From Streptomyces cathayae (GTDB taxonomy: Bacteria; Actinomycetota; Actinomycetes; Streptomycetales; Streptomycetaceae), in contig NZ_CP121682.1 in NCBI RefSeq assembly GCF_029760955.1, positions 2,666,001 through 2,730,000 on the forward strand: 64,000 nt of DNA, read 5' to 3'. The notes beneath the pieces are model-generated. The model was not told the DNA's origin and searched no databases. It worked only from the letters and a program-made list of their open reading frames with translations. This document shows positions 1-64,000 of the stretch, one piece after another (positions within the stretch are counted from its first letter, which is position 1; each line of letters opens with the position of its first letter). Both the position numbers and the translations under genes were made by a program.

Positions 1-2
1 GA

Positions 3-1142
3 GAGAGCACCCACTGGTTCGTCAAGGACCTGCCGCTGCTGATCGCCTTCGGCGTGCTGGCGGCGTACACGTACTCGTCGGGTCTGCGGGCCCCCGCGCT
101 GATCGCTTTCGTGAAGGACACGCTGATCTACCTCGTGATCGCGGTGGCGATCATCTACATCCCGATCAAGCTGGGCGGCTTCGACGTCGTCTTCGCCAAG
201 GCCAGTGAGGCGTACCGCGAGACCAACCCGGCCACCGGCGCACCGCGCGGTTCGCTGGTGCCGGGCGAGGCGGGGCAGTGGACCTACGCCACGCTGGCGC
301 TGGGTTCGGCGCTCGCGCTGTTCATGTACCCGCACTCGATCACCGCGACGCTGTCCTCACGCAGCCGTGAGGTGATCCGCCGCAACACCACGATCCTGCC
401 GCTGTACTCGCTGATGCTGGGCCTGCTGGCGCTGCTCGGTTTCATGGCGATCGCGGCCGGGGTCGATGTCGACAACGGGCAGCTGGCGATCCCGCAGTTG
501 TTCGAGAACATGTTCCCGGACTGGTTCGCCGGGGTGGCCTTCGCGGCGATCGGCATCGGTGCGCTGGTACCGGCGGCGATCATGTCGATCGCGGCCGCGA
601 ACCTGTTCACCCGCAACATCTACAAGGACTTCCTCAAGCCCGACGCGACACCCGCGCAGGAGACCCAGGTCTCCAAGGTGGTCTCGCTCCTGGTGAAGGT
701 GGGTGCACTGGTCTTCGTCCTCACCATGGACAAGACGGTCGCCATCAACTTCCAGCTCCTCGGCGGCATCTGGATCCTGCAGACCTTCCCGGCGCTGGTG
801 GGCGGCCTGTTCACCCGCTGGTTCCACCGCTGGGCGCTGCTCGGCGGCTGGGCGGTCGGCATGGTCTACGGCACGGTCGCGGCGTACGGGGTGGCCTCGC
901 CGACGCAGAAGCACTTCGGCGGGTCCGCGAAGGAGATCCCGGGGATCGGCGAGATCGGCTACATCGGCCTCACCGCCTTCGTGCTCAATGTCGTGGTCAC
1001 GGTCGTGCTGACCTTCCTCATGAGGGCACTCAAGGCGCCCGAGGGCATCGACCGGACCAGGCCGGAGGACTACACGGCGGACGCGGGCGACCCCGGCGTC
1101 GAGGTGGAGCTCCCGCCGGCCACGGCGGGCAGCGCCCACTGA
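3..1142 (+). CDS. sodium:solute symporter (monocarboxylate/acetate permease-like), 5' end missing
   Basis: This is the C-terminal part of an inner-membrane SSS-family symporter that probably takes up a small carboxylate with Na+. The reading frame is already open at base 3, so the start lies outside the window; about 379 residues are visible. Several hydrophobic helices can be read, including the segment around FMYPHSITATLSSRS and later GALVPAAIMSIAAANLFTRN, which are typical of MctC/ActP-type permeases. The tail after the last helix is acidic and hydrophilic (ends near GVEVELPPATAGSAH). A strong hairpin follows directly. The substrate cannot be read from the sequence; monocarboxylate is a family-level inference. 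Confidence 0.85.
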   Translation, partial: ESTHWFVKDLPLLIAFGVLAAYTYSSGLRAPALIAFVKDTLIYLVIAVAIIYIPIKLGGFDVVFAKASEAYRETNPATGAPRGSLVPGEAGQWTYATLALGSALALFMYPHSITATLSSRSREVIRRNTTILPLYSLMLGLLALLGFMAIAAGVDVDNGQLAIPQLFENMFPDWFAGVAFAAIGIGALVPAAIMSIAAANLFTRNIYKDFLKPDATPAQETQVSKVVSLLVKVGALVFVLTMDKTVAINFQLLGGIWILQTFPALVGGLFTRWFHRWALLGGWAVGMVYGTVAAYGVASPTQKHFGGSAKEIPGIGEIGYIGLTAFVLNVVVTVVLTFLMRALKAPEGIDRTRPEDYTADAGDPGVEVELPPATAGSAH

Positions 1143-1160
1143 CGCCGTACAGCGCGCTCG

Positions 1161-1200
1161 GGGCAGCGGGCCGCCGGAAAAAATCGGCGGCCCGCTGCCC
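1161..1200 (+). terminator. strong hairpin after the symporter gene
   Basis: A perfect 16-bp stem (1161-1176 with 1185-1200) encloses an 8-nt A-rich loop. It begins 18 nt after the symporter stop. There is no long T tract, as is usual for Streptomyces terminators. Only 23 nt separate it from the next start codon, so the GNAT gene is either read through or driven by a promoter overlapping the hairpin. Confidence 0.8.
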
Positions 1201-1223
1201 TGCCCGTCGGGCACACTCGCGCC

Positions 1224-1730
1224 ATGGACATCATGATTCGGCCGGTGCAGCCCGACGAGTACAAGACACTGGGTGAGATCACCGCACAGACCTATCTGGA
1301 GGACGGTCTGCTCGACTTCGGGGAGAACGACCCGTACCTCGGCGAGCTCAGGGACGTCGCCAAGCGGGCCGCCGCCGCCGAGGTGCTGGTCGCCGTGGAC
1401 GGCGGCCGGGTGATCGGCGGGGTGACGTTCGTTCCGGACGGCGGGCCCATGGCCGACCTGGCCGGGCCCGGCGAGGCCGAGATCCGGATGCTCGTGGTCG
1501 CCCGTGCGGCCCGGGGCCGCGGAGTGGGGGAGGCCCTCGTCCGCACCTGTGTCGACCGGGCGCGGGCCACACCGGGGTGTGAGGGGATCGCGCTGTCGAC
1601 CCAGCGGATGATGCACTCCGCCCACCGCATCTACGAACGTCTCGGCTTCGCCCGCGCCCCCGAGCGTGACTGGAACCCGGTTCCGCACCTGGACGACATC
1701 GACCTTCTCTCCTACACATTGGCGTTCTGA
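1224..1730 (+). CDS. GNAT family N-acetyltransferase
   Basis: Predicted 168-residue cytoplasmic acetyltransferase using acetyl-CoA; the acceptor is unknown. The GNAT core is clear: strand 4 is IRMLVVARAARGRGVGEALV, with the pyrophosphate-binding RGRGVGEAL loop, followed by a C-terminal IYERLGFARAPERDW segment typical of the fold. ATG at 1224 is used; an in-frame ATG at 1233 (MIRPVQPDE) is equally possible because no clear ribosome binding site is seen for either. The gene sits between the symporter terminator and the nrd regulatory region and shows no evident partnership with either. Confidence 0.85.
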   Translation: MDIMIRPVQPDEYKTLGEITAQTYLEDGLLDFGENDPYLGELRDVAKRAAAAEVLVAVDGGRVIGGVTFVPDGGPMADLAGPGEAEIRMLVVARAARGRGVGEALVRTCVDRARATPGCEGIALSTQRMMHSAHRIYERLGFARAPERDWNPVPHLDDIDLLSYTLAF

Positions 1731-1740
1731 CCCCACCGCG

Positions 1741-1787
1741 ACACAACATATGGGCCCGCTGGCGCCGTCCGGCACAAGATGTATGCT
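1741..1787 (+). promoter_or_regulatory. two candidate NrdR boxes upstream of nrdAB
   Basis: Two imperfect copies of the NrdR box pattern (acaCwAtATaTwGwgt) occur at 1741-1756 (ACACAACATATGGGCC) and 1772-1787 (GCACAAGATGTATGCT). Their start-to-start distance is 31 bp, about three helical turns, which is the usual arrangement for NrdR sites. They lie just before the cobalamin riboswitch, where the nrdAB promoter should be. NrdR control of nrd operons is established in Streptomyces; assignment of these two sites is by consensus match. Confidence 0.65.
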
Positions 1788-1955
1788 CATGCTTGCTGTC
1801 GCCGCAGGGGAATCCGGTGCGAATCCGGAACTGTCCCGCAACGGTGTACTTGTGCGTGTCCGCGTTTTTTGCGTTTCTTGCGTTTCTTGCGTTTTCCGCA
1901 TTTTTCGCGTGCCCGCACGGGCTTCAGTCCGAGGACCTGCCGACAGTGCGCCCGG
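1785..1955 (+). promoter_or_regulatory. cobalamin (B12) riboswitch upstream of nrdAB
   Basis: The conserved core GGGAATCCGGTGCGAATCCG followed by ACTGTCCCGCAACGGTG is at about 1807-1854, and the B12 box, close to AGTCCGAGGACCTGCCGACA, is near 1923-1945. Between them is an unusual T-rich repeat (1862-1909) in the position of a variable arm. The class Ia nrd operon of Streptomyces is known to be under a B12 riboswitch that represses it when cobalamin is available, because the cell then uses the B12-dependent class II enzyme NrdJ. About 130 nt separate the B12 box from the nrdA start and should hold the expression platform. Confidence 0.9.
1862..1909 (+). repeat. 9-bp T-rich tandem repeat inside the riboswitch
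   Basis: Five consecutive 9-bp units can be read: gcgtttttt, gcgtttctt, gcgtttctt, gcgttttcc, gcatttttc, then gcg. This is a low-GC micro-repeat in an otherwise very GC-rich region. It falls between the conserved core and the B12 box of the riboswitch. It encodes nothing on the plus strand that is in frame with nrdA from its true start. Confidence 0.9.
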
Positions 1956-2083
1956 CCGTCCGGTCCGGGTGCCTGACGTCCGGGCCTCGTGGAATGGGCC
2001 GGTGGACGCGTGGCGCGTGCGCGTGCCCGTGTGCTGCCCCCTCCCCTCTGCGAGGCCCCGTGCCGAGCGAGGGAGAGCCCCAC

Positions 2084-4477
2084 GTGACCATCGCGCCAGC
2101 CGATCCTGCTTCAGCGGTCGACCTGACCGACGTGAGCGACGTGAGCGAGGGCCCCGGTGCCGCGCTGCTGCGGACCCTGACCGGGCTGACCGCCGACCTC
2201 CCCGACGCCGACCCCGGACGGGTCGCCGCCGCCGCGCTGCGCGGCCGGTCCGCCCGTGCGGACGGGACCGAGCTGCGGGAGCTGGCCACCGAGGCGGCGG
2301 CCGGGCTCATCTCCGAGGACCCCGCCTACTCCCGGCTCGCCGCGCGGCTGCTGACGCTCGGCATCCGCGCCGAGGCCGCCTCGCAGGGGGTCACGTCGTT
2401 CACCTCCTCGATCTCGACGGGTCACCGCGAGGGCCTCGTCGCGGACCGGACCGCCGAGTTCGTCCTGCTGCACGCGGCCCGTCTCGACGCGCTGATCGAC
2501 CCCGGCGCGGACGACCGTTTCGGCTACTTCGGCCTGCGCACCCTGCACAGCCGCTATCTGCTGCGGCACCCGGTCACCCGCAAGGTCGTCGAGACACCGC
2601 AGCACTTCCTGCTGCGGGTCGCCGCCGGCCTCGCCGAGGACGACAGCGCCCGCTCGGTGGACGAGGTCGCCGCGCTGTACGGCCTGATGAGCCGCCTGGA
2701 GTACCTGCCCTCCTCCCCCACCCTGTTCAACTCCGGCACCCGGCACCCCCAGATGTCGTCCTGCTACCTCCTCGACTCCCCCAAGGACGAGCTGGACTCC
2801 CTCTACGACCGCTACCACCAGGTGGCCCGCCTCTCCAAGCACGCCGGCGGCATCGGCCTGGCCTACTCCCGGGTCCGCTCCCGCGGTTCGCTGATCCGCG
2901 GTACCAACGGGCACTCCAACGGCATCGTCCCGTTCCTGAAGACCCTGGACGCCTCGGTCGCCGCCGTGAACCAGGGCGGCCGGCGCAAGGGCGCGGCGGC
3001 GGTCTACCTGGAGACCTGGCACTCGGACGTCGAGGAGTTCCTGGAGCTGCGCGACAACACCGGTGAGGACGCCCGCCGTACGCACAACCTGAACCTCGCG
3101 CACTGGGTGCCGGACGAGTTCATGCGCCGGGTGAACGCCGACGCGCCGTGGTCGCTGTTCTCCCCGTCCGACGTCCCGGACCTGGTCGACCTGTGGGGCG
3201 AGGAGTTCGACGCGGCCTACCGGGCCGCCGAGGCGGCGGGTCTGGCGACGAAGACGCTCCCCGCGCGGGAGCTGTACGGACGCATGATGCGCACCCTCGC
3301 CCAGACCGGCAACGGCTGGATGACCTTCAAGGACGCCGCCAACCGCACCGCCAACCAGACCGCCGAGCCGGGCCACGTCGTCCACTCGTCCAACCTGTGC
3401 ACGGAGATCCTCGAGGTCACCAGTGACGGGGAGACGGCGGTCTGCAACCTGGGGTCGGTCAACCTCGGCGCGTTCGTCGACCGGGCGAACGGCGCCCTCG
3501 ACTGGGAGCGGCTGGACGCCACCGTCCGCACCGCCGTCACCTTCCTGGACCGGGTCGTCGACATCAACTTCTACCCGACCGAGCAGGCGCGCCGTTCCAA
3601 CGCCCGCTGGCGCCCGGTGGGGCTGGGCGTGATGGGCCTCCAGGACGTCTTCTTCCAGCTCCGGCTGCCCTTCGACTCCCCCGGGGCGAAGGCCCTCTCG
3701 ACCCGTATCGCCGAGCGGATCATGCTCGCCGCGTACGAGACGTCCGCCGGCCTCGCCGAGGCCCACGGCCCCCTGCCGGCCTGGGAGAAGACGCGTACGG
3801 CCCGGGGCGTCCTGCACCCCGACCACTACGGCGTGGAGGCGGCCTGGCCCGAGCGGTGGGCCGCGCTGCGCGCGCGCATGGCCACGAGCGGCCTGCGCAA
3901 CTCGCTGCTCCTGGCGATCGCGCCGACCGCCACCATCGCGTCGATCGCGGGTGTGTACGAGTGCATCGAGCCGCAGGTGTCCAACCTGTTCAAGCGCGAG
4001 ACGCTGTCCGGCGAGTTCCTCCAGGTCAACTCGTACCTGGTGGACGACCTGAAGCGGCTGGGCGTCTGGGACGCGCGGACCCGTGAGGCGCTGCGCGAGG
4101 CGGGTGGCTCGGTGCAGGACGTCACCTGGATCCCCGAGGAGGTGCGCGGTCTGTACCGCACCGCGTGGGAGATCCCGCAGCGCTCGCTGATCGACATGGC
4201 CGCCGACCGCACCCCGTTCCTGGACCAGTCGCAGTCGCTGAACCTGTTCCTGGAGACGCCGACCATCGGCAAGCTCTCCTCGATGTACGCCTACGCCTGG
4301 AAGCGGGGCCTGAAGACCACGTACTACCTGCGCTCGCGCCCCGCGACCCGCATCGCCCGCGCGGCCCAGGGCCAGGCGCACACGCAAGCACAAGCCCCCG
4401 TCCGGCAGCCGGCGCCCGGCCCCGAAGCGGTCGCCTGCTCCCTTGAGAACCCCGAGTCCTGCGAGGCCTGCCAGTGA
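2084..4477 (+). CDS. nrdA: ribonucleoside-diphosphate reductase class Ia, large (alpha) subunit
   Basis: Cytoplasmic catalytic subunit that reduces ribonucleotides to deoxyribonucleotides together with NrdB. GTG 2084 (797 aa) is chosen: it follows a GAGGGAGAG ribosome binding site and lies after the riboswitch; the open frame continues upstream but would run through the riboswitch. Catalytic residues are readable: C227 (HPQMSSCYLL), the N437-x-C439-x-E441 triad (NLCTEILE), C454 (AVCNLGSVN), and the C-terminal redox pair in ESCEACQ. I see no canonical ATP-cone at the N-terminus. The stop overlaps the nrdB start (TGATG), indicating translational coupling. Confidence 0.95.
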   Translation: MTIAPADPASAVDLTDVSDVSEGPGAALLRTLTGLTADLPDADPGRVAAAALRGRSARADGTELRELATEAAAGLISEDPAYSRLAARLLTLGIRAEAASQGVTSFTSSISTGHREGLVADRTAEFVLLHAARLDALIDPGADDRFGYFGLRTLHSRYLLRHPVTRKVVETPQHFLLRVAAGLAEDDSARSVDEVAALYGLMSRLEYLPSSPTLFNSGTRHPQMSSCYLLDSPKDELDSLYDRYHQVARLSKHAGGIGLAYSRVRSRGSLIRGTNGHSNGIVPFLKTLDASVAAVNQGGRRKGAAAVYLETWHSDVEEFLELRDNTGEDARRTHNLNLAHWVPDEFMRRVNADAPWSLFSPSDVPDLVDLWGEEFDAAYRAAEAAGLATKTLPARELYGRMMRTLAQTGNGWMTFKDAANRTANQTAEPGHVVHSSNLCTEILEVTSDGETAVCNLGSVNLGAFVDRANGALDWERLDATVRTAVTFLDRVVDINFYPTEQARRSNARWRPVGLGVMGLQDVFFQLRLPFDSPGAKALSTRIAERIMLAAYETSAGLAEAHGPLPAWEKTRTARGVLHPDHYGVEAAWPERWAALRARMATSGLRNSLLLAIAPTATIASIAGVYECIEPQVSNLFKRETLSGEFLQVNSYLVDDLKRLGVWDARTREALREAGGSVQDVTWIPEEVRGLYRTAWEIPQRSLIDMAADRTPFLDQSQSLNLFLETPTIGKLSSMYAYAWKRGLKTTYYLRSRPATRIARAAQGQAHTQAQAPVRQPAPGPEAVACSLENPESCEACQ

Positions 4478-5517
4478 TGTCCACCACCGCCGCCACCACC
4501 ACCGCCACCGCCCGGTCCCAGAACCTCCTCGACCCGGGCTTCGAACTCACCCTGCGCCCCATGCGCTACCCCGACTTCTACGAGCGCTACCGGGACGCCA
4601 TCAAGAACACCTGGCACGTGGAGGAGGTCGACCTCCACTCGGACGTCGCCGACCTGGCGAAGCTCAGTCCGGAAGAACAGCACCTGATCGGGCGGCTGGT
4701 GGCCTTCTTCGCCACCGGCGACTCGATCGTGGCGAACAACCTGGTGCTCACCCTCTACAAGCACATCAACTCCCCGGAAGCACGGCTGTATCTCTCCCGG
4801 CAGCTGTTCGAGGAGGCGGTGCACGTCCAGTTCTATCTGACCCTGCTGGACACCTATCTGCCCGCCCCGGAGGACCGCGCCGCCGCCTTCGCCGCGGTGG
4901 AGAACATCCCCTCCATCCGGGAGAAGGCCGAGTTCTGCTTCAGGTGGATGGACTCGGTGGAGAAGCTCGACCGGCTGGAGACGCGGGCCGACCGCCGCCG
5001 TTTCCTGCTCAACCTGATCTGCTTCGCCGCCTGCATCGAGGGCCTGTTCTTCTACGGGGCGTTCGCCTACGTGTACTGGTTCCGCAGCCGGGGCCTGCTG
5101 CACGGTCTCGCGACGGGCACCAACTGGGTGTTCCGGGACGAGACGATGCACATGTCCTTCGCCTTCGACGTGGTCGACACCGTGCGCAAGGAGGAGCCGG
5201 ACCTGTTCGACGACGAGCTTCAGCAGCAGGTGACGGACATGCTGCGCGAAGCGGTCGAGGCGGAACTGCAGTTCGGGCGCGACCTGTGCGGTGACGGGCT
5301 GCCGGGCATGAACACCGAGTCGATGCGGCAGTACCTGGAGTGCGTCGCCGACCAGCGTCTCGTCCGTCTGGGCTTCGCGCCGGTGTACGGCTCGGACAAC
5401 CCGTTCTCCTTCATGGAACTGCAGGGCGTCCAGGAGCTCACGAACTTCTTCGAGCGGCGTCCGTCCGCGTACCAGGTCGCCGTGGAGGGCACGGTCGACC
5501 TGGACGAGGACTTCTGA
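4477..5517 (+). CDS. nrdB: ribonucleoside-diphosphate reductase class Ia, small (beta) subunit
   Basis: Di-iron tyrosyl-radical subunit partnering NrdA, 346 aa. ATG 4477 shares its A with the nrdA TGA; a GTG three bases upstream is also in frame. Iron ligands and radical residue fit the class Ia pattern: D82 (TGDSIVANN), E113 and H116, and the tyrosine Y120 four residues after the histidine (EEAVHVQFY). A second ligand cluster follows in FRDETMHMSFAFD. The C-terminus (VDLDEDF) is the acidic tail expected to dock on NrdA. The operon ends here; in S. coelicolor an nrdS regulatory gene follows, but none is present in the 148 bases before the convergent P450 gene. Confidence 0.95.
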   Translation: MSTTAATTTATARSQNLLDPGFELTLRPMRYPDFYERYRDAIKNTWHVEEVDLHSDVADLAKLSPEEQHLIGRLVAFFATGDSIVANNLVLTLYKHINSPEARLYLSRQLFEEAVHVQFYLTLLDTYLPAPEDRAAAFAAVENIPSIREKAEFCFRWMDSVEKLDRLETRADRRRFLLNLICFAACIEGLFFYGAFAYVYWFRSRGLLHGLATGTNWVFRDETMHMSFAFDVVDTVRKEEPDLFDDELQQQVTDMLREAVEAELQFGRDLCGDGLPGMNTESMRQYLECVADQRLVRLGFAPVYGSDNPFSFMELQGVQELTNFFERRPSAYQVAVEGTVDLDEDF

Positions 5518-5612
5518 AGAACTCCGAACAGAACGGGCGCCCTGATCGCCCGGCACCTGCCGGCGAGAACGGGCCGGACCATGAACACGGCCACGGCCCC
5601 GACCACCTGCCG

Positions 5613-5652
5613 GCGGGCGTTCAGGCGGCCCCGGGGCCGCCTGAACGCCCGC
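5613..5652. terminator. bidirectional terminator between nrdB and the P450 gene
   Basis: A perfect 40-bp palindrome with 20-bp arms (5613-5632 and 5633-5652) and essentially no extra loop. It lies between two convergent genes, 13 bases before the P450 stop on the other strand, so it can end both transcripts. Confidence 0.85.
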
Positions 5653-5665
5653 TGGGCGGGACGGT

Positions 5666-7054
5666 TCAGCGCGCGACCGGCCTCAGCAGCAGCCGGTTCG
5701 GCCGCAGAGTGATGCCGACGTGGGGGGCGTCGTCGGAGCCGGACACCTGCTCGAAGCGGTACCGCGTCGCCAGCGCGGCCGTGACCAGGGTCAGCTGGGC
5801 CATCGAGAAGTGATCGCTCGGGCACTTCCGGTTGCCGACGCTGAACGGCCTCATGGCGTACTTCGGAATGTCCTTCACCCGCTCCGGGAGCCAGCGGTCG
5901 GGATCGAACTCCAGGTGGCGCTCGTACGACTTCGGATCGCGCTGGATCGCGTACGGACTGTAGATGATGTCCGCCCCGGCCGGAATGCGATAGCCACCGA
6001 GTTCCTTGTCGGCGACCGCCCTGCGCGTCAATATCCAGACGGCCGGCCGTAAACGCATGGCCTCGACGACGACATTGTTGGTGTGGGCGAGCTTGCGGAC
6101 GTCCTCGAATGCCACCGGACGCCCACCGGTGACGTCGAGGACTTCGTTTCGCACCCTGTCCCCGTGTTCCGGATGCGCGGCGAGCGCCTGAAGCAGCCAC
6201 ATGATCGTGGAGGCGATCGTCTCACTGCCGGGAGTGAGTATCGCGACCACCTGGTCGTGGATCTCCTGCTCCCCGATCGGGTCGCCGTTGTCGTCCTTCG
6301 CCGTCAGCAATGCCGTCAGCAGATCGTCCGGCTTCTGACCGGACGCACGGCGCTCGGCGACGATCTCGTCGACCACGCGGTGCAAATCGGCCAGGGCCCG
6401 GTTGAATGCGCGATTGGCCGGCAGCGGCAGCTTGTACAGCGGGCCGAGCGGCACCACCATCCGCCGGTACATGCCGCGGAAGACGGTGGCGAGCGCGGCG
6501 CACAGCCGCTCCGCCCGCTCGTCCATGTACTCACCGCGCAGCAGACAGCGCGCCGCGACGCGCACGGCGATCCGGAACGACTCGGAGGTGCAGTCGACCG
6601 TCTCCCCCGTCGCCCAGCGTTCGGTCAGCGCGTGGACCTCCTCCTCCATGATCGGGCCGTAGGCGGGGATGGCGTCGAGCTTGAAGGCGGGCTGGATGAT
6701 GCGCCGCTGGCGCCGGTGCAGCGGGCCGTTGGCCGTGGCCACGCCCTCCTTGCCGAGCAGGCCCTCCAGGGACTCCCACAGGGGGCCGGAGATGATGTAG
6801 TCGGGATCGAGCGCCAGCGCCCCGGTGAGGGCGGGCGTGGTGACGGCGTACACCGTCTTGGGGCCGAGCTTCAGTCGCACGATGTCGCCGTGGTCGCGCA
6901 GCTGCGCCATGAAGGCCAGCGGATCGCGGACCAGTTTGAGGCCGTGGCCCAGGCCGGGGACCCCGCCGCCGGCCACCGGAGGCTCGCGCAGTTCGGTCAC
7001 CCCCGACACGTCGGACACGTCGGACGCGTCGGGCTTCACCGACTCGACGGTCAT
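5666..7054 (-). CDS. cyp170A1: cytochrome P450 CYP170A1-like, epi-isozizaene oxidase (albaflavenone biosynthesis)
   Basis: A 462-residue P450 that by synteny and length is CYP170A1, which oxidises epi-isozizaene through albaflavenol to the sesquiterpene ketone albaflavenone. The heme loop is [14 protein letters not shown] with ligand C411, the ExxR helix is EAMRLRP (E331-R334), and the I-helix reads [12 protein letters not shown]. coelicolor CYP170A1 also has a second farnesene synthase activity attributed to a terpene-synthase-like acidic motif; a DDNGD sequence is present here at 254-258. The start ATG at 7054 overlaps the upstream terpene synthase stop by four bases (ATGA), so the two are co-translated. 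The 3' end is convergent with nrdB. Confidence 0.93.
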
Positions 7055-8136
7055 TTCTCACCTGCCGCTTCGTTGTTGACGTACGGGGGCGTGGAGCGGT
7101 CGTCCCAGCTGTCGACCATGTACCGGCCGGACTCGTGGTGGAACCAGTAGACGGAACTGAACCAGTTCCGCATGTTTCCGAGGCAGACCCGTACGGCGGC
7201 CCCCAGTTCCTTTCCTCCAGTCGTTCCGTCGTCGAGGCTGTCGGCGAACTTCAGGGCGCTTCGTTCGGCGTCCAGGAATTCCTTGACGCATTCCTCGACG
7301 CGGTGCCGCACATCGGCGACCGCCTCTTCGAGGGTCAGCCCTTCATGGGTGATGAGACTGATTCCGAGATTGTGCACCTCACTCCCCGCTATTTCCTTCG
7401 GGAGCGAGCAGAGGTCGTTGTACCAGGCGGCGAATTCCTGGCTGAGCAGGGCCGCTTTCCGATAGGACGGGTTCTTCCGTACGGCGTCCGGGAGTTCACA
7501 GCCCGCACTCGGCTCCAGGAGGTCGGTCCAGATCCAGTGCGCGAAGGTGAGCCGACGCAGTTCGAGGTACTCCTCGACGGTGGGGACGATCCCCTCCGTC
7601 CGGTTGCGGAACTCCCGGTCGTACGCCTCGATCACCGCGTGGAAGTGCCGGGCGAACCGGACGTTCCAGGTGTCCGGAAGGAACGAGTACAGCCGCCGCA
7701 CACTGTCCGCGAGCCCGGCCACCAGTGGATCCTCGTGGCGCAGGTGGTCCGTGGGGCTGTCGAGAGCCGCGTGCAGCAGGCCCTTCAGCCGCCGCCAGGC
7801 GGCGGGCCGGCCGTGCACGATGTCGCGGTCGTGACGGTCGTCCCAGACGAAGAACCACGCGCTGTAGTCCGCTATCGCCTGCAGGACCTCGTCGGCGGCG
7901 TCCGTGTAGTAGCCCGCCATGAGGTCCGTGTAGCACAGGCCATCGGCATATTCCACCACCTTGTCGGGCGGCATCAGCCGCTTTTCGAGCAGCCATGCAC
8001 GGGTTTCCTGCTGGAGTTTCGGCCAATAAGGATGGATCTGCCGGGGAAACGCCGCCTCGATCAGCGGGAGAGACAGCGCCTGCGGTACCGCGACGGTGGT
8101 CGGTTTCGATGTGGTGCCGTGTGACAAAGCATGCAC
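7051..8136 (-). CDS. cyc1: epi-isozizaene synthase (sesquiterpene cyclase)
   Basis: Cyclises farnesyl diphosphate to epi-isozizaene using Mg2+. GTG 8136 gives 361 residues, the S. coelicolor enzyme length, beginning [11 protein letters not shown]; a GAGAGGGGA site lies upstream and the longer open frame has no family-like sequence. The aspartate-rich motif DDRHD is at 99-103 and the NSE triad NDLCSLPKE has N240, S244 and E248, the same numbers as in the characterised enzyme. The C-terminus ([19 protein letters not shown]) is also typical. It is the first gene of the operon with CYP170A1 and together they should suffice to make albaflavenone. Confidence 0.96.
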
Positions 8137-8475
8137 GAACAATCCCCTCTCGGCCGCCGGTTGACATGTGCCCGGCCCTCTCCGCCGGGCGTGCGCCGGT
8201 GCGTATCCACCCCTCCATTCAGCACCACAACTGACCACCCTGGGAACGCGTTTGCTTCATTCACTACCCCACGATGCCGAGATTCTCCCCTTGTGCGGCT
8301 GATTTCAGGGTTGATGACCCGTCGAGGAGTCGAACATGTGACGGAAAAACGAACGGCGTCCGGTCCGGAAGGGAATCCGGACCGGACGCCGTGCGCAGGG
8401 GAGGCCGGTGCCCCGTGGGGCCTTGAGCGGCGACAGGGGCCACCGGACTCCAGAGGAGGACGAGGGCCCCGGCGG
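8137..8475. other. intergenic region between def and the terpene operon
   Basis: This 339-base stretch holds the leader of the terpene synthase gene at its left end and the def terminator (8354-8391). No credible gene was seen. A confident promoter for the terpene operon could not be picked. Confidence 0.6.
8354..8391 (-). terminator. intrinsic terminator downstream of def
   Basis: A 15-bp perfect stem (8354-8368 with 8377-8391) and 8-nt loop; reading leftward on the minus strand it is followed by TTCGTTTTTCCG, a T-rich tract uncommon in this genome. It lies 84 bases after the def stop. Confidence 0.85.
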
Positions 8476-9126
8476 TCAGTCGTTGGCGACCACGGGGTAG
8501 CGCGGCTCGTTCTCGGCCATCTGCCGCAGCGCGTCCTTGCGTTCCCGCTTGGACAGCCGGTCGATGTAGAGGTAGCCGTAGAGGTGGTCGGTCTCGTGCT
8601 GCAGACACCGTGCGAAGTAGCCGGTGCCGCGCACCTTGACCGGGTTGCCCCGCTCGTCCTGACCGGTCACCTCGGCGTAGTCGGGCCGGGCCAGCGGAGC
8701 GTACGCGGTGGGCACCGACAGGCAGCCCTCGTTGGTGTCGTCCAGCCGGCGCTGCTCGGCGGGCAGTTCGACCAGCTCGGGGTTGCAGACCACTCCGGCG
8801 TGGCGCACGCCCTCGTCATCCGGGCAGTCGTAGACGAAGACCTTCAGGTCGACGCCGATCTGGTTCGCGGCCAGCCCCACGCCCTCCGCGGTGCGCTGGC
8901 TGGCGAACATGTCCGCGACCAGCTGCTGGAGTTCGGGGCCGAAGTCGGTGACGTCCCTGCACTCCTTGTGCAGCACCGGGTTGCCGACCACGGTGATCGG
9001 TCGCGAGGTGCCTCGCTCGACCCAGGCGGCCTCGCGCTCGGCGCAGTCCTCCGTGTCGATGACGTACCCCTCGTCGTCGACGGGGAGCACGCCCGCGTGC
9101 TGCTGATCGGTGTCCTGCTGAGCCAT
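8476..9126 (-). CDS. def: peptide deformylase
   Basis: Metallo-hydrolase that removes the formyl group from the initiator methionine of nascent proteins. 216 residues from ATG 9126. All three PDF motifs are intact: [10 protein letters not shown] (motif 1, 82-91), NEGCLSV with metal ligand C135 (motif 2), and QHETDHL with H177, E178, H181 (motif 3). The N-terminal 40 residues are an acidic actinobacterial extension ([16 protein letters not shown]). The open frame continues upstream into antisense of the TPR gene but without PDF similarity, which supports this start. It stands alone between the TPR gene and its own terminator. Confidence 0.95.
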
Positions 9127-9271
9127 GACCGACGTACGCCTTCCTGGAAAACATGGGGGTGCTGCTGATACAGGGTACGGTGACCGGCCGCCCCACCGGG
9201 CCCGGTGCCCGCTCCGCCGGACCCGGTGCACGGTGTTTGTCCGCGCCCGGCGCACGGACCCGGCGATCGGC

Positions 9272-10252
9272 CTAGCAGACCTCTTCCAGGTCCCGCCAGT
9301 CGCGTGAGTCCGGGCTGTCCGCGACCCAGCCGTCCAGCAGGCCGCGGACCAGCGAGGCTGGCGCGGCGAGCCCGCACTCCCGCTCCGGCACCCACAGCTG
9401 CCCGTCGGTGCGGTGGCCGAGCGGCCCGGGGTGCCCGGGCTCACTGTGGTCGTGCGGGTCGAGGTGCTCGCCCTCGCCCTCGTCGGAGGGCATCCGGGAC
9501 TCCGAGCACATCCGGCACAGCAGCCGCACCGAGGACGACCAGTCCTCGGCGGCGAACCCCGCGTCCGCGGCCAGCTGCTCCAGGGCGTCCCGGTCGGCCT
9601 CTCCGGCGGCCTCCAGCAGGACCACCCAGGTCGGCACGGGGGAGGGCGCCCACAGCTCGATCTCGTCGAACACCGGGTAGGTGTGTCCGGCGGCCGTGCT
9701 CCGCTCGCCGTGCGGCACCCCGTCGTGCAGGACGACCTCGCCCCAGCGGCGGCCGGAGGACGGCAGCGGAATGGACAGCACCTCGATCCGCGCGGGGTCC
9801 AGCCGCCGCCCCCAGACGACCTCGGCCTCCCCCTCCGGGGACAGCCGTACGGCCGCACTGCCCAGGTCCATGCCGAGCGGCTCACCCGAGCCGGTGGGGC
9901 TCCCGGGCACCCGGAGCCCGTAGGCCTGCCAGGCGCGGCGGGCCAGCGGCCAGTCCTGCAGGGCGGTGGCGGCGATCCCGACGTTCCACCAGTCGGGTGC
10001 CCCGGTGTCCCGGTCGAGCAGCGCGACGGCCCTGAGGCCCGCCGCCCGTGCCTGCTCCCAGTCGTGCCGGAACTTGTGCAGCAACGCGAGGTTGAACCAG
10101 GACTCCGACAGCCAGGGTTCCAGATCGGCGGCCCGGGTCAGCAGCGCGCCCGCGTCCTCGTACCGGCCGTCGCCGATGAGTGTGAACGCGCGGTCCGTGG
10201 CCTGCCGCCAGGAGGCGGAGGGCCGGTTCCGTCCCTTGCCGAAGATCCTCAC
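9272..10252 (-). CDS. tetratricopeptide repeat-containing protein
   Basis: Conserved Streptomyces cytoplasmic protein of unknown role. The N-terminal third carries TPR-like helices ([20 protein letters not shown], then [20 protein letters not shown] and [20 protein letters not shown]). The rest is a non-repeat domain with a conserved tryptophan-rich C-terminus ([20 protein letters not shown]) and a CRMCSES segment. GTG 10252 (326 aa) is preferred because [15 protein letters not shown] is the first family-like sequence and is preceded by GGCGGGA; the frame opens up to a GTG at 10324, so the start is uncertain. It may be a protein-interaction module; no partner can be inferred. Confidence 0.75.
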
Positions 10253-10356
10253 GATTCCCGCCTGCCAGTTCCGTTCGGTGGGCGGCCTAGCCCCCCGGAC
10301 ACCGTCTCCTTCGCATCCAACCACGTACGGCCGGAACGGCGCTCATTACCCATGGG

Positions 10357-11604
10357 TTACCCAGCCCCGGGCCGGGTAAGACCGTCCCGTTCCCGGGTCT
10401 CCCGGGACAGCACCCGGGCCAGCGACTCGACGACCTGGGGCGCGTACTCCCCGGCGCCCAGCCGCAGTTCCTCCAGTGCCGTGAGCGGCCCGCCGGGCCC
10501 TCCTGTCCGGGACTTCTCGTCGTACGCGTTCACCACCCGGACGATCCGCGCGGCCAGCGGCTGCTCCCGGTGGGGATCGGCCTGCCGCTCCACGATCCCC
10601 GCCACCCGCGGGTCCACCCCGGTCTGGCGGACCACCGCGCCGCCGAGGAGGGCGATCCGCCGCTGTTCCGGGACGGGCAGGGCGGCGGTGGCGCCCACGG
10701 GCACCGGGTCGACGAGGCTGAGCTGGCCGATGTCGTGCATCAGGGCGGCGTACTCCAGGACCGTCAGCTCGGGTTCGGTCAGCCCCAGGTCCCGGCCCAC
10801 CGACTGGCTGAGTTCGGCGACCCTGCGGGCGTGCCCGGCCGGGGTGCAGCCGGCGATCTCGGTGGCCCGGGCGAGGGAGGTGATGGTCTGCCGGTAGGTC
10901 GCCCGGACGGCGGCGTACCGGCGGTAGGACAGCTGGGCGAGCAGCAGCGGCACGGACAGGAGGGGCAGCGCCCACAGTCCCACGACCGCGACGCCGAGTG
11001 CCATCACCGCGCCCGTCGCGACGACGGCGGCCCCGATGCCGGGCAGGGCCCGCAGTTCGTCACGCAGCACCGGCGGGAAGGGCCAGCCGGTGCGGGAGTG
11101 GGCCAGCGCGGCGGCGAGCACGGCGTCGCAGAGCGTGGACAGGGACAGCAGGGCGAGCAGCAGCAGCGCGTGGGCGGAACCGCCCCAGTCGTCGAACGTC
11201 CCGCGGGCGTAGAGGGGCTGGAAGCACACGGCGACGAACCCGACGGTGAGCGTCCGGCGGGCCAGGTGGTCGCGGGCGGGACCGGGGCCGCGCCCGACGT
11301 GCGGCACGCTGCCGAGCAGGGAGCCGGCGAGGACCACCGTGACGATCTGGGCCGCGTCGTGGTGGGTGGGCCTCCCGCCGGCCTCACCGAGCAGCGCGTA
11401 CGCCAGTGCCCCGGCGGCGGCGAGCGGTGCGGTCTGCCGGACTCGCGGCCCGTTGTGCCGGGTGAGTTCGCCGACGGCGACGAGCACCCCGAAGGCGAGG
11501 GCGATGCCGCGTTCCGCGATTCCGTTCCACAGGGTGGCGCCGAGACAGCCGGCGGCGAGCACGACGGCGCATGCGTGCACGAGGGTGTGCAGCCGGAGGC
11601 TCAT
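10357..11604 (-). CDS. membrane protein with degenerate HD-GYP-like domain
   Basis: 415 residues from ATG 11604. Residues about 1-225 contain six or more hydrophobic helices; the C-terminal half is an HD domain: H258 (GHARRVAELS) and the H290-D291 pair (ALMHDIGQLS). The GYP signature (HHExxDGxGYP) of cyclic-di-GMP phosphodiesterases is absent; the corresponding region reads IVERQADPHREQPLAAR, so catalysis alone is doubtful. Its start overlaps by four bases the stop of the neighbouring complete HD-GYP gene (ATGA), so the two proteins are made together from one mRNA. A regulatory or heteromeric role with that partner is inferred. Confidence 0.8.
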   Translation of the reverse strand: MSLRLHTLVHACAVVLAAGCLGATLWNGIAERGIALAFGVLVAVGELTRHNGPRVRQTAPLAAAGALAYALLGEAGGRPTHHDAAQIVTVVLAGSLLGSVPHVGRGPGPARDHLARRTLTVGFVAVCFQPLYARGTFDDWGGSAHALLLLALLSLSTLCDAVLAAALAHSRTGWPFPPVLRDELRALPGIGAAVVATGAVMALGVAVVGLWALPLLSVPLLLAQLSYRRYAAVRATYRQTITSLARATEIAGCTPAGHARRVAELSQSVGRDLGLTEPELTVLEYAALMHDIGQLSLVDPVPVGATAALPVPEQRRIALLGGAVVRQTGVDPRVAGIVERQADPHREQPLAARIVRVVNAYDEKSRTGGPGGPLTALEELRLGAGEYAPQVVESLARVLSRETRERDGLTRPGAG

Positions 11605-13061
11605 CGGCGGGCCCGGGGCTGATCGGCGACGGGCCCGGCGGGGTCGGGGGCGACAGGGTCGGGGCCGGTGGGACCGGGGGCGGGGTCGGGGGCCGGTGCG
11701 GGAGCGGACGGGCCGGAGGACCGGACGTCCTCGGCCGTCACCGCGGGATGCCAGCCGGCCCGGCCGATCACCCGTACCAGCGCTTCCACCATGCGCGGGT
11801 CGAAGTGGGCGCCCGCACACCGCTGGAGCTCCTCCAGCGCCACGGGCACCGGCCGGGCCCTGCTGTAGGACCGGGTGGAGGTCATCGCGTCGAAGGCGTC
11901 GGCGACGGCCACCACCCGCGCGGACTCCGGGATCTGACCGCCCGCCAGCCCGTAGGGGTAGCCGCTGCCGTCCAGCCGCTCGTGATGGTGCAGCACCGCC
12001 GCGCGGGCCTCCCCCAGGAAGGAGATGCCCCGCACCATCTCGTGCCCGTACTCGGGGTGCAGTTCGATCACCCGCCGCTCCTCGGGGGTCAGCGGTCCGT
12101 TCTTGGTGAGCAGCCGGGTGGGCACACCGAGCTTGCCGACATCGTGCAGGATGCCCGCGAAGCGCAGCACCTCGGTCCGTTCGTCGTCCATGCCGAGCTC
12201 ACGCGCGATCATCGTGGAGGCCTGCCCGACCCGCTCGCTGTGCCCGCGCGTGTACCCGTCCTTGATGTCGACGGCCTGCACGAGCGCGCGGATCGTCGCC
12301 TGGTGGGCGGCCCGCTCCCGGTGGTACTGGGCGAACGCCCACCACGAGACGCACATCGGCAGCAGTACGAGCAGCGCGGCCACCGGCCCGTAGGGGCTGC
12401 GCCACAGCAGGGCCATCATCAGTCCGGCGAGCCCGTGCACGGTGATCGGCGCGAGCGACCGCAGGAACAGCCGCCGCCAGGTGGCCGGCCGGGAGGCCGG
12501 CCTCCCGCGCCACAGCGGCACGCCGGCCGTGAGCGCCACGATGCCGTGGTCCAGCAGGGTGAGGAGCAGGCAGAACACCAGCACCGAGGCGCCGACCGCG
12601 CCCAGCGCCGCCGGCACGTCACCGGCCGCGACCGCGTCCCGGCCGCCGGCCGCCTGGTACGCCCGGCTCGCGGCCCACACGGCGAGCGTCAGCTGACCGG
12701 CCCGCCAGATCCGCCGCGCGAGGAGCGGCCGCCGCTCCACCGGAGTGAGCAGCGCACCGGGCAGTGCGACCAGCGCGGCAGCGGACGGCGGCAGCAGGAA
12801 GGCCGCGGCCAGCAGCACGGGGTGGAAGGTACCGCCCGGATTCGGGACACCGAGGTACCGGGACCGGACGAGGTACTCACAGCACGCGTACAGCACGGCG
12901 AGCGAGGCGAGTTCACGCCAGGGGACGTGCGGCATCTGCAGGCCGTGCACGACCTGCGCACGGTGCACGATCTGCGCGACGTGCGGCGGCAGCAGACAGA
13001 GCAGGCCCGCTGCGGCGACACCGGCCACATACACGCGGGCCCGCGTCGGTAACGCCTCCAT
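11601..13061 (-). CDS. membrane HD-GYP domain protein, putative c-di-GMP phosphodiesterase
   Basis: 486 residues; the N-terminal half (about 10-245) is a multi-helix membrane domain and the C-terminal half is a complete HD-GYP domain: H274 (TRGHSERVGQ), H306-D307 (GILHDVGKLGVP), H335, the signature HHERLDGSGYPYGL at 359-372, and D388 (VADAFDAMTS). HD-GYP proteins hydrolyse cyclic di-GMP, which controls Streptomyces development, so this is a likely signalling enzyme. A low-complexity tail rich in Ala, Pro and Asp follows. It is first in the operon and overlaps the degenerate HD gene by four bases. Confidence 0.88.
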   Translation of the reverse strand: MEALPTRARVYVAGVAAAGLLCLLPPHVAQIVHRAQVVHGLQMPHVPWRELASLAVLYACCEYLVRSRYLGVPNPGGTFHPVLLAAAFLLPPSAAALVALPGALLTPVERRPLLARRIWRAGQLTLAVWAASRAYQAAGGRDAVAAGDVPAALGAVGASVLVFCLLLTLLDHGIVALTAGVPLWRGRPASRPATWRRLFLRSLAPITVHGLAGLMMALLWRSPYGPVAALLVLLPMCVSWWAFAQYHRERAAHQATIRALVQAVDIKDGYTRGHSERVGQASTMIARELGMDDERTEVLRFAGILHDVGKLGVPTRLLTKNGPLTPEERRVIELHPEYGHEMVRGISFLGEARAAVLHHHERLDGSGYPYGLAGGQIPESARVVAVADAFDAMTSTRSYSRARPVPVALEELQRCAGAHFDPRMVEALVRVIGRAGWHPAVTAEDVRSSGPSAPAPAPDPAPGPTGPDPVAPDPAGPVADQPRARR

Positions 13062-13270
13062 GAGCCCCTCCCCCCGACCGTGCCTGTCGCGCTCGACGGC
13101 CTGCCGTACGTCAGGTTCCGGAGCCTAAGGGGGTGAACGACGCCTCCGCGGGTTCTGGGCCCGCGGATTAGCACGTACGGGTGACGCCGCTCCCCTTTCG
13201 GGGGACTTTTTCGGGGAACGGTTTCCAGGTCGGCACGAGCCGGACGGCCGTACGACCGATCGGCTCGGTC

Positions 13271-13633
13271 TCAGGACTCCTGCGGCGTGGCCTGCGGGGC
13301 CTGGGACGGCTCGGCCACCTGGGGGGCCTGGCCCGGTGAAGCCGGGGAAGCCGTGACGTCCTGATCGGGAACGGCCTGACCGGAGCGGATCAGGTCGAGC
13401 CGGCCCATGACCTTGGAGCGCAGGTCGCCCGGTACGTCGTCATGCCCGCAGCACCGCTTGACCAGCTTCTTCACCGCTTGCTCGAGCCCGTACTTCTCGA
13501 GGCACGGCGAGCATTCCTCGAAGTGGTGCTCGAACTTCACGCAGTCGGCGTCCGGCATCTCACGGTCGAGGAACTCATAGAGATGGTCGAGGATCTCGCT
13601 GCAATCCGTCTCATGCGGCTCTCCGCAGCTCAT
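13271..13633 (-). CDS. rsrA: zinc-binding redox-sensing anti-sigma factor RsrA
   Basis: Cytoplasmic anti-sigma factor that holds SigR inactive until disulfide stress releases zinc. The 120-residue protein has the ZAS motif H37-x3-C41-x2-C44 (HHFEECSPC) plus C3, C11, C31, C61 and C62, matching the seven-cysteine set of S. coelicolor RsrA. The last 40 residues are a Pro/Gln/Ala-rich tail. Its ATG overlaps the sigR stop by four bases, giving coupled synthesis of the two proteins in a fixed ratio. The 209 bases downstream hold only a weak CCCC-CGAAA-GGGG hairpin near 13191-13205 (minus strand) as a possible terminator. Confidence 0.96.
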
Positions 13634-14325
13634 GACCCCGAGCCTTTCGCTTCGTTCGACTGTCCGGCGCCCGCCGGGACCAGTCCGCGCTCGCGCGCGT
13701 AGTCCTCGAGCATGCCGCGCAGTTGGCGGCGACCACGGTGCAGCCGGGACATCACGGTACCGATGGGTGTGCCCATGATGTCGGCGATCTCCTTGTAGGC
13801 AAAGCCCTCGACGTCCGCGAGATACACGGCGATGCGGAACTCCTCGGGAATCGCCTGGAGCGCTTCCTTGACGTCCGAGTCGGGCAGGTGGTCGAGCGCC
13901 TGCGACTCCGCCGAGCGCAGACCGGTCGACATGTGCGACGCGGCACGCGCGATCTGCCAGTCCTCGATCTCCTCGGCGCCGCTGCGCTGCGGTTCACGCT
14001 GCTTCTTGCGGTACGAGTTGATGAAGGTGTTGGTGAGGATCCGGTACAGCCACGCCTTGAGGTTCGTGCCTTCGCGGAACTGGTGGAAGGACGCGTACGC
14101 CTTGGCATACGTCTCCTGGACCAGGTCCTCGGCGTCCGCCGGGTTGCGCGTCATGCGCAGTGCGGCCGAGTACATCTGGTCGAGGAACTCGAGGGCGTCC
14201 CGCTCGAAGCGCGCGTTGCGCTCCGCGGGCGATTCCGTGCTCTTCTCGCCCCTGCCGCCCCGGCCCTCGGGCTGCTCCGCCTGGCCGTGTTCGGTCCCTG
14301 CGCCGGTACCGGGAACCGGACCCAC
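13630..14325 (-). CDS. sigR: ECF sigma factor SigR (thiol/disulfide stress)
   Basis: RNA polymerase sigma factor for the thioredoxin/disulfide stress regulon, 231 aa from GTG 14325 ([18 protein letters not shown]), preceded by GGAGGAG. Region 2 reads [20 protein letters not shown] and region 4 [20 protein letters not shown]. An in-frame ATG at 14487 would add 54 residues ([20 protein letters not shown]...), matching the unstable long isoform SigR' known in S. coelicolor, which is made from the stress-induced promoter and gives transient feedback. A SigR-type promoter lies at 14545-14572, upstream of that long start. Operon with rsrA. Confidence 0.95.
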
Positions 14326-14544
14326 CTCCTCCAGAGTCGTGCGACCCAAAACGGCCCCACTCGAATCGGAGGATAGACGACGATCCGGTCCGTCCGCCGC
14401 CCGAACAGGGGCGGTCCTGGCCGCGTGCAGCACCGTCCAGTCCAGGTCGGCACGGCTGCTGCGCCTCGGGCAATACGTCGACCCCATGCGGCGGACTCCC
14501 TCTCCTACGACGTCGGTGCCGGTGACCGGCGGATATGTCGGGGT

Positions 14545-14572
14545 CAACAGCGTGGAGGGCCGGGACATTCCC
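14545..14572 (-). promoter_or_regulatory. SigR-dependent promoter of sigR
   Basis: On the minus strand GGGAAT (14572-14567), an 18-nt spacer, then GTTG (14548-14545): an exact match to the SigR consensus GGAAT-N18-GTT. Transcription would start near 14537, upstream of the long SigR' start at 14487. This is the expected autoregulatory promoter (sigRp2 in S. coelicolor). Confidence 0.9.
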
Positions 14573-14578
14573 GAAGCT

Positions 14579-15367
14579 TTACCCGAGAGGGCCGGGCCGC
14601 CGCCGTCCGAGTTCGGCGACCCACCGCACGACCGCGTCGGTGACGACCGTCAGGGCCTCGTCCTGCGTGATGTCCGCCCGCTGGGGAACGGCGAGGCCGT
14701 GGTCACCGTGGGCCACCTCGACCAGTTCGTACGCCCACCCGTCTCCCACCACCGCCCTCGCACCGGCGCTCCCCCGGAGCTGAACGCCCGGGGGGACCCC
14801 CGACGCGCGGCCCCTCCCGTACTCGGGGAACTCCCCGGGCCTGCCGAACGGGTCGTTGCCACCCTGGACGACGAGGGTGGGGACCGCGGCGCCGAGCAGT
14901 TCCCCGGCGCGGGACTTCTCGGGCCTGCCCGGCGGGTGCAGGGGGAAGCTGAGGGCGAGTACGGCATGGGCGCCCAGTTCACCGGCCGTGCGGCAGGCGA
15001 CGCGGGCCCCGGCGCTGCGCCCGCCCGAGATCACCGGCAGACCCGGCTTCGTCAGCGCGGGCCAGATGTCCCGCCAGGCGAGGTCCAGGGTCTTCGGTGC
15101 GGGCGCCACCTTCTTTCCGGCCACCCGCCAGGGCTGCTCCACCAGGGCCACGGTCACGCCGTGCGCGGGGAGCACTGCGGCCAGGGCCTTCAGGTCGCGC
15201 GCCTCGATGCCGCCGCCGGCACCGTGGCCCAGCGCGAGGACGAGGCGTGGGACGCGCCGGGCGGGGTGCCAGGTGATGCGGGCGGGACCAACCCCCGTCT
15301 CGACGGCCTCGGTGGCTTCGACCGCCTCGACGGCCTCGGCTGAAGGCTCCTCGTTCACGTTCGTCAC
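14579..15367 (-). CDS. alpha/beta hydrolase, KAN-L family
   Basis: 262-residue soluble alpha/beta hydrolase of unknown substrate. Visible signatures: [10 protein letters not shown] (oxyanion strand), the nucleophile elbow GGRSAGAR with the serine, an acid position in [10 protein letters not shown], and the histidine in AHGDHGL. The N-terminus is a repetitive acidic segment ([14 protein letters not shown]). The start GTG 15367 lies two bases from the stop of the SRAP gene, so these two form an operon; an alternative GTG is at 15358. The sigR promoter lies immediately downstream, next to its stop codon. Confidence 0.82.
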
Positions 15368-15368
15368 A

Positions 15369-16184
15369 TCAGAAGAGTGTGCCCTCTTCCGGTGCGGCCA
15401 GTTCGTTCAGCAGCTCCGGGCCGTTGTTGCGGACGCTGCTGACCGCCGTGGAGACCGGGAAGGCGCGCATCAGACCGGAGGGCGGCGGGGCAAGCAGCCC
15501 GCGCAGCTCCTCGGTGTCGGTCCGGGAGGGATCCAGCCAGGCGTCCCATCGGTCCGGCGTGAGCATCAGCGGCATCCGGGGGTGGATGTCGGCCAGGGCC
15601 TGCGGGCCTTCCGCCGGGGGCACCGCGAGCGGCGTGCTCTCCGCCTCGGTGGTGATGACGGAGCACGTCACCCACCAGGCCCGCGGGTGGTCGTCCGGCA
15701 GGGTCCGGTCCCGCCAGAACTCGTACAGTCCGGCCATCGCGAACACCGAGCCGTCGGCCGGCGTCACGAAGTACGGCTGCTTGCGGGGGCGCTTCTTCTT
15801 GCCCTCGACCTCCAGTTCCCGCTCCTGTGTGCCGGTGACCCACTCGTAGTAGCCGTCGGCGGGCAGGATGCAGCGACGGGTGGCGAAGGCGCGGCGGTAG
15901 GACGGCTTCTCGTGCACGGTCTCCGCGCGTGCGTTGATCATCCGGGCCCCGCCCTCGGGCGTCTTGGCCCAGGACGGCACGAGGCCCCATTTCAGCTTCC
16001 GCAGCTGCCGAACCGGCCGCGGGTCCTCCGCGTCCTTCACCACGCGGTCCAGGACGGCGAAGACCTCTTTGGTGGGGGCCACGTTGTAGTCGGGCTCCAG
16101 GGTCTCCTCCGGCTCCCACTTCTGGATCCCGAAGATCTCCACGAGCTCCTCGGGCCTGCGACTCGCTGCATACCGTCCGCACAT
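15369..16184 (-). CDS. SRAP-domain protein (YedK/HMCES family) that traps abasic sites
   Basis: SOS response-associated peptidase-like protein that covalently crosslinks to abasic sites in single-stranded DNA through its N-terminal Cys2 after methionine removal. 271 residues from ATG 16184 beginning [10 protein letters not shown], so C2 is intact; any longer start would destroy the chemistry, which settles the start. Other active-site residues are N84 (MINARAET), E114 (YYEW) and H201 (IHPRMPL). A basic insert ([11 protein letters not shown]) sits near 127-137. The upstream bases include a possible CAGTGT minus-10 only seven bases before the ATG, hinting at a leaderless transcript. Confidence 0.93.
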
Positions 16185-16288
16185 ACGTGCAACACTGCCA
16201 GGCCCGCCCGTCTCCCGGCCACCACCCCTCAACGAGGCGCTCCGCGCCGCCCCCTCCGGTCCGCGATCCCGAGGAGCCCCCACCGTCC

Positions 16289-17011
16289 ATGGACAGCACC
16301 GCATCCGCCTCGTTCGCCTCGCTCTGGGACGAGGTGTCCGGCACCCAGCCCGACCCGGATCTGTGGGTGGTGATCGCCACACTGGCCGCCGCGCTCGTCG
16401 TCGTCACACCGCACGGGCTGTGGCGGCTCTCCCGCAACGCCATCACCATCGCCCACGAGGGCGGCCACGGCCTCGTGGCCCTGCTCACCGGCCGCACGCT
16501 CACGGGGATACGTCTCCACTCGGACACCAGCGGCCTGACCGTCAGCCGCGGCAAGCCGACCGGCATCGGCATGATCCTCACCGCCGTGGCCGGCTACACC
16601 GCTCCCCCGCTGCTGGGGCTCGGCGGCGCGGCGCTGCTGGGCACCGGTCGCATCACCCTGCTGCTGTGGCTGGCCACGCTGTTGCTGCTGGCGATGCTGG
16701 TGATGATCCGCAATGCGTACGGGGCGTTGACGGTACTGGTGACCGGCGGCACCTTCGTCCTGGTGTCCTGGGTGGCGGGCCCCCAGGTGCAGGCGGCGTT
16801 CGCGTACGCCGTGGTGTGGTTCCTGCTGCTCGGCGGGGTGCGTCCGGCCTTCGAACTCCAGGCGAAGCGGGCGCGCGGGGGTGCGGGGGACTCGGATGCG
16901 GACCAGTTGTCCCGGCTGACGCACGTACCGGCGGGGCTGTGGCTGTTCCTGTTCCACGCCGTGTCGCTGTCTGCGCTGCTCGGCGGGGGGCGGTGGCTGC
17001 TGGGGCTGTGA
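16289..17011 (+). CDS. M50B-type membrane metalloprotease-like protein
   Basis: 240-residue integral membrane protein with the zinc motif HEGGH (H56-E57, H60) in the first part of the chain and about five further hydrophobic helices ([37 protein letters not shown], and others). This fits the actinobacterial M50B family; the third metal ligand of site-2 proteases is not obvious, so activity is uncertain. ATG 16289 has a GAGGAG site 12 bases upstream; upstream in-frame sequence is low-complexity and unlikely to be coding. Divergent from the SRAP gene and 77 bases before aroA. Confidence 0.8.
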
Positions 17012-17069
17012 CGCCGGCGGTGCCGGGGAACCCGACCCGCAGGTACCGGGCACGCCCGGCGGACAGGAC

Positions 17070-17085
17070 CCCCACTAAAGTGGGG
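17070..17085. promoter_or_regulatory. palindrome and minus-10 element directly before aroA
   Basis: CCCCACT-AA-AGTGGGG is a perfect 7-bp-arm palindrome ending three bases before the aroA ATG. It contains TAAAGT (17076-17081), a good minus-10 hexamer; transcription would then begin at or within a base or two of the ATG, giving a leaderless mRNA. It could also be a small operator. No convincing minus-35 was seen. Confidence 0.45.
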
Positions 17086-17088
17086 CGC

Positions 17089-18405
17089 ATGACCGCTAAC
17101 CCTGCGCACACCGCCCTTTGGCCCGCCCCGCACGCGAGCGGAGCCGTCGACGCGACGGTCCACGTGCCCGGGTCGAAGTCGGTCACCAACCGTGCCCTCG
17201 TGCTCGCCGCCCTCGCCTCCGAGCCCGGCTGGCTGCGCCGTCCGCTCCGCTCCCGCGACACGCTGCTGATGGCGGACGCGCTGCGGGCCATGGGCATCGA
17301 GATCGAGGAGGGGGTGGGCCCCGACGGCACCGGGGAGGCCTGGCGGGTGCTGCCCACGGGCCTGCGCGGCCCGGCCACCGTCGATGTCGGCAACGCCGGC
17401 ACGGTGATGCGGTTCCTCCCTCCGGTCGCCGCCCTCGCCGACGGTCCCGTCCGTTTCGACGGCGACCCCCGTTCCTACGAGCGCCCGCTGAACGGCGTCA
17501 TCGACGCGCTGCGTCACCTCGGGGCCCGGATCGACGACGACGGCCGCGGCACGCTGCCGCTGACCGTGCACGGCGGCGGTGCCCTGGACGGCGGCACCGT
17601 GTCGGTGGACGCGTCCTCGTCGTCGCAGTTCGTCAGTGCCCTGCTGCTGTCCGCGCCGCGCTTCAACCAGGGCGTCGAGGTCCGGCACACCGGTTCGACG
17701 CTCCCCTCCGTGCCGCACATCCGGATGACCGTCGACATGCTCCGCGCGGTGGGCGCCCAGGTGGACAGCCCCGAGTCGGGCGGTGAGCCCGACGTCTGGC
17801 GGGTCACCCCGGGGGCCCTGCTCGGCCGGGACCTGACGATCGAGCCGGACCTGTCCAACGCGCAGCCGTTCCTCGCGGCGGCCCTGGTGACCGGCGGCCG
17901 GGTCGTCGTCCCGGACTGGCCCGCCCGCACCACCCAGGGCGGTGACAGGCTGCGGGAGATCTTCACCGAGATGGGCGGTTCCTGCGAGCTGACCGAGTAC
18001 GGGCTCGTGTTCACCGGTTCCGGATCGGTGCACGGCATCGACGTGGACCTCGGCGACGTCGGCGAGCTGGCGCCGGGTGTCGCCGCCGTCGCGGCGCTCG
18101 CGGACTCGCCGTCCACCCTGCGCGGTGTGGCCCACCTCCGGCTGCACGAGACGGACCGCCTGGCCGCGCTCACCAAGGAGATCAACGAGCTCGGCGGCGA
18201 CGTCACCGAGACCGCCGACGGTCTGCACATCCGCCCCCGCCCGCTGCACGGCGGTGTCTTCCACACCTACGAGGACCACCGCATGGCGACCGCCGGCGCG
18301 GTCATCGGCCTCGCCGTGGAGGGCGTGCGGATCGAGAACGTGGCGACGACGGCGAAGACCATGCCGGACTTCCCCGACCTGTGGACCGGGATGCTCGGGG
18401 CATAG
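17089..18405 (+). CDS. aroA: 3-phosphoshikimate 1-carboxyvinyltransferase (EPSP synthase)
   Basis: Shikimate-pathway enzyme joining phosphoenolpyruvate to shikimate-3-phosphate; the target of glyphosate. 438 residues from ATG 17089. Active-site segments are clear: [17 protein letters not shown] (substrate-binding Lys/Ser/Arg), [17 protein letters not shown], the [15 protein letters not shown] motif, and the C-terminal [34 protein letters not shown] is also diagnostic. The open frame extends far upstream but only as antisense-like sequence over the M50 gene. Followed after 11 bases by rsgA, so the two are probably co-transcribed. Confidence 0.96.
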
Positions 18406-18416
18406 GAACGCAGACG

Positions 18417-19427
18417 ATGCGCCGCTACGGCAAGCACACCGACGAGGACGACATCCGCTCCCGCCCGAACCGCAAGGGCAACCGGCCGCGCACCCACATC
18501 CGGCCCAAGCACGAGGACGCCGCGGAGGGCCTGGTCCTCACCGTCGACCGGGGCCGGCTGACCTGCCTCGTCGAGGACCGGATCGTGCTCGCCATGAAGG
18601 CCCGGGAGCTGGGCCGCAAGGCGGCGGTGGTCGGTGACCGGGTGGCGATCGTCGGCGACCTCTCGGGCAGGAAGGACACCCTCGCGCGGATCGTCCGCAT
18701 CGCCGCGCGGACGTCGGTACTGCGCCGTACCGCGGACGACGACGACCCCTACGAGCGGGTCGTCGTCGCCAACGCCGACCAGCTGGCCGTCGTCACCGCC
18801 CTCGCCGACCCCGAGCCCCGCCCGCGCCTGATCGACCGCTGTCTGGTCGCGGCGTACGACGGCGGGCTGACCCCGCTGCTGGTGCTGACCAAGTCGGACC
18901 TCGCCCCGCCCGACAAGCTGCTGGAGCTGTACGGCGACCTCGACATCCCGTACGTCGTCACCAACCGGGCGGAACTGGAGAGCGGCGCGGCGGCCGACCG
19001 GGTGCGGGAGCAGTTGGAGGGCCGGATCACGGCGTTCGTGGGGCACTCCGGGGTCGGTAAGACGACGCTGGTGAACGCGCTGGTGCCGGAGGAACGGCGG
19101 CGTTCGACCGGGCACGTCAACGCGGTGACGGGGCGCGGGCGCCATACGACGACGTCCGCACTGGCACTGCCCCTGTCGGGTGCGGAGGGATGGGTGGTCG
19201 ACACCCCCGGGGTGCGGTCGTTCGGCCTCGCCCATGTCGATCCGTCCCGGGTCATCCACGCCTTCCCCGATCTGGAGCCGGGTACGGAGGGCTGTCCTCG
19301 CGCGTGCAGTCACGACGAACCGGACTGCGCGCTGGACGCCTGGGTCGCCGAGGGGCACGCGGGCCCGGCGCGTCTGTACTCACTGCGGAGGCTGCTGGCG
19401 ACGCGGGAGCGCACGGAAGGCGACTGA
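18417..19427 (+). CDS. rsgA: ribosome small-subunit-dependent GTPase A
   Basis: Circularly permuted GTPase that matures or checks the 30S ribosomal subunit. 336 residues from ATG 18417 with AGGAACG upstream. Order of motifs is the permuted one: an N-terminal OB-fold basic region (RPNRKGNRPRTHIRPKH), G4 TKSD, then G1 GHSGVGKTTLVNAL, G3 DTPGVRSFGL, and the C-terminal zinc finger CPRACSHDEPDC. The upstream neighbour aroA ends 11 bases before. Ends 114 bases before the SMR gene, which may have its own promoter. Confidence 0.94.
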   Translation: MRRYGKHTDEDDIRSRPNRKGNRPRTHIRPKHEDAAEGLVLTVDRGRLTCLVEDRIVLAMKARELGRKAAVVGDRVAIVGDLSGRKDTLARIVRIAARTSVLRRTADDDDPYERVVVANADQLAVVTALADPEPRPRLIDRCLVAAYDGGLTPLLVLTKSDLAPPDKLLELYGDLDIPYVVTNRAELESGAAADRVREQLEGRITAFVGHSGVGKTTLVNALVPEERRRSTGHVNAVTGRGRHTTTSALALPLSGAEGWVVDTPGVRSFGLAHVDPSRVIHAFPDLEPGTEGCPRACSHDEPDCALDAWVAEGHAGPARLYSLRRLLATRERTEGD

Positions 19428-19541
19428 CCCTCGCGTGTTTGTCATGGCCTGCGGACGGTAAGTGCATAATCGCACCGAGTCGGATCCGAAGCCGTCGAAT
19501 CCGGCGAAACGGCCACTGACGGGACAACGGGAGGACGACAC

Positions 19542-19865
19542 ATGGCGTGGCTCATGGTCGTGGTGGCCGGGTTGCTGGAGACCGGGTTCGCCGTGTGCCT
19601 GAAGCTGTCCCACGGTTTCACCCGGCTGTGGCCGACGGTCGCCTTCTGCGCGTTCGCGCTGGGCAGCTTCGGCCTGCTGACCCTGGCCCTGAAGAAGCTC
19701 GACGTCGGGCCGGCGTACGCCGTGTGGACAGGGATCGGGGCGGCGGGGACGGCGATCTACGGGATGGTGTTCCTGGGGGACCTGGTGTCGACGCTGAAGA
19801 TCGTGTCGATCTCCCTCGTGATCATCGGAGTGATCGGACTGCAGCTGTCGGGATCGGCGCGGTGA
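19542..19865 (+). CDS. small multidrug resistance (SMR) family transporter, SugE/Gdx-like
   Basis: A 107-residue inner-membrane protein with four hydrophobic helices and the SMR essential glutamate in helix 1 (GLLETGFAVCLKLS). The sequence KLSHGFTRLWPT is typical of the SugE/Gdx subgroup, many members of which export guanidinium; that substrate is an inference. ATG 19542 has GGGAGGACG upstream. The 114 bases before it contain TTGTCA (19439-19444) and CATAAT (19465-19470), a possible but widely spaced promoter. Convergent with the TetR gene, so TetR is not its obvious divergent regulator. Confidence 0.88.
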   Translation: MAWLMVVVAGLLETGFAVCLKLSHGFTRLWPTVAFCAFALGSFGLLTLALKKLDVGPAYAVWTGIGAAGTAIYGMVFLGDLVSTLKIVSISLVIIGVIGLQLSGSAR

Positions 19866-19925
19866 GCGCGGAACGCCGACTCTCATGAGCATGCGCCGCG
19901 TGTGCCGCACGCGGCGCACGCTTCG

Positions 19926-20546
19926 CTACGGCATCGGCTGACGGCTCAGGGCCCTGCGGACCAGGTCGGCGATGCCGCCCTCGGTCGGCGGCGGTGCGGC
20001 GACACAGGACAGAGCCAGGCGTACCACCAGCTCGCAGGAGCGGGCCAGTTCGGCGGTGTCGGTTCTGGGCACCCCGGGGCCGGCCAGGACGGCCACGGCT
20101 CGGTCGCGGACGAGGGCCACCAGGTCGGCGGGCGAGGGCAGCGGGCCGTCGGCGCGGCGCTGGGCGGGCACGGCGGAGCCGGACCGGATCCGCACCAGGG
20201 TCGGGGAGGGCAGTCGCTCGCTCCAGCAGCCGGTGAGCAGGGCGCGGACCAGGGCGTTCCCGGCGGCCGCGGCGACGGTCCACTCGGCAGCCGCGGTGAG
20301 CCGGTCGCGGGGGTCACGGGGGTCGTGGTGGACGGTGAGGGCACGGTCGAAGCCGGCGAGGTAGCCGTCGGCCTCCCGGCGGACCAGGGCCCTGGCGAGT
20401 CCGTCCTTGCTGCCGAACTCGTTGTAGAGGGTCTGCCGGGACACCCCGGCGGCCGCGGCCACGTCCACCATCCGCACCGCGGACCACGGGCGACGCGTGA
20501 GTGCCGCGTAAGCGGCGTCCAGCAGAGATTCCCGCGCTGCGGGCAT
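19926..20546 (-). CDS. TetR family transcriptional regulator
   Basis: 206-residue DNA-binding repressor-type protein; ligand unknown. The N-terminal helix-turn-helix is complete: MVDVAAAAGVSRQTLYNEFGSKDGLARALV. The C-terminal domain is Ala/Arg-rich and probably alpha-helical (TetR_C type). ATG 20546 is favoured because GGAGG lies five bases upstream; the adjacent ATG 20549 is too close to it. Neighbours: convergent SMR transporter on one side, divergent hisN-like gene on the other, with a strong inverted repeat in the shared intergenic region that could be its operator. Confidence 0.88.
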   Translation of the reverse strand: MPAARESLLDAAYAALTRRPWSAVRMVDVAAAAGVSRQTLYNEFGSKDGLARALVRREADGYLAGFDRALTVHHDPRDPRDRLTAAAEWTVAAAAGNALVRALLTGCWSERLPSPTLVRIRSGSAVPAQRRADGPLPSPADLVALVRDRAVAVLAGPGVPRTDTAELARSCELVVRLALSCVAAPPPTEGGIADLVRRALSRQPMP

Positions 20547-20679
20547 CATCGCCTCCCTCGGGGCGGGCGAGCGGCTCTGCGCTTCAGATTTGACGCGCCG
20601 CCGGGCACTGTCAAGGGTTCGCGTGGGGTGTGGAGTTCGTGGTGCCGCGGGAGGTGTCCCGGCCGCCCGGCGCATACGT

Positions 20680-20728
20680 GGATCGCGCGCGGGGCGTAGG
20701 CGACCCGCGCACTCCCCGCGCGCGATCC
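20680..20728. repeat. inverted repeat between tetR and hisN
   Basis: GGATCGCGCGCGGGG (20680-20694) and its exact complement CCCCGCGCGCGATCC (20714-20728) are separated by 19 nt. The 15-bp arms are perfect. The element is 134 bases upstream of the TetR start and 80 bases upstream of the hisN start, suitable for an operator or an RNA hairpin. Which of the two cannot be told from the sequence. Confidence 0.7.
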
Positions 20729-20808
20729 GCACACGGCGGCGCACAGCGGGCGCACAGCCCGCGAACCCGAGGTAGCCCCGGCCCCACCTCGGCGGATACG
20801 GTTCTCGC

Positions 20809-21609
20809 ATGCCCGACTACCTTGACGACCTGCGTCTCGCCCACGTCCTCGCGGACGCCGCCGACGCCGCGACGATGGACCGGTTCAAGGCCCTCGACCT
20901 CAAGGTGGAGACCAAACCGGACATGACGCCGGTGACCGAGGCGGACAAGGGCACGGAGGACATCATTCGCGGCCACCTGAAGCGTGCCCGTCCGAGGGAC
21001 GCGGTCCTCGGCGAGGAGTACGGGGTGGAGGGCACGGGCCCGCGACGCTGGGTGATCGATCCGATCGACGGCACCAAGAACTACGTGCGCGGCGTCCCGG
21101 TCTGGGCCACGCTGATCGCCCTGATGGAGGCCGGAGAGGGGGGCTTCCAGCCCGTCGTCGGGCTGGTCTCGGCTCCCGCCCTGGGCCGCCGCTGGTGGGC
21201 CGCGCAGGGTCACGGCGCCTTCACCGGCCGCAGCCTGTCCCAGGCCTCCCGGCTCCAGGTGTCCGGGGTCTCCAAGCTCTCCGACGCCTCCTTCGCGTAC
21301 TCCTCGCTCAGCGGCTGGGAGGAGCAGGGGCGCCTGGACGGCTTCCTCGACCTCACCCGCGAGGTGTGGCGCACGCGCGCGTACGGCGACTTCTGGCCGT
21401 ACATGATGGTCGCCGAGGGGTCGGTGGACATGTGCGCGGAACCGGAGCTGTCCCTCTGGGACATGGCGGCCACCGCGATCGTGGTCACCGAGGCCGGCGG
21501 CAGCTTCACCGGACTCGACGGTCGCCCCGGACCGCACAGCGGCAACGCCGCCGCCTCGAACGGGTTGCTGCACGACGAACTGCTGGGCTATCTCAACCAG
21601 CGCTACTGA
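20809..21609 (+). CDS. hisN: inositol monophosphatase family enzyme, probable histidinol-phosphatase
   Basis: 266-residue Mg2+/Li+-type phosphatase. Metal-site motifs: [20 protein letters not shown] (the DPxDGT signature) and [18 protein letters not shown]. Actinobacterial members in this position act as histidinol-phosphatase HisN in histidine synthesis; general inositol-phosphatase activity is the alternative. ATG 20809 lies only seven bases after a TACGGT minus-10 (20797-20802) and has no ribosome binding site, so the mRNA may be leaderless. Monocistronic in appearance. Confidence 0.85.
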
Positions 21610-21778
21610 CGTCCGGTCCGAGGGCACGCCCCCCGTTGCGCCGCACACGCCCTCTTGTTGGCTCCCGCTTTGCCTGCGACTGTGAGGGTCCCCCCACTTG
21701 TGAACTTGTGAAACCGTGAACTAGCGGATCGACCCAAGGTCCGCCGGCACGGTTTCCGGTAGGAGGTGGCTCCATCCC

Positions 21779-22183
21779 ATGCTCGTCCGCGACGCCATGA
21801 GCACGGTGGTCCTCACCATCGGCCCCGCTCACACACTCCGCCAGGCCGCCACCCTGATGTCCACCCGCCGCGTCGGCGCGGCCGTGGTCCTCGACCCCGA
21901 CGGCACCGGCATCGGCATTCTCACCGAACGCGACATCCTCGACTCCCTGGGGCTGGGTCAGGACCCGGACTCCGAGCACGCCCACTCCCACACCACGACC
22001 GACGTCGTCTTCGCCGCCCCGTCCTGGACGCTCGAGGACGCCGCGCACGCCATGACACGGGGCGGCTTCCGCCATCTGATCGTCCTGGAGCGGGACGAGC
22101 CCATCGGCATCGTCTCGGTCCGCGACATCATCCGCTGCTGGGCTCCCGTACGACGACAGGCCGCCCGGCACACACCGGCATAA
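21779..22183 (+). CDS. CBS-domain pair protein
   Basis: 134-residue cytoplasmic protein consisting of two CBS motifs (about 8-60 and 72-125): VLTIGPAHTLRQAATLMS...GILTERDIL and VFAAPSWTLEDAAHAMT...GIVSVRDII. Such stand-alone pairs bind adenine nucleotides and often act as energy sensors; the target is unknown. A His-rich linker (HAHSHTT) separates the two motifs. ATG 21779 follows a strong AGGAGGTGG site. Upstream, an 8-bp direct repeat ACTTGTGA occurs twice in tandem (21696-21711) with a weaker third copy. Followed directly by a strong terminator. Confidence 0.88.
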   Translation: MLVRDAMSTVVLTIGPAHTLRQAATLMSTRRVGAAVVLDPDGTGIGILTERDILDSLGLGQDPDSEHAHSHTTTDVVFAAPSWTLEDAAHAMTRGGFRHLIVLERDEPIGIVSVRDIIRCWAPVRRQAARHTPA

Positions 22184-22184
22184 C

Positions 22185-22222
22185 CGACGGGCCGGGCCCC
22201 CTGAAGGGGGCCCGGCCCGTCG
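22185..22222 (+). terminator. terminator after the CBS gene
   Basis: Perfect 17-bp GC stem (22185-22201 with 22206-22222) closed by a TGAA tetraloop, starting one base after the CBS stop codon. No T tract. Confidence 0.85.
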
Positions 22223-22320
22223 CAACGGCAAGCGGTCCAGCGCTGGAATCAGCCGCGCAGGGCCTGGACCGCGGCTTCCAGCCGCTTGCCGAAGTATTCA
22301 CCCTTGGCTAAAGCCAGCAC

Positions 22321-22404
22321 TGATCCTACAATGGACAATGTCTAAGTCAAGCAATGCTCCAAAGTCACACCTGTTCGGGACCTGGTCCCTCCGACTGTTA
22401 GGCT
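22321..22404. promoter_or_regulatory. AT-rich control region of the Fur-family gene
   Basis: Bases 22321-22365 are unusually AT-rich for this genome and contain GACA-A-TGTC (22334-22342). A perfect GGGACC-T-GGTCCC palindrome (22377-22389) and a TAGGCT minus-10 (22399-22404) follow; the ATG is eight bases after the minus-10. An AT-rich dyad region is the usual kind of Fur/PerR-family operator, so autoregulation is likely but not proven. Confidence 0.5.
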
Positions 22405-22411
22405 GGTGTCC

Positions 22412-22828
22412 ATGAGCGACCTTCTGGAACGACTGCGCGGACGTGGATGGCGGATGACCGCACAGCGTCGTGTGGTGGCCGAGGTCCTCGACGGCGATCA
22501 TGTCCATCTGACAGCCGACGAGGTGCACGCCAGAGCTGTCACCAGGTTGCCGGAGATCTCCCGGGCGACCGTCTACAACACCTTGGGCGAACTGGTCACC
22601 CTCGGTGAGGTGGTGGAAGTCGCCACGGACAAACGAGCCAAGCGTTACGACCCGAACGCCCACCAGCCGCACCACCACCTGGTGTGCGCGCAGTGCGGCG
22701 CGATCCGGGACGTGCACCCGACGGGCAACCCGCTGGCCGACCTCCCCGACACCGAGCGCTTCGGCTTCACGGTCTCGAGCGTCGAGATGACGTATCGGGG
22801 CGTCTGCCCGAACTGCGCCGCGGCGTAG
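22412..22828 (+). CDS. Fur family transcriptional regulator
   Basis: 138-residue metal-dependent repressor. Winged helix: ADEVHARAVTRLPEISRATV followed by YNTLGELVTLGEV. Metal-binding HHH at 87-89 (HQPHHHLVCAQC), and structural zinc CxxC pairs C92/C95 and C132/C135. Synteny suggests the orthologue of the peroxide-responsive S. coelicolor CatR (SCO5206, from memory); no catalase gene lies in the window, and PerR-type versus Fur-type sensing cannot be settled from sequence. ATG 22412 used; a GTG two codons upstream is in frame. A strong terminator follows. Confidence 0.9.
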   Translation: MSDLLERLRGRGWRMTAQRRVVAEVLDGDHVHLTADEVHARAVTRLPEISRATVYNTLGELVTLGEVVEVATDKRAKRYDPNAHQPHHHLVCAQCGAIRDVHPTGNPLADLPDTERFGFTVSSVEMTYRGVCPNCAAA

Positions 22829-22860
22829 GCACCCGGCCCGCGCCGCCCTTCTCCCAGCCG

Positions 22861-22901
22861 CGCACGAAAGCCCCCGGCAGCACGCCGGGGGCTTTCGTGC
22901 G
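22861..22901 (+). terminator. terminator after the Fur-family gene
   Basis: Perfect 18-bp stem (22861-22878 with 22884-22901), 5-nt loop, 32 bases after the Fur stop. Confidence 0.88.
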
Positions 22902-22947
22902 CTTGAGGGACTTTCGGGTGCGTCCAGGAGCCCGACCGAGGACATAC

Positions 22948-22985
22948 GCCGAGGGCCGGAACCCTTTCGGATTCCGGCCCTCGGC
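22948..22985 (-). terminator. terminator after the first initiator tRNA
   Basis: 14-bp stem (22948-22961 with 22972-22985) and 10-nt loop, six bases beyond the tRNA 3' end in its direction of transcription. Confidence 0.75.
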
Positions 22986-22991
22986 CTTCAG

Positions 22992-23065
22992 TAGCGGGGA
23001 CAGGATTTGAACCTGCGACCTCTGGGTTATGAGCCCAGCGAGCTACCGAGCTGCTCCACCCCGCG
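22992..23065 (-). tRNA. initiator tRNA-fMet (CAT), copy 1
   Basis: 74-nt cloverleaf on the minus strand with anticodon CAT in the loop CTCATAA. Initiator features: the three consecutive G-C pairs in the anticodon stem (GGG/CCC) and an unpaired first position of the acceptor stem (C1 opposite U72). CCA is not encoded. The sequence is identical to copy 2 at 25221-25294. Confidence 0.95.
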
Positions 23066-23180
23066 GCGATGAATGCAACGTTACGTCAAGGATGCGGACA
23101 GAAGCAAATCCCTTTCGGTGGGGGCCGTGAGCCCTTGAGGTGCGCGGTCTCCGAGGGCTGCGATCTCTTGAGGTGCGCGG

Positions 23181-24998
23181 TCACGCGGACAGTTCCTCGC
23201 GGAGCGCGTCGCGCAGGCGGATCGCTCGTTCCGTGACCGCCGTCGGGCCCAGCGCCGCCGCACGGTCGGCCCAGCGCTGGCCCTCGACGAGCTCGCCCCG
23301 GCGCGCGTAGACCAGGGCGAGCCGCAGAGCCGCGCGGCCGTGTCCGGCGTCGGCCGCGCGGGCCCACCACACGGCCGCCTCGGGCTCGCTGCCCTCCCGG
23401 GCCAGCAGCAGGCCCAGGTTGAAGGCGCCGTTGCGGGAACCGGCCTCGGCCGCCTCCCGGTACCAGCGGGCCGCCTCGACCACGTCACCGCGGGCCGCGG
23501 CGAGCATGCCGACGCGCACCTGCGCGCGCCGGTGGCCCTGGGAGGCGGCACGTTCGTACCACTCCTCGCACTCGCTGCGCCGGCTCACCGGTTCGCCCAG
23601 TTCGTGCGCGGGCTCCGGCGGGCGACGGGCGTCCAGGACGGTGGCCAGGCGGTAGGCGGCCTCGGCGCTGCCGCCGCCCGCCGCGCACCGCAGGAACCGC
23701 TCCGCCTCACCCTCGTCGCCGCCACGCAACCGGGCCATGCCGACCTGGAGTGCGGCTTCCGTGTGCCCGGCGGCCGCCGCCCGCTCGTACCAGCGCAGCG
23801 CGGCCGCGTTCTCCTCCCGGCCCGCGTGCAGAATGCCGAGGTTGAAGGCGGCGTCCACGCTCCCCGCCTCCGCGGCCTTGGAGAACCAGGGCTCCGCACC
23901 CGTCTCGTCCCCGGCCGTCAGCAGCAGGATCGCCAGTGCGTTGGCCGCCTCGCGGTGACCCGCGTAGGCGGCCCGGCGGTACCACTGCTCGGCCTGTCCG
24001 GTCCGGCCCTGCTCGGCGCAGAGCAGGGCGAGGTTGTACGCGCCGTTGACGTCGCCCGCGTCCATCGCGGCCCGGTACCAGCGTTCGGCGGTCTGGGTCT
24101 CGCCGCGCTCGGCGTGCAGGGCGCCCAGCGCGTTGGCGGCGTTGCCGTCGCCGTTCTGGGCCGCGCGCAGCCACCAGACGGCGGCGTTGTCGGTGTCTCC
24201 GGCGTCGCGCAGCAGGAAGCCGAGCGCACAGGCGGCCCGCGCTTCCCCGTCCTTGGCGGACGTCAGATACCAGCGGCCGGCCTCCTTGAGCTCGCCGCGC
24301 CTCTCCAGGATCACGCCGAGGTGCAGTGCGGCCCGGCGGTGCCCCCGCGCGGCGGCCTGCCGGTACCACTGCTCGGCCTCCTCCACTAACGGGTGGCCTC
24401 TGTCGTCGGTCTCCTCCGCGGCCTTCCGGTCCAGCGCCCTGGCCAGCCGGTAGGCGGCCTCCCGGTGCCCCCGCTCGGCGGCGGCCCGCATCCAGCGCTC
24501 GGTCCCGGCCGTGTCCCCGCGGTGTTCCAGCAGGTCGGCGAGTGCGTAGGCGCCCAGTACATGGTCCTGCTCGGCGGCCTGGCGCAGCCAGTACTCGGCG
24601 GCGGGCTCGTCACCGCGCTCGCGGTGGTGCCGGCCGAGTGCGTGGGCCGCCGGGGCGGAACCGGCGACGGCGGCGATCCGCCACCATCCAGCGGCCTCCT
24701 CCGCGTATCCCCGCTGGAACAGGAGGACGCCCAGGTTGTTGGCGGCGGCGCGGTCGCCCGCGGCGGTGGCGGCACGCAGCTGGGGCTCGGCTCCGGCGAG
24801 GTCGCCGCGGCGCAGCAGCATGGCGCCGAGGACGCTCATCGCCTCCACGTCGCCGGCTTCGGCAGCGAGCCGCCGGCGCAGCTCCTCGGCTGCCTCGTCG
24901 GCGGCTTCCCCCGTCTCGTCGCGGGGCTCCTCCCGCAGAGAGGACTGCTCAAAACGCCCTGTCTCGTACAGAGTTGCCCTATCCCCCATAACGTCCAT
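23181..24998 (-). CDS. Sel1-like repeat protein
   Basis: 605 residues made almost entirely of about fifteen tandem Sel1-like repeats of roughly 36 residues, each ending in a pattern such as AERWYRAAMDAGDVNGAYNL or AVWWLRAAQNGDGNAANALG. Such solenoids are protein-protein interaction scaffolds; target unknown, location probably cytoplasmic. A short region near 455-475 (PPEPAHELGEPVSRRSE) interrupts the array. ATG 24998 is used; ATG 24989 is possible and neither has a good ribosome binding site. It lies between two identical initiator tRNA genes on the same strand. Confidence 0.85.
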   Translation of the reverse strand: MDVMGDRATLYETGRFEQSSLREEPRDETGEAADEAAEELRRRLAAEAGDVEAMSVLGAMLLRRGDLAGAEPQLRAATAAGDRAAANNLGVLLFQRGYAEEAAGWWRIAAVAGSAPAAHALGRHHRERGDEPAAEYWLRQAAEQDHVLGAYALADLLEHRGDTAGTERWMRAAAERGHREAAYRLARALDRKAAEETDDRGHPLVEEAEQWYRQAAARGHRRAALHLGVILERRGELKEAGRWYLTSAKDGEARAACALGFLLRDAGDTDNAAVWWLRAAQNGDGNAANALGALHAERGETQTAERWYRAAMDAGDVNGAYNLALLCAEQGRTGQAEQWYRRAAYAGHREAANALAILLLTAGDETGAEPWFSKAAEAGSVDAAFNLGILHAGREENAAALRWYERAAAAGHTEAALQVGMARLRGGDEGEAERFLRCAAGGGSAEAAYRLATVLDARRPPEPAHELGEPVSRRSECEEWYERAASQGHRRAQVRVGMLAAARGDVVEAARWYREAAEAGSRNGAFNLGLLLAREGSEPEAAVWWARAADAGHGRAALRLALVYARRGELVEGQRWADRAAALGPTAVTERAIRLRDALREELSA

Positions 24999-25162
24999 CG
25001 TCGCACCACCCGCAACCTGGGTACACCTGACATGCCGCAGTCAGTGAGGTCACTTCAGCGTTTTGTCGACATGCCCACAGAGAGACAAGTCAAACACAGA
25101 TCGGCCAACTCCCGCCGCCGGCGCGGCCGTCGCCGGGCTCGGCACATGCGTTCGCACACCAC

Positions 25163-25196
25163 AAAGGCCCGGATTCCTCAAGGAATCCGGGCCTTT
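25163..25196 (-). terminator. terminator after the second initiator tRNA
   Basis: 15-bp stem AAAGGCCCGGATTCC (25163-25177) with its complement (25182-25196) and a TCAA loop, 25 bases after the tRNA on its strand. The T-rich end of the stem makes it work as an intrinsic terminator. Confidence 0.8.
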
Positions 25197-25220
25197 GATG
25201 TCGCCTCATCGCGACTTCAG

Positions 25221-25294
25221 TAGCGGGGACAGGATTTGAACCTGCGACCTCTGGGTTATGAGCCCAGCGAGCTACCGAGCTGCTCCACCCCGCG
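25221..25294 (-). tRNA. initiator tRNA-fMet (CAT), copy 2
   Basis: Identical over all 74 bases to copy 1, and the five bases after the 3' end (CTTCA on the plus strand) are also the same. Same initiator hallmarks. CCA not encoded. Confidence 0.95.
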
Positions 25295-25349
25295 CCGTTG
25301 TGTTGCAACCGTACCACGGCGCGGGGTGGGCCTTTGACCAGGCCGCTTG

Positions 25350-28292
25350 CTAACTGCTCGGGCTCGGGTCGGGGCTGGGACTGCTCTCCGAGGCGTCCGA
25401 ACCGCCTCCGCCGGAGCCGCCGCCCCCGCCCTCCGCGGACTGGGCCTTCTCAGCCCGGCGCAGGGCCTCCTCGAGATCCTTCTGCGCCTTGCCGTAGGCC
25501 TCCCAGTCGTTCTTCTTCAGGGCTTCCTGACCGGCCTCGAAGGCATCCTGGGCATCGTTCAGGGCCGCTTGGACCGACGGGACCTCGGACGTCGGCGGCT
25601 GCTGCGTGCCTTCGTTCCGGCCCGGCGGCTGCTCGTTGGCCGACCCCTCGGTCCCGAAGACCTTGTCGAGAGCCTGCTCCAGCGTGTCCTCGAAGGCCGT
25701 CTGGCCTCCGTAGGTCACCAGCACCTTCCGCAGCAGCGGGTACTTGAGTCCACCACCGCGTACGTAGACCGGCTCCACGTACAGCAGTCCGCCGTCGAGC
25801 GGGACGGCCAGCAGGTTGCCGTACTCGACCTCGGAGTCGCCGCCTCTCAGCAGCCTGATCGACTCGGCGATGTCCTGTTCGGAGTTGAACTGGCTCTGGA
25901 CCTGCTTGGGTCCGGCGGCCGTGGTGCTCGTCGGCAGCTTCAGGACTCTGATCTTGCCGTACCCCTCGCTGCCCGCCTCGGCGTCGACCGCCATGAAGGC
26001 ACTGAGGTTGTCACGGCCGTTCGGAGTGAACGTCGTGGTGAGCGAGAAGGCCTGTTCCTTCTGGTCGGGCATCTTCATGCTCTGGTAGTACGGCGGTACC
26101 GCGTCGCCCGTCTTGTTCGTCGGGTCGGCCGGCACCTGCCACACCTCGCTGCCACTGAGGAACGTGGTGGCGTCCTTCACGTGGTAGCGGGTCAGCAGTT
26201 CGCGCTGCACCTTGAACAGGTCCTGCGGATACCGCAGGTGGTCCATCAGGCCCTGGGAGATCTCGCTTTTCGGCTCCACCGTGCCCGGGAACGCCTTCAT
26301 CCACGTCTTCAGGACGGGATCCTTGGTGTCCCACTGGAAGAGCTTGACCTCGCCGCTGTACGCGTCGACGGTCGCCTTCACCGAGTTGCGGATGTAGTTG
26401 ACCCGGTTCTCCTGGGCCACCACCGCGCGGTTGTCGTTGGTGGCGGTCAGCGAGTCGGCCGTGGTGTCACCGAGCGTCGTGCGCGACGCGTACGGATAGC
26501 CGTTGGTGGTCGTGTAGGCGTCGACGATCCACTGGATCCGGCCGTCCACCACCGCGGGGTAGGCGTCGCCGTCGATGGTCAGCCACGGGGCGACCGCCTC
26601 GACGCGCTCCTTGGGCGTGCGGTTGTACAGGATCCGCGAGCCCTCACCGATGGCACCGGAGTACAGGATCTGCGGCTCGCTGAACGCCGCGGCGTAGGCC
26701 GCCCGGTTGACCGGGTTGGCCAGGTTGACGCCGCTGTCGCCCTCGTAGCTGGTCGTCTTCTCGCCGCTGTCGTCGGAGTAGTCGATCTCCTTCTGGGGAC
26801 CGCCGACGATCGAGTACGTCGTCGTCCGCTCGCCGTAGTAGATGCGCTGCTCGTACGTGCCGAGGTCACCCTTGGAGGGCAGGTCGGACTCGGTGAACAC
26901 CGGACGGCCGTCGTCGGCGCTGGTGCCCTTGGCTGCGACGGCACCGTATCCGTGGGTGTACCGGAAGTGGTCGTTGATCCAGTTCCGCTTGGGGATGCCG
27001 CTGAGGTTGATCTCGCGCAGACCGATGACGGTGTCCTGCTCGGCGCCGGTCTCGGGATCGGGGTAGCGGTCCACGTCCAGGTTGGTCGGGAACGCGTAGT
27101 AGTTCCTGATCTGCTGGAGCTGCTGGAACGTCGGCGAGACGATGTTCGGGTCCATGATCCGGATGCTCGCCGTCTCGGAGACCTGGTCCCGGAGCTTGGT
27201 CTTGTCCTCGGTCTGGCTGGTCCCCGGGTACTCGTCGACCTGGGCGTCGGCGATGCCGTAGGCCTCACGCGTCGCCTTGAGGTTCTTCTCGACGTACGGC
27301 GCTTCCTTGGCCTGCTCGTTCGGCTGGACCTGGAACTTCTGCACGATCGCCGGGTACAGGCCGCCGATGAGGATCGCCGACAGCACCATCAGGCCGAAGC
27401 CGATCACGGGCAGCTGCCACGTGCGCCGCCACAGGGTGGCGAAGAACAGCAGCGCGCAGATCACGGCGATGCAGAACAGGATCGTCTTGGCCGGCAGGTA
27501 GGCGTTGGCGTCGACGTACCGCAGACCGGTCCAGTTGTCGGTCGCCTTGAAGTCGCTGGACTTGACCGCCAGGCCGTACCGGTCGAGCCAGTACGCGACC
27601 GCCTTCAGGGTGACGAAGATGCCCAGGAGCACCGACAGGTGCCCGGTGGCGGCCGCCGTGGCCCGCGCGCCGGGGCTGGTGACCCGCAGCCCGCCGTACA
27701 GGTAGTGCGTCAGCCCGGCGGCGATCAGCGACAGGATCGCGGCGGCGAAGCCGAACCCGAGCATGAACCGGTACCAGGGCAGGTCGAAGGCGTAGAACGC
27801 GACGTCCAGCTTGAACTGCGGGTCCTTCTGGCCGAACGGCACACCGTTGACCCACATCAGCCAGGTCCGCCACTGGCTCGACGCCGAGGCGCCGGCGATC
27901 AGCCCCACCAGTGCGGTGACGCCGAGCAGCAGCCACTTCTTGTACGGCGCGATCCCCATCCGGTACCGGTCGAGGTTCTGCTGCTCCAACGACATGGCAC
28001 TCAGCGGCGGCCGCATCCGGTGCGCCAGCCAGACGTTGAAGCCGACCGCGAAGGCCATCAGCAGGCCGAAGACGAAGAAGAGTCCGATCTTGGTCCACAG
28101 GGTCGTCGTGAACACCGACGAGTAATCGACCGAGCGGTACCACAACCAGTCAGTCCAGAACCCCGCGAACATGGTGAACACCATGAGAAGGACGGCCAGG
28201 ACGCCCAGGGTCATGAGCAGGGTCCGGACCCGCCGGGACGGGCGGCCCACTCTCATCCGTGGCCCTGTCGGGCCTCCGCCACGGTCCGGCAT
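25350..28292 (-). CDS. UPF0182 family large membrane protein
   Basis: 980-residue conserved actinobacterial membrane protein of unknown function. The first third holds about seven hydrophobic helices ([20 protein letters not shown] and onward to [17 protein letters not shown]); the rest is a large extracytoplasmic-type domain. The C-terminus is low-complexity ([20 protein letters not shown]). ATG 28292 ([10 protein letters not shown]) has no strong ribosome binding site; an in-frame GTG at 28313 is the main alternative. A SigR/ECF-like promoter lies about 105 bases upstream. Divergent from the PPA1309 gene; the initiator tRNA copy 2 lies just beyond its stop. Confidence 0.9.
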
Positions 28293-28395
28293 CTGGAAAG
28301 CCAAGGTAGGCACCTCGAAGTTCGCTGTTGATTCGTCAGGTCCGCGAGTTCGTGGACCGTGTGCGGACCCGCGCATTCGCGGGCCCACACCTATG

Positions 28396-28423
28396 CAACT
28401 TACTCACCCTTTACTCAGTTCCC
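28396..28423 (-). promoter_or_regulatory. possible ECF-type promoter for the UPF0182 gene
   Basis: On the minus strand GGGAAC (28423-28418), an 18-nt spacer and GTTG (28399-28396). This differs from the SigR consensus only by C for T at the end of the minus-35, so it may be a weak SigR site or a site for a related ECF sigma factor. Confidence 0.4.
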
Positions 28424-28456
28424 GATTCCGGTCCTGAACGAGAGAGGATTGTGACC

Positions 28457-28999
28457 ATGTCCAACACACCCATGGCGGCGAACCCGCTCACCCGGGCCGT
28501 ACTCGAGATCGACGAGTACGTCTCCGGCCTCGGCTGGGACCAGCCTGCCCGTCTCTTCGCCCTCGTAGACACCGCACGGCTCCGTGCCGAACAGCCCTCG
28601 CTGGCGGACCGGCTCGGTCTGGGCGACGAGCAGGAGAACACCGCCCTCACCCCGATCGAACAGGACGAGATTCCGACGGGCAAACCGCTCGACGAGTTCC
28701 TGGGCACCATCGCCTGGCCCGGCTCGGTGGCCGGCTGCGCCCTGACCGTGGAACGTCTGATGCTGCCGCCGTCCGCGGAGGCCCAGGTCCCGCAGGATCT
28801 GGACGAGGCCGCGCTGGCGGCGTGGGTGGCGAAGCACCCGGAGCGCCAGGAGGTCCGTATGACGGTCGCGGTCCTGCGCGACGGTACCCGTGATTCCGCA
28901 CTGCGGCTGCGGGAGAAGGACTCGCCCACGGAGGTCCTCACCGGGTCCGCCCTGGTGCCGGGCCTGGCGGAGGCGCTGTCGGCGACGTTCGCGGAGTAG
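28457..28999 (+). CDS. PPA1309 family protein
   Basis: 180-residue soluble protein of a conserved actinobacterial family with no known function. It begins MSNTPMAANPLTRAVLEIDE; diagnostic stretches include AWPGSVAGCALTVERLMLPP and RMTVAVLRDGTRDSALRLRE. ATG 28457 has GAGAGGA eight bases upstream; the in-frame GTG at 28451 is too close to that site. Divergent to UPF0182 and convergent with the YlbL gene, with a shared terminator. Confidence 0.85.
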   Translation: MSNTPMAANPLTRAVLEIDEYVSGLGWDQPARLFALVDTARLRAEQPSLADRLGLGDEQENTALTPIEQDEIPTGKPLDEFLGTIAWPGSVAGCALTVERLMLPPSAEAQVPQDLDEAALAAWVAKHPERQEVRMTVAVLRDGTRDSALRLREKDSPTEVLTGSALVPGLAEALSATFAE

Positions 29000-29022
29000 C
29001 CCGTACGGGACGGCGAGAAGCA

Positions 29023-29057
29023 TGACCGCGCGGGCAGCAGGCGTGCTCGCGCGGTCA
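29023..29057. terminator. bidirectional terminator between PPA1309 and YlbL genes
   Basis: TGACCGCGCG (29023-29032) pairs with CGCGCGGTCA (29048-29057), with an inner AGCA/TGCT stem. It overlaps the YlbL stop codon on the minus strand and starts 23 bases after the PPA1309 stop. Confidence 0.75.
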
Positions 29058-30149
29058 GGAAGCCGTGCACGTCGGCAGGTCCGCGGTGTCGCCGGAGCCG
29101 AGGTCCTGCATCGCTTCGAGGGCGTCGTCGATGGTGTCCACCTTGATGAGGGTGAGACCTTCGGGGGTGTCCTCGGCGGCCGCCGCACAGTTGTCCGCGG
29201 GCGTGAGGAAGTACCGGGCGCCCTTGGCGCGCGCGCCGACCGTCTTCATCTGGATCCCGCCGATCGGCCCCACCTTGCCAGCGTCGTCGATCGTGCCGGT
29301 GCCGGCGACGAACGCGCCGCCGGTCAGGCTGCCCGGGGTGAGCTTGTCGTAGATGCCGAGTGCGAACATCAGACCGGCACTCGGCCCACCGACGTCAGCG
29401 AGCTTGATGTCGATGCTGAACGGGAAGGTGTGGTCGGTCCCGGCGGCGATTCCGACTATGGCGCGTTTGCCTCCCGCGTCGTCGGAGGCCGCAGTGGTGA
29501 TCGTGACCTTCTCGGTCCGCGTCGGCGTCCGGTTCTCCTTCTCGGCGGCGGCCTGCTCCTTGGCGGGCACGATCGTGAATTCGACGTCGTCGCCGGGCTT
29601 GTGCTCGGTCACGAGTTCGGCGACGTCGGCCGGCTTGCGCACCGCGCTGCCGTCGACGCTCTTGATCACGTCGCCGGCGTGCAGCTTGCCCTCGGCGGGG
29701 GATCCCTTGACGACACTGGCGACGATCACCCAGGACTTCACCGGGACGTCGAGCGCCTTCAGCGCCGCGACCTTGGCGCTCTCCTGGGACTGGCTGAACT
29801 CCTCGGCGTTCTCCTGGGTGGACTGCTCCTCCGTCTTGCCGTCGGGGTAGAGCGTGTCGTGCGGCACGACCTTGTTGTCGTGCGCGAGCCATCCGTAGAC
29901 GGCCTCGACCAGGTTCATCCGGTAGTCGGCACTCGTGACCCGCACCGTGGTCATGTTGAGGTGGCCGTCGGTCGGATAGGTCTTGCGCCCTTCGATGTGC
30001 AGCACCGGCTCGCCGTCGTGATCGCCCAGAGTGTTCACCGTCGGCCCCGGGGACATCTCCGAGTACGGCACGGGAAGGAACACACCCGCGCACAGGAGTG
30101 CGATCAGCATCAGGGTGGAGGCGAGCATCGTCGCGGTGCGGCGTGGCAT
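29055..30149 (-). CDS. YlbL family PDZ/Lon-type (S16) protease
   Basis: 364-residue membrane-anchored protease. Residues 1-28 are a signal-anchor (MLASTLMLIALLCAGVFLPV); a PDZ domain spans about 130-200 (VVKGSPAEGKLHAGDVIKSV); the C-terminal half is a Lon-type protease domain with the Ser-Lys dyad S257 (VGGPSAGLMFALG) and K302 (GPIGGIQMKTVGA). YlbL-type proteases act outside the membrane on unknown or cell-envelope substrates. ATG 30149. The 55-residue gene lies upstream on the same strand but is separated by a hairpin. Confidence 0.93.
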   Translation of the reverse strand: MPRRTATMLASTLMLIALLCAGVFLPVPYSEMSPGPTVNTLGDHDGEPVLHIEGRKTYPTDGHLNMTTVRVTSADYRMNLVEAVYGWLAHDNKVVPHDTLYPDGKTEEQSTQENAEEFSQSQESAKVAALKALDVPVKSWVIVASVVKGSPAEGKLHAGDVIKSVDGSAVRKPADVAELVTEHKPGDDVEFTIVPAKEQAAAEKENRTPTRTEKVTITTAASDDAGGKRAIVGIAAGTDHTFPFSIDIKLADVGGPSAGLMFALGIYDKLTPGSLTGGAFVAGTGTIDDAGKVGPIGGIQMKTVGARAKGARYFLTPADNCAAAAEDTPEGLTLIKVDTIDDALEAMQDLGSGDTADLPTCTAS

Positions 30150-30184
30150 GCACCGACAGTACGGGACGGGGCTGTCAGCGCACC

Positions 30185-30214
30185 GTCAGGGCCGCCCGAC
30201 CGGGCGTCCCTGAC
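30185..30214 (-). terminator. hairpin after the 55-residue membrane protein gene
   Basis: GTCAGGG (30185-30191) pairs with CCCTGAC (30208-30214) and CGCCC with GGGCG inside, one mismatch between the two stems. It lies 36 bases after the small gene's stop on the minus strand and 36 bases before the YlbL start. Confidence 0.6.
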
Positions 30215-30249
30215 CTCGTCGCACGTCGGTGACCTGCGGTTCCCGGTCC

Positions 30250-30417
30250 TCAGTCACCCGAGGACCGGGGCTTCTCCATGGCTTCGCGAAAGCGGGCGTA
30301 CCCGACGAGCTCGGGGCCGTCGCTCCGCGCTCTGCGCGTGCGGTTGGCCCAGCTCCCCCACACTCCCGCGCCGACCGCGGTCAGCAACGGAATCAGCAAC
30401 CAGGCAAGAGCGGCCAT
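30250..30417 (-). CDS. small single-pass membrane protein, 55 aa
   Basis: A gene too short for most automatic calls. ATG 30417 follows GGGAGGTCGGC, and the frame runs to TGA at 30250. The product starts MAALAWLLIPLLTAVGAGVW, one hydrophobic helix of about 20 residues, then a basic segment NRTRRARSD and a soluble tail PELVGYARFREAMEK. Codon use is normal for the genome (third-position GC). I recognise it as a conserved Streptomyces hypothetical; no function is known. It lies between moaE and the YlbL protease on the same strand. Confidence 0.8.
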   Translation of the reverse strand: MAALAWLLIPLLTAVGAGVWGSWANRTRRARSDGPELVGYARFREAMEKPRSSGD

Positions 30418-30562
30418 GCCGACCTCCCAACCCCATGAGCGTCCGCGACTGAATGATCAGCAGATTAACCATCCGCAGTGATAACGCTCATACCCGGGGG
30501 GTGGTTACGCAACCGGAGTGACGACGCCACGCGCCGACCCGCCCACCACCCCGACGACGGCG

Positions 30563-31021
30563 CTACACGCCGACCCATTCCTCTGTTCCGTCCGAGAACT
30601 TCTGGTGCTTCCAGATGGGCACCTCGTGCTTGAGGTCGTCGATCAGCTTCCGGCAGGCCTCGAAGGCCTCGCCCCGGTGCGGGCACGACACGCCGACGAC
30701 GACGGCCAGATCCCCGACCCGGAGGTCCCCCACCCGATGCACGGCGGCCAGCGCCCGCACGGGATACTCCGCGGCGACCTTCTCGGCGATCCGCCGCATC
30801 TCGTCCTCGGCGCTCGGATGGCACGCATATCCCAGCGCGTCGACGTCGGTCCCGCCGTCGTGATTGCGCACGGTCCCCACGAACAGCGCCGTCCCGCCGG
30901 CCGCGTCATCGCCGACGGCCCGGAAGATCTCGTCCACGGACAGTGGTGCGTCCCGGATCGCGATCAGCTTGATCGGATCCTGTGCCGCCTGCTCACCGGG
31001 GTGATCATTCGTGGATGCCAT
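30563..31021 (-). CDS. moaE: molybdopterin synthase catalytic subunit
   Basis: Large subunit of molybdopterin synthase, which inserts sulfur from the MoaD thiocarboxylate into precursor Z during molybdenum cofactor synthesis. 152 residues from ATG 31021 (MASTNDHPGE). Conserved features: GTALFVGTVRNHDGG, HRVGDLRVGDLAVVVGVSCP, HRGEAFEACRKLIDDLK and the C-terminal catalytic WKHQKFSDGTEEW lysines. It is not beside moaD here; the sulfur-carrier activating enzyme MoeZ lies 30 kb away in the same window. Confidence 0.94.
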   Translation of the reverse strand: MASTNDHPGEQAAQDPIKLIAIRDAPLSVDEIFRAVGDDAAGGTALFVGTVRNHDGGTDVDALGYACHPSAEDEMRRIAEKVAAEYPVRALAAVHRVGDLRVGDLAVVVGVSCPHRGEAFEACRKLIDDLKHEVPIWKHQKFSDGTEEWVGV

Positions 31022-31085
31022 GCCCCCATCGTGCCGCACGCCCACGCCGGTACGGAACAGCCCCACCGCCCCGTTCCCGGATCCG

Positions 31086-32201
31086 TCAGATCCGCCGGCG
31101 GGTCTTCCGCGCCCGCCGCACCACCGCGGCCGCGCCCAGCAGAGCCACCGTCGCTCCCGCGGCGCCCGCCGCCGTCGCGTCCTTGCGGCCGAGCCGCCGC
31201 CCGGCGACCGTGTGCCGGCCGGAGACCTCCTCGAGCAGTTCGGCCAGCACCTCCTCGTTGGTGTGGGCGGGCCGCCACCCCGCGTCGTGCAGCCTGCTCC
31301 CGCTGACCACCCAGGGGTGCATCGTGTACGCCAGGTCCCCGGCCGGGGACGGGGTCAGCCCGATCCGGTGCAGCCGTGCCGCCGCGCCCAGCGCGACCGC
31401 CGACGGCAGCTCCATCCGCCGGATGCCGCTGAGCTCCTCGACCTCCTCCTGCTCCAGCCATCCGTCGCACCCGACGGCCAGCTCGCCCTCGACCTCCTCC
31501 CGGACCGCGTACTCCAGGGCGCTGCACAGATCATCGACGTGGCAGAACTGCCACGCGGGCCGCGAGCCGGCCACCACGAGCAGTCGCGGTGACTCGAAGT
31601 ACCTGGTCAGCGCGGTGTCGGTGCCTCCCACCAGCACAGCGGGCCGGACCACCGTGACATTGAGCCCGGGGTGCGCGCGGGGCGCCCGGCGCGCGAGCCG
31701 CTCGATCTCCAGGAGATCGCCCACGCCGGTGGCCTCGGCCGTGGCCCGCAGTTCCGCGTCCTCGGACAGCGGCAGCTCGTTGTCCGGGAGCGCCCCGTAG
31801 ACCATCGTCGAGGTGCACAGCACCACCCGGCGCACCCCGGCCGCCGCGGCGGCCGTCAGCACGGTCTGCGTCCCCCGGACGTTGTAGGCCGTTCGGGCGG
31901 CGGCGTCGGTCTCCAGGTCGAGGTCGAGTGCCAGATGGACCACGACATCGGCCCCGCGCAGCTTGTCCGCGATGGCCGGATCCCGTACGTCCAGGATGTG
32001 CCAGTGCGCCTCGGCGCACTCGCCGCGGCGCTCGTCGATGGCGATGACCTGCTTGATCTCCTCCGAGGCGGCGAGCCGCTCGGTGAGCAGAGCGCCGACA
32101 CCGGTCGCGGCGCCGGTGACCGCGACGACGGGCCCGCGCGGGGACGGCGGGTGGGCCGACTGGTTTCGCGCTGCGCGAACCTGCGGATCTGGGGAACTCA
32201 C
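31086..32201 (-). CDS. NAD-dependent epimerase/dehydratase family (extended SDR) protein
   Basis: 371 residues from GTG 32201, with CTGGAGACG upstream. Rossmann start VVAVTGAATGVGALLTERLA; NAD-binding DVRDPAIADKLRGADVVVHL; catalytic-region CTSTMVYGALPDNELPLSED, where the tyrosine is in the strand usually occupied by the Ser-Tyr motif, but no clear YxxxK follows, so enzymatic activity is uncertain. A C-terminal helix (GAAGATVALLGAAAVVRRAR) looks like a membrane anchor. The substrate is unknown. Divergent to the zincin gene. Confidence 0.82.
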   Translation of the reverse strand: MSSPDPQVRAARNQSAHPPSPRGPVVAVTGAATGVGALLTERLAASEEIKQVIAIDERRGECAEAHWHILDVRDPAIADKLRGADVVVHLALDLDLETDAAARTAYNVRGTQTVLTAAAAAGVRRVVLCTSTMVYGALPDNELPLSEDAELRATAEATGVGDLLEIERLARRAPRAHPGLNVTVVRPAVLVGGTDTALTRYFESPRLLVVAGSRPAWQFCHVDDLCSALEYAVREEVEGELAVGCDGWLEQEEVEELSGIRRMELPSAVALGAAARLHRIGLTPSPAGDLAYTMHPWVVSGSRLHDAGWRPAHTNEEVLAELLEEVSGRHTVAGRRLGRKDATAAGAAGATVALLGAAAVVRRARKTRRRI

Positions 32202-32393
32202 CGGGCGTCTCCAGCGGTTGTCTTCAGTACGAGCGCATGCGAAGCATGTGTACCAGGTGGCATCCATCCTGCCGCAGGCTTTCTGTCGGCGAAGCATCGA
32301 GGCCCGAACCGCTTCAGGTGTCTACGCTGGGTGGTGTTGTCGGGCAACCGTGCCGCCGGAAAGAACCGGTGGCCCTACCAGCCGAGGAATCCC

Positions 32394-33863
32394 GTGAGTG
32401 ACACCCCATTCGGATTCGGCCTTCCGCCGGAGGAGCCGGACGACGGCGACGAGGGCAAGAAGAAGGACCCGCAGAGCGGTGGCGGTCAGGACCCGGCCAA
32501 CCCGTTCGGTTTCGGCATGCCCGGGGCCGGCGGCTTCGGCGGCCCAGGCGGTCCCGGCGCCGATAATCCGTTCGCCGCGATGTTCGGTTCCCTGAACCCC
32601 AACGACCTGGGCGCCGCGTTCCAGCAGCTCGGACAGATGCTCTCCTACGAGGGCGGTCCGGTGAACTGGGACATGGCCAAGCAGATCGCCCGCCAGACGG
32701 TCTCCCAGGGCACTTCGGACGGCACGAAGGACGCCAGCGTCGGCCCCGCCGAGCGCAGGGCCGTCGACGACGCCGTCCGGCTGGCCGACCTGTGGCTGGA
32801 CGACGCCACCTCGCTGCCGTCCGGTGCGGCCTCCTCGGTGGCGTGGAGCCGTGCGGAGTGGGTCGAGGCGACCCTGCCGGCGTGGCGGGAGCTCGTCGAC
32901 CCGGTCGCCGAGCGCGTCGGGGTCGCCATGGGCGACGTGCTGCCGGAGGAGATGCAGGCCATGGCGGGCCCGCTGATCGGCATGATGCGCTCGATGGGCG
33001 GCGCCATGTTCGGCACGCAGATCGGCCAGGCCGTCGGCGTGCTGGCCGGTGAGGTCGTCGGCTCCTCCGACATCGGCCTGCCGCTCGGCCCGGCCGGCAA
33101 GGCCGCGCTGCTGCCGGTGAACATCGCGGCGTTCGGCAAGGACCTGGGCGTCCCGCAGGAGGAGGTGCGGCTGTATCTCGCCCTGCGCGAGGCCGCCCAC
33201 CAGCGCCTGTTCACTCACGTGCCGTGGCTGCGCTCGCACCTGTTCGGCGCGGTCGACGGCTACGCGCGCGGCATCAAGGTCGACACCGCCAAGCTGGAGG
33301 ACGTCGTCGGCCAGTTCGACCCGCAGAACCCGGAGCAGCTGCAGGAGGCTCTCCAGCAGGGCATGTTCCAGCCGGAGGACACCCCTCAGCAGAAGGCCGC
33401 CCTGGCCCGTCTCGAGACGGCGCTGGCCCTCGTCGAGGGCTGGGTGGACGCCGTGGTGCACGCGGCGGCGAAGCCCCGGCTGTCGTCCGCGGACGCGCTG
33501 CGCGAGACGCTGCGCCGCCGGCGCGCCTCGGGCGGCCCCGCGGAGCAGACGTTCGCCACGCTGATCGGTCTGGAGCTGCGCCCGCGCCGGCTGCGCGACG
33601 CCTCGCGCCTGTGGGCCTCGCTCACCGACGCGCGCGGGGTCGACGGCCGGGACGCCCTGTGGGCCCACCCGGACATGCTGCCGACGGCCACCGACCTGGA
33701 CGATCCGGACGGTTTCGTGCACCGCGAGCAGATCGATTTCTCCGAGCTGGACAAGATGCTCGGCGAGGCGGCCGGCAAGTCCGACCTGAGGAAGAAGGAC
33801 GAGGACAGGAGCGGTGGCCCGGACGAGGGCACCGGCAAGGACAAGGGTGACGGCACCGAGTGA
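32394..33863 (+). CDS. zincin-like metalloprotease family protein (DUF2342)
   Basis: 489 residues from GTG 32394 (VSDTPFGFGLPPEEP) with GAGGAA upstream. The N-terminal 80 residues are low-complexity with two FGFG motifs and glycines; the main domain belongs to the actinobacterial zincin_2 family (VRLYLALREAAHQRLFTHVP is its metal-site region, where EAAHxRLF replaces a plain HExxH). The C-terminal tail is highly charged (KSDLRKKDEDRSGGPDEG). The corresponding M. tuberculosis gene stands next to the YlbL/UPF0182 genes as here. Stop overlaps the Nudix start by four bases (GTGA). Confidence 0.85.
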   Translation: MSDTPFGFGLPPEEPDDGDEGKKKDPQSGGGQDPANPFGFGMPGAGGFGGPGGPGADNPFAAMFGSLNPNDLGAAFQQLGQMLSYEGGPVNWDMAKQIARQTVSQGTSDGTKDASVGPAERRAVDDAVRLADLWLDDATSLPSGAASSVAWSRAEWVEATLPAWRELVDPVAERVGVAMGDVLPEEMQAMAGPLIGMMRSMGGAMFGTQIGQAVGVLAGEVVGSSDIGLPLGPAGKAALLPVNIAAFGKDLGVPQEEVRLYLALREAAHQRLFTHVPWLRSHLFGAVDGYARGIKVDTAKLEDVVGQFDPQNPEQLQEALQQGMFQPEDTPQQKAALARLETALALVEGWVDAVVHAAAKPRLSSADALRETLRRRRASGGPAEQTFATLIGLELRPRRLRDASRLWASLTDARGVDGRDALWAHPDMLPTATDLDDPDGFVHREQIDFSELDKMLGEAAGKSDLRKKDEDRSGGPDEGTGKDKGDGTE

Positions 33864-34387
33864 GCCTGTACGACGACACGGTTCTCGTACTCAAGGGGTA
33901 CGAGAACCAGCCGGAACTCCGCCGGACCTACCTCGACCACCTCACCGCGCACCAGGACGGCATGTGGAAGGCCTGCGACGCCGGCCACATCACCGCGAGC
34001 GCCCTGGTCGTCGATCCGGAGCGCGGCCGGGTGCTGCTGACCCTGCACCGGAAGCTGCGGATGTGGCTGCAGATGGGCGGTCACTGTGAGCCGGGTGACA
34101 CTTCGCTCGCGGCTGCGGCCCTGCGGGAGGCCACCGAGGAGTCGGGCATCACGGGGCTGACCCTCCTGAGGGGCGGACCGGTGCGTCTGGACCGGCATGC
34201 GATCCCGCCGCCCTGCCACTGGCACTTCGACGTCCAGTACGCGGCCGTGGCCTCCCCTCACGCCGCACACGCCATCAGCGACGAGTCGCTCGACCTGCGC
34301 TGGTTCCCGTACGACGAGGTGGCGGGTGTGGCCGACGCGTCGGTCGTCCGTCTGCTGGAAGCGACCCGGACGAGACTGGGCGTCTGA
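33860..34387 (+). CDS. Nudix hydrolase
   Basis: 175 residues from GTG 33860, overlapping the zincin stop (GTGA), so translationally coupled. The Nudix box region reads GGHCEPGDTSLAAAALREAT followed by EESGI, with the catalytic glutamates in REATEE; the spacing before RE is one residue longer than the textbook box, a common variant. Substrate unknown; hydrolysis of a nucleoside-diphosphate-linked molecule is the family role. A conserved PPPCHWHFDVQYAAVA strand follows the box. Convergent to the AIM24 cluster. Confidence 0.85.
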   Translation: MSLYDDTVLVLKGYENQPELRRTYLDHLTAHQDGMWKACDAGHITASALVVDPERGRVLLTLHRKLRMWLQMGGHCEPGDTSLAAAALREATEESGITGLTLLRGGPVRLDRHAIPPPCHWHFDVQYAAVASPHAAHAISDESLDLRWFPYDEVAGVADASVVRLLEATRTRLGV

Positions 34388-34395
34388 CGCACGCG

Positions 34396-34428
34396 TGAGG
34401 GGCGCCCCCCGTGACGGGCCGCCCCTCA
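34396..34428. terminator. terminator between Nudix and AIM24 genes
   Basis: TGAGGGGCG (34396-34404) pairs with CGCCCCTCA (34420-34428), with an additional inner CCCG/CGGG pairing. It lies between convergent genes. Confidence 0.65.
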
Positions 34429-34451
34429 TCACCTCTGTTCCGGCCGAAGGC

Positions 34452-35207
34452 TCAGCTCCAGACGTTGCCCTGGTTCTGTCCACGGGCGCCCTGCTGGCCC
34501 ATTCCGTACTGCGCGGCGAGGCCGGAGCCGATCTGGGCGTTCTGCGGCGGCAGCAGCTCGCTGGGCTGGACGAGTACGAAGCCGCTGCCCATGAAGCTGA
34601 GCTCCCAGCCCTCACCGGTGCTGCCGCGGCGCCGCCACACCCCGGAGGAGTGGGTCTGGGCCTGCATCTGCACGCGCAGCCCCGTGGACCAGGCGACGAT
34701 CGCGTCGGCGTCGCAGTTGACGTACGTGTCCGGCGTCACCTGCATCAGCAGCGGCATGCCGGAGGTCATCAGCGCGACCTTGCCCTGGCCGGTGATGTTG
34801 AGCTGGTACTTCCCGGAGCCGGAGATGCCGTACAGGCTGTCGACGGCGATGACCTCGTGGTGCAGTGAGGAGTCCGTCGCGAGCACATAGCTGCTGTCGA
34901 CGGTCAGCCCCCCATGGTCCACGTCCATGAGATGGATGTGCTGGGCGAGGTTGGCGAGGTAGACCGTGCCCTGCCCGTGGCAGCGCATCAGGTCCAGTCC
35001 CTCACCGGTGCGCGCACGGTTGAGTGCCTGACCGTGGCTCTGGTACTCGGCGTCGAACTCGACGAGTCCCTGGTAGGCGATCATGCTGCCCTTGCGGGCG
35101 AGGATGTCGTCGTGACCCTCCAGGGCGACCCGGAGCATCTGCTTGTTCTGCAGGCTCCAGCGTTCCTGGGTCTGCTGGTCGTTGTGGGCGAAAAGCGGGC
35201 TCTGCAT
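34452..35207 (-). CDS. AIM24 family protein
   Basis: 251-residue beta-rich AIM24 (mitochondrial biogenesis AIM24-like) domain covering nearly the whole protein: MLRVALEGHDDILARKGSMI, LMRCHGQGTVYLANLAQHIH, YGISGSGKYQLNITGQGKVA. The C-terminal tail is Gly/Gln-rich (YGMGQQGARGQNQGN). No enzymatic residues are known for this family; function in bacteria is unknown. Last of three consecutive AIM24-domain genes on this strand, 17 bases after the second, so probably one operon headed by the TerD-AIM24 fusion. Confidence 0.9.
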   Translation of the reverse strand: MQSPLFAHNDQQTQERWSLQNKQMLRVALEGHDDILARKGSMIAYQGLVEFDAEYQSHGQALNRARTGEGLDLMRCHGQGTVYLANLAQHIHLMDVDHGGLTVDSSYVLATDSSLHHEVIAVDSLYGISGSGKYQLNITGQGKVALMTSGMPLLMQVTPDTYVNCDADAIVAWSTGLRVQMQAQTHSSGVWRRRGSTGEGWELSFMGSGFVLVQPSELLPPQNAQIGSGLAAQYGMGQQGARGQNQGNVWS

Positions 35208-35224
35208 GGTGTGGTTGCTCCCCC

Positions 35225-35905
35225 TCAGCCCCGGACCCGGAGACGGTCGGTGCTGTCCTCACTGGGCTGGACGACGACGATGCCCTGGCCGGAGAACGCC
35301 ATCTGGTAGGCCTCGCCGCTGCCGCGGCCGATCAGCGACTGTGCCCGGAAGCTGCGCTTGCCCTTCACCTTGAGGTTCGGGGACCAGGCGACCAGAGCGT
35401 CCGGGTCGACGTACGTCTCGTCCTCGCCACCGCCGCAGTCGACGACGATCGGCTTGCCCCGGGAGGTCAGCGCGACCCAGCCCTGCCCGGAGATCCTGGT
35501 GTTCCACAGGCCCTGCCCGGCAAATTTCGCCAGGCCCTTCACCCGCTCCACGCCCCACGACAGATGGGCGTCGAAGGCGAGCAGATTGGTGGCGTTGACG
35601 GAGATGCCGTCGCCGTTGAGGTTGATCACGACGACGTTCGCACCGTAGTCGGCGAGGTAGAGCAGGCCGTCGCCGGAGCACTTCATCAGCGGCGCGCCCT
35701 CCCCGGTCATCCAGTCCCGCGCGATCTGGCGCACGGCCGACGGGTTCGGCTCGTACTGGACGAACCCCTCGTAGGCGACCATGGACCCCACGCGCGCGAA
35801 GAGGTCGTTCCCGGTCTGCAGGGCGACCTTCAGCATGTGGTCGCCGTGGTTCTCCATGCGCGCGGTGACGGGGGCGGGGGCGTAGCCCGCGAGTGGCTGG
35901 TTCAT
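35225..35905 (-). CDS. AIM24 family protein
   Basis: 226 residues from ATG 35905 (MNQPLAGYAPAPVTARMENH). The longer open frame upstream overlaps the TerD-AIM24 gene and is not used. AIM24 repeats are visible as LFARVGSMVAYEGFVQYEPN, LMKCSGDGLLYLADYGANVV and LWNTRISGQGWVALTSRGKP. It is a paralogue of both neighbours but not a near-identical duplicate. Located 11 bases after the fusion gene stop, so almost certainly co-transcribed. Confidence 0.9.
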   Translation of the reverse strand: MNQPLAGYAPAPVTARMENHGDHMLKVALQTGNDLFARVGSMVAYEGFVQYEPNPSAVRQIARDWMTGEGAPLMKCSGDGLLYLADYGANVVVINLNGDGISVNATNLLAFDAHLSWGVERVKGLAKFAGQGLWNTRISGQGWVALTSRGKPIVVDCGGGEDETYVDPDALVAWSPNLKVKGKRSFRAQSLIGRGSGEAYQMAFSGQGIVVVQPSEDSTDRLRVRG

Positions 35906-35916
35906 GACGGGCTCCC

Positions 35917-37629
35917 TCAGATCTCGTACGGCTGGACGACGATGAAGTTGCCGGGTGCTCCCCGGAACTGGAGGTTGACGCTCTCCCCGGTGTCGCCGGG
36001 GTAGGAGTTGCGGCGCATTCGCACCTGGCTGGAGACGATCACCTGGGAGGCGGCCGACCAGGCGACCACGGCGTTGCAGTCGGCGAACGTGGTGGGCGTC
36101 ACCGGCAGCACCACGGGCACGCCGTGCGTCTTCACGACGATGGTGCCGGTCCCCTGGAACTGCATCGTGAACAGCGCGCCACCGGGAATGCCGTGCCCCT
36201 CGACACGGCGGACCTCGTACTGGAGGCCTTCGTCGAAGGCGAGGACGTTCTCGGCGGAGACGCACACGGCGTCGCCCTGGAGCTCGATCGGGTGCAGCAT
36301 CGTGGCGTCCTCGGCGAAGAACACCTGGCCCTGGCCCGTGCAGCGCATCAGCTGCATCTCCTGGCCGGTCGCGTTGCCCACGATCCGGCCGGTGAAGCCG
36401 GCGCCCTTGTAGTTGAAGTCGACCTTGCCCTGGTAGAGGACCATGCTGCCCTGTCGGGCCAGCACGGGCTGACCGCCGATGCCGAGGTCGACGCGGACGA
36501 GCTTCTGGTTCTGCTGGGTCCAGCGCTGCCCGGTGGGCGTCTCCTTGAACATCTGGAGCGCACCGAGCACACCCGGGGCCTGCGGTGCACCCTGGGGTGC
36601 GCTCGGGGGAGCGCCCTGCGGAGTCCCGTAGGGGGCCGGCGGGCCGGGCACCTGACCCGGCATCTGTGCGGGCGGCGGCTGGCCGTAGCCGGGTGGGGGT
36701 GTCGGCCCGCCGTAACCGGGCGGCGGGGCGGGTGCCTGTGGTGCCTGCGGCTGCGCGCCGTAGCCGGGGGGCGGCGGGGCGCTCGGAGCCGGCGGGCCGG
36801 GGGGCGGTGGCTGCTGGCCGGGCCGGCCGAAGGGCGCGGGCGCCGGAGCCGGAGGCGGCACCGGGGAGCCCCCGGGCGGAGTGTTCAGGGGCGCGACGAT
36901 CGTCTGCGCGGCGTGCACCGACGGCGCCGGGGGCGGGGGCGGAGTGGCGCCGGGGGGAGGGGCGAAACCCTGTGCCGCGGGCTGAGGGGCCGGCGCGGGG
37001 GCGGGAGTCGGCACGGCGGTGCCGGGGACGGCGAACGCGGGCGGCGCGAAGCCAGGAGCGGCGCCGCTCGCCTGCGGCTGCTGCGGGGCGGCGGGCTCCT
37101 CCTCCGCCACCTCACCTCCGAAGTTCTTCAGCAGCGCTTCGAGCCCACCGTCGAAGCCCTGACCGACGGCGGCGAACCGCCACACGTCCTTGAGGTAGAA
37201 GTCACCCAGCATCACCGCCCGCTCGGTGGAGAACTCGGAGCCGTCGAAGGGGTAACGGGCCACTTCCTCGCCGCCCGCGACGATGCGGATGTATCCGGGA
37301 CCGATCTGGGACATCTGCCCGGCGCCGTCGATCGTCGCCGTGAAGGACAGCTTCTTGATCTGCTGCGGGATCCGGTCCAGCGTCACCCGGAAGGATTCCG
37401 TGTCGCCGGCCTGCGCACCCAGGAGCTGGAGGGACTCCTCGGGGGACTTCGGCTGGTTGAAGAAGACGAAGTACCGGTCGTCCGAGAGCCGTTCGTCCGC
37501 GTCGAGACCGAAGCAGCTGATGTCGAAGGTGAGCCCGGGGCCGGAGATCTGCACGCCTACGTACAGATCCGTGCCAGCGGTGAGATCACTGATCCTGGCC
37601 TTGTGGCCGCGTTGGAATTCCCTGGCCAT
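35917..37629 (-). CDS. TerD domain - proline-rich linker - AIM24 domain fusion protein
   Basis: 570-residue three-part protein. Residues 1-175 are a TerD/calcium-binding stress domain (ISCFGLDADERLSDDRYFVF, FTATIDGAGQMSQIGPGYIR). Residues about 176-355 are a Pro/Gly/Ala-rich linker with PPPGYG-type repeats. Residues 356-570 are an AIM24 domain (LVRVDLGIGGQPVLARQGSM, FQGTGTIVVKTHGVPVVLPV). TerD proteins belong to tellurite/stress systems that bind Ca2+; joining to AIM24 suggests a surface- or membrane-associated scaffold, by inference. It is the first gene of a three-gene run of AIM24 proteins. Confidence 0.92.
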   Translation of the reverse strand: MAREFQRGHKARISDLTAGTDLYVGVQISGPGLTFDISCFGLDADERLSDDRYFVFFNQPKSPEESLQLLGAQAGDTESFRVTLDRIPQQIKKLSFTATIDGAGQMSQIGPGYIRIVAGGEEVARYPFDGSEFSTERAVMLGDFYLKDVWRFAAVGQGFDGGLEALLKNFGGEVAEEEPAAPQQPQASGAAPGFAPPAFAVPGTAVPTPAPAPAPQPAAQGFAPPPGATPPPPPAPSVHAAQTIVAPLNTPPGGSPVPPPAPAPAPFGRPGQQPPPPGPPAPSAPPPPGYGAQPQAPQAPAPPPGYGGPTPPPGYGQPPPAQMPGQVPGPPAPYGTPQGAPPSAPQGAPQAPGVLGALQMFKETPTGQRWTQQNQKLVRVDLGIGGQPVLARQGSMVLYQGKVDFNYKGAGFTGRIVGNATGQEMQLMRCTGQGQVFFAEDATMLHPIELQGDAVCVSAENVLAFDEGLQYEVRRVEGHGIPGGALFTMQFQGTGTIVVKTHGVPVVLPVTPTTFADCNAVVAWSAASQVIVSSQVRMRRNSYPGDTGESVNLQFRGAPGNFIVVQPYEI

Positions 37630-37738
37630 GCGTACGACCGTCCCCCATCCCGAATGTGAGTGCGTCGCGCCAGGCTAACGGCAAATCCGGACAACCGACG
37701 ATGTCGGTACAGACCCGGTACACAACACGCGCGTGCCC

Positions 37739-38362
37739 CTACGGTGCGCTCACTGCGGACGGCGTTCCCTCGTCGCGGGTGCCGGGCGGATGCGGCAGCC
37801 GCTCGGCCGCGACCACGCCTTCGAGGTAGCCCCGGGCCCGTTCCGTCTTCGGATACGCCTCCAGCAGACGCCAGAAACGGGGTCCGTGACCGGGCACCAG
37901 CAGATGCGCCAGCTCGTGGCAGAGGACGTAGTCGACGACGTACTCGGGCATGCCCTGCAGCCGGTGCGACAGGCGGATGCTGCCCTCGGACGGCGTGCAC
38001 GAGCCCCAGCGCGTGTTCTGGTTGGTCACCCACCGCACGGAGCGGGGCAGGGCCCGCCCGTCGAAGTACTGGGCCGACAACCGCTCGGCCCGCTCGGTCA
38101 GTTCGGTGTGCCCGAGTGTCCGCCTGCTCTCCTGGGCGGCCAGCTTGTCGAGCATGACGTTCACCCAGCGCTGTTCCTCCGCCTCGGACATCCGGGCGGG
38201 AATGAGCACGACGGTGCGATCACCCTCGCGGTACGCGGACACCGTTCTGCGTCGGCGGGAACTCCGGCGGACCTCGATCGCGCTCGCCCGTGAGCCGTTC
38301 GTCGACTGGCTCGTCGTGCTGCGCTGTGGTGGGGCGGCGCGGTGCGGTGGGTCGGCGGGCAC
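37739..38362 (-). CDS. YgjP-like (M48-type, DUF45) metallopeptidase
   Basis: 207 residues from GTG 38362; no strong ribosome binding site is seen and an internal start is possible. The zinc motif is CHELAHLLVPGHG with H149, E150, H153 and a nearby H159, followed by FWRLLEAYPKTERARGYLEG, typical of the YgjP/DUF45 family. A basic N-terminal segment (EVRRSSRRRRTVSAYREGD) and the sequence NQNTRWGSCTPSEGSIRLSH are also family marks. Substrate unknown. On the same strand as, and 109 bases upstream of, the TerD-AIM24 gene, so it may be transcribed with it. Confidence 0.88.
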   Translation of the reverse strand: MPADPPHRAAPPQRSTTSQSTNGSRASAIEVRRSSRRRRTVSAYREGDRTVVLIPARMSEAEEQRWVNVMLDKLAAQESRRTLGHTELTERAERLSAQYFDGRALPRSVRWVTNQNTRWGSCTPSEGSIRLSHRLQGMPEYVVDYVLCHELAHLLVPGHGPRFWRLLEAYPKTERARGYLEGVVAAERLPHPPGTRDEGTPSAVSAP

Positions 38363-38464
38363 GCCCCGACGTTACCCGCTGTCCCCGGGGAAGTCCCGGT
38401 TCCAGGACGCTTCGATGTCGATCCCCTCACCATGCGCAGGATTTATAGGATCATTCCTCACCCC

Positions 38465-38473
38465 TGTGGACAA
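38465..38473 (-). other. DnaA-box-like nonamer
   Basis: TGTGGACAA, the reverse complement of TTGTCCACA, the Streptomyces DnaA-box consensus, lies in the intergenic region upstream of the ThiF-like gene. It is one of three such nonamers in the window. Confidence 0.5.
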
Positions 38474-38603
38474 CTTTCCGCACACTTCCCCGAAGCGGTG
38501 CATGCTGGCACTCGTCGACCGCCCCACGAGCGGGTCGACGGCACTGAACTTCAGCGGCACTACGGCACTACGGCAGCGATCAAGGGCATACGGGGGACCT
38601 GGC

Positions 38604-39830
38604 ATGCATCCGATGGTGAAACCCGCGCTCCGGCGCGGATGGCGCGACCTCAACACCGTGCAGTTCGGGATGACACCCGCGCACGCGTTGACCCTGGGGC
38701 CGGTGGACACGGCGACGGGCAGTTTCCTCGACCTGCTCAACGGCACCCGCGGACTCGCCCACCTGCGGGAGGAAGGCCGGCGCATGGATCTGCCCGACGG
38801 TCATGTCGACCGGCTCGTGACCAGACTGTCGCGGGCCGGGCTCCTGGACGACTCCCGGGGCGGCGGTCCGGCCGCCGATGCCCTGCGCGAGAAGCGGGAG
38901 GTCCTCGACCGGCTGCGCCCCGACCTGGCCTCGCTGACCCTGACCACCTCCGCACCGGGCGACGCGCTCGGGCGACTCGCCGCGCGCCGCGGCGCGCGGG
39001 TGCAGGTGAGGGGAGCCGGCCGGGTGGGCGCGATGCTGGCGGCGCTGCTGGCGGCAGCCGGCGTGGGTGAGGTCGACGTGCGTGACATCGGGCGGGTCGA
39101 GCCCTGGGACGTCGCACCGGGCGGCCTGCCCGCCGAAGCCGTCGGCGACCGCAGGGACGAGGCGGCCCGCCGCGCCGTGCGCCGCGCCGCACCGGACCGA
39201 CCGCGGCGCCGTACCGCCCGGTCGCCGTTCGTGGGTGGCGATCCCGGGTTCTCCCTGGTGATCCTCGCTCCCCGGGACGATGTCGCCGTGCACGCACCCG
39301 ACCCGTCGGGGACCGAGCCCCTGGTGGCCTCCGGAACACCCCACCTCTACGCGGGAGTGGCGGAGGGAACCGGTGTCGTCGGACCGCTCGTCCTGCCCGG
39401 TGAGACGGCCTGCGCGGGCTGCCTCCAGGGCAACAGGACCGACCGGGACCCGGCCTGGCCCCGTATGGTCGCCCAGTGGCGCTCCGGACGGCAGCGCCAG
39501 GTGGGAGCCTGCGACATGGCTCTGGCCGCGACCGTGGCCGGACTGGCCGGTGCCCATGCGTTGGCTCACCTGGACGGCCATGTTCCGTCCAGCGCCGGCA
39601 CCCGTTGGGAGGCATCCCTCCCGGGCCTGCACTGGCATGCACGGCCGGTCCGGGCGCGTCCCGGCTGCCCGTGCGGAGCGGCGGAGGGGGACGCGGTGAA
39701 AGGCATGTCGGAACACACCTCCGAGTACGGCCGGGCGCACGAGACAATGGCCTCGCAAGGGCCGTCGAAGGAGTCGTGCCGTATGGCGGACGCGGAGCGG
39801 CCGGCAGGGACTTGGAGGGCGCATGTCTGA
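38604..39830 (+). CDS. ThiF/E1-like protein (degenerate adenylyltransferase family)
   Basis: 408 residues from ATG 38604, with GGGGGA upstream. The N-terminus (about 1-110) resembles leader-binding/cyclodehydratase-type domains; a Rossmann start RGAGRVGAMLAALLAAAG (137-142 GAGRVG) is followed by DVRDIGRVEPWDVAPGGL where the usual N-R-Q residues of active E1 enzymes are missing. Zinc-type cysteines C270/C273 (CAGC) and C355/C357 (CPC) remain. So it is probably a non-adenylating E1-like fold. Its stop overlaps the ABC1 kinase start by eight bases, and both are conserved together in actinobacteria. Confidence 0.85.
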   Translation: MHPMVKPALRRGWRDLNTVQFGMTPAHALTLGPVDTATGSFLDLLNGTRGLAHLREEGRRMDLPDGHVDRLVTRLSRAGLLDDSRGGGPAADALREKREVLDRLRPDLASLTLTTSAPGDALGRLAARRGARVQVRGAGRVGAMLAALLAAAGVGEVDVRDIGRVEPWDVAPGGLPAEAVGDRRDEAARRAVRRAAPDRPRRRTARSPFVGGDPGFSLVILAPRDDVAVHAPDPSGTEPLVASGTPHLYAGVAEGTGVVGPLVLPGETACAGCLQGNRTDRDPAWPRMVAQWRSGRQRQVGACDMALAATVAGLAGAHALAHLDGHVPSSAGTRWEASLPGLHWHARPVRARPGCPCGAAEGDAVKGMSEHTSEYGRAHETMASQGPSKESCRMADAERPAGTWRAHV

Positions 39831-41292
39831 TCTTCCCCGGAAGGCGGTCACCCGGACCGCCAAGCTGGCCGCGCTCCCGCTCGGCTTCGCCGGGCGGGCG
39901 ACCTGGGGGCTCGGCAAGCGGATCGTGGGCGAGTCCGCGGAGATCGTCGGCCGGGAGTTGCAGCAGCGCACCGCGGAACAGCTGTTCAAGGTGCTCGGCG
40001 AGCTCAAGGGCGGCGCGATGAAGTTCGGCCAGGCCCTGTCGGTGTTCGAGTCGGCCCTGCCGGAGGAGATCGCCGGGCCCTACCGCACGGCGCTGACGAA
40101 GCTTCAGGAGGCGGCCCCGCCCATGCCGACCCGTACCGTGCACACGGTGCTGGAGGAACGGCTCGGCGAGGACTGGCGCGACCTGTTCCTCGAGTTCGAG
40201 GACAAGCCGGCTGCCGCGGCCTCGATCGGCCAGGTGCACCGGGGAGTGTGGCACGACGGCCGCGAGGTGGCGGTCAAGGTCCAGTACCCGGGCGCAGGCG
40301 AGGCCCTGCTGTCCGACCTGAACCAGCTGAGCCGGTTCGCCCGCCTGCTCGGCCCGCTCATCCCCGGCATGGACGTCAAACCGCTGATCACCGAGCTGAA
40401 GGACCGGGTCTCGGAGGAACTGGACTACGCCCTGGAGGCCCGGTCTCAGCAGGCCCACGCCGAGGAGTTCACGGACGACCCCGACGTCGTCGTACCGGCG
40501 GTGGTCCACCAGGGCGAACAGGTGCTGGTCACCGAGTGGATGGACGGCGTCCCCCTGTCGGAGATCATTTCGGACGGCACGGAAGCGCAGCGCGACCGAG
40601 CCGGTCAGCTCCTGGCCCGTTTCCTGTTCTCCGGACCGGCCCGCACCGGGCTGCTGCACGCCGATCCTCATCCGGGCAACTTCCGTCTGCTGCCCGGCGG
40701 TCCGGACGGCGAGGACGACTGGCGTCTGGGCGTACTGGACTTCGGCACGGTCGACCGTCTCCCGGGCGGGCTGCCCCACCCCATCGGCGAGGCCCTGCGG
40801 ATGGCAGTGGACGGCGAGGCGGAGTCCGTCTACCGGATGCTGTGCGCGGAGGGGTTCGTCAGGGAGACCATCGAGCTGGATCCCGACGCGGTCCTCGAGT
40901 ACCTCCTGCCGATCATCGAGCCGGCGCGGGTCGAGGCGTTCACCTTCACCCGTGGCTGGATGCGCGGCCAGGCCACACGCATCGGCGATCCCCGCTCCCC
41001 GGCCTACCAACTGGCCAAGCAGCTCAACCTCCCTCCGGCGTACCTGCTGATACACCGGGTGACCCTGAGCACGATCGGTGTGCTGTGCCAGTTGGGCGGG
41101 ACGGTACGGCTCCGCGACGAACTGCAGGAGTGGCTGCCGGGGTTCCTCCCGGAGGAACCGGAGCCGGAGGAACCGGAGCTGGGCGCGGAGAGCACTGAGA
41201 ACACGGCGGACGCGGAGGCGGCGGACGCGGACGGCGCGGGGGCCTCGGCAGAAGAGAAGTCGGCGGAGGAGAAGTCGGCGGCTCAGGCGTGA
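39823..41292 (+). CDS. ABC1/UbiB atypical kinase family protein
   Basis: 489-residue atypical kinase-like ATPase. Family marks: KxGQ motif MKFGQ (67-70), the alanine-rich AAAASIGQVHRG loop (131-140) in place of the glycine loop, lysine K152 (VAVKVQYPG), catalytic HADPHPGN (279-286) and DFG (306-308). C-terminal tail is acidic/Ala-rich (ENTADAEAADADGAGASAEE). UbiB-type proteins support isoprenoid quinone/lipid metabolism in other bacteria; the role here is unproven. ATG 39823 has GGAGGGC upstream and overlaps the ThiF-like gene stop. Confidence 0.92.
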   Translation: MSDLPRKAVTRTAKLAALPLGFAGRATWGLGKRIVGESAEIVGRELQQRTAEQLFKVLGELKGGAMKFGQALSVFESALPEEIAGPYRTALTKLQEAAPPMPTRTVHTVLEERLGEDWRDLFLEFEDKPAAAASIGQVHRGVWHDGREVAVKVQYPGAGEALLSDLNQLSRFARLLGPLIPGMDVKPLITELKDRVSEELDYALEARSQQAHAEEFTDDPDVVVPAVVHQGEQVLVTEWMDGVPLSEIISDGTEAQRDRAGQLLARFLFSGPARTGLLHADPHPGNFRLLPGGPDGEDDWRLGVLDFGTVDRLPGGLPHPIGEALRMAVDGEAESVYRMLCAEGFVRETIELDPDAVLEYLLPIIEPARVEAFTFTRGWMRGQATRIGDPRSPAYQLAKQLNLPPAYLLIHRVTLSTIGVLCQLGGTVRLRDELQEWLPGFLPEEPEPEEPELGAESTENTADAEAADADGAGASAEEKSAEEKSAAQA

Positions 41293-41297
41293 GACGC

Positions 41298-41381
41298 GCG
41301 GGCCGCGACCGTCGTCGCGGCCCGCTCGGTGCAACGCACCACGGGGGCCGGTCCGTTCGGCACGGACCGGCCCCCGTGGTG
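41298..41381 (+). terminator. double hairpin terminator after the ABC1 gene
   Basis: Two stems in series: a 12-bp stem (41298-41309/41314-41325) with a CGTC loop, then a perfect 19-bp stem (41337-41355/41363-41381) with a 7-nt loop. They start six bases after the stop and also face the convergent gene at 41447. Confidence 0.85.
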
Positions 41382-41446
41382 GAGAAGGACCGCCGGGTCG
41401 GCCGGATCGGAAGAACGGGCCGGCCCGGAGAATCGCTACTGCACGG

Positions 41447-41770
41447 CTACTGCATGACGGCCATGGCGAGCGCGCGGCGGGCGCGCCGGGAGGCACGCTC
41501 GGCGCGGCGCTGCATCCGCTGAGCGGTCACCAGGCGTACAGCCTGGCGCTCCCGCTCGGCCTCGTGCAGCCGCTCGTGCATATGCGCACGGGCCAGGGCT
41601 TCTGGGATGAGTTGCATCTCACGGGTCCTGTTCTGGCGCGAGTCGTTCGCGCCGCTGGTGGTGAAGTCTTCGGTCGCGGAGCCTGCGGGCTCGTCGGCGG
41701 TCGGCATCATCGGGGCCTGCTTCTGCGGGTCGTGCGTGAGGGGATGGTCGATCGTTCCTGGGGTGTTCAT
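41447..41770 (-). CDS. small basic helical protein encoded with wblC
   Basis: 107 residues from ATG 41770, which overlaps the wblC stop by four bases (ATGA), so it is translated from the wblC mRNA. N-terminal half is disordered (TPGTIDHPLTHDPQKQAPMM); the C-terminal half is a long basic, Arg/Glu-rich helix (MHERLHEAERERQAVRLVTA, then QRMQRRAERASRRARRALAM). It is not a recognised family to me. The coupling with WblC suggests a function in the same antibiotic stress response or in RNA/protein binding, by inference. Earlier in-frame starts would lie in the wblC gene. Confidence 0.75.
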   Translation of the reverse strand: MNTPGTIDHPLTHDPQKQAPMMPTADEPAGSATEDFTTSGANDSRQNRTREMQLIPEALARAHMHERLHEAERERQAVRLVTAQRMQRRAERASRRARRALAMAVMQ

Positions 41771-42135
41771 GCCGTGACCGGGTTCTTGCGCGGCCGGCCA
41801 CGCGGCCGCTTCCGGGCGACGACGACGCCCTGGACGAACAGCTCCCCGCCCCAGACGCCCCACGGCTCACGCCGCTCCTTGGCACCGGCGAGGCAGGCCT
41901 CCATCAGCGGGCAGGTACGGCAGAGGGACTTGGCGTACTCCACGTCCGCCGGCGACTCGGCGAAGAAGACCTCCGGGTCGTAGGAACGGCACGGGACGGG
42001 CACGCCGAGGTTCTCGATGGCGTCGTCGAGCGCGGTGAGCGCGGTGAGCGGAGTCAAGGTCGGGTCCTCCGTGGAGCCAGGCTTGGGGATCGTTTCGGAA
42101 GGCGGTACGGACGGGGCGTGCGCTTCGAGTTGCAC
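41767..42135 (-). CDS. wblC: WhiB-like transcription factor WblC (WhiB7 orthologue)
   Basis: 122-residue iron-sulfur cluster regulator of intrinsic antibiotic resistance genes. Cluster cysteines C49, C72, C75 and C81 (CRSYDPEVFF; LCRTCPLMEAC), the GVWGG turn at 93-97, and a C-terminal AT-hook RGRPRK (112-117), which distinguishes WblC/WhiB7 from other Wbl proteins. It binds SigA/HrdB region 4 and AT-rich DNA beside the minus-35. Start ATG at 42135. Its leader of roughly 600 bases contains an upstream ORF and a terminator, and its predicted promoter has a WblC-type AT-rich element; positive autoregulation is expected. Confidence 0.96.
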   Translation of the reverse strand: MQLEAHAPSVPPSETIPKPGSTEDPTLTPLTALTALDDAIENLGVPVPCRSYDPEVFFAESPADVEYAKSLCRTCPLMEACLAGAKERREPWGVWGGELFVQGVVVARKRPRGRPRKNPVTA

Positions 42136-42238
42136 GGTTCGTCTTCCTCGTCTGTTCGTTCCGGCCGGTGGGCCGGGTGTCGGCTGGTACCGGGTTCTTG
42201 TCCTGTCCCGAGGCGCTTCGGTCCGTCGTCCCCGTTCG

Positions 42239-42284
42239 GGGACAAACAGAAGGGCCGCGGATCCCGGATGGGGTTCCGCGGCCC
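42239..42284 (-). terminator. attenuator hairpin in the wblC leader
   Basis: On the minus strand GGGCCGCGGA (42284-42275) pairs with TCCGCGGCCC (42261-42252), followed by TTCTGTTTGTCC. It is an intrinsic terminator about 104 bases upstream of the wblC start and downstream of the uORF stop at 42307. Another small hairpin CCTGAT-CGC-ATCAGG (42297-42311) covers the uORF stop. Confidence 0.75.
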
Positions 42285-42306
42285 TGAAGGCGCCGGCCTG
42301 ATCGCA

Positions 42307-42621
42307 TCAGGCTGGATGACTCCAGGGTTCTGGCCCACGGAAGGCCCACATCAGGTGGTGCTGTGTCGTCTGCTTCCGGAATCCGGCACCGGCCGCCGCA
42401 AAGGCATAGGTCTGCACCTGTGCCTCTACCGCTTCCAGTGCCTTGATCGGTCGCTCATTGCGCTCACGGAGGGAAAGACCCGCGGGAGCAGCAAAGGACG
42501 CCGGACCTGCGGCAGGGATGCCGGACAGACCAGTGCCCTGATGCGAGGCGCCGAGCATGCACAGGGAGACGGCCGAGCGATCGGTCGTTTTGACGACGGA
42601 GCTGGTGTTGATGCTGATCAC
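42307..42621 (-). CDS. upstream ORF in the wblC leader
   Basis: 104 codons from GTG 42621, preceded by an excellent GAGAGGAGG site eight bases upstream. The product begins VISINTSSVVKTTDRSAVSL and ends WSHPA, with no known domain. It ends in a small hairpin just before the attenuator. For WhiB7/WblC, translation of a leader ORF coupled to a terminator is the known way by which ribosome-inhibiting antibiotics switch the gene on; the arrangement here fits that model. Whether the peptide itself has a function is unknown. Confidence 0.7.
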   Translation of the reverse strand: MISINTSSVVKTTDRSAVSLCMLGASHQGTGLSGIPAAGPASFAAPAGLSLRERNERPIKALEAVEAQVQTYAFAAAGAGFRKQTTQHHLMWAFRGPEPWSHPA

Positions 42622-42733
42622 AGGACTCGCCTCCTCTCGGCGTATCAGGGGACCGGGGTCTACCGGTCCGGCGAATATGCAAGTACAACACGGATCCAGG
42701 GCCTGTGAGAAGGCCGCCGTTCCCGTGCCTAAG

Positions 42734-42771
42734 AACCTATGGGGCTTCCCCGGGCATGCGCAAACTATTTT
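42734..42771 (-). promoter_or_regulatory. WblC-type promoter of wblC
   Basis: On the minus strand: AAAATAGT (42771-42764), immediately followed by the minus-35 TTGCGC (42763-42758), an 18-nt spacer and the minus-10 TAGGTT (42739-42734). An AT-rich box immediately before the minus-35 is the hallmark of WhiB7/WblC-activated promoters. Transcription would start near 42727, about 105 bases before the uORF start. Confidence 0.7.
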
Positions 42772-42786
42772 CCCGACGAGTTGGAA

Positions 42787-44997
42787 TCAGTCCTGATCCT
42801 TGCCATGCGCCCCGTCCCCGCCTGCGCATATGGCCAGTACGTCGGTTCCGTAGCGCCCCAGCTTGCGCATCCCCACCCCGGGGATGCGGGCGAGCCCCGC
42901 CGCGTCCTCGGGGACCGCCTCGGCGATGGCCATCAGCGTCTTGTCCGTGAAGACGCAGAAGGCCGGCTGTCCGCTGCGCCGCGCCTGCTCGCCGCGCCAG
43001 TCGTGCAGCCGCTCGTAGAGGCCCTCGTCCATGTCCGAGGGGCAGTCCTCACAGCGCATCAGCTTCATCTCGCCCGCGTCCGTCAGGGTGCGGCCGCAGA
43101 CCCGGCACCGGGCAGGGCTGCGCTGCCCGCGTCGGGGGCCCGACGCCGCAAAGGGGGAGGCCGCCGCTCCGGACACACCACGCTCCACACCTCCCACTCC
43201 TCCCGCACCGCCCCGGCCGACCGCGGCCGCCGAGCCGGAACGCAACCCGTCGAGGAAGCGGCTGGCCCGGCGATTCGCCCTCCCGCCGGGCGAACGGGAG
43301 AGTGCCCAGGAGACATGGAGACGCTCACGCGCCCGGGTGACACCGACATAAAGGAGCCGACGCTCCTCCTCGATCTGCTCGTCGGTCTTTGCGTAGGTGA
43401 TCGGCATCATCCCCTCGGCGACACCGACCAGGAAGACGACGTCCCACTCGAGGCCCTTGGCCGAGTGCAGCGAGGCGAGCGTGACGCCCTCCACGGTCGG
43501 CGCGTGCTGGGCGCCGGCCCGCTCGTCGAGCTCGGCGACGAGGTCGGCGAGGGTCGCACCCGGCCTGGCGGCGGCGAAGTCCTGGGCGAGGTTCACCAGA
43601 GCCGCCAACGACTCCCAGCGCTCCCGCACCGCACCCGAGCCCGCCGGCGGCTGGGCCGTCCAGCCCTGGCCGGACAGCACGGCACGCACCTGGGAGGGCA
43701 GGTCGACGACGTCGTCGAGGAGACTGTCGTTACCGCCGAAACGGGCCGCCCCACGCAGGGCGACGCCCGCCTTGCGCACCTCCGGGCGGTCGAAGAAACG
43801 CTCGGCACCACGCAGCTGGTACGGCACCGAGGCGTCCGCGAGGGCCTGCTCGTAGGTCTCGGACTGGGAGTTCGTGCGGAACAGCACGGCGATCCCGCTG
43901 GCCCGGACACCCGCGTCGATCAGTTCGCGGATCCGGCGCGCGGCGCCCTCGGCCTCAGCGGGTTCGTCGGGGTACTCGGTGAAGACCGGCTCGGGCCCCG
44001 GGCCGCGCTGGGAGACCAGTTCCAGCCGGTGGTCGGCGGCCCGGCCACGCGCCTGGGCGAGCAGACCGTTGGCGAGGTGGACGACCTGGGGGGTGGAGCG
44101 GTAGTCACGGACCAGCTTCACGACGGTGGCACCGGGATGCCTGGTGCGGAAGTCGAGCAGGTGGTCGGGCGTTGCGCCCGTGAACGAGTAGATCGTCTGG
44201 CTGGCGTCACCGACCACGCACAGGTTCTCCCGGTCGCCGAGCCAGAGCTCCAGCAGCCGCTGCTGGAGCGGACTGACGTCCTGGTACTCGTCGACGACGA
44301 AGTGCTGGTACTGGGCGCGGACCTGTTCGGCGATGTCCCGCCGGTCCTGCAGGACGGCCACGGTGAGCAGCAGCACGTCCTCGAAGTCGATGACCCCGCG
44401 CTCCCGCTTGAGGTCCTCGTAGGCGGCGTAGAGCTGCGCGATCTCGGCGGGGTCGCGGGGCGCCTCACGCGCGGCCTTGGCCGCGGCGGGCGGGTAGTCG
44501 GCGGGAACGGTCTGGGTGACCTTGGACCACTCGATCTCGGCGGTGACGTCCCGCAGCTCGCCCCGGTCGAGGCGGATGCGGCAGGCCGCGGCCGCGTCGG
44601 CGACGAGCTGGACCTTCCGGTCGACCAGCCGGGGCAGGGAGCCACCGACCGCTTTCGGCCAGAAGTACTGGAGCTGGCGGAGCGCCGCCGAGTGGAAGGT
44701 GCGGGCCTGGACCCCGGCGGCGCCGAGCTGGCGCAGCCGGCCGCGCATCTCCCCGGCGGCGCGGTTGGTGAAGGTGACGGCGAGCACGCTGGAGGGATGG
44801 AGGATGCCGGCGCGCACCCCGTAGGCGATCCGGTGGGTGATCGCCCTGGTCTTGCCGGTACCGGCGCCCGCCAGCACACACACCGGGCCGTGCAGGGCGG
44901 TGGCCACCTCGCGCTGCTCGGGGTCGAGCCCTTCGAGCACCGCGTCGGCCGAGTCCGGTACCCGCGGGAAGAGAGGGGAGGGCGTTGCTGCTGTCAC
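42787..44997 (-). CDS. uvrD2: ATP-dependent DNA helicase UvrD2-like
   Basis: Superfamily 1 3'-5' helicase of 736 residues from GTG 44997 (VTAATPSPLFPRVPDSADAV); a longer start near 45054 is possible. Walker A AGAGTGKT (43-50), DEYQDVSPLQ (motif II), QTIYSFTGATPDHLLDFR, and VTRARERLHVSW. C-terminal to the motor there is a tetracysteine zinc element (CRVCGRTLT...CEDC) and an HRDC-like domain (TLMAIAEAVPEDAAGLARIP). This matches M. tuberculosis UvrD2, whose cysteine motif is needed for unwinding. Divergent to the mycoredoxin gene and with its 3' end towards wblC. Confidence 0.92.
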   Translation of the reverse strand: MTAATPSPLFPRVPDSADAVLEGLDPEQREVATALHGPVCVLAGAGTGKTRAITHRIAYGVRAGILHPSSVLAVTFTNRAAGEMRGRLRQLGAAGVQARTFHSAALRQLQYFWPKAVGGSLPRLVDRKVQLVADAAAACRIRLDRGELRDVTAEIEWSKVTQTVPADYPPAAAKAAREAPRDPAEIAQLYAAYEDLKRERGVIDFEDVLLLTVAVLQDRRDIAEQVRAQYQHFVVDEYQDVSPLQQRLLELWLGDRENLCVVGDASQTIYSFTGATPDHLLDFRTRHPGATVVKLVRDYRSTPQVVHLANGLLAQARGRAADHRLELVSQRGPGPEPVFTEYPDEPAEAEGAARRIRELIDAGVRASGIAVLFRTNSQSETYEQALADASVPYQLRGAERFFDRPEVRKAGVALRGAARFGGNDSLLDDVVDLPSQVRAVLSGQGWTAQPPAGSGAVRERWESLAALVNLAQDFAAARPGATLADLVAELDERAGAQHAPTVEGVTLASLHSAKGLEWDVVFLVGVAEGMMPITYAKTDEQIEEERRLLYVGVTRARERLHVSWALSRSPGGRANRRASRFLDGLRSGSAAAVGRGGAGGVGGVERGVSGAAASPFAASGPRRGQRSPARCRVCGRTLTDAGEMKLMRCEDCPSDMDEGLYERLHDWRGEQARRSGQPAFCVFTDKTLMAIAEAVPEDAAGLARIPGVGMRKLGRYGTDVLAICAGGDGAHGKDQD

Positions 44998-45037
44998 ACC
45001 GCCATGCTGCCAGGTCGCCGGAGGCGGATGAGCCGGG

Positions 45038-45046
45038 TTGTCCACA
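45038..45046 (+). other. DnaA-box-like nonamer
   Basis: Exact TTGTCCACA. It is upstream of uvrD2 if the GTG 44997 start is right, or inside the extreme N-terminus (codons VDN) if the long start is used. Confidence 0.45.
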
Positions 45047-45149
45047 GGCAGCACCTCGCGGTCGTACTGATACGACGGGCTGATACGTCGGAGATCACAC
45101 CAGGAGGACCGGGCGGGCCGGGACGGACGCGGGGCGGGCCCCGCCGCAG

Positions 45150-45176
45150 GGGAATGCCTGCGCTTTCAAGTACGTT
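45150..45176 (+). promoter_or_regulatory. SigR-dependent promoter of the mycoredoxin gene
   Basis: GGGAAT (45150-45155), 18-nt spacer, GTT (45174-45176): an exact SigR consensus match, about 50 bases upstream of the ATG at 45226, leaving a leader of roughly 40 nt with AAGGAG before the start. Confidence 0.9.
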
Positions 45177-45225
45177 CCTCTCACATCGAGGACTTCCCCC
45201 GAGCAGCCGAAGGAGCACGAGAGAC

Positions 45226-45468
45226 ATGCCGGGCACTGTGACGATGTACAGCACCACGTGGTGCGGTTACTGCCGCCGCCTGAAGGGCCAGATGGACCGC
45301 GAGGGCATCGCGTACACCGAGATCAACATCGAGCAGGACCCGGACTCCGCGGCCTTCGTGGAGAAGGCGAACGGGGGAAATCAGACAGTCCCGACCGTGC
45401 TCTTCCCGGACGGCTCGACGCTCACCAATCCGTCGTTGGCGCAGGTGAAGCAGAAGGTCGGCGGCTGA
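45226..45468 (+). CDS. mrx1: mycoredoxin (mycothiol-dependent glutaredoxin-like)
   Basis: 80-residue redox protein that removes mycothiol from mixed disulfides. The active site is CGYC (C13, C16; TMYSTTWCGYCRRLK) and the conserved cis-proline loop is NQTVPTVLF. ATG 45226 has AAGGAG upstream; the frame opens far upstream in non-coding sequence. A SigR promoter directly precedes it, consistent with a thiol-stress role. Divergent from uvrD2 and convergent with nudC; the same neighbours occur around M. tuberculosis Mrx1. Confidence 0.95.
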   Translation: MPGTVTMYSTTWCGYCRRLKGQMDREGIAYTEINIEQDPDSAAFVEKANGGNQTVPTVLFPDGSTLTNPSLAQVKQKVGG

Positions 45469-45482
45469 GCGAGCGGCTCGCT

Positions 45483-45529
45483 GGAAGCGGGGCGGGCGTC
45501 CCCGGTCGAGGGACGCCCGCCCCGCTTCC
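45483..45529. terminator. bidirectional terminator between mrx1 and nudC
   Basis: A perfect 20-bp stem (45483-45502 with 45510-45529) and a 7-nt loop between convergent genes; six bases from the nudC stop. Confidence 0.9.
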
Positions 45530-45534
45530 GTGTG

Positions 45535-46479
45535 TCAGAAGGCGCTGCGGGTCGGAAGGGGCTTGCCGTACCAGCGCTCGATCAGACGGGCCGCGATCGA
45601 GATGCCGTAGGGCGGGAGCACCTCGCCGGACTCGAAGGCGGCGCCCAGTTCCTCCCGGGAGAACCAGCGGGCCTCGTGGATCTCGTCGCCGTCGACGGTG
45701 ATGTCGGTCGAGGTGGCACGGGCGAAGAAGCCCAGCATGAGGCTGGAGGGGAACGGCCAGGGCTGGCTGGCGATGTACTCGACCTCGCCGACGCTGATGC
45801 CGACCTCCTCGTGGACCTCGCGGCGCACCGACTGCTCGATGGCCTCGCCCGGCTCGACGAATCCGGCGAGGGTCGAGAAGCGGCCCTCGGGCCAGTGGAC
45901 CTGGCGGCCGAGCAGGATGCGGTCCTGCCGGTCGACGACGGCCATGATCACGGCGGGGTCGGTGCGCGGATAGTGCTCGGCGCCGCAGGCGGGGCAGCGG
46001 CGGATGTGGCCGGCCGCGGCGATGACGGTGCGCTCGCCACAGCGGGAGCAGAAGCGGTGCAGGCGCTGCCAGTTCTCCAGGGCGACCGCGTGCACCATCA
46101 GGCCCGCGTCGCGTGAGGACAGGAACAGGCCCGCCTCGCGCAGTCCGGCCGGGCGGGCGGAGTCGTCCATGCGGCCGGGCAGGACGTCCTTCTGGAGGGC
46201 GAAGTAGCTGACGCCGTCCTCGTCGGTGCCGAGGAAGTAGCGGTGTGCCTCGGTGAGCGGCGCCTCGAAGGAGGGTGTCATGACGAGTTCGGTGCTGCCG
46301 TCCGCCGTCTCGTCGATGAGGACCTGGCCGCCGGAGACCACGAAGCAGCGCGTCGAGGGGTGGCTCCAGGCTGCCGCGAGCCATGCTTCGTCGAGCCGGT
46401 GGTGGGCGGCGCGGTTGATGCCGCTCGGGGCGGTGAGCGAGACGGGGCGATCGGCGATGTGGTCGGTCCTGGTGGTCAC
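45535..46479 (-). CDS. nudC: NAD(+)/NADH diphosphatase (NudC)
   Basis: 314 residues from GTG 46479 (VTTRTDHIADRPV), preferred over a TTG at 46491 that lies directly against the GGGGGAG site. Hydrolyses NADH/NAD+ and may remove NAD caps from RNA. A zinc ribbon C144/C147...C162/C165 (FCSRCG, RCPACG), a canonical Nudix box GFVEPGEAIEQSVRREVHEE (206-225), and the NADH-specific SQPWPFPSS motif (238-246) are all intact. Convergent with mrx1. Confidence 0.95.
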   Translation of the reverse strand: MTTRTDHIADRPVSLTAPSGINRAAHHRLDEAWLAAAWSHPSTRCFVVSGGQVLIDETADGSTELVMTPSFEAPLTEAHRYFLGTDEDGVSYFALQKDVLPGRMDDSARPAGLREAGLFLSSRDAGLMVHAVALENWQRLHRFCSRCGERTVIAAAGHIRRCPACGAEHYPRTDPAVIMAVVDRQDRILLGRQVHWPEGRFSTLAGFVEPGEAIEQSVRREVHEEVGISVGEVEYIASQPWPFPSSLMLGFFARATSTDITVDGDEIHEARWFSREELGAAFESGEVLPPYGISIAARLIERWYGKPLPTRSAF

Positions 46480-46635
46480 GGGTGCTTCCAACTCCCCCGG
46501 TGAAACGGATTGGGTCGGCGGTTGGTTCGGCTGGACGTACGGCGGGAGGCGACCGGGTCCGGCGGCACGCCCGGCGACGGGGGTGCTTCCAGTGTGCCCC
46601 GTCGCGGGCGCCCGGGGCCGGACGGCCCCGGGCGT

Positions 46636-48048
46636 TCAGGGCACGGGCCGCCAGTGCTCGGCGAGGTCGCTCCAGAGGTGTGCGGTGGTCTCGGCGCCTT
46701 TGAGGAGGAGGTCCAGTTCGACCTTCTCGTCGGGTGCGTGCCATCCGTCGGACGGAATGGAGATGCCGAGGAAGAGCACCGGTGCGCCGAGCACGTCCTG
46801 GAGGTCGGCGGCCGGTCCGGAGCCGCCCTCGCGGGTGAAGCGGACGGGTGTGCCGAAGGCGCGGCCCATGGCGCGGGCCACGGACTCGAGGGCGGGGTGG
46901 TCGAGCGGGGTCAGGCACGGGCGGGTGGCGGGGCGGAAGGTGATCTCGCAGCGGATGCCCTCGGGGATCTGCCCCGCCGTCCAGTCGCGGACGGCTTTCT
47001 CGATGTGGTCGGGGTCCTGGCCGGCGACCAGCCGGAAGGAGAGTTTGACCGTCGCCGAGGAGGGGATGATCGTCTTGCTGCCGGGGCCCTGGTAACCGCC
47101 GCCGATGCCGTTGACCTCGGCGGTGGGGCGGGCCCAGATGCGTTCCAGGGTGCTGAATCCGCTCTCGCCGTGGGTGCCGTGCGACCTGGCGGTGCGCAGC
47201 CACTGCTGTTCGTCGAAGGGGAGCTCGGCGAAGAGCTCGCGTTCGCGGTCGGTGAGTTCGACGACGCCGTCGTAGAAGCCGGGGATCGCCACGCGCGCGT
47301 GTTCGTCGTGCAGGGCGGCGACCAGGCGGGCGACGGCGGTGGCCGGGTTGGGTACCGCGCCGCCGAAGGAGCCGGAGTGGATGTCCTGGTCCGGGCCGTA
47401 CAGCCGGATCTCGCACTCGGCGAGACCGCGCATGCCGGTGCACACGGTGGGGGTGTCCGCGGACCACATGCCGGTGTCGGAGACGATCACCGCGTCGGCG
47501 GCGAGCCGGTCGGCGTGCTGCTCGACGAGTGCCCGGAAGTGGGGTGAGCCGGATTCCTCCTCGCCCTCGATCAGCAGCTTCAGGTGCACGGCGGGGGTGG
47601 TGCGGCCGGTGGTGGCGAGGTGGGTCCGCACACCGAGGGTGTGGAAGAACACCTGGCCCTTGTCGTCGGCGGCCCCGCGCGCGTAGAGGCGGTTGTCCCG
47701 TACGACGGGTTCGAAGGGCTCGCTGTGCCAGCCGTCCTCGCGGGCGGCGGGCTGCACGTCGTGGTGGCCGTAGACCAGCACGGTGGGTGCCCCGGGGTCG
47801 GCCGAGGGCCATTCGGCGTAGACGGCGGGGGCGCCCGGGGTGGGCCAGACCTCGGCGGTCGGGAAGCCGGTCTCGGTGAGTTTGGCGGCGAGCCAGTCGG
47901 CGCTGCGGCGCACGTCGGGTGCGTGGTCGGGCTGGGCCGACACCGAAGGGATGCGCAGCCACTCGACGAGGTCGTCGAGGAAGGCGGCGCGGTGCTGCTC
48001 GATGTACGTACGGACGGCGCTGACGGCACTGTCAACGGGCTGGCTCAT
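46636..48048 (-). CDS. M20 family dipeptidase/deacylase
   Basis: 470 residues from ATG 48048 (MSQPVDSAVSAVRTYIEQHR). Two-zinc peptidase: VLVYGHHDVQPA (metal His and catalytic Asp), ARGAADDKGQVF (bridging Asp), LLIEGEEESGS (catalytic Glu and metal ligand), and the dimerisation domain GPDQDIHSGSFGGAVPNP. A conserved C-terminal EGGSGPAADLQ and GISIPSDGWHAPDE supply the last ligands. Such enzymes cleave dipeptides or related amides. Located between nudC and the AdnAB-like operon, 10 bases after the downstream helicase's stop. Confidence 0.92.
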   Translation of the reverse strand: MSQPVDSAVSAVRTYIEQHRAAFLDDLVEWLRIPSVSAQPDHAPDVRRSADWLAAKLTETGFPTAEVWPTPGAPAVYAEWPSADPGAPTVLVYGHHDVQPAAREDGWHSEPFEPVVRDNRLYARGAADDKGQVFFHTLGVRTHLATTGRTTPAVHLKLLIEGEEESGSPHFRALVEQHADRLAADAVIVSDTGMWSADTPTVCTGMRGLAECEIRLYGPDQDIHSGSFGGAVPNPATAVARLVAALHDEHARVAIPGFYDGVVELTDRERELFAELPFDEQQWLRTARSHGTHGESGFSTLERIWARPTAEVNGIGGGYQGPGSKTIIPSSATVKLSFRLVAGQDPDHIEKAVRDWTAGQIPEGIRCEITFRPATRPCLTPLDHPALESVARAMGRAFGTPVRFTREGGSGPAADLQDVLGAPVLFLGISIPSDGWHAPDEKVELDLLLKGAETTAHLWSDLAEHWRPVP

Positions 48049-48058
48049 GGTCTCGAGC

Positions 48059-51000
48059 CTATCGGCCCGCGGAGGTGTCCTCGGAGTGCGGTATCTCACC
48101 GGACGGTTCCTCCAGCAGCAGCCGCTCCAGCGCCTCGCGGTCCGGCAGCGCGTCGGGGCGTACGACCTCGCCGGTGCGTACGTACAGGAAGGCGGCGGTG
48201 ACCGACCCCAGGGGGACGCCCTGCTGCTCGGCCCAGGCGATCCGGTAGACGGCGAGCTGGAGGGGGTCGGCGGTGCGGTTGCGGTGGGTCTTCCAGTCGA
48301 CGATCTCGTACGTCGTCCCGTCGCCGGCGTCTCCCTCCCCTCCGGCGGCCTTCTCTCCGGTGGCCTGCCGGTAGACGGCGTCGATGCGGCCGCGTACGAC
48401 GCGGCCGGCGATCGCCAGCTGGAAGGGAGCCTCCACGCGGTAGGGCGTGCGGCGGGCGTACTCGGTGCGTTCGAAGGCGTCCTTGAGGGCCGCGAGGTCG
48501 TGTTCGTCGGCGATCTCGGCTTCGCTGCCGGGAAGCTCGTCGGGTTCGAGCATGGGCAGTGTCAGTTCTTCGAAGCGGCTCTCGACCCAGGCGTGGAAGC
48601 GGGTGCCGCGGCGCGCGGCGGGTTGCGGCGGTCGGGGCATGGGGCGGACCAGTTCCTGGGCGAAGCCGTCCGGGTCGGCGGCCAGGCGCAGCAGCTGGGA
48701 CGTGGTCAGCGACGCGGGCAGCAGGACCTCGGTGACGCTGTCGCGGGCGCGCAGCAGTTCGCCGGTGAGGGCGTCGAGGTCGCGGTCCCAGGAGGCGACG
48801 GTGCGGGCTTCCTCGGGGGTGAGCCGGGGTGGGGCGGGCTCCGGAGGGGGCGCCTGGTGCGGGATCCGGAGCGGGACGACGGGCCGGCCGCCGTCCGGAC
48901 GGCCGTCGTCGGGACGGCCGTCGTCGGGACCGCCGTCGTCGGGACCGCCGTCGTCGGGACCGCCGTCGGTGGTGGGGCGGTCGGTGGTGGGGCGGTCGGT
49001 GGTCCAGGAGTCCCAGTCGCCGGAGTCGTCGTCCGTGAAGGGGTCGCCCTCCTCGGGCGGGAGGTGCTCGTCGTCCGGCGGCGGGGGCCAGTCCGGATCG
49101 GCGTACGTGCCGGGAGCGTGGACGGCCGTGGGGTGGCCGTCCGGGTCGCCGGCGAGGCTTTCCAGGTGGGCCAGGACGGTCTCGGCGGCGGCGCGGCGGC
49201 GGGCGAGGGCGTCCTCGTCCAGCGGGAGGGGCCACGCCTGGTCCTGGGCGGCCCGGTGCAGGGCGGGGTTCTCCTCGCCCTCGGCGGGCGCGTCCGCCCA
49301 GGCCTCGATCTCGCCGTGTCCGGCGGCGCAGTGGTCGTGGAGGGCCTGCAGGAAGGCGGACGGCCCGCGCGGTTTCTTCTGCGAGGGCCCCCACCAGTGG
49401 CCGGAGCCGAGCAGCAGCGAGCGGGGGCGGGTGAAGGTGACGTAGCCGAGGCGGAGCTCCTCGGTGTGCTGGTGCTCCTTCATGGCGTCGTGGAAGGCCT
49501 TCAGGCCCCTGGAGTCCCAGGACCCGACATCGGGCAGGGTGTCGGCGTCGCCGCGCAGTCCGTGGGGCAGCACCTTGCCCTGTGCGGTCCACTTCTCGCG
49601 CCCCTGGCCGCTGGGGAACGTACCGGTGACCAGTCCGGGGACGGCCACCACGTCCCACTCCAGGCCCTTGGACTTGTGGGCGGTGAGGACCTTGACGGTG
49701 TTCTCGCCACCCGGCAGCGCGTTGTCGAGGCCCTTCTCGTACTGGGCGGCGGTGCGCAGGAAGCCGAGGAAGGCGAGCAGGGTCGCCTCGCCGTCCCCGG
49801 CGGCGAAGGAGGCGGCGACGTCGAGGAAGTTGGACAGGGTCTCGCGGCGGCGGGCGGCGAGGGCGTGCGGGGACGCCGACAGTTCGATCTCCAGACCGGT
49901 GACGGCGAGGACGCGGTGCAGGACGTCCATCAGCGGGTCGGCCAGGGAGCGGCGCAGGTCGCGCAGTTCGGTGGCCAGCCGGGCGAACCGCACGCGCGCG
50001 TCCGGTGAGAAGGGCAGCCCGTCGTCGCCCGGCCCGTCCAGGGGTGTCTCCAGGAACGTGTCGAGGGCGTCGGCGAGTGAGATCACTTCGGCCGGGTCGA
50101 CCCCTTCGACGGCTGCGGCGAGACGGCGGTCGGGGTCGTCCTCGCCGTCCACGCGCGCGTGGGTCACGAGCAGTCGCGCACGGCGGCCGAGCAGGGCGAG
50201 GTCGCGGGGTCCGATGCGCCAGCGCGGGCCGGTCAGCAGGCGGACCAGGGAGGCGTTGGCCCCGGGGTCCTGGAGGACCTCGCAGACGGCGACCAGGTCG
50301 GCGATCTCGGGCAGGTGCAGCAGCCCGGACAGGCCGACGACCTCCACGGGGACGTCCCGGGCGACGAGGGCGCCCTGGATCTGGGCGAAGTCGGTCGCCG
50401 TGCGGCACAGGACGGCGATCTCGCCGGGTGCCTTCCCGGTGCGTACGAGGTGGGCGATGGAGTCGGCGATCCAGTCGAGTTCCTCGGCATGGGTGTGCAG
50501 CAGGGCGCAGCGGACGGTGCCGTCGCGTTCGGCTCCCGGGGCCGGGCGGAGGGCTTCCACTCCGGCGTGCATGGCCCGCAGGGGGTCGGCGAGGCCGTTG
50601 GCGAGGTCCAGCAGGCGGCCGCCGCTGCGGCGGTTCTCACTGAGCGACTGACGGGTGGCGGGGCCGCCGTCGGCCCGGGCGAAGTGCTCGGGGAAGTCGT
50701 CGAGGTTGGCGACGGAGGCGCCGCGCCAGCCGTAGATCGCCTGGCAGGGGTCGCCGACGGCGGTCACCGGGTGGCCGGTGCCGCCGCCGAACAGGCCGGC
50801 CAGCAGGACGCGCTGGGCGACCGAGGTGTCCTGGTACTCGTCGAGGAGGACCACGCGGAACTCGTCGCGCAGGACGCGGCCCACGTCGGGGATCCGGGCG
50901 AGCCGGGCCGAGAGGGCGATCTGGTCGCCGAAGTCGAGCAGGTCGCGTTCGCGTTTGGCGGCCCGGTAGCGCAGGACGAGGTCGGCCAGTTCGCGCCGGG

Positions 51001-51649
51001 CGGCGGCCGCTTCGGGCACTTTGCGCAGGTCGGCGTTGGTGAGCCGGGTGTTCTCCAGGGTGCGCAGCAGTTCGGTGTCGTGGTCGCGCAGGTCCTCGGG
51101 CCGTACGAGGTGCTCGGAGAGTTCGCCGTCGAGGGTGAGGAGGTCGCCGACCAGGTCGGGGAAGGAGCGGGTCAGTGCCGGGTAGAGGCCGGGAGCCTCG
51201 CGCAGCACCCGCGCGGCGAGCTGGTAGCGGGTCGCGTCGGCGAGGAGGCGGGAGGTCGGTTCGAGGCCGAGGCGCAGCCCGTGGTCGGTCAGGAGGCGGC
51301 CCGCGAAGGCGTGGTAGGTGGAGATCACCGGTTCGCCCGGCGGGTTGTCCGGGTCGAGAGGGTCGGGGTCGGTCACGCCGGCCTTGACCAGTGCCTTGCG
51401 GACGCGTTCGGCGAGTTCGCCGGCGGCCTTGTTGGTGAAGGTGAGGCCGAGCACCTGCTCCGGGGCGACCTGGCCGGTGCCGACCAGCCACACCACGCGC
51501 GCCGCCATCACCGTCGTCTTGCCCGAGCCGGCTCCGGCCACGATCACCTGGGGGGCGGGCGGCGCGACGATGCAGGCCGTCTGCTCCGGGGTGAAGGGGA
51601 TGCCGAGGAGTTCCTTGAGCTGATCGGGGTCGGTGAGAGGTGCGGGCAC
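48059..51649 (-). CDS. UvrD-like helicase with RecB-type nuclease domain (AdnAB-like subunit)
   Basis: 1196 residues from GTG 51649 (VPAPLTDPDQLKELL); GTG 51679 is an alternative. Walker A AGAGSGKT (38-45), DEYQDTSVAQRVLLAGLFGG, and other SF1 motifs. The C-terminus is a PD-(D/E)XK nuclease: VRGRIDAVYRQ, then YEIVDWKTHRNRTADPLQLA. This corresponds to one subunit of the mycobacterial AdnAB helicase-nuclease that processes DNA double-strand ends for recombination. Between motor and nuclease is a 15-bp tandem-repeat insert (about residues 881-921). Operon with the related gene upstream. Confidence 0.92.
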   Translation of the reverse strand: MPAPLTDPDQLKELLGIPFTPEQTACIVAPPAPQVIVAGAGSGKTTVMAARVVWLVGTGQVAPEQVLGLTFTNKAAGELAERVRKALVKAGVTDPDPLDPDNPPGEPVISTYHAFAGRLLTDHGLRLGLEPTSRLLADATRYQLAARVLREAPGLYPALTRSFPDLVGDLLTLDGELSEHLVRPEDLRDHDTELLRTLENTRLTNADLRKVPEAAAARRELADLVLRYRAAKRERDLLDFGDQIALSARLARIPDVGRVLRDEFRVVLLDEYQDTSVAQRVLLAGLFGGGTGHPVTAVGDPCQAIYGWRGASVANLDDFPEHFARADGGPATRQSLSENRRSGGRLLDLANGLADPLRAMHAGVEALRPAPGAERDGTVRCALLHTHAEELDWIADSIAHLVRTGKAPGEIAVLCRTATDFAQIQGALVARDVPVEVVGLSGLLHLPEIADLVAVCEVLQDPGANASLVRLLTGPRWRIGPRDLALLGRRARLLVTHARVDGEDDPDRRLAAAVEGVDPAEVISLADALDTFLETPLDGPGDDGLPFSPDARVRFARLATELRDLRRSLADPLMDVLHRVLAVTGLEIELSASPHALAARRRETLSNFLDVAASFAAGDGEATLLAFLGFLRTAAQYEKGLDNALPGGENTVKVLTAHKSKGLEWDVVAVPGLVTGTFPSGQGREKWTAQGKVLPHGLRGDADTLPDVGSWDSRGLKAFHDAMKEHQHTEELRLGYVTFTRPRSLLLGSGHWWGPSQKKPRGPSAFLQALHDHCAAGHGEIEAWADAPAEGEENPALHRAAQDQAWPLPLDEDALARRRAAAETVLAHLESLAGDPDGHPTAVHAPGTYADPDWPPPPDDEHLPPEEGDPFTDDDSGDWDSWTTDRPTTDRPTTDGGPDDGGPDDGGPDDGRPDDGRPDGGRPVVPLRIPHQAPPPEPAPPRLTPEEARTVASWDRDLDALTGELLRARDSVTEVLLPASLTTSQLLRLAADPDGFAQELVRPMPRPPQPAARRGTRFHAWVESRFEELTLPMLEPDELPGSEAEIADEHDLAALKDAFERTEYARRTPYRVEAPFQLAIAGRVVRGRIDAVYRQATGEKAAGGEGDAGDGTTYEIVDWKTHRNRTADPLQLAVYRIAWAEQQGVPLGSVTAAFLYVRTGEVVRPDALPDREALERLLLEEPSGEIPHSEDTSAGR
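48886..49005 (-). repeat. 15-bp coding minisatellite in the helicase-nuclease gene
   Basis: Eight in-frame 15-bp units run from 48886 to 49005 (for example 48901-48915 and 48916-48930 are identical, as are 48931-48945 and 48946-48960, and 48976-48990 nearly repeats in 48991-49005). On the minus strand they encode five-residue units TDRPT, TDRPT, TDGGP, DDGGP, DDGGP, DDGRP, DDGRP, DGGRP. Confidence 0.9.
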
Positions 51650-51749
51650 ATCGCAGAGGCTAACGGTGATCGCTGACACCCGGGGCCGGACGGCGCTCCG
51701 GGGGCGGTGAACCGCGGGCCGGTGCGGGCGGCGCGCTGCGTGAGGCCCG

Positions 51750-54700
51750 TCACTCGACCACGTGCCGCCCCTCGGGCCGGGCGCTGCACGAGGCCTGGAA
51801 GGCGCAGTGGGCGCAGTGCTGGCCGGTGCTCGGGGTGAAGCGTTCGTCGAGGACCTTGCCGGCCGCCGTGGCGAGCAGGTCGCCGACCCACTCCCCCTCC
51901 AGCGGCTGCTGGGCCTGCACCTTGGGCAGGGTCTCCCCGCCGTCCCGTCCGGCGGCGCCCTGGCGCAGCTGGACCAGCTCGGCACCCCCCGTCTCGGGGC
52001 GTTTGCCGTCGAACACCTCGTCGACTGCGCCCTCCTGGACGGCGAGCTGGTAGACGGCGAGCTGGGGGTGGCGGGCCACCTCGGCGGAGCTGGGGGCCTG
52101 TTTCCCGGTCTTGAAGTCGACGACGTAGGCGCGGCCCTCGCCGTCGGTCTCGACGCGGTCCATCTGGCCGCGGATGCGGACCTCGTAGTCGCCGGCCGCG
52201 AGGCTCACGTCGAAGTCGTGCTCGCTGGCCACCGGGGTGCGTCCGGCGCGGTCCATGACGTGCCACTGCAGGAAGCGTTCGAGTGCCACGCGCGCGTTCT
52301 GCTTCTCCTGCTGCGACTTCCACGGTGCGTCGAAGGCGAGCGCGTTCCACACGGAGTCGAGGCGTTCCATGAGGACGGCGAGGTCGGCCGGGGTGTGCCC
52401 GGAGGCCACCTCGTCGGCGAGGACGTGCACCACGTTGCCGAAGCCCTGGGCGGCGGTCGCGGGTGCGTCGGCCTTCACCTCCCGGCCGAGGAACCACTGC
52501 AGGGCGCAGGTGTGGGCGAGCTGGTCCAGGGCGCTGCCGGAGAGCACGACGGGCTGGTCGCGGCTGCGCAGCGGCACCTTGCTCCGGGTGGGTTCGTACA
52601 TGCCCCACCAGCGGTAGGGGTGGGCGGACGGCACCAGGGGGCGTCCGTCCTCGTCGGCGAGGGCGGCGAGCCGGGCGAGCCGGTGGGCGGCGGCCTCCCT
52701 GAGGGTGTCGGAGACGCGCGGGTCGACCGTGGTGGCGCGCAGTTCGGCGACGAGCGCGGCGACGGACAGCGGGCGGCGCGGGCGGCCGGTGACGTCCTTG
52801 GGCTCGACGCCGAGTTCGGTCAGGAAGCGGGAGGGCTGGTCGCCGTCGTCGGCGGGGGCCTTCACGGCCGTCACGACGAGGCGTTCCCGCGCGCGGGTGG
52901 CCGCCACGTAGAACAGCCGGCGTTCCTCGGCGAGGAGCGCGCCGGGGGTGAGCGGTTCGGCGAGTCCGTCGCGGCCGATGCGGTCGGCCTCCAGCAGGGA
53001 GCCGCGGCGGCGCAGGTCGGGCCAGAGGCCCTCCTGGACGCCGGCCACGACGACCAGCCGCCACTCCAGGCCCTTGGCGCGGTGCGCGGTCATCAGGCGT
53101 ACGGCGTCGGGGCGTACGGCGCGTCGGGTGAGGGTGTCGGCGGCGATGTCCTCGGCGTCGATCTCCTCCAGGAAGTTCAGGGCGCCCCGGCCGCCGATGC
53201 GTTCCTCGGCGCGGGCGGCGGTCGCGAACAGGGCGCACACCGCGTCGAGGTCCCGGTCGGCGTGGCGTCCGGCGGCGCCGCCCCGGCGGGCGGCGCGTTC
53301 CAGGCGTGCGGGCCACGGGGTGCCGTCCCACAGGTCCCACAGCGCCTCCTCGGCGGTGCCGCCGTCGGCGAGGCGTGCGCGGGCCGTGCGCAGCAGCGCG
53401 CCGAGCCGCTGGGCGCCGCGCGCGTACGTGGGGTCGTGCACGACCAGCCGCTCGGGTTCGGCCAGCGCGCGTGCGAGGAGTTCGTCCGAGGGCGGTGGCA
53501 GGGGGTTGCCCGCGGCCCGCTCCTCCTCGCGCAGGGCCCGGCCGAGGCGGCGCAGGTCCGCGGCGTCCATGCCGGCGAGGGGGGAGGTGAGCAGGGTGAG
53601 GGCGGTTTCGGTGTCGAGCCAGCGGGGCTCTTGCCGGACCTGCTCCTGCGGCTGCTCCTGCTCCTGTCCCTGCCCCGGCTCCGGGTTCCGTCCCCTCTCC
53701 TGCTCCTGCTCCCGCTCTCGTCCCGGGCCGTCGGCCGCCTCCGCCGTCGCCACCGCCCGCAGGGCCGTCAGCAGCGGGGTCACCGCCGGTTCGTGGCGCA
53801 GGGGGAGGTCGTCGCCGTCGACGTCCACCGGGACGCCGGCCGAGGTGAGGGCGCGGCGGACGACGGGGAGGGTGCGGGAGCCGGCCCGCACCAGGACGGC
53901 CATGTCGCTCCAGGCGACGCCGTCCTCCAGGTGGGCCCTGCGCAGGATGTCGGCGATGTTGTCCAGTTCCGTACCGGGGGTCGGGTACGTGTAGACCTCG
54001 GCCCGGCCGCCGTCCCGGGCCGGTGTGAGTTCCCGGTGGGCGCGGACCTTCTCGGCGGGGAGGCGGGTCAGCGGCATGCGCTGGGTGACCAGGCGGGTGG
54101 CGGACAGCAGGGCCGCGCCGGAGCGGCGCGAGACCCGGAGCACCTCGACCGGGGCCGGGCGGCCGTCCGCGCGGGGGAACGCCTCGGGGAAGTCCAGGAT
54201 GCCGTTCACGTCCGCGCCCCGGAAGGCGTAGATCGACTGGTCCGGGTCGCCGAACGCGACCAGGGTGCGGCCGCCGCCGGCCAGCGCGTGCAGCAGTCGC
54301 ACCTGGGCCGGGTCGGTGTCCTGGTACTCGTCGACGTACACGGCGTCGTACCGCGCGGCGAGCTGCCGGGCGATCTCGGGGCGGCGGGCGAGGAGCACCG
54401 CGCGGTGGACCAGTTCGGCGTAGTCGAGCACGCCCTGCAGGTCGAGGACGTCGAGGTACTCGGCGAGGAAGGCGGAGGCGGCACGCCAGTCGGGGCGTCC
54501 GATGCGGCGGGCGAAGGCGTCCAGGGCGTCGGGGCCGAGGCCCAGTTCACGGCTGCGGGCGAGCACCGCGCGGACCTCGTCGGCGAAGCCGCGGGTGGTC
54601 AGGCAGGCCCGCAGTTCGTCCGGCCAGCGCACGTGTGCCAGACCGAGGCGTTCGAGGTCCGTCTGGCCGGCCAGCAGCTCACGGACGGTGACGTCCTGTT

Positions 54701-55130
54701 CGGGGCCCGAGAGCAGGCGCAGCGGTTCCACGAAGAGATCGCTGTCCTGGTGGGCGCGGATCAGGGCGTAGCAGAACGAGTGGAACGTGGTCGCCTGCGG
54801 GGCGCGTGCGGCTCCTGTCCGCAGGGCCATGCGGTCGCGCAGCTCGACGGCCGCCCGGCGGCTGAACGTCAGCACGAGGATGCGTTCGGCATCACCTCCA
54901 CGGGCGATACGCGCGGCCACGGACTCGACGAGCGTGGTCGTTTTCCCGGTGCCCGGACCTGCGAGAACGATCATCGGTCCGGTCTCGTGGTCAACCACGG
55001 AGCGCTGCGCGGCGTCCAGTCGTGGGGGAGTCTTGCGAGCCGGCGGGGTACGGACCAGCCGATGAGCGCCACGGGCCCCCCGCCGCACCTGGGGGTGCGA
55101 CAGGCCGTTGGTGGAGAAAGAGGAGCTCAC
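51750..55130 (-). CDS. UvrD-like helicase with RecB-type nuclease domain and Fe-S cysteines (AdnAB-like subunit)
   Basis: 1126 residues from GTG 55130 (VSSSFSTNGLSHPQVRRG). Walker A AGPGTGKT (57-64), VDEYQDTDPAQVRLLHAL, QSIYAFRGADVNGILDF, AATRARERLVV. C-terminal nuclease: VRIRGQMDRVETDGEG, YVVDFKTGKQA, HPQLAVYQLAV. Cysteines in HTCALQWF and CAHCAFQASC fit the iron-sulfur staple of AddB-type nucleases. A Gln/Glu-rich low-complexity insert (EREQEQERGRNPEPGQGQ) sits near residue 470. Upstream member of the two-gene AdnAB-like operon; which subunit equals AdnA or AdnB is not certain. Confidence 0.9.
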   Translation of the reverse strand: MSSSFSTNGLSHPQVRRGARGAHRLVRTPPARKTPPRLDAAQRSVVDHETGPMIVLAGPGTGKTTTLVESVAARIARGGDAERILVLTFSRRAAVELRDRMALRTGAARAPQATTFHSFCYALIRAHQDSDLFVEPLRLLSGPEQDVTVRELLAGQTDLERLGLAHVRWPDELRACLTTRGFADEVRAVLARSRELGLGPDALDAFARRIGRPDWRAASAFLAEYLDVLDLQGVLDYAELVHRAVLLARRPEIARQLAARYDAVYVDEYQDTDPAQVRLLHALAGGGRTLVAFGDPDQSIYAFRGADVNGILDFPEAFPRADGRPAPVEVLRVSRRSGAALLSATRLVTQRMPLTRLPAEKVRAHRELTPARDGGRAEVYTYPTPGTELDNIADILRRAHLEDGVAWSDMAVLVRAGSRTLPVVRRALTSAGVPVDVDGDDLPLRHEPAVTPLLTALRAVATAEAADGPGREREQEQERGRNPEPGQGQEQEQPQEQVRQEPRWLDTETALTLLTSPLAGMDAADLRRLGRALREEERAAGNPLPPPSDELLARALAEPERLVVHDPTYARGAQRLGALLRTARARLADGGTAEEALWDLWDGTPWPARLERAARRGGAAGRHADRDLDAVCALFATAARAEERIGGRGALNFLEEIDAEDIAADTLTRRAVRPDAVRLMTAHRAKGLEWRLVVVAGVQEGLWPDLRRRGSLLEADRIGRDGLAEPLTPGALLAEERRLFYVAATRARERLVVTAVKAPADDGDQPSRFLTELGVEPKDVTGRPRRPLSVAALVAELRATTVDPRVSDTLREAAAHRLARLAALADEDGRPLVPSAHPYRWWGMYEPTRSKVPLRSRDQPVVLSGSALDQLAHTCALQWFLGREVKADAPATAAQGFGNVVHVLADEVASGHTPADLAVLMERLDSVWNALAFDAPWKSQQEKQNARVALERFLQWHVMDRAGRTPVASEHDFDVSLAAGDYEVRIRGQMDRVETDGEGRAYVVDFKTGKQAPSSAEVARHPQLAVYQLAVQEGAVDEVFDGKRPETGGAELVQLRQGAAGRDGGETLPKVQAQQPLEGEWVGDLLATAAGKVLDERFTPSTGQHCAHCAFQASCSARPEGRHVVE

Positions 55131-55348
55131 GTGGTTCGCCGGTCCTGGTGGGTGTGCTGGTTGCCGTTCCACCGTGTGGGGTGGGCGGTGGCCGCGGGGT
55201 CGGAGAGACACCTGCTGGTGACGCTAGACCGACGGGGAGTGCGGAAGCAGGGCCTCCGTATTTTCCCTCCCGACGCTCGCGGCACGCGTGTCACTCGCCC
55301 CACGAACGTACGTCATGGCACGGTCGTGCCCCGTTTCCCCCATACGGA

Positions 55349-55771
55349 TCACAGGTCGCACGGCGGTGTGTCCGATGCCGGAAGCTGGCTGGTGTGACCC
55401 TCCCCGTGGCCGCCGTCCCACCGTGCGCGCCTCATCTCGAGGCGCGGCTGGTGTCCTTCCGCGGCCCGGCTCGCCTCCTTGAGCGGAGTGCCCTCCGCGC
55501 GGTAGTGGCCGAGGGCTCTCAGCTCGTGTCCCGGCAGCAGCACACCGTCCGCGCGGACGACACGCCACCACGGGACGGCTCCGCCGTAGAGCGCCATCAC
55601 ACGTCCCACCTGGCGCGGGCCGCCCTCCCCCAGCCACTCGGCCACGTCGCCGTACGTCATGACGCGGCCCGGCGGGATCCGCTCGGCCACCTCGAGGACC
55701 CGCTCGGCGTACTCGGGCAGGGCGTCCGCGTGCCGGGGGCCGGTGCCGGACGGGAGGCTCTCCTGACTCAT
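55349..55771 (-). CDS. alkyltransferase-like protein (MGMT family, no reactive cysteine)
   Basis: 140 residues from ATG 55771 (MSQESLPSGTGPRHADALPE); an in-frame ATG at 55780 is possible. The MGMT DNA-binding domain is intact: YAERVLEVAERIPPGRVMTY, GDVAEWLGEGGPRQVGRVMA. The active-site segment reads AVPWWRVVRADG: W68 stands where repair enzymes have the methyl-accepting cysteine of PCHR. So it belongs to the ATL group, which binds O6-alkylguanine and hands it to nucleotide excision repair. Long open frames continuing upstream are antisense to the next gene and are not used. Confidence 0.9.
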   Translation of the reverse strand: MSQESLPSGTGPRHADALPEYAERVLEVAERIPPGRVMTYGDVAEWLGEGGPRQVGRVMALYGGAVPWWRVVRADGVLLPGHELRALGHYRAEGTPLKEASRAAEGHQPRLEMRRARWDGGHGEGHTSQLPASDTPPCDL

Positions 55772-55969
55772 CCGACCCATCCTGCACCACCCCACCGACA
55801 ACGCGGCCGACCGTGTGACGGGTACGCGCGCGTGCGTATGCCTCGCCCGGGGACCGCGCTTCGGGCAGACTGTGCGGCTCCGCAGGGGGACCCTGATGCC
55901 CCCTTGTGGCGGTACGGCATGCCACCATCGTGCGGGTGGTGACTGGTGATACGAGAGCAAGAAGAGGCG

Positions 55970-58798
55970 ATGGAACAGCAGGGTGCGCACCCCGGGGACG
56001 CGGCGGGCACCTCTGACGCCTCGTCGCATCCGGACACCGGGAACACCGGCCCGCAGGACGCCGACGCGCAGGCCGCCGGCACCGAGGCGGTGGGAAAGCA
56101 GGCCGCTCCGGGCCCTCCCGACGGCACGGACAGGACAGACAAAACGGAAGGGGCGGGCGGCGCCGGCGTCACCGATCCGGCGCACAGCGACGAGGTCGAG
56201 GGCGACGAGCCCCTGCTCCCCGCGCGCGTGCACCGCCCGTCCGATCTCATGCGACTGCTCGTCGGTGTACTCGCCGTCGGGGCCCTGCTGGCGGTCGCCG
56301 CCTTCGCCCACGGCACCACCTCGGGGCTGGAACAGGACATCACCAAGGGCACCGGCCAGGCGCCCGACCTGCTCATCAAGATCGCCGGTCTGGCCTCCAG
56401 CATCGCGATCCTGCTCGTACCGGTGGCCTTCGCCATCGAACGGCTGATCAAACGGGACGGACTGCGCATCGCCGACGGGGTGCTCGCCGCCGTCCTCGCG
56501 CACGGCGTGACACTCGCCACCGACCTGTGGGTCGCGCGGGCCGCACCCGGCTCGATCCAGGATGCGCTGACCCAGCCCTCCCCCGGCGACATACACGTTC
56601 TCACCGACCCGGTGCACGGCTACCTGGCTCCGGTCATCGCCTACATGACGGCCGTCGGCATGTCCCGCAGACCCAGATGGCGCACGGTGCTGTGGGTCGT
56701 GCTGCTTCTCGACGCCTTCTCGATGCTCGTCACCGGGTACACGACTCCGTTCTCCATCATCCTGACGGTGCTGATCGGCTGGACCGTCGCCTACGGCACC
56801 CTCTACGCGGTCGGTTCGCCCAATGTGCGCCCCACCGGACAGACCCTGATGGCGGGCCTGCGGACCGTCGGCTTCCGTCCCGTGAGCGCGTCCCGCCAGG
56901 AAGCCCCGGACGCCGTCGAGGCCGGGGACCGGGGCCGCCGCTACTTCGTCACCCTGGAGGACGGTCCGCCGCTGGACGTGACGGTGGTCGACCGTGAGCA
57001 GCAGGCACAGGGCTTCTTCTACCGCACGTGGCGCAATCTGACCCTGCGCGGCTTCGCCACCCGCAGCAGTCTCCAGTCCCTGCGCCAGGCGCTGGAGCAG
57101 GAGGCGCTGCTGGCGTACGCGGCCATCGCGGCCGGTGCCAACGCGCCCAAGCTGATCGCGACCTCCGAGCTCGGCCCCGACGCGGTGATGCTCGTCTACG
57201 AGCACAGCGGCGGGCGCGCCCTGGACTCGCTGCCGGACGAGGAGATCACCGACGAGCTGCTGCGCGGCGCCTGGCGTCAGGTGCAGGCGTTGCAGTCCCG
57301 CCGGATCGCGCACCGCAGGCTGGTCGGTGACGCGATCCTGGTGGATCGTTCCGGCAAGGTGATCCTCACCGACCTGCGCGTCGGTGAGATCGCCGCCGGC
57401 GATCTGCTGCTGCGCATGGACGTCTCCCAGCTGCTGGTGACCCTCGGGCTCAGGGTGGGCGCCGAACGGGCGGTGGCCTCCGCGCTGAGCGTGCTCGGCC
57501 CCGACGCCGTGGCGGACTGCCTGCCGATGCTCCAGCCCATCGCGCTGAGCCGCTCCACCCGCGGGACCCTGCGCCGGCTCGCCCGGGAACGGGCGCACCG
57601 CGACCGTGAGGCGGTCCTGGAGGCCTCCCGGCAGGCCAAGCTGCTCCGCGCGGAACAGGCCGCGGCGGACCAGGCCGAGGGGCCTGCGACCGGGTCCACC
57701 GCGGCCGGGAAGCCGGACAAGAAGACCGTGCGGGCGGAGCAGCGGGCCGAGAAGCGGGCCATCGACGAGGCGCTGGAGGAGGCCCGCGAGGAGGACCTGC
57801 TCACGCAGATCCGGCACGAGGTGCTGCGGATCAGGCCGCAGGCGCCGGTGGAGCCGGCCCGGCTGGAGCGGGTGCGTCCGCGCACGCTGATCAGTTTCAT
57901 CGCCGGTGCCATCGGCGGGTACTTCCTGCTGACGCAGCTCACCCACATCGAGTTCGGGCCGCTGATCTCCAACGCGGAGTGGGGCTGGGTGGTGGCGGCC
58001 GTGCTGTTCTCGGCGGCCAGCTACTTCGCCGCCGCCCTGGCGCTGCTGGGGTTCGTCCCGGAGCGGGTGCCGTTCGTCAGGACGGTGGCGGCGCAGGTCG
58101 CCGGTTCCTTCGTGAAGATCGTCGCCCCGGCGGCGGTGGGCGGTGTCGCCCTGAACACCCGGTTCCTCCAGCGTGCCGGGGTGCGGCCGGGACTCGCCGT
58201 GGCCAGTGTCGGCGCCTCGCAGTTGTTCGGGCTGGGCTGCCACATCCTGATGCTGCTGGCGTTCGGTTATCTGACCGGGACCGAGAAGACGCCCTCACTG
58301 TCGCCGTCCCGCACGGTCATCGCGGGTCTGCTGACGGTGGCGGTGCTGGTGCTCGTGGTGACCTCGGTGCCGTTCCTGCGGAAGTTCGTCGTCACGCGCG
58401 TGCGGTCGCTGTTCGCGGGTGTCGTGCCGCGGATGCTCGACGTGCTGCAGCGTCCGCAGAAGCTGGCCACCGGCATCGGCGGCATGCTGCTGCTGACCGC
58501 CTGCTTCGTGCTGTGCCTGTACGCCTCCGTCCGGGCGTTCGGCGACGGGACGACGTCGGTCAGCCTCGCCGGCGTGGCGGTGGTCTTCCTCGCGGGCAAC
58601 GCGCTGGGGTCGGCGGCTCCCACCCCGGGAGGTGTGGGCGCGGTCGAGGCGACCCTGACGGTCGGTCTGATCGCGGTCGGTCTGCCCAGCGAGGTCGCCG
58701 CGCCGGCGGTGCTGCTGTTCCGGCTGCTGACGCTGTGGCTGCCGGTGCTCCCGGGCTGGCTGGCCTTCAACCACCTCACCCGCAAGGAAGCGCTGTAG
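55970..58798 (+). CDS. membrane protein: kinase-like domain fused to UPF0104/LPG-synthase-type flippase domain
   Basis: 942 residues from ATG 55970 (AAGAGG site). 1-90: acidic disordered region. About 92-285: six membrane helices. About 320-500: protein-kinase-like domain with HRRLVGDAILVD (448-459) where the catalytic Asp and Asn of HRDLxxxN are replaced by Arg450 and Ala455, and DLR at 468-470 in place of DFG, so inactive as a classical kinase. 560-615: charged coiled-coil-like linker. About 636-935: lysylphosphatidylglycerol-synthase-TM/flippase type helices (APAAVGGVALNTRFLQRAGV, PTPGGVGAVEATLTVGLIAV). A lipid-transport role regulated by the kinase-like module is inferred. Confidence 0.88.
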   Translation: MEQQGAHPGDAAGTSDASSHPDTGNTGPQDADAQAAGTEAVGKQAAPGPPDGTDRTDKTEGAGGAGVTDPAHSDEVEGDEPLLPARVHRPSDLMRLLVGVLAVGALLAVAAFAHGTTSGLEQDITKGTGQAPDLLIKIAGLASSIAILLVPVAFAIERLIKRDGLRIADGVLAAVLAHGVTLATDLWVARAAPGSIQDALTQPSPGDIHVLTDPVHGYLAPVIAYMTAVGMSRRPRWRTVLWVVLLLDAFSMLVTGYTTPFSIILTVLIGWTVAYGTLYAVGSPNVRPTGQTLMAGLRTVGFRPVSASRQEAPDAVEAGDRGRRYFVTLEDGPPLDVTVVDREQQAQGFFYRTWRNLTLRGFATRSSLQSLRQALEQEALLAYAAIAAGANAPKLIATSELGPDAVMLVYEHSGGRALDSLPDEEITDELLRGAWRQVQALQSRRIAHRRLVGDAILVDRSGKVILTDLRVGEIAAGDLLLRMDVSQLLVTLGLRVGAERAVASALSVLGPDAVADCLPMLQPIALSRSTRGTLRRLARERAHRDREAVLEASRQAKLLRAEQAAADQAEGPATGSTAAGKPDKKTVRAEQRAEKRAIDEALEEAREEDLLTQIRHEVLRIRPQAPVEPARLERVRPRTLISFIAGAIGGYFLLTQLTHIEFGPLISNAEWGWVVAAVLFSAASYFAAALALLGFVPERVPFVRTVAAQVAGSFVKIVAPAAVGGVALNTRFLQRAGVRPGLAVASVGASQLFGLGCHILMLLAFGYLTGTEKTPSLSPSRTVIAGLLTVAVLVLVVTSVPFLRKFVVTRVRSLFAGVVPRMLDVLQRPQKLATGIGGMLLLTACFVLCLYASVRAFGDGTTSVSLAGVAVVFLAGNALGSAAPTPGGVGAVEATLTVGLIAVGLPSEVAAPAVLLFRLLTLWLPVLPGWLAFNHLTRKEAL

Positions 58799-58893
58799 TC
58801 CGCTGTCAACCGCTGTGGTCCGCTGCGGCTCAAGGAGGCGCGCCAAACGGGGACCGTCTGCTCCTGTTCCCCGCGAAATAGCAGGTCAGAGGG

Positions 58894-58902
58894 TTATCCA
58901 CA
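58894..58902 (+). other. DnaA-box-like nonamer
   Basis: Exact TTATCCACA, the E. coli-type DnaA box, in the short intergenic region before the secreted hydrolase gene. Confidence 0.45.
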
Positions 58903-58991
58903 GGTTTCCCGCACGAACCCGGGATCTGCCTACCATGGCCTGACCGCCATCCGCCGCACGGCGCGGACGGCCCGCGAGGGGGATGTGGCAC

Positions 58992-60467
58992 ATGACGCGT
59001 TTCGCACGGTGGACGGCTCTGGCGGTCTCCGCCGCGCTCCTGGCGGCGGGGTGCAGCGGCGGCTCGTCCGATGACGAGAGGGACGGGACGGCGTTCGGCT
59101 GGGGGCGCTGCGAGGCCTCCGACGGCGCGCCCGCACCCGGCGCCGACTGGCAGTGCGGCACGCTCGAGGTGCCGCTCGACTGGGCGAAACCGGACGGCGA
59201 GACGATCGAACTGGCCCTGATCCGGGCGAAGGCCACGGGGGACGACCGCCTCGGGTCACTGCTGTTCAACTTCGGCGGCCCCGGCGGCTCCGGCGTGTCG
59301 ATGATGCCCGCCTACGCCCCGAACGTCTCGAAGCTGCGTGAGCGGTACGACCTGGTGAGCTGGGACCCGCGGGGAGTGGCCGCCAGCGAGGGCGTCCGCT
59401 GCCGGGAGGACGAGGAGATCCAGGCGGCCGAGTCGGTGGACACCACCCCGGACACCCCGGCCGAGGAGCGGGCCTACTTCCGGGACGCCGCGGACTTCGG
59501 GCAGGGCTGCCAGGAGGCGGCCGGAAAGCTGCTGGCACACGTGTCGACCACCGACACCGCCCGCGACCTGGACCGCATCCGGCGGACGCTCGGCGACGAC
59601 AGGCTGAACTACTTCGGGATCTCGTACGGCACCGAGCTCGGCGGGGTCTACGCCCACCTGTTCCCCGAGAAGGTGGGCCGGATGAACCTCGACGCGGTCG
59701 TCGACCCGACCGCCGACACGATGGGGCACGCCAAGAACCAGGCGCGCGGTTTCCAGCGCGCGCTGGAGAACTATCTGAGGTCCACCGGCCGGGATCCCGA
59801 GCAGGGGACCCGTGAGATCGCCCAGCTGCTGGACCGGATCGACGCCGAGCCGCTGCCCACGTCCTCGGCCGGCCGGGAACTGACCCAGACGCTGGCGCTG
59901 ACCGGCATCGTCCTCCCGCTGTACACCAAGGAGGGCTGGCCCGCGCTGACCGGTGCCCTGCAGGCCGCGGAAAAGGGAGACGGCTCGGCACTCCTCGCCC
60001 TGGCCGACGGCTACAACGAGCGCGACGCGTCGGGCCGCTACAGCACGACGACCCACTCGCAGCGGGTCATATCGTGCTCGGACGCCAAGCAGCGGCCGAC
60101 GGCGGCGCAGACGAAGAAGCTGCTGCCGGAGTTCGAGCGGATCTCGCCGGTGTTCGGGCCGTTCCTCGGCTGGGACACGGCGGGCTGGTGCCACGACTGG
60201 CCGGTGCCGGGCCGACACGACACCCCGGAGGTGAGCGCGCCGGGCGCGGCGCCGATCCTGGTGATCGGCAACACCGGCGACCCGGCCACCCCGTACGAGG
60301 GTGCCCGGCGGATGGCGGACGAGCTGGGCGAGGACGTGGGGGTCGTGCTCACCTGGAAGGGCGAGGGCCACGGCGCGTACGGCAGTGGGAGCGACTGCGT
60401 CGACTCCACCGTGAACGCGTATCTGCTGGACGGCACGGTGCCGAAGGACGGCAAGGTCTGCTCATGA
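58992..60467 (+). CDS. secreted lipoprotein alpha/beta hydrolase, tripeptidyl-aminopeptidase (TAP) type
   Basis: 491 residues from ATG 58992, chosen because GAGGGGG lies nine bases upstream; ATG 58983 abuts that site. Signal peptide with lipobox ALLAAGC (C21), so anchored to the outer face of the membrane. Alpha/beta hydrolase marks: FNFGGPGGSGVSM, nucleophile elbow YFGISYGTELG, acid in VIGNTGDPATPYEGARR, histidine in GEGHGAYGSG. The TAP-like C-terminal domain (S33 family) suggests release of peptides from protein N-termini. Convergent to moeZ, separated by a terminator. Confidence 0.9.
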   Translation: MTRFARWTALAVSAALLAAGCSGGSSDDERDGTAFGWGRCEASDGAPAPGADWQCGTLEVPLDWAKPDGETIELALIRAKATGDDRLGSLLFNFGGPGGSGVSMMPAYAPNVSKLRERYDLVSWDPRGVAASEGVRCREDEEIQAAESVDTTPDTPAEERAYFRDAADFGQGCQEAAGKLLAHVSTTDTARDLDRIRRTLGDDRLNYFGISYGTELGGVYAHLFPEKVGRMNLDAVVDPTADTMGHAKNQARGFQRALENYLRSTGRDPEQGTREIAQLLDRIDAEPLPTSSAGRELTQTLALTGIVLPLYTKEGWPALTGALQAAEKGDGSALLALADGYNERDASGRYSTTTHSQRVISCSDAKQRPTAAQTKKLLPEFERISPVFGPFLGWDTAGWCHDWPVPGRHDTPEVSAPGAAPILVIGNTGDPATPYEGARRMADELGEDVGVVLTWKGEGHGAYGSGSDCVDSTVNAYLLDGTVPKDGKVCS

Positions 60468-60470
60468 CGA

Positions 60471-60513
60471 CGGCGGGGGTCTCACGCACCCGTGGTGCGC
60501 GAGACCCCCGCCT
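60471..60513. terminator. terminator between the hydrolase and moeZ
   Basis: GGCGGGGGTCTC (60472-60483) pairs with GAGACCCCCGCC (60501-60512), with an inner CGCACC/GGTGCG stem. It lies between convergent genes. Confidence 0.85.
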
Positions 60514-60559
60514 CGGTCTCTCGTCCGGATCAGGCCGGCATCGCGGTGGTGGACCGGGG

Positions 60560-61738
60560 TCAGTAGATCGGCTTCGACGGCTCGATCTGGTTGACCCAGC
60601 CGACCACGCCGCCGCCGAGGTGGACGGCGTCGGCGAAGCCCGCGGACTTCAGGACCGCGAGGACTTCCGCACTGCGGACACCCGTCTTGCAGTTCAAGAC
60701 GATCTTCTTGTCCTGCGGCAGGCTCTCCAGGGCGTTGCCCATGAGGAACTCGTTCTTCGGGATCAGCCGGGCGCCGGGGATGGAGACGATCTCGAACTCG
60801 TTCGGCTCACGGACGTCGATGAGCTCGATGTTCTCACCCTCGTCGATCCACTCCTTGAGCTGCTTGGGAGTGATCGTGGAGTCGGCGGCCGCCGCCTGGG
60901 CCTCCTCGGAGACGACGCCGCAGAAGGCCTCGTAGTCGATGAGCTCGGTGACGGTCGGGTTCTCGCCGCAGACCGCGCAGTCGGGGTCCTTGCGGACCTT
61001 GACCTGGCGGTACTGCATCTCCAGGGCGTCGTAGATCATCAGGCGGCCGACCAGCGGCTCACCGATGCCGGCGAGGAGCTTGATGCCCTCGTTGGCCTGG
61101 ATGGAGCCGATCGACGCGCACAGCACGCCCAGGACGCCGCCCTCGGCGCAGGAGGGGACCATGCCGGGGGGCGGGGGCTCCGGGTAGAGGCAGCGGTAGC
61201 AGGGACCGTGCTCGGACCAGAAGACGGAGGCCTGGCCGTCGAAGCGGTAGATCGAACCCCAGACGTAGGGCTTGTTCAGCAGCACGCACGCGTCGTTGAC
61301 CAGGTAGCGGGTCGCGAAGTTGTCCGTGCCGTCGATGATCAGGTCGTACTGGCTGAAGATGCCCATCACGTTGTCGGACTCGAGCCGCTCTTCGTGCAGG
61401 ACCACGTTCACGTACGGGTTGATGCCCTTGATCGTGTCCCGTGCGGACTCGGCCTTCGGCCGGCCGATGTCGGCCTGGCTGTGGATGACCTGCCGCTGCA
61501 GGTTCGACTCGTCGACCTCGTCGAACTCCACGATGCCGAGCGTGCCCACGCCCGCCGCGGCCATGTACATCAGTCCTGGCGAACCCAGGCCGCCGGCGCC
61601 GACGAACAGCACCTTGGCGTTCTTCAGCCGCTTCTGCCCGTCCATCCCCACATCGGGGATGATCAGGTGGCGGGAGTACCTGCGAACCTCGTCTACGGTG
61701 AGCTCGGGGGCCGGCTCGACCAGGGGTGGCAACGACAC
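60560..61738 (-). CDS. moeZ: sulfur-carrier activating adenylyltransferase/sulfurtransferase MoeZ
   Basis: 392 residues from GTG 61738, with AACGGAG upstream. N-terminal E1-like domain: VGAGGLGSPG (46-55), ESNLQRQVIH, IDGTDNFATRYLVN; zinc cysteines C180/C183 and C254/C257; C197 in SCAEGGVLG. C-terminal rhodanese domain with the active C350 in LNCKTGVRS. It adenylates and sulfurates sulfur-carrier proteins (MoaD, ThiS and others), feeding molybdopterin and other sulfur pathways. A SigR promoter lies 45-70 bases upstream of the start, overlapping the end of the upstream gene. Confidence 0.95.
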   Translation of the reverse strand: MSLPPLVEPAPELTVDEVRRYSRHLIIPDVGMDGQKRLKNAKVLFVGAGGLGSPGLMYMAAAGVGTLGIVEFDEVDESNLQRQVIHSQADIGRPKAESARDTIKGINPYVNVVLHEERLESDNVMGIFSQYDLIIDGTDNFATRYLVNDACVLLNKPYVWGSIYRFDGQASVFWSEHGPCYRCLYPEPPPPGMVPSCAEGGVLGVLCASIGSIQANEGIKLLAGIGEPLVGRLMIYDALEMQYRQVKVRKDPDCAVCGENPTVTELIDYEAFCGVVSEEAQAAAADSTITPKQLKEWIDEGENIELIDVREPNEFEIVSIPGARLIPKNEFLMGNALESLPQDKKIVLNCKTGVRSAEVLAVLKSAGFADAVHLGGGVVGWVNQIEPSKPIY

Positions 61739-61782
61739 GGGGACTCCGTTGGTCGGTCAATCACTACGGTTGTTCTCCCCCC

Positions 61783-61808
61783 AACACTGCCACGGCCTTT
61801 TTCATTCC
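61783..61808 (-). promoter_or_regulatory. SigR-dependent promoter of moeZ
   Basis: On the minus strand GGAAT (61808-61804), an 18-nt spacer and GTT (61785-61783), an exact SigR consensus. It overlaps the last codons of the spherulin-like gene (stop at 61802). Transcription would start near 61776, about 38 bases upstream of the moeZ GTG. Confidence 0.88.
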
Positions 61809-62563
61809 GAGACACCCATCCCGATGCGCGAGACGAGATCGTCCCAGTAGCCGGGCAGCGGTTCCCAGGGGTCGGTCCGGCCGTCACGGGCCGTGCGGTC
61901 GGTGAGGTAGACGGTCGCGGCGCCCTGCCAGCGGGCGATGCGCAGCGCCTCCTCCAGGTGCGGTCCGGGCACTCCGTGGACGAAGTGGCAGAACCGCTCG
62001 GGCGGATGGTCGGCGGTCCACTCCGCCACCTGCGACCAGCGGTAGTCGCTCCACGGGCCGGAGAAGGTGACCAGTTGGTCCGCGATCTCGGCGTGGCCCG
62101 GGTACGGGTGGGTGCCGTGGCCGAGGACGATGTGGGCATCGTCACGGATCACGCGGAGTGCGCCGACCGTCCGCCGGACCTCGGGGAGCGCGGCCCGGTC
62201 CGCGGGGCAGCGGTCCAGGAGGAATCCGTCGACCTGGTACCAGTCGATGAACCGGTGGGCCTTGGAGATCAGCTCGCCGGAGCCGCTCAGACCGTAGGCC
62301 GAGTCGAGATGGCCCAGGACGCGGACACCGGCGTTGCGCAGCCGGCCGGCTGCCTCCAGGCAGTGCGGGTCGGGTCGCACGCCGGGACCGTTGGCCACGT
62401 TCAGAACGACCCAGTGCAGAGGGCCCCCGGCCCCCGGGCGGGTGAGCGCGTTCCACTCGGCCGGGGCGAGGAGGGGGTGCGCCAGACCGGGGACGCCGAA
62501 GCCGGTACGGACGCCGGTATCAGTGCCGGTGCCGGCTCCGGCCTCGGGGATCAGATACGACAC
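61802..62563 (-). CDS. spherulation-specific family 4 (spherulin-4-like) protein
   Basis: 253 residues from GTG 62563 (VSYLIPEAGAGTGTDTGVRT), with GGATGGAGGCGGC upstream inside the previous gene. The TIM-barrel-like spherulin-4 fold is indicated by LHWVVLNVANGPGVRPDPHC, NAGVRVLGHLDSAYG, HRFIDWYQVDGFLLDRCPAD and VTFSGPWSDYRWSQVAEWTA. Relatives occur in exopolysaccharide and spore-related contexts in fungi, slime moulds and bacteria; the activity is not established here. The gene overlaps the epimerase stop by 13 bases, indicating translational coupling. Confidence 0.85.
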   Translation of the reverse strand: MSYLIPEAGAGTGTDTGVRTGFGVPGLAHPLLAPAEWNALTRPGAGGPLHWVVLNVANGPGVRPDPHCLEAAGRLRNAGVRVLGHLDSAYGLSGSGELISKAHRFIDWYQVDGFLLDRCPADRAALPEVRRTVGALRVIRDDAHIVLGHGTHPYPGHAEIADQLVTFSGPWSDYRWSQVAEWTADHPPERFCHFVHGVPGPHLEEALRIARWQGAATVYLTDRTARDGRTDPWEPLPGYWDDLVSRIGMGVSE

Positions 62564-63579
62564 GCCGCCTCCATCCAGATGTCGGCGAGGGACTCCTCGA
62601 GGTTGATCCTGGGGCGCCAGCCGAGCCGGTCGCGCGCGGTGCGCACGTCCGCCTGCTGCCAGCTGCCGCAGCCGTCCGGGTACGGGTACGCGACCGACGC
62701 CGCGTGGTGGTCGGACTCGCTCCGCGGGTGGCCGATGCCCGGCCTGAGATGCGGGGTGTGGGCGGTATGGCCCGTGTGGGTGGCGTGGGTGGTGTGGATG
62801 CCGTGGGCGGCCTGGACACCGGGCGGGCCGTCGAGTTCGTGGAGGACCCCGCCGTATCCGGCCACGCGGGCGAGGACCGCGGCGGCGTCCCGCAGGCGGA
62901 CGGCACGGCCCGAGCCGATGTTGATGACCCCCTGCGCGGCGGAGAGCGAGGCGGCGTGCACGGCACGGGCCACGTCCCGGACGTCGACGAAGTCGCGCTG
63001 GGCACCGAGACCGCCGAGCTTCAGCTCGCCCTCGCCGGACTGCATGGCGCGCCGCATCGCCTCGGCGAGGCGGCCGAGCGGGGAGCCGGCGGGGGTGCCG
63101 GGCCCCGCGGGTGAGAAGACCCGCAGGACCACGGCGTCCAGCCCGGAGCCGAGAACCAGTTCGGTCGCGGCGAGCTTGCTGACGCCGTACGGGCCACCGG
63201 GACGGGGGACGGCGTCCTCCGCCGTGGAGGAACCGGGCTGGCTGGGGCCGTACTCCGCGCTGCAGCCGATCTGCACGAGGCGGGCGCCGCAGCCGCTGCG
63301 GCGCAGGGCCTCGCACACGGTGGCGACGGCGACGGTGTTGTGCCGGGTGAGTTCCCGGGCCCCGCCACGGGTGGCACCGGCGCAGTTGACCACCACACCG
63401 GGGTGGACGGCGTCGAGGAACCGGGTGAGCGCGCCGGGGCTGCCGGTGGCGAGGTCGAAGCGGACGTCGGCGTCGTCGCCGCGGCCGAGGACGGTGAGCT
63501 GGACGGCCGGGTCGGCGAGCAGACGGTCGGCGACGAAACGGCCGATGTACCCGTTGGCTCCGATCAGCAGGACTCTCAT
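62551..63579 (-). CDS. NAD-dependent epimerase/dehydratase family protein
   Basis: 342 residues from ATG 63579, GGAGCC upstream. Extended SDR: GANGYIGRFVADRLL (NAD loop), CAGATRGG, catalytic Tyr-Lys in GGPYGVSKLAATELVL. A histidine/threonine repeat insert (HGIHTTHATHTGHTAHTPH) occupies about residues 258-277. Likely a nucleotide-sugar epimerase acting in cell-surface glycan synthesis, coupled with the downstream spherulin-4-like gene that may act on polysaccharide; that pairing is an inference from position. The substrate is unknown. Confidence 0.85.
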   Translation of the reverse strand: MRVLLIGANGYIGRFVADRLLADPAVQLTVLGRGDDADVRFDLATGSPGALTRFLDAVHPGVVVNCAGATRGGARELTRHNTVAVATVCEALRRSGCGARLVQIGCSAEYGPSQPGSSTAEDAVPRPGGPYGVSKLAATELVLGSGLDAVVLRVFSPAGPGTPAGSPLGRLAEAMRRAMQSGEGELKLGGLGAQRDFVDVRDVARAVHAASLSAAQGVINIGSGRAVRLRDAAAVLARVAGYGGVLHELDGPPGVQAAHGIHTTHATHTGHTAHTPHLRPGIGHPRSESDHHAASVAYPYPDGCGSWQQADVRTARDRLGWRPRINLEESLADIWMEAACRI

Positions 63580-63619
63580 CGGGCGGCTCCTGTGGCGGCC
63601 GGGGCCGCTGGGCGGGTGG

Positions 63620-64000
63620 TCATGTGGGATCTCCTTGCAGGGGTGCCTGCGGCCGGACGTGCGCCGAGGCTCGGGGGAGTGTGCGGGTTGCGTGGATCAG
63701 GAGGGTCAGGGCCGCCGCGCCACAGGTGAGGGCGGGGACCGCGGCGGGACCCCAGGCTGCGACCAGGCTTTCCACGGGGGTGGCCAGCGCGCCGCAGCCG
63801 GGGAGGCGGGCCGCGAAGACCGTGGCCGGGGCGGCTGCCTGGGCCAGGACGGCGGCGACGAGGACCACCTTCGGGGCACGGGTGAAGCCGTGGAGGGCGA
63901 GGAGGCGGGCCAGGAAGAGGAGGGCGCCCAGGGAGAGCACCTCGAAGGGGGTGAAGGGCTCGTCCAGGGCCGTGGCGCAGAGGGAGAGGAGAACGGCCAG
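63620..64000 (-). CDS. multi-helix membrane protein, 5' end missing
   Basis: The frame remains open to the right edge of the window, so the start is outside; about 126 residues are seen. Three hydrophobic stretches are visible: LEVLSLGALLFLARLLALHG region, VVLVAAVLAQAAAPATVFAA, and VPALTCGAAALTLLIHATRT. The tail is short and basic (HVRPQAPLQGDPT). It looks like the C-terminal part of a polytopic membrane protein, perhaps a polysaccharide or glycosyl-related transporter given the epimerase downstream, but no family can be named from this part. Confidence 0.65.
   Translation of the reverse strand: MAVLLSLCATALDEPFTPFEVLSLGALLFLARLLALHGFTRAPKVVLVAAVLAQAAAPATVFAARLPGCGALATPVESLVAAWGPAAVPALTCGAAALTLLIHATRTLPRASAHVRPQAPLQGDPT

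Follow-up and report, generated by a model that had tools for sequence, protein, structure and literature searches.

Proteins of the AIM24 family span bacteria, archaea and mitochondria, and the accessible part of PMC5822837 states their role in prokaryotes as unknown. The same source cites Anantharaman, Iyer and Aravind (2012) for AIM24 genes being frequent neighbours of TerD genes, with an interaction proposed, and links ter genes to phage and colicin resistance. In yeast, Aim24 binds the membrane although it has no transmembrane helix, and it occurs in a complex of ~400 kDa (PMC3975624, in excerpt). The titles of published work tie the S. coelicolor TerD-domain proteins tdd8 and SCO2368 to differentiation and calcium, and an excerpt of PMC6767563 places SCO2368 in the sigma-E regulon. 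The operon described here lies in a window of 64,000 nucleotides from Streptomyces cathayae, by which we mean the whole stretch of DNA analysed. It occupies 37629-34452 of the minus strand and encodes a TerD::Pro-rich linker::AIM24 fusion followed by two free AIM24 proteins, with intergenic gaps of 11 nt (fusion/A2) and 17 nt (A2/A3). The features are as follows.

38362-37739, minus strand: YgjP-like gene, upstream of the fusion (PF01863, E 9.8e-24)
37705..37722, minus strand: direct repeat TGTACCG-N4-TGTACCG, 11-nt period, operator-like, upstream of the operon, found by comparison
37671..37679, minus strand: conserved GTTAGCCTG, possible -10 region, each base at least 95% identical in 66 sequences
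37629-35917, minus strand: fusion gene TerD::linker::AIM24, 570 aa
37120..37629, minus strand: TerD domain, fusion residues 1-170, with a degenerate form of the canonical GDN...GDDE loop (Pfam PF02342, E 6.9e-36)
36556..37113, minus strand: fusion linker rich in Pro, Ala, Gly and Gln, residues 173-358, from composition and predicted disorder
35929..36513, minus strand: AIM24 domain of the fusion, subunit A1, residues 373-567 (Pfam PF01987, E 9.7e-24)
35225..35905, minus strand: A2, free AIM24 protein, 226 aa (Pfam PF01987, E 2.2e-38)
34452..35207, minus strand: A3, free AIM24 protein, 251 aa, with a C-terminal tail (Pfam PF01987, E 8.2e-33)

All three AIM24 units score above the curated PF01987 cut-off of 25.7 bits (A1 84.6, A2 132.5, A3 114.3), and the fusion scores 123.9 bits for PF02342 (cut-off 25.3). 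With the TIGR00266 equivalog profile the same three units reach 24.3, 47.1 and 45.5 bits, all below the NCBIfam cut-off of 96.6. The structure model of A2 has the AIM24 fold of 1yox and 1pg6; in a fold search with A2 no family besides AIM24 stood out, TRAP being absent among the matches listed. A clear transmembrane segment is absent, the highest 19-residue hydropathy mean being 1.26. The linker consists of 37% Pro and 20% Ala and carries PPPPGYG/PPPGYG at residues 285, 302 and 311. In the fusion model, which is weak overall (pTM 0.34), residues 171-354 are without strand or helix and have pLDDT block means of 31-55. Linker length varies across loci, down to 27 residues in one in-frame copy (L072). 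In L175, as in 4 of the 65 loci examined, TerD and AIM24 are in different frames, so that a few fusion copies may be split or misassembled. The sequence-only reading had described three AIM24 proteins in a row headed by a TerD-AIM24 fusion, 11 and 17 bases apart and with a 180-residue PPPGYG linker; its coordinates are exact, the profile matches agree, and gaps and linker are as it said. An Rfam search gave no match inside the operon; with PHROGs the one match came from the TerD region (E 8.5e-9), to a phrog whose function is unknown.

A first question is, do these genes belong together? The three AIM24 units are consecutive in 80/80 Streptomyces loci (the best 80 of 521 in the scan, hence close relatives), and the row is therefore not a product of chance. 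A survey of 121 Streptomycetaceae genomes found 71 with all three of TerD domain, A2 and A3, 49 with none of them and one draft with just A2 and A3; this all-or-none pattern is a direct tally of genome rows without a null model, at thresholds varied over E 1e-25, 1e-40 and 1e-45 and chosen to split trio members from paralogues. One step of the analysis scored no more than 8 candidates per genome. TerD shares a contig with A2 and A3 in 65 of the 71 three-gene genomes; in six drafts (G208, G220, G231, G251, G261 and G264) it lies on a contig apart from them, which a contig break within the linker would explain. This is the linkage in relatives on which the sequence-only reading had made its proposal depend. 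All 28 own-genus genomes listed keep the trio. From the trio-less set of 49 genomes, 14 were checked for YgjP, which every one of them retains, and in 13/13 loci fetched YgjP adjoins NUDIX at an empty site. In two genomes, G189 (L188) and G186 (L172), the whole trio sits elsewhere, and none of YgjP, NUDIX and Zincin_2 is nearby. Finally, in three of the 28 own-genus genomes (G228, G234 and G264) all three AIM24 units are of a divergent allele (51-58% identity) while the flanks and TerD remain genus-like, which points to a block exchange with its breakpoint in the linker. The TerD-AIM24 trio is a real module, gained, lost and exchanged as a unit; the multi-part module proposed from the letters alone is thus backed by all-or-none occurrence, clean empty sites, joint relocation and block exchange.

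All-or-none occurrence, empty sites and exchange of the AIM24 block favour a three-part assembly encoded by one operon, a reading to which we give a probability of roughly 0.5. Whole trios at other positions, a second trio (B) in the own genome, and the membrane binding and ~400 kDa complex of yeast Aim24 fit it as well. A1, fused to TerD, would join A2 and A3 in a cytoplasmic hetero-oligomeric beta-ring, TerD being tethered to A1 through some 190 flexible, Pro-rich residues. The working part, specific for a partner or ligand and probably located at the inner membrane face, would be the AIM24 body. The TerD head, without its canonical motif, may serve as a docking adapter for other TerD-family proteins of the cell, and docking would give the AIM24 body a place in the Ter network that responds to stress from metals, oxidants or envelope damage. 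Among 34 loci with all seven genes (dropped loci include L181 of G264, L161, L172, L177 and L188), pairwise distances correlate at 0.95-0.96 among the AIM24 units, with partial correlations of 0.89-0.92 given three flanking genes, whereas the partial correlation of AIM24 units with TerD is 0.39-0.55, though TerD and A1 are one polypeptide. With two mosaic loci removed, the AIM24 partials are 0.80-0.84 as against 0.60-0.78 with TerD, and TerD-A3 is nearly as correlated (raw 0.89, partial 0.78); for a set of 18 close loci, A1-A2 has a partial of 0.46, not much higher than the 0.32-0.35 of TerD. Part of the distance correlation is due to the mosaic loci and to the faster evolution of AIM24 (mean distances 0.39-0.49 vs 0.23 for TerD), and adjacency alone makes neighbouring genes co-inherit. 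The Nocardia and Deinococcus fusions described below, with no further AIM24 gene in the stretches fetched, count against a three-part assembly, as do the few copies with TerD and AIM24 in different frames. The three genes both co-occur and co-evolve, as a three-subunit complex would have it.

Alternatively, the operon may hold three co-transcribed AIM24 paralogues, each forming its own homo-oligomer and dividing an ancestral job, with the operon serving dosage and no joint complex. An AIM24 gene need not have two partners, since single AIM24 genes are common (in a phylum sample, 47 of the 55 genomes with a match are single-copy), and A2 and A3 are merely 33% identical; but all-or-none occurrence and the block exchange of all three units, together with the existence of trios of two separate groups, speak against separate homo-oligomers, and we consider this alternative doubtful. 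A tentative extension of the three-part assembly is that the AIM24 body is swapped between Streptomyces strains as one specificity unit while the TerD head stays constant, recombination falling in the disordered linker; the body would then set the target, be it a lipid, a patch of metal-stressed membrane or a foreign factor, and the whole would be a modular head-and-body machine with the body defining recognition.

Two further readings are improbable. In the first, the operon encodes a calcium-responsive device in which calcium binding by TerD would switch the AIM24 body, much as the title of a published study suggests a calcium homeostasis role for another Streptomyces TerD protein, SCO2368. 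The fusion does have a TerD domain, and the acidic residues D36, D43, D50 and D51 are invariant in 19 sequences. However, the GDN...GDDE loop, which in TerD supplies the calcium ligands, is five residues shorter in the fusion than in canonical TerD and reads GDTE, and GDN is missing from 65/65 Streptomyces copies examined. By this loop the domain falls outside calcium-binding TerD, and the label 'Ca-binding-type' given to it from sequence is rejected. The second, as improbable as a calcium device, is a cassette for defence or recognition, directed at phages or bacteriocins, with an AIM24 block made polymorphic by an arms race. Replacement of the AIM24 block within one genus, its faster evolution relative to TerD, the link of ter genes to resistance cited above and the trio of G186, flanked by a DDE transposase on one side and an IS605-type TnpB gene on the other, would fit such a cassette; but PADLOC found 0 families for the three proteins, the usual site is housekeeping-like, with no mobile genes among the proteins scanned, and the near genus-wide retention would be unusual for defence genes. 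That YgjP is a component processing one of the proteins is very improbable: although in the window, and in 65/65 loci reaching that far (of the best 80 of 521 kept in the scan), it lies directly upstream and on the same strand, a spacer of 108-326 nt that contains the conserved repeat parts it from the fusion across 65 loci, it stays at the empty sites of genomes lacking the trio, and the trios of L172 and L188 have no YgjP beside them, so that the metallopeptidase, correctly placed before the trio by the sequence-only reading, is a neighbour and not a module part.

The direct repeat appears dedicated to the operon. In 66 aligned Streptomyces upstream sequences it is exact in 54, within one mismatch in 64 and within two in all 66. 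With one mismatch allowed, the copy upstream of the operon is the sole match in the own genome, equal to the one match of a backward control, and a regulon for the repeat is rejected; none was found at this stringency at six other own-genome loci (L008, L009 and L126-L129). At up to two mismatches the repeat precedes TerD in 8/11 further own-genus loci reaching TerD and is found in 1/20 loci from other genera, there on the opposite strand, suggesting that it is largely a genus feature. The conserved GTTAGCCTG is a possible promoter element, and a scan for sigma-70-like promoters and terminators at the operon detected nothing.

How does the operon compare with described systems? The linkage of TerD and AIM24 is already published (PMC5822837, in excerpt), and AIM24 trios lie within or next to ter genes in Tsukamurella (L091), Mycolicibacterium (L093), L252 and L253, and with TerD genes in L254; a second trio (B) is present in the own genome and also inside or adjoining ter clusters. 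The claim of an undescribed system therefore holds only in part. A fusion-headed trio differs from the published linkage, and the literature searched yielded no description of the AIM24 fusion. The operon is a tractable one in Streptomyces, with three AIM24 units inherited as one, natural allele swaps and an attached adapter domain, and gives a direct route to asking whether AIM24 acts as a hetero-oligomer and why TerD is linked. AIM24 matches were found in 7 of 14 archaeal control genomes. The AIM24 structures 1yox (PA3696) and 1pg6 (SpyM3_0169) are of proteins of unknown function at 15-23% identity. Yeast Aim24 shares the family, a predicted TRAP-like beta fold and hydrophilicity (PMC3975624, in part), and differs in its mitochondrial inner membrane location, its MICOS and cardiolipin functions and its being without TerD. 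The S. coelicolor proteins tdd8 and SCO2368 share the TerD domain. Fusions in Deinococcus taeanensis and Nocardia farcinica likewise join TerD, a Pro-rich linker and AIM24 in one protein; the Nocardia fusion has no further AIM24 within the 16.6 kb fetched, other AIM24 places lying elsewhere in the record, and the Deinococcus fusion has none within 13.3 kb fetched, with TerD and VWA-TerD genes nearby. As in ter clusters, TerD and AIM24 are linked in the window; unlike them, the 19 proteins covered by the scan from 23.2 to 55.2 kb include no TerC, TerB, StiP, PRTase or HAD, which sets the locus outside the canonical ter gene cluster, and the window trio falls in the other of two separate tree groups and is headed by a TerD::AIM24 fusion.

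The sequence-only reading had described three AIM24 units in a row, headed by a TerD fusion; the arrangement is real, and the gene coordinates and the gaps between the genes are confirmed.

37629-34452, minus strand: three-gene operon, gaps of 11 and 17 nt
Fusion protein, 570 residues: TerD domain 1-170, Pro/Ala/Gly/Gln-rich linker 173-358, AIM24 domain (A1) 373-567
A2, downstream of the fusion: AIM24 protein of 226 residues
A3, downstream of A2: AIM24 protein of 251 residues

Both Pfam domains of the fusion are present in all of the 120 best of 3574 matching named proteins, and the near-identical ones among those listed are from Streptomyces. No clearly hydrophobic stretch shows in any of the three proteins, the highest mean over 19 residues being 1.26. 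The A2 model (pLDDT 73.7) yields good structure matches to AIM24 structures only; for the fusion, overall model quality is poor (pTM 0.34): its TerD domain comes out fairly well, its linker has no strands and its AIM24 part is weak. In the 7.6-Mb genome AIM24 occurs at seven places, and TerD gives 22 matches, some of which are fragments. Three pairs of such TerD fragments, with the same scores, lie at C1:41126-41529 and C1:7426175-7426579, close to the two ends of the chromosome contig, and at C2:124957-125361, which suggests shared terminal repeats.

Scanning contigs with an AIM24 alignment confirmed 521 loci, of which the best-scoring 80 were kept, a choice that favours close relatives: almost every one carries a Streptomyces name, and one is an 'Actinobacteria bacterium'. 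A1, A2 and A3 are consecutive in all 80, and the order ABC1, ThiF, YgjP, TerD, A1, A2, A3, NUDIX, Zincin_2 is complete in 64. Fifteen others start within the linker (L023, L028, L039 and 12 more of L010-L089) and one stops after A3; the GC-rich, Pro-rich linker seems to break draft assemblies. Of the 65 loci extending as far as TerD, 61 have TerD and AIM24 in a single frame; three of the four exceptions were inspected, L017 and L074 having odd frames and L088 unread bases.

Comparison of presence across one draw of 121 Streptomycetaceae genomes, made from the printed rows, indicates what is gained and lost. A2 and A3 are each found in 72 genomes and the TerD domain in 71, in the same genomes throughout with the sole exception of G168. 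There A2 and A3 are present and the TerD domain is absent, likely an assembly gap, because only 979 nt lie between A2 and the beginning of its contig, and YgjP is lacking as well. The expected linkage in relatives stands for 65 of the 71 genomes, where TerD, A2 and A3 share one contig; in six drafts TerD is on another contig, which a contig break in the linker would explain. Matching genomes spread over 8 of the 17 genera sampled; all 28 Streptomyces genomes listed match, and none is from this genus among the 20 listed of the 49 non-matching genomes. TerD, A1, A2 and A3 stand in order in 17 of 18 divergent loci fetched (L160-L177; A3 identity 47-70%), L168 being cut by a contig end before TerD; in L175 the frame changes between TerD and A1. 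A lone extra A3-like gene occurs in each of L178 and L179, and genera g119 and g122 carry such genes (48-51%) away from the trio.

Extra A3-like genes: G165:C1:1830378 and 1452883, G167:C2:308054, G152:C1:6580671, G177:C29, G183:C89, G149:C25, G175:C34

All 14 genomes without the trio that were tested keep YgjP, and all 13 trio-less loci fetched read ABC1, ThiF, YgjP, NUDIX, Zincin_2, with a YgjP-NUDIX spacing of -4 to 482 nt (median 58). In L188 (G189, a Streptomyces) and L172 (G186) the whole trio lies elsewhere, and no usual neighbour was found in the fetched 9.5-10 kb. The former adjoins a metallo-beta-lactamase-fold gene and GatB; the latter (52-9075) sits between a DDE transposase and an IS605-type TnpB gene, with a LacI regulator in its surroundings. 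In L161 (G243, also Streptomyces) YgjP is upstream, and NUDIX and Zincin_2 are missing downstream. Given this joint presence and absence, the empty sites and the relocated whole trios, the three genes behave as a single insertable unit that does not include YgjP. The proposal that the YgjP-like gene belongs to the module is thus not borne out: it was rejected as a component, being retained beside NUDIX at 13 of 13 empty sites and absent beside the trios of L172 and L188.

Within the unit, the AIM24 parts have a history of their own. In the Streptomyces loci L165 (G234) and L180 (G228), identity to the window is 88-92% for YgjP, TerD and Zincin_2 and 79-80% for NUDIX, and 57-58%, 53% and 52-54% for A1, A2 and A3. 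In G264 (L181) the AIM24 units have 57, 56 and 51% identity, NUDIX 76% and Zincin_2 85%, with an 89% identical TerD on a separate contig. Among themselves the divergent blocks share 78-99% identity. In 200-nt bins, L165 against the typical Streptomyces locus L048 gives 84-92% up to and including TerD, 41-78% over the stretch that spans the linker, A1, A2 and A3, and 84-94% past A3. Typical loci compared with each other, in two control pairs, give 71-96% across the AIM24 genes, one pair dipping to 58-66% in the linker. Since AIM24 identity falls while TerD and the flanks stay genus-like, the AIM24 units appear to have been replaced together, with a breakpoint in the linker, between the TerD head and the AIM24 domain of the same protein. 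An old polymorphism would give the same picture.

Pairwise distance correlations agree with joint replacement. Over 34 loci the AIM24 units correlate at 0.95-0.96, and partial correlations conditioned on YgjP, NUDIX and Zincin_2 are 0.89-0.92 among them versus 0.39-0.55 with TerD. The gap is smaller without L165 and L180 (0.80-0.84 versus 0.60-0.78); values are 0.70-0.85 versus 0.31-0.54 in a 26-locus set and 0.46-0.72 versus 0.32-0.35 in a close set of 18. All six pairs, including those with TerD, exceed each of 2000 permutations. Adjacency is not the whole explanation, because A3 and NUDIX, though adjacent, correlate less (0.64; 0.74 without the mosaic loci).

Upstream of the fusion lies a direct repeat, TGTACCG-N4-TGTACCG, which looks like a putative binding site of a dedicated regulator. 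Of 66 Streptomyces upstream sequences 54 carry it without a mismatch, 64 with at most one and all with at most two; the S. cathayae genome has a single match at up to one mismatch, and 1 of 20 loci from other genera of the family carries it.

Other features of the window are as follows.

1746-1958, plus strand: cobalamin riboswitch, 37.1 bits
22991-23065 and 25220-25294, minus strand: two tRNA-Met (CAT) of equal score, flanking a TPR protein gene
48059-55211, minus strand: two overlapping UvrD helicase / PD-(D/E)XK nuclease frames, resembling the AdnAB pair

In the literature searched, no paper turned up on an AIM24 family protein of Streptomyces, and none of the titles listed in wider searches (one listing mostly noise) has the trio as its subject. 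PMC3975624 describes yeast Aim24 as a protein with no transmembrane helix that is tightly associated with the membrane, sits in a complex of ~400 kDa and is predicted to be TRAP-like. The most economical mechanism would be a single body of three AIM24 subunits with an adapter-like TerD head tethered to it; we infer such a complex, with a role in stress.

The genome carries a second trio (B1-B3).

L008 7698-9797 (G000:C1, ~2525.7-2527.8 kb): trio B, between DUF3817/MarR and MarR/histidine-kinase genes

Its counterparts are the AIM24 trios of Mycobacteriales ter loci, with gene-by-gene identities of 46, 41 and 54% to Tsukamurella and 48, 45 and 55% to Mycolicibacterium; it also matches the trios of three actinobacterial loci (L252-L254) gene by gene. 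In a midpoint-rooted tree of 29 rows, with several long branches and several unsure joins, B1-B3 are common to the trio-B genera, and A1, A2 and A3 group with single actinobacterial AIM24 genes and a Nocardia fusion (support 94/91, not starred). Because the A and B trios fall in separate groups, the AIM24 trio seems to have more than one origin. The seventh AIM24 gene of the genome is solo and unfused (L009 ~5988-6530, minus strand). An AIM24 protein 40% identical to A2 is encoded in a human-faeces phage-collection record (L256 6001-6588, MT835541.1), which is unannotated and unverified and may be bacterial DNA.

The TerD head is itself divergent: in solved TerD structures and in canonical TerD from this genome a loop carries GDN and GDDE; here that loop is shorter by five residues and has GDTE instead, and GDN is missing in 65 of 65 Streptomyces copies. 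Across 396 genomes of the phylum, with up to eight candidates scored per genome, close relatives of the head outside the family were seen in only three genomes of one genus (58-59%). In the two fetched (L252, L253) the head continues through a Pro-rich linker into a second domain that no Pfam family matches, and nearby lie genes for TerC and PRTase (L252), HAD (L253) and StiP, as well as an AIM24 array. That of L252 (6398-8922) has four genes, the third and fourth both nearest B3. The TerD protein upstream of the Tsukamurella trio has, by eye, a similar second part.

PMC5822837, the one paper among those searched that mentions both TerD and AIM24, cites Anantharaman et al. 2012 for AIM24 genes adjoining TerD and a suggested interaction. 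The trio, proposed as a module, is indeed a discrete one, a variant of this known TerD-AIM24 association. Because TerD::AIM24 fusions occur, by Pfam, in Nocardia farcinica and Deinococcus taeanensis too, the head-linker-body plan is a reused one.
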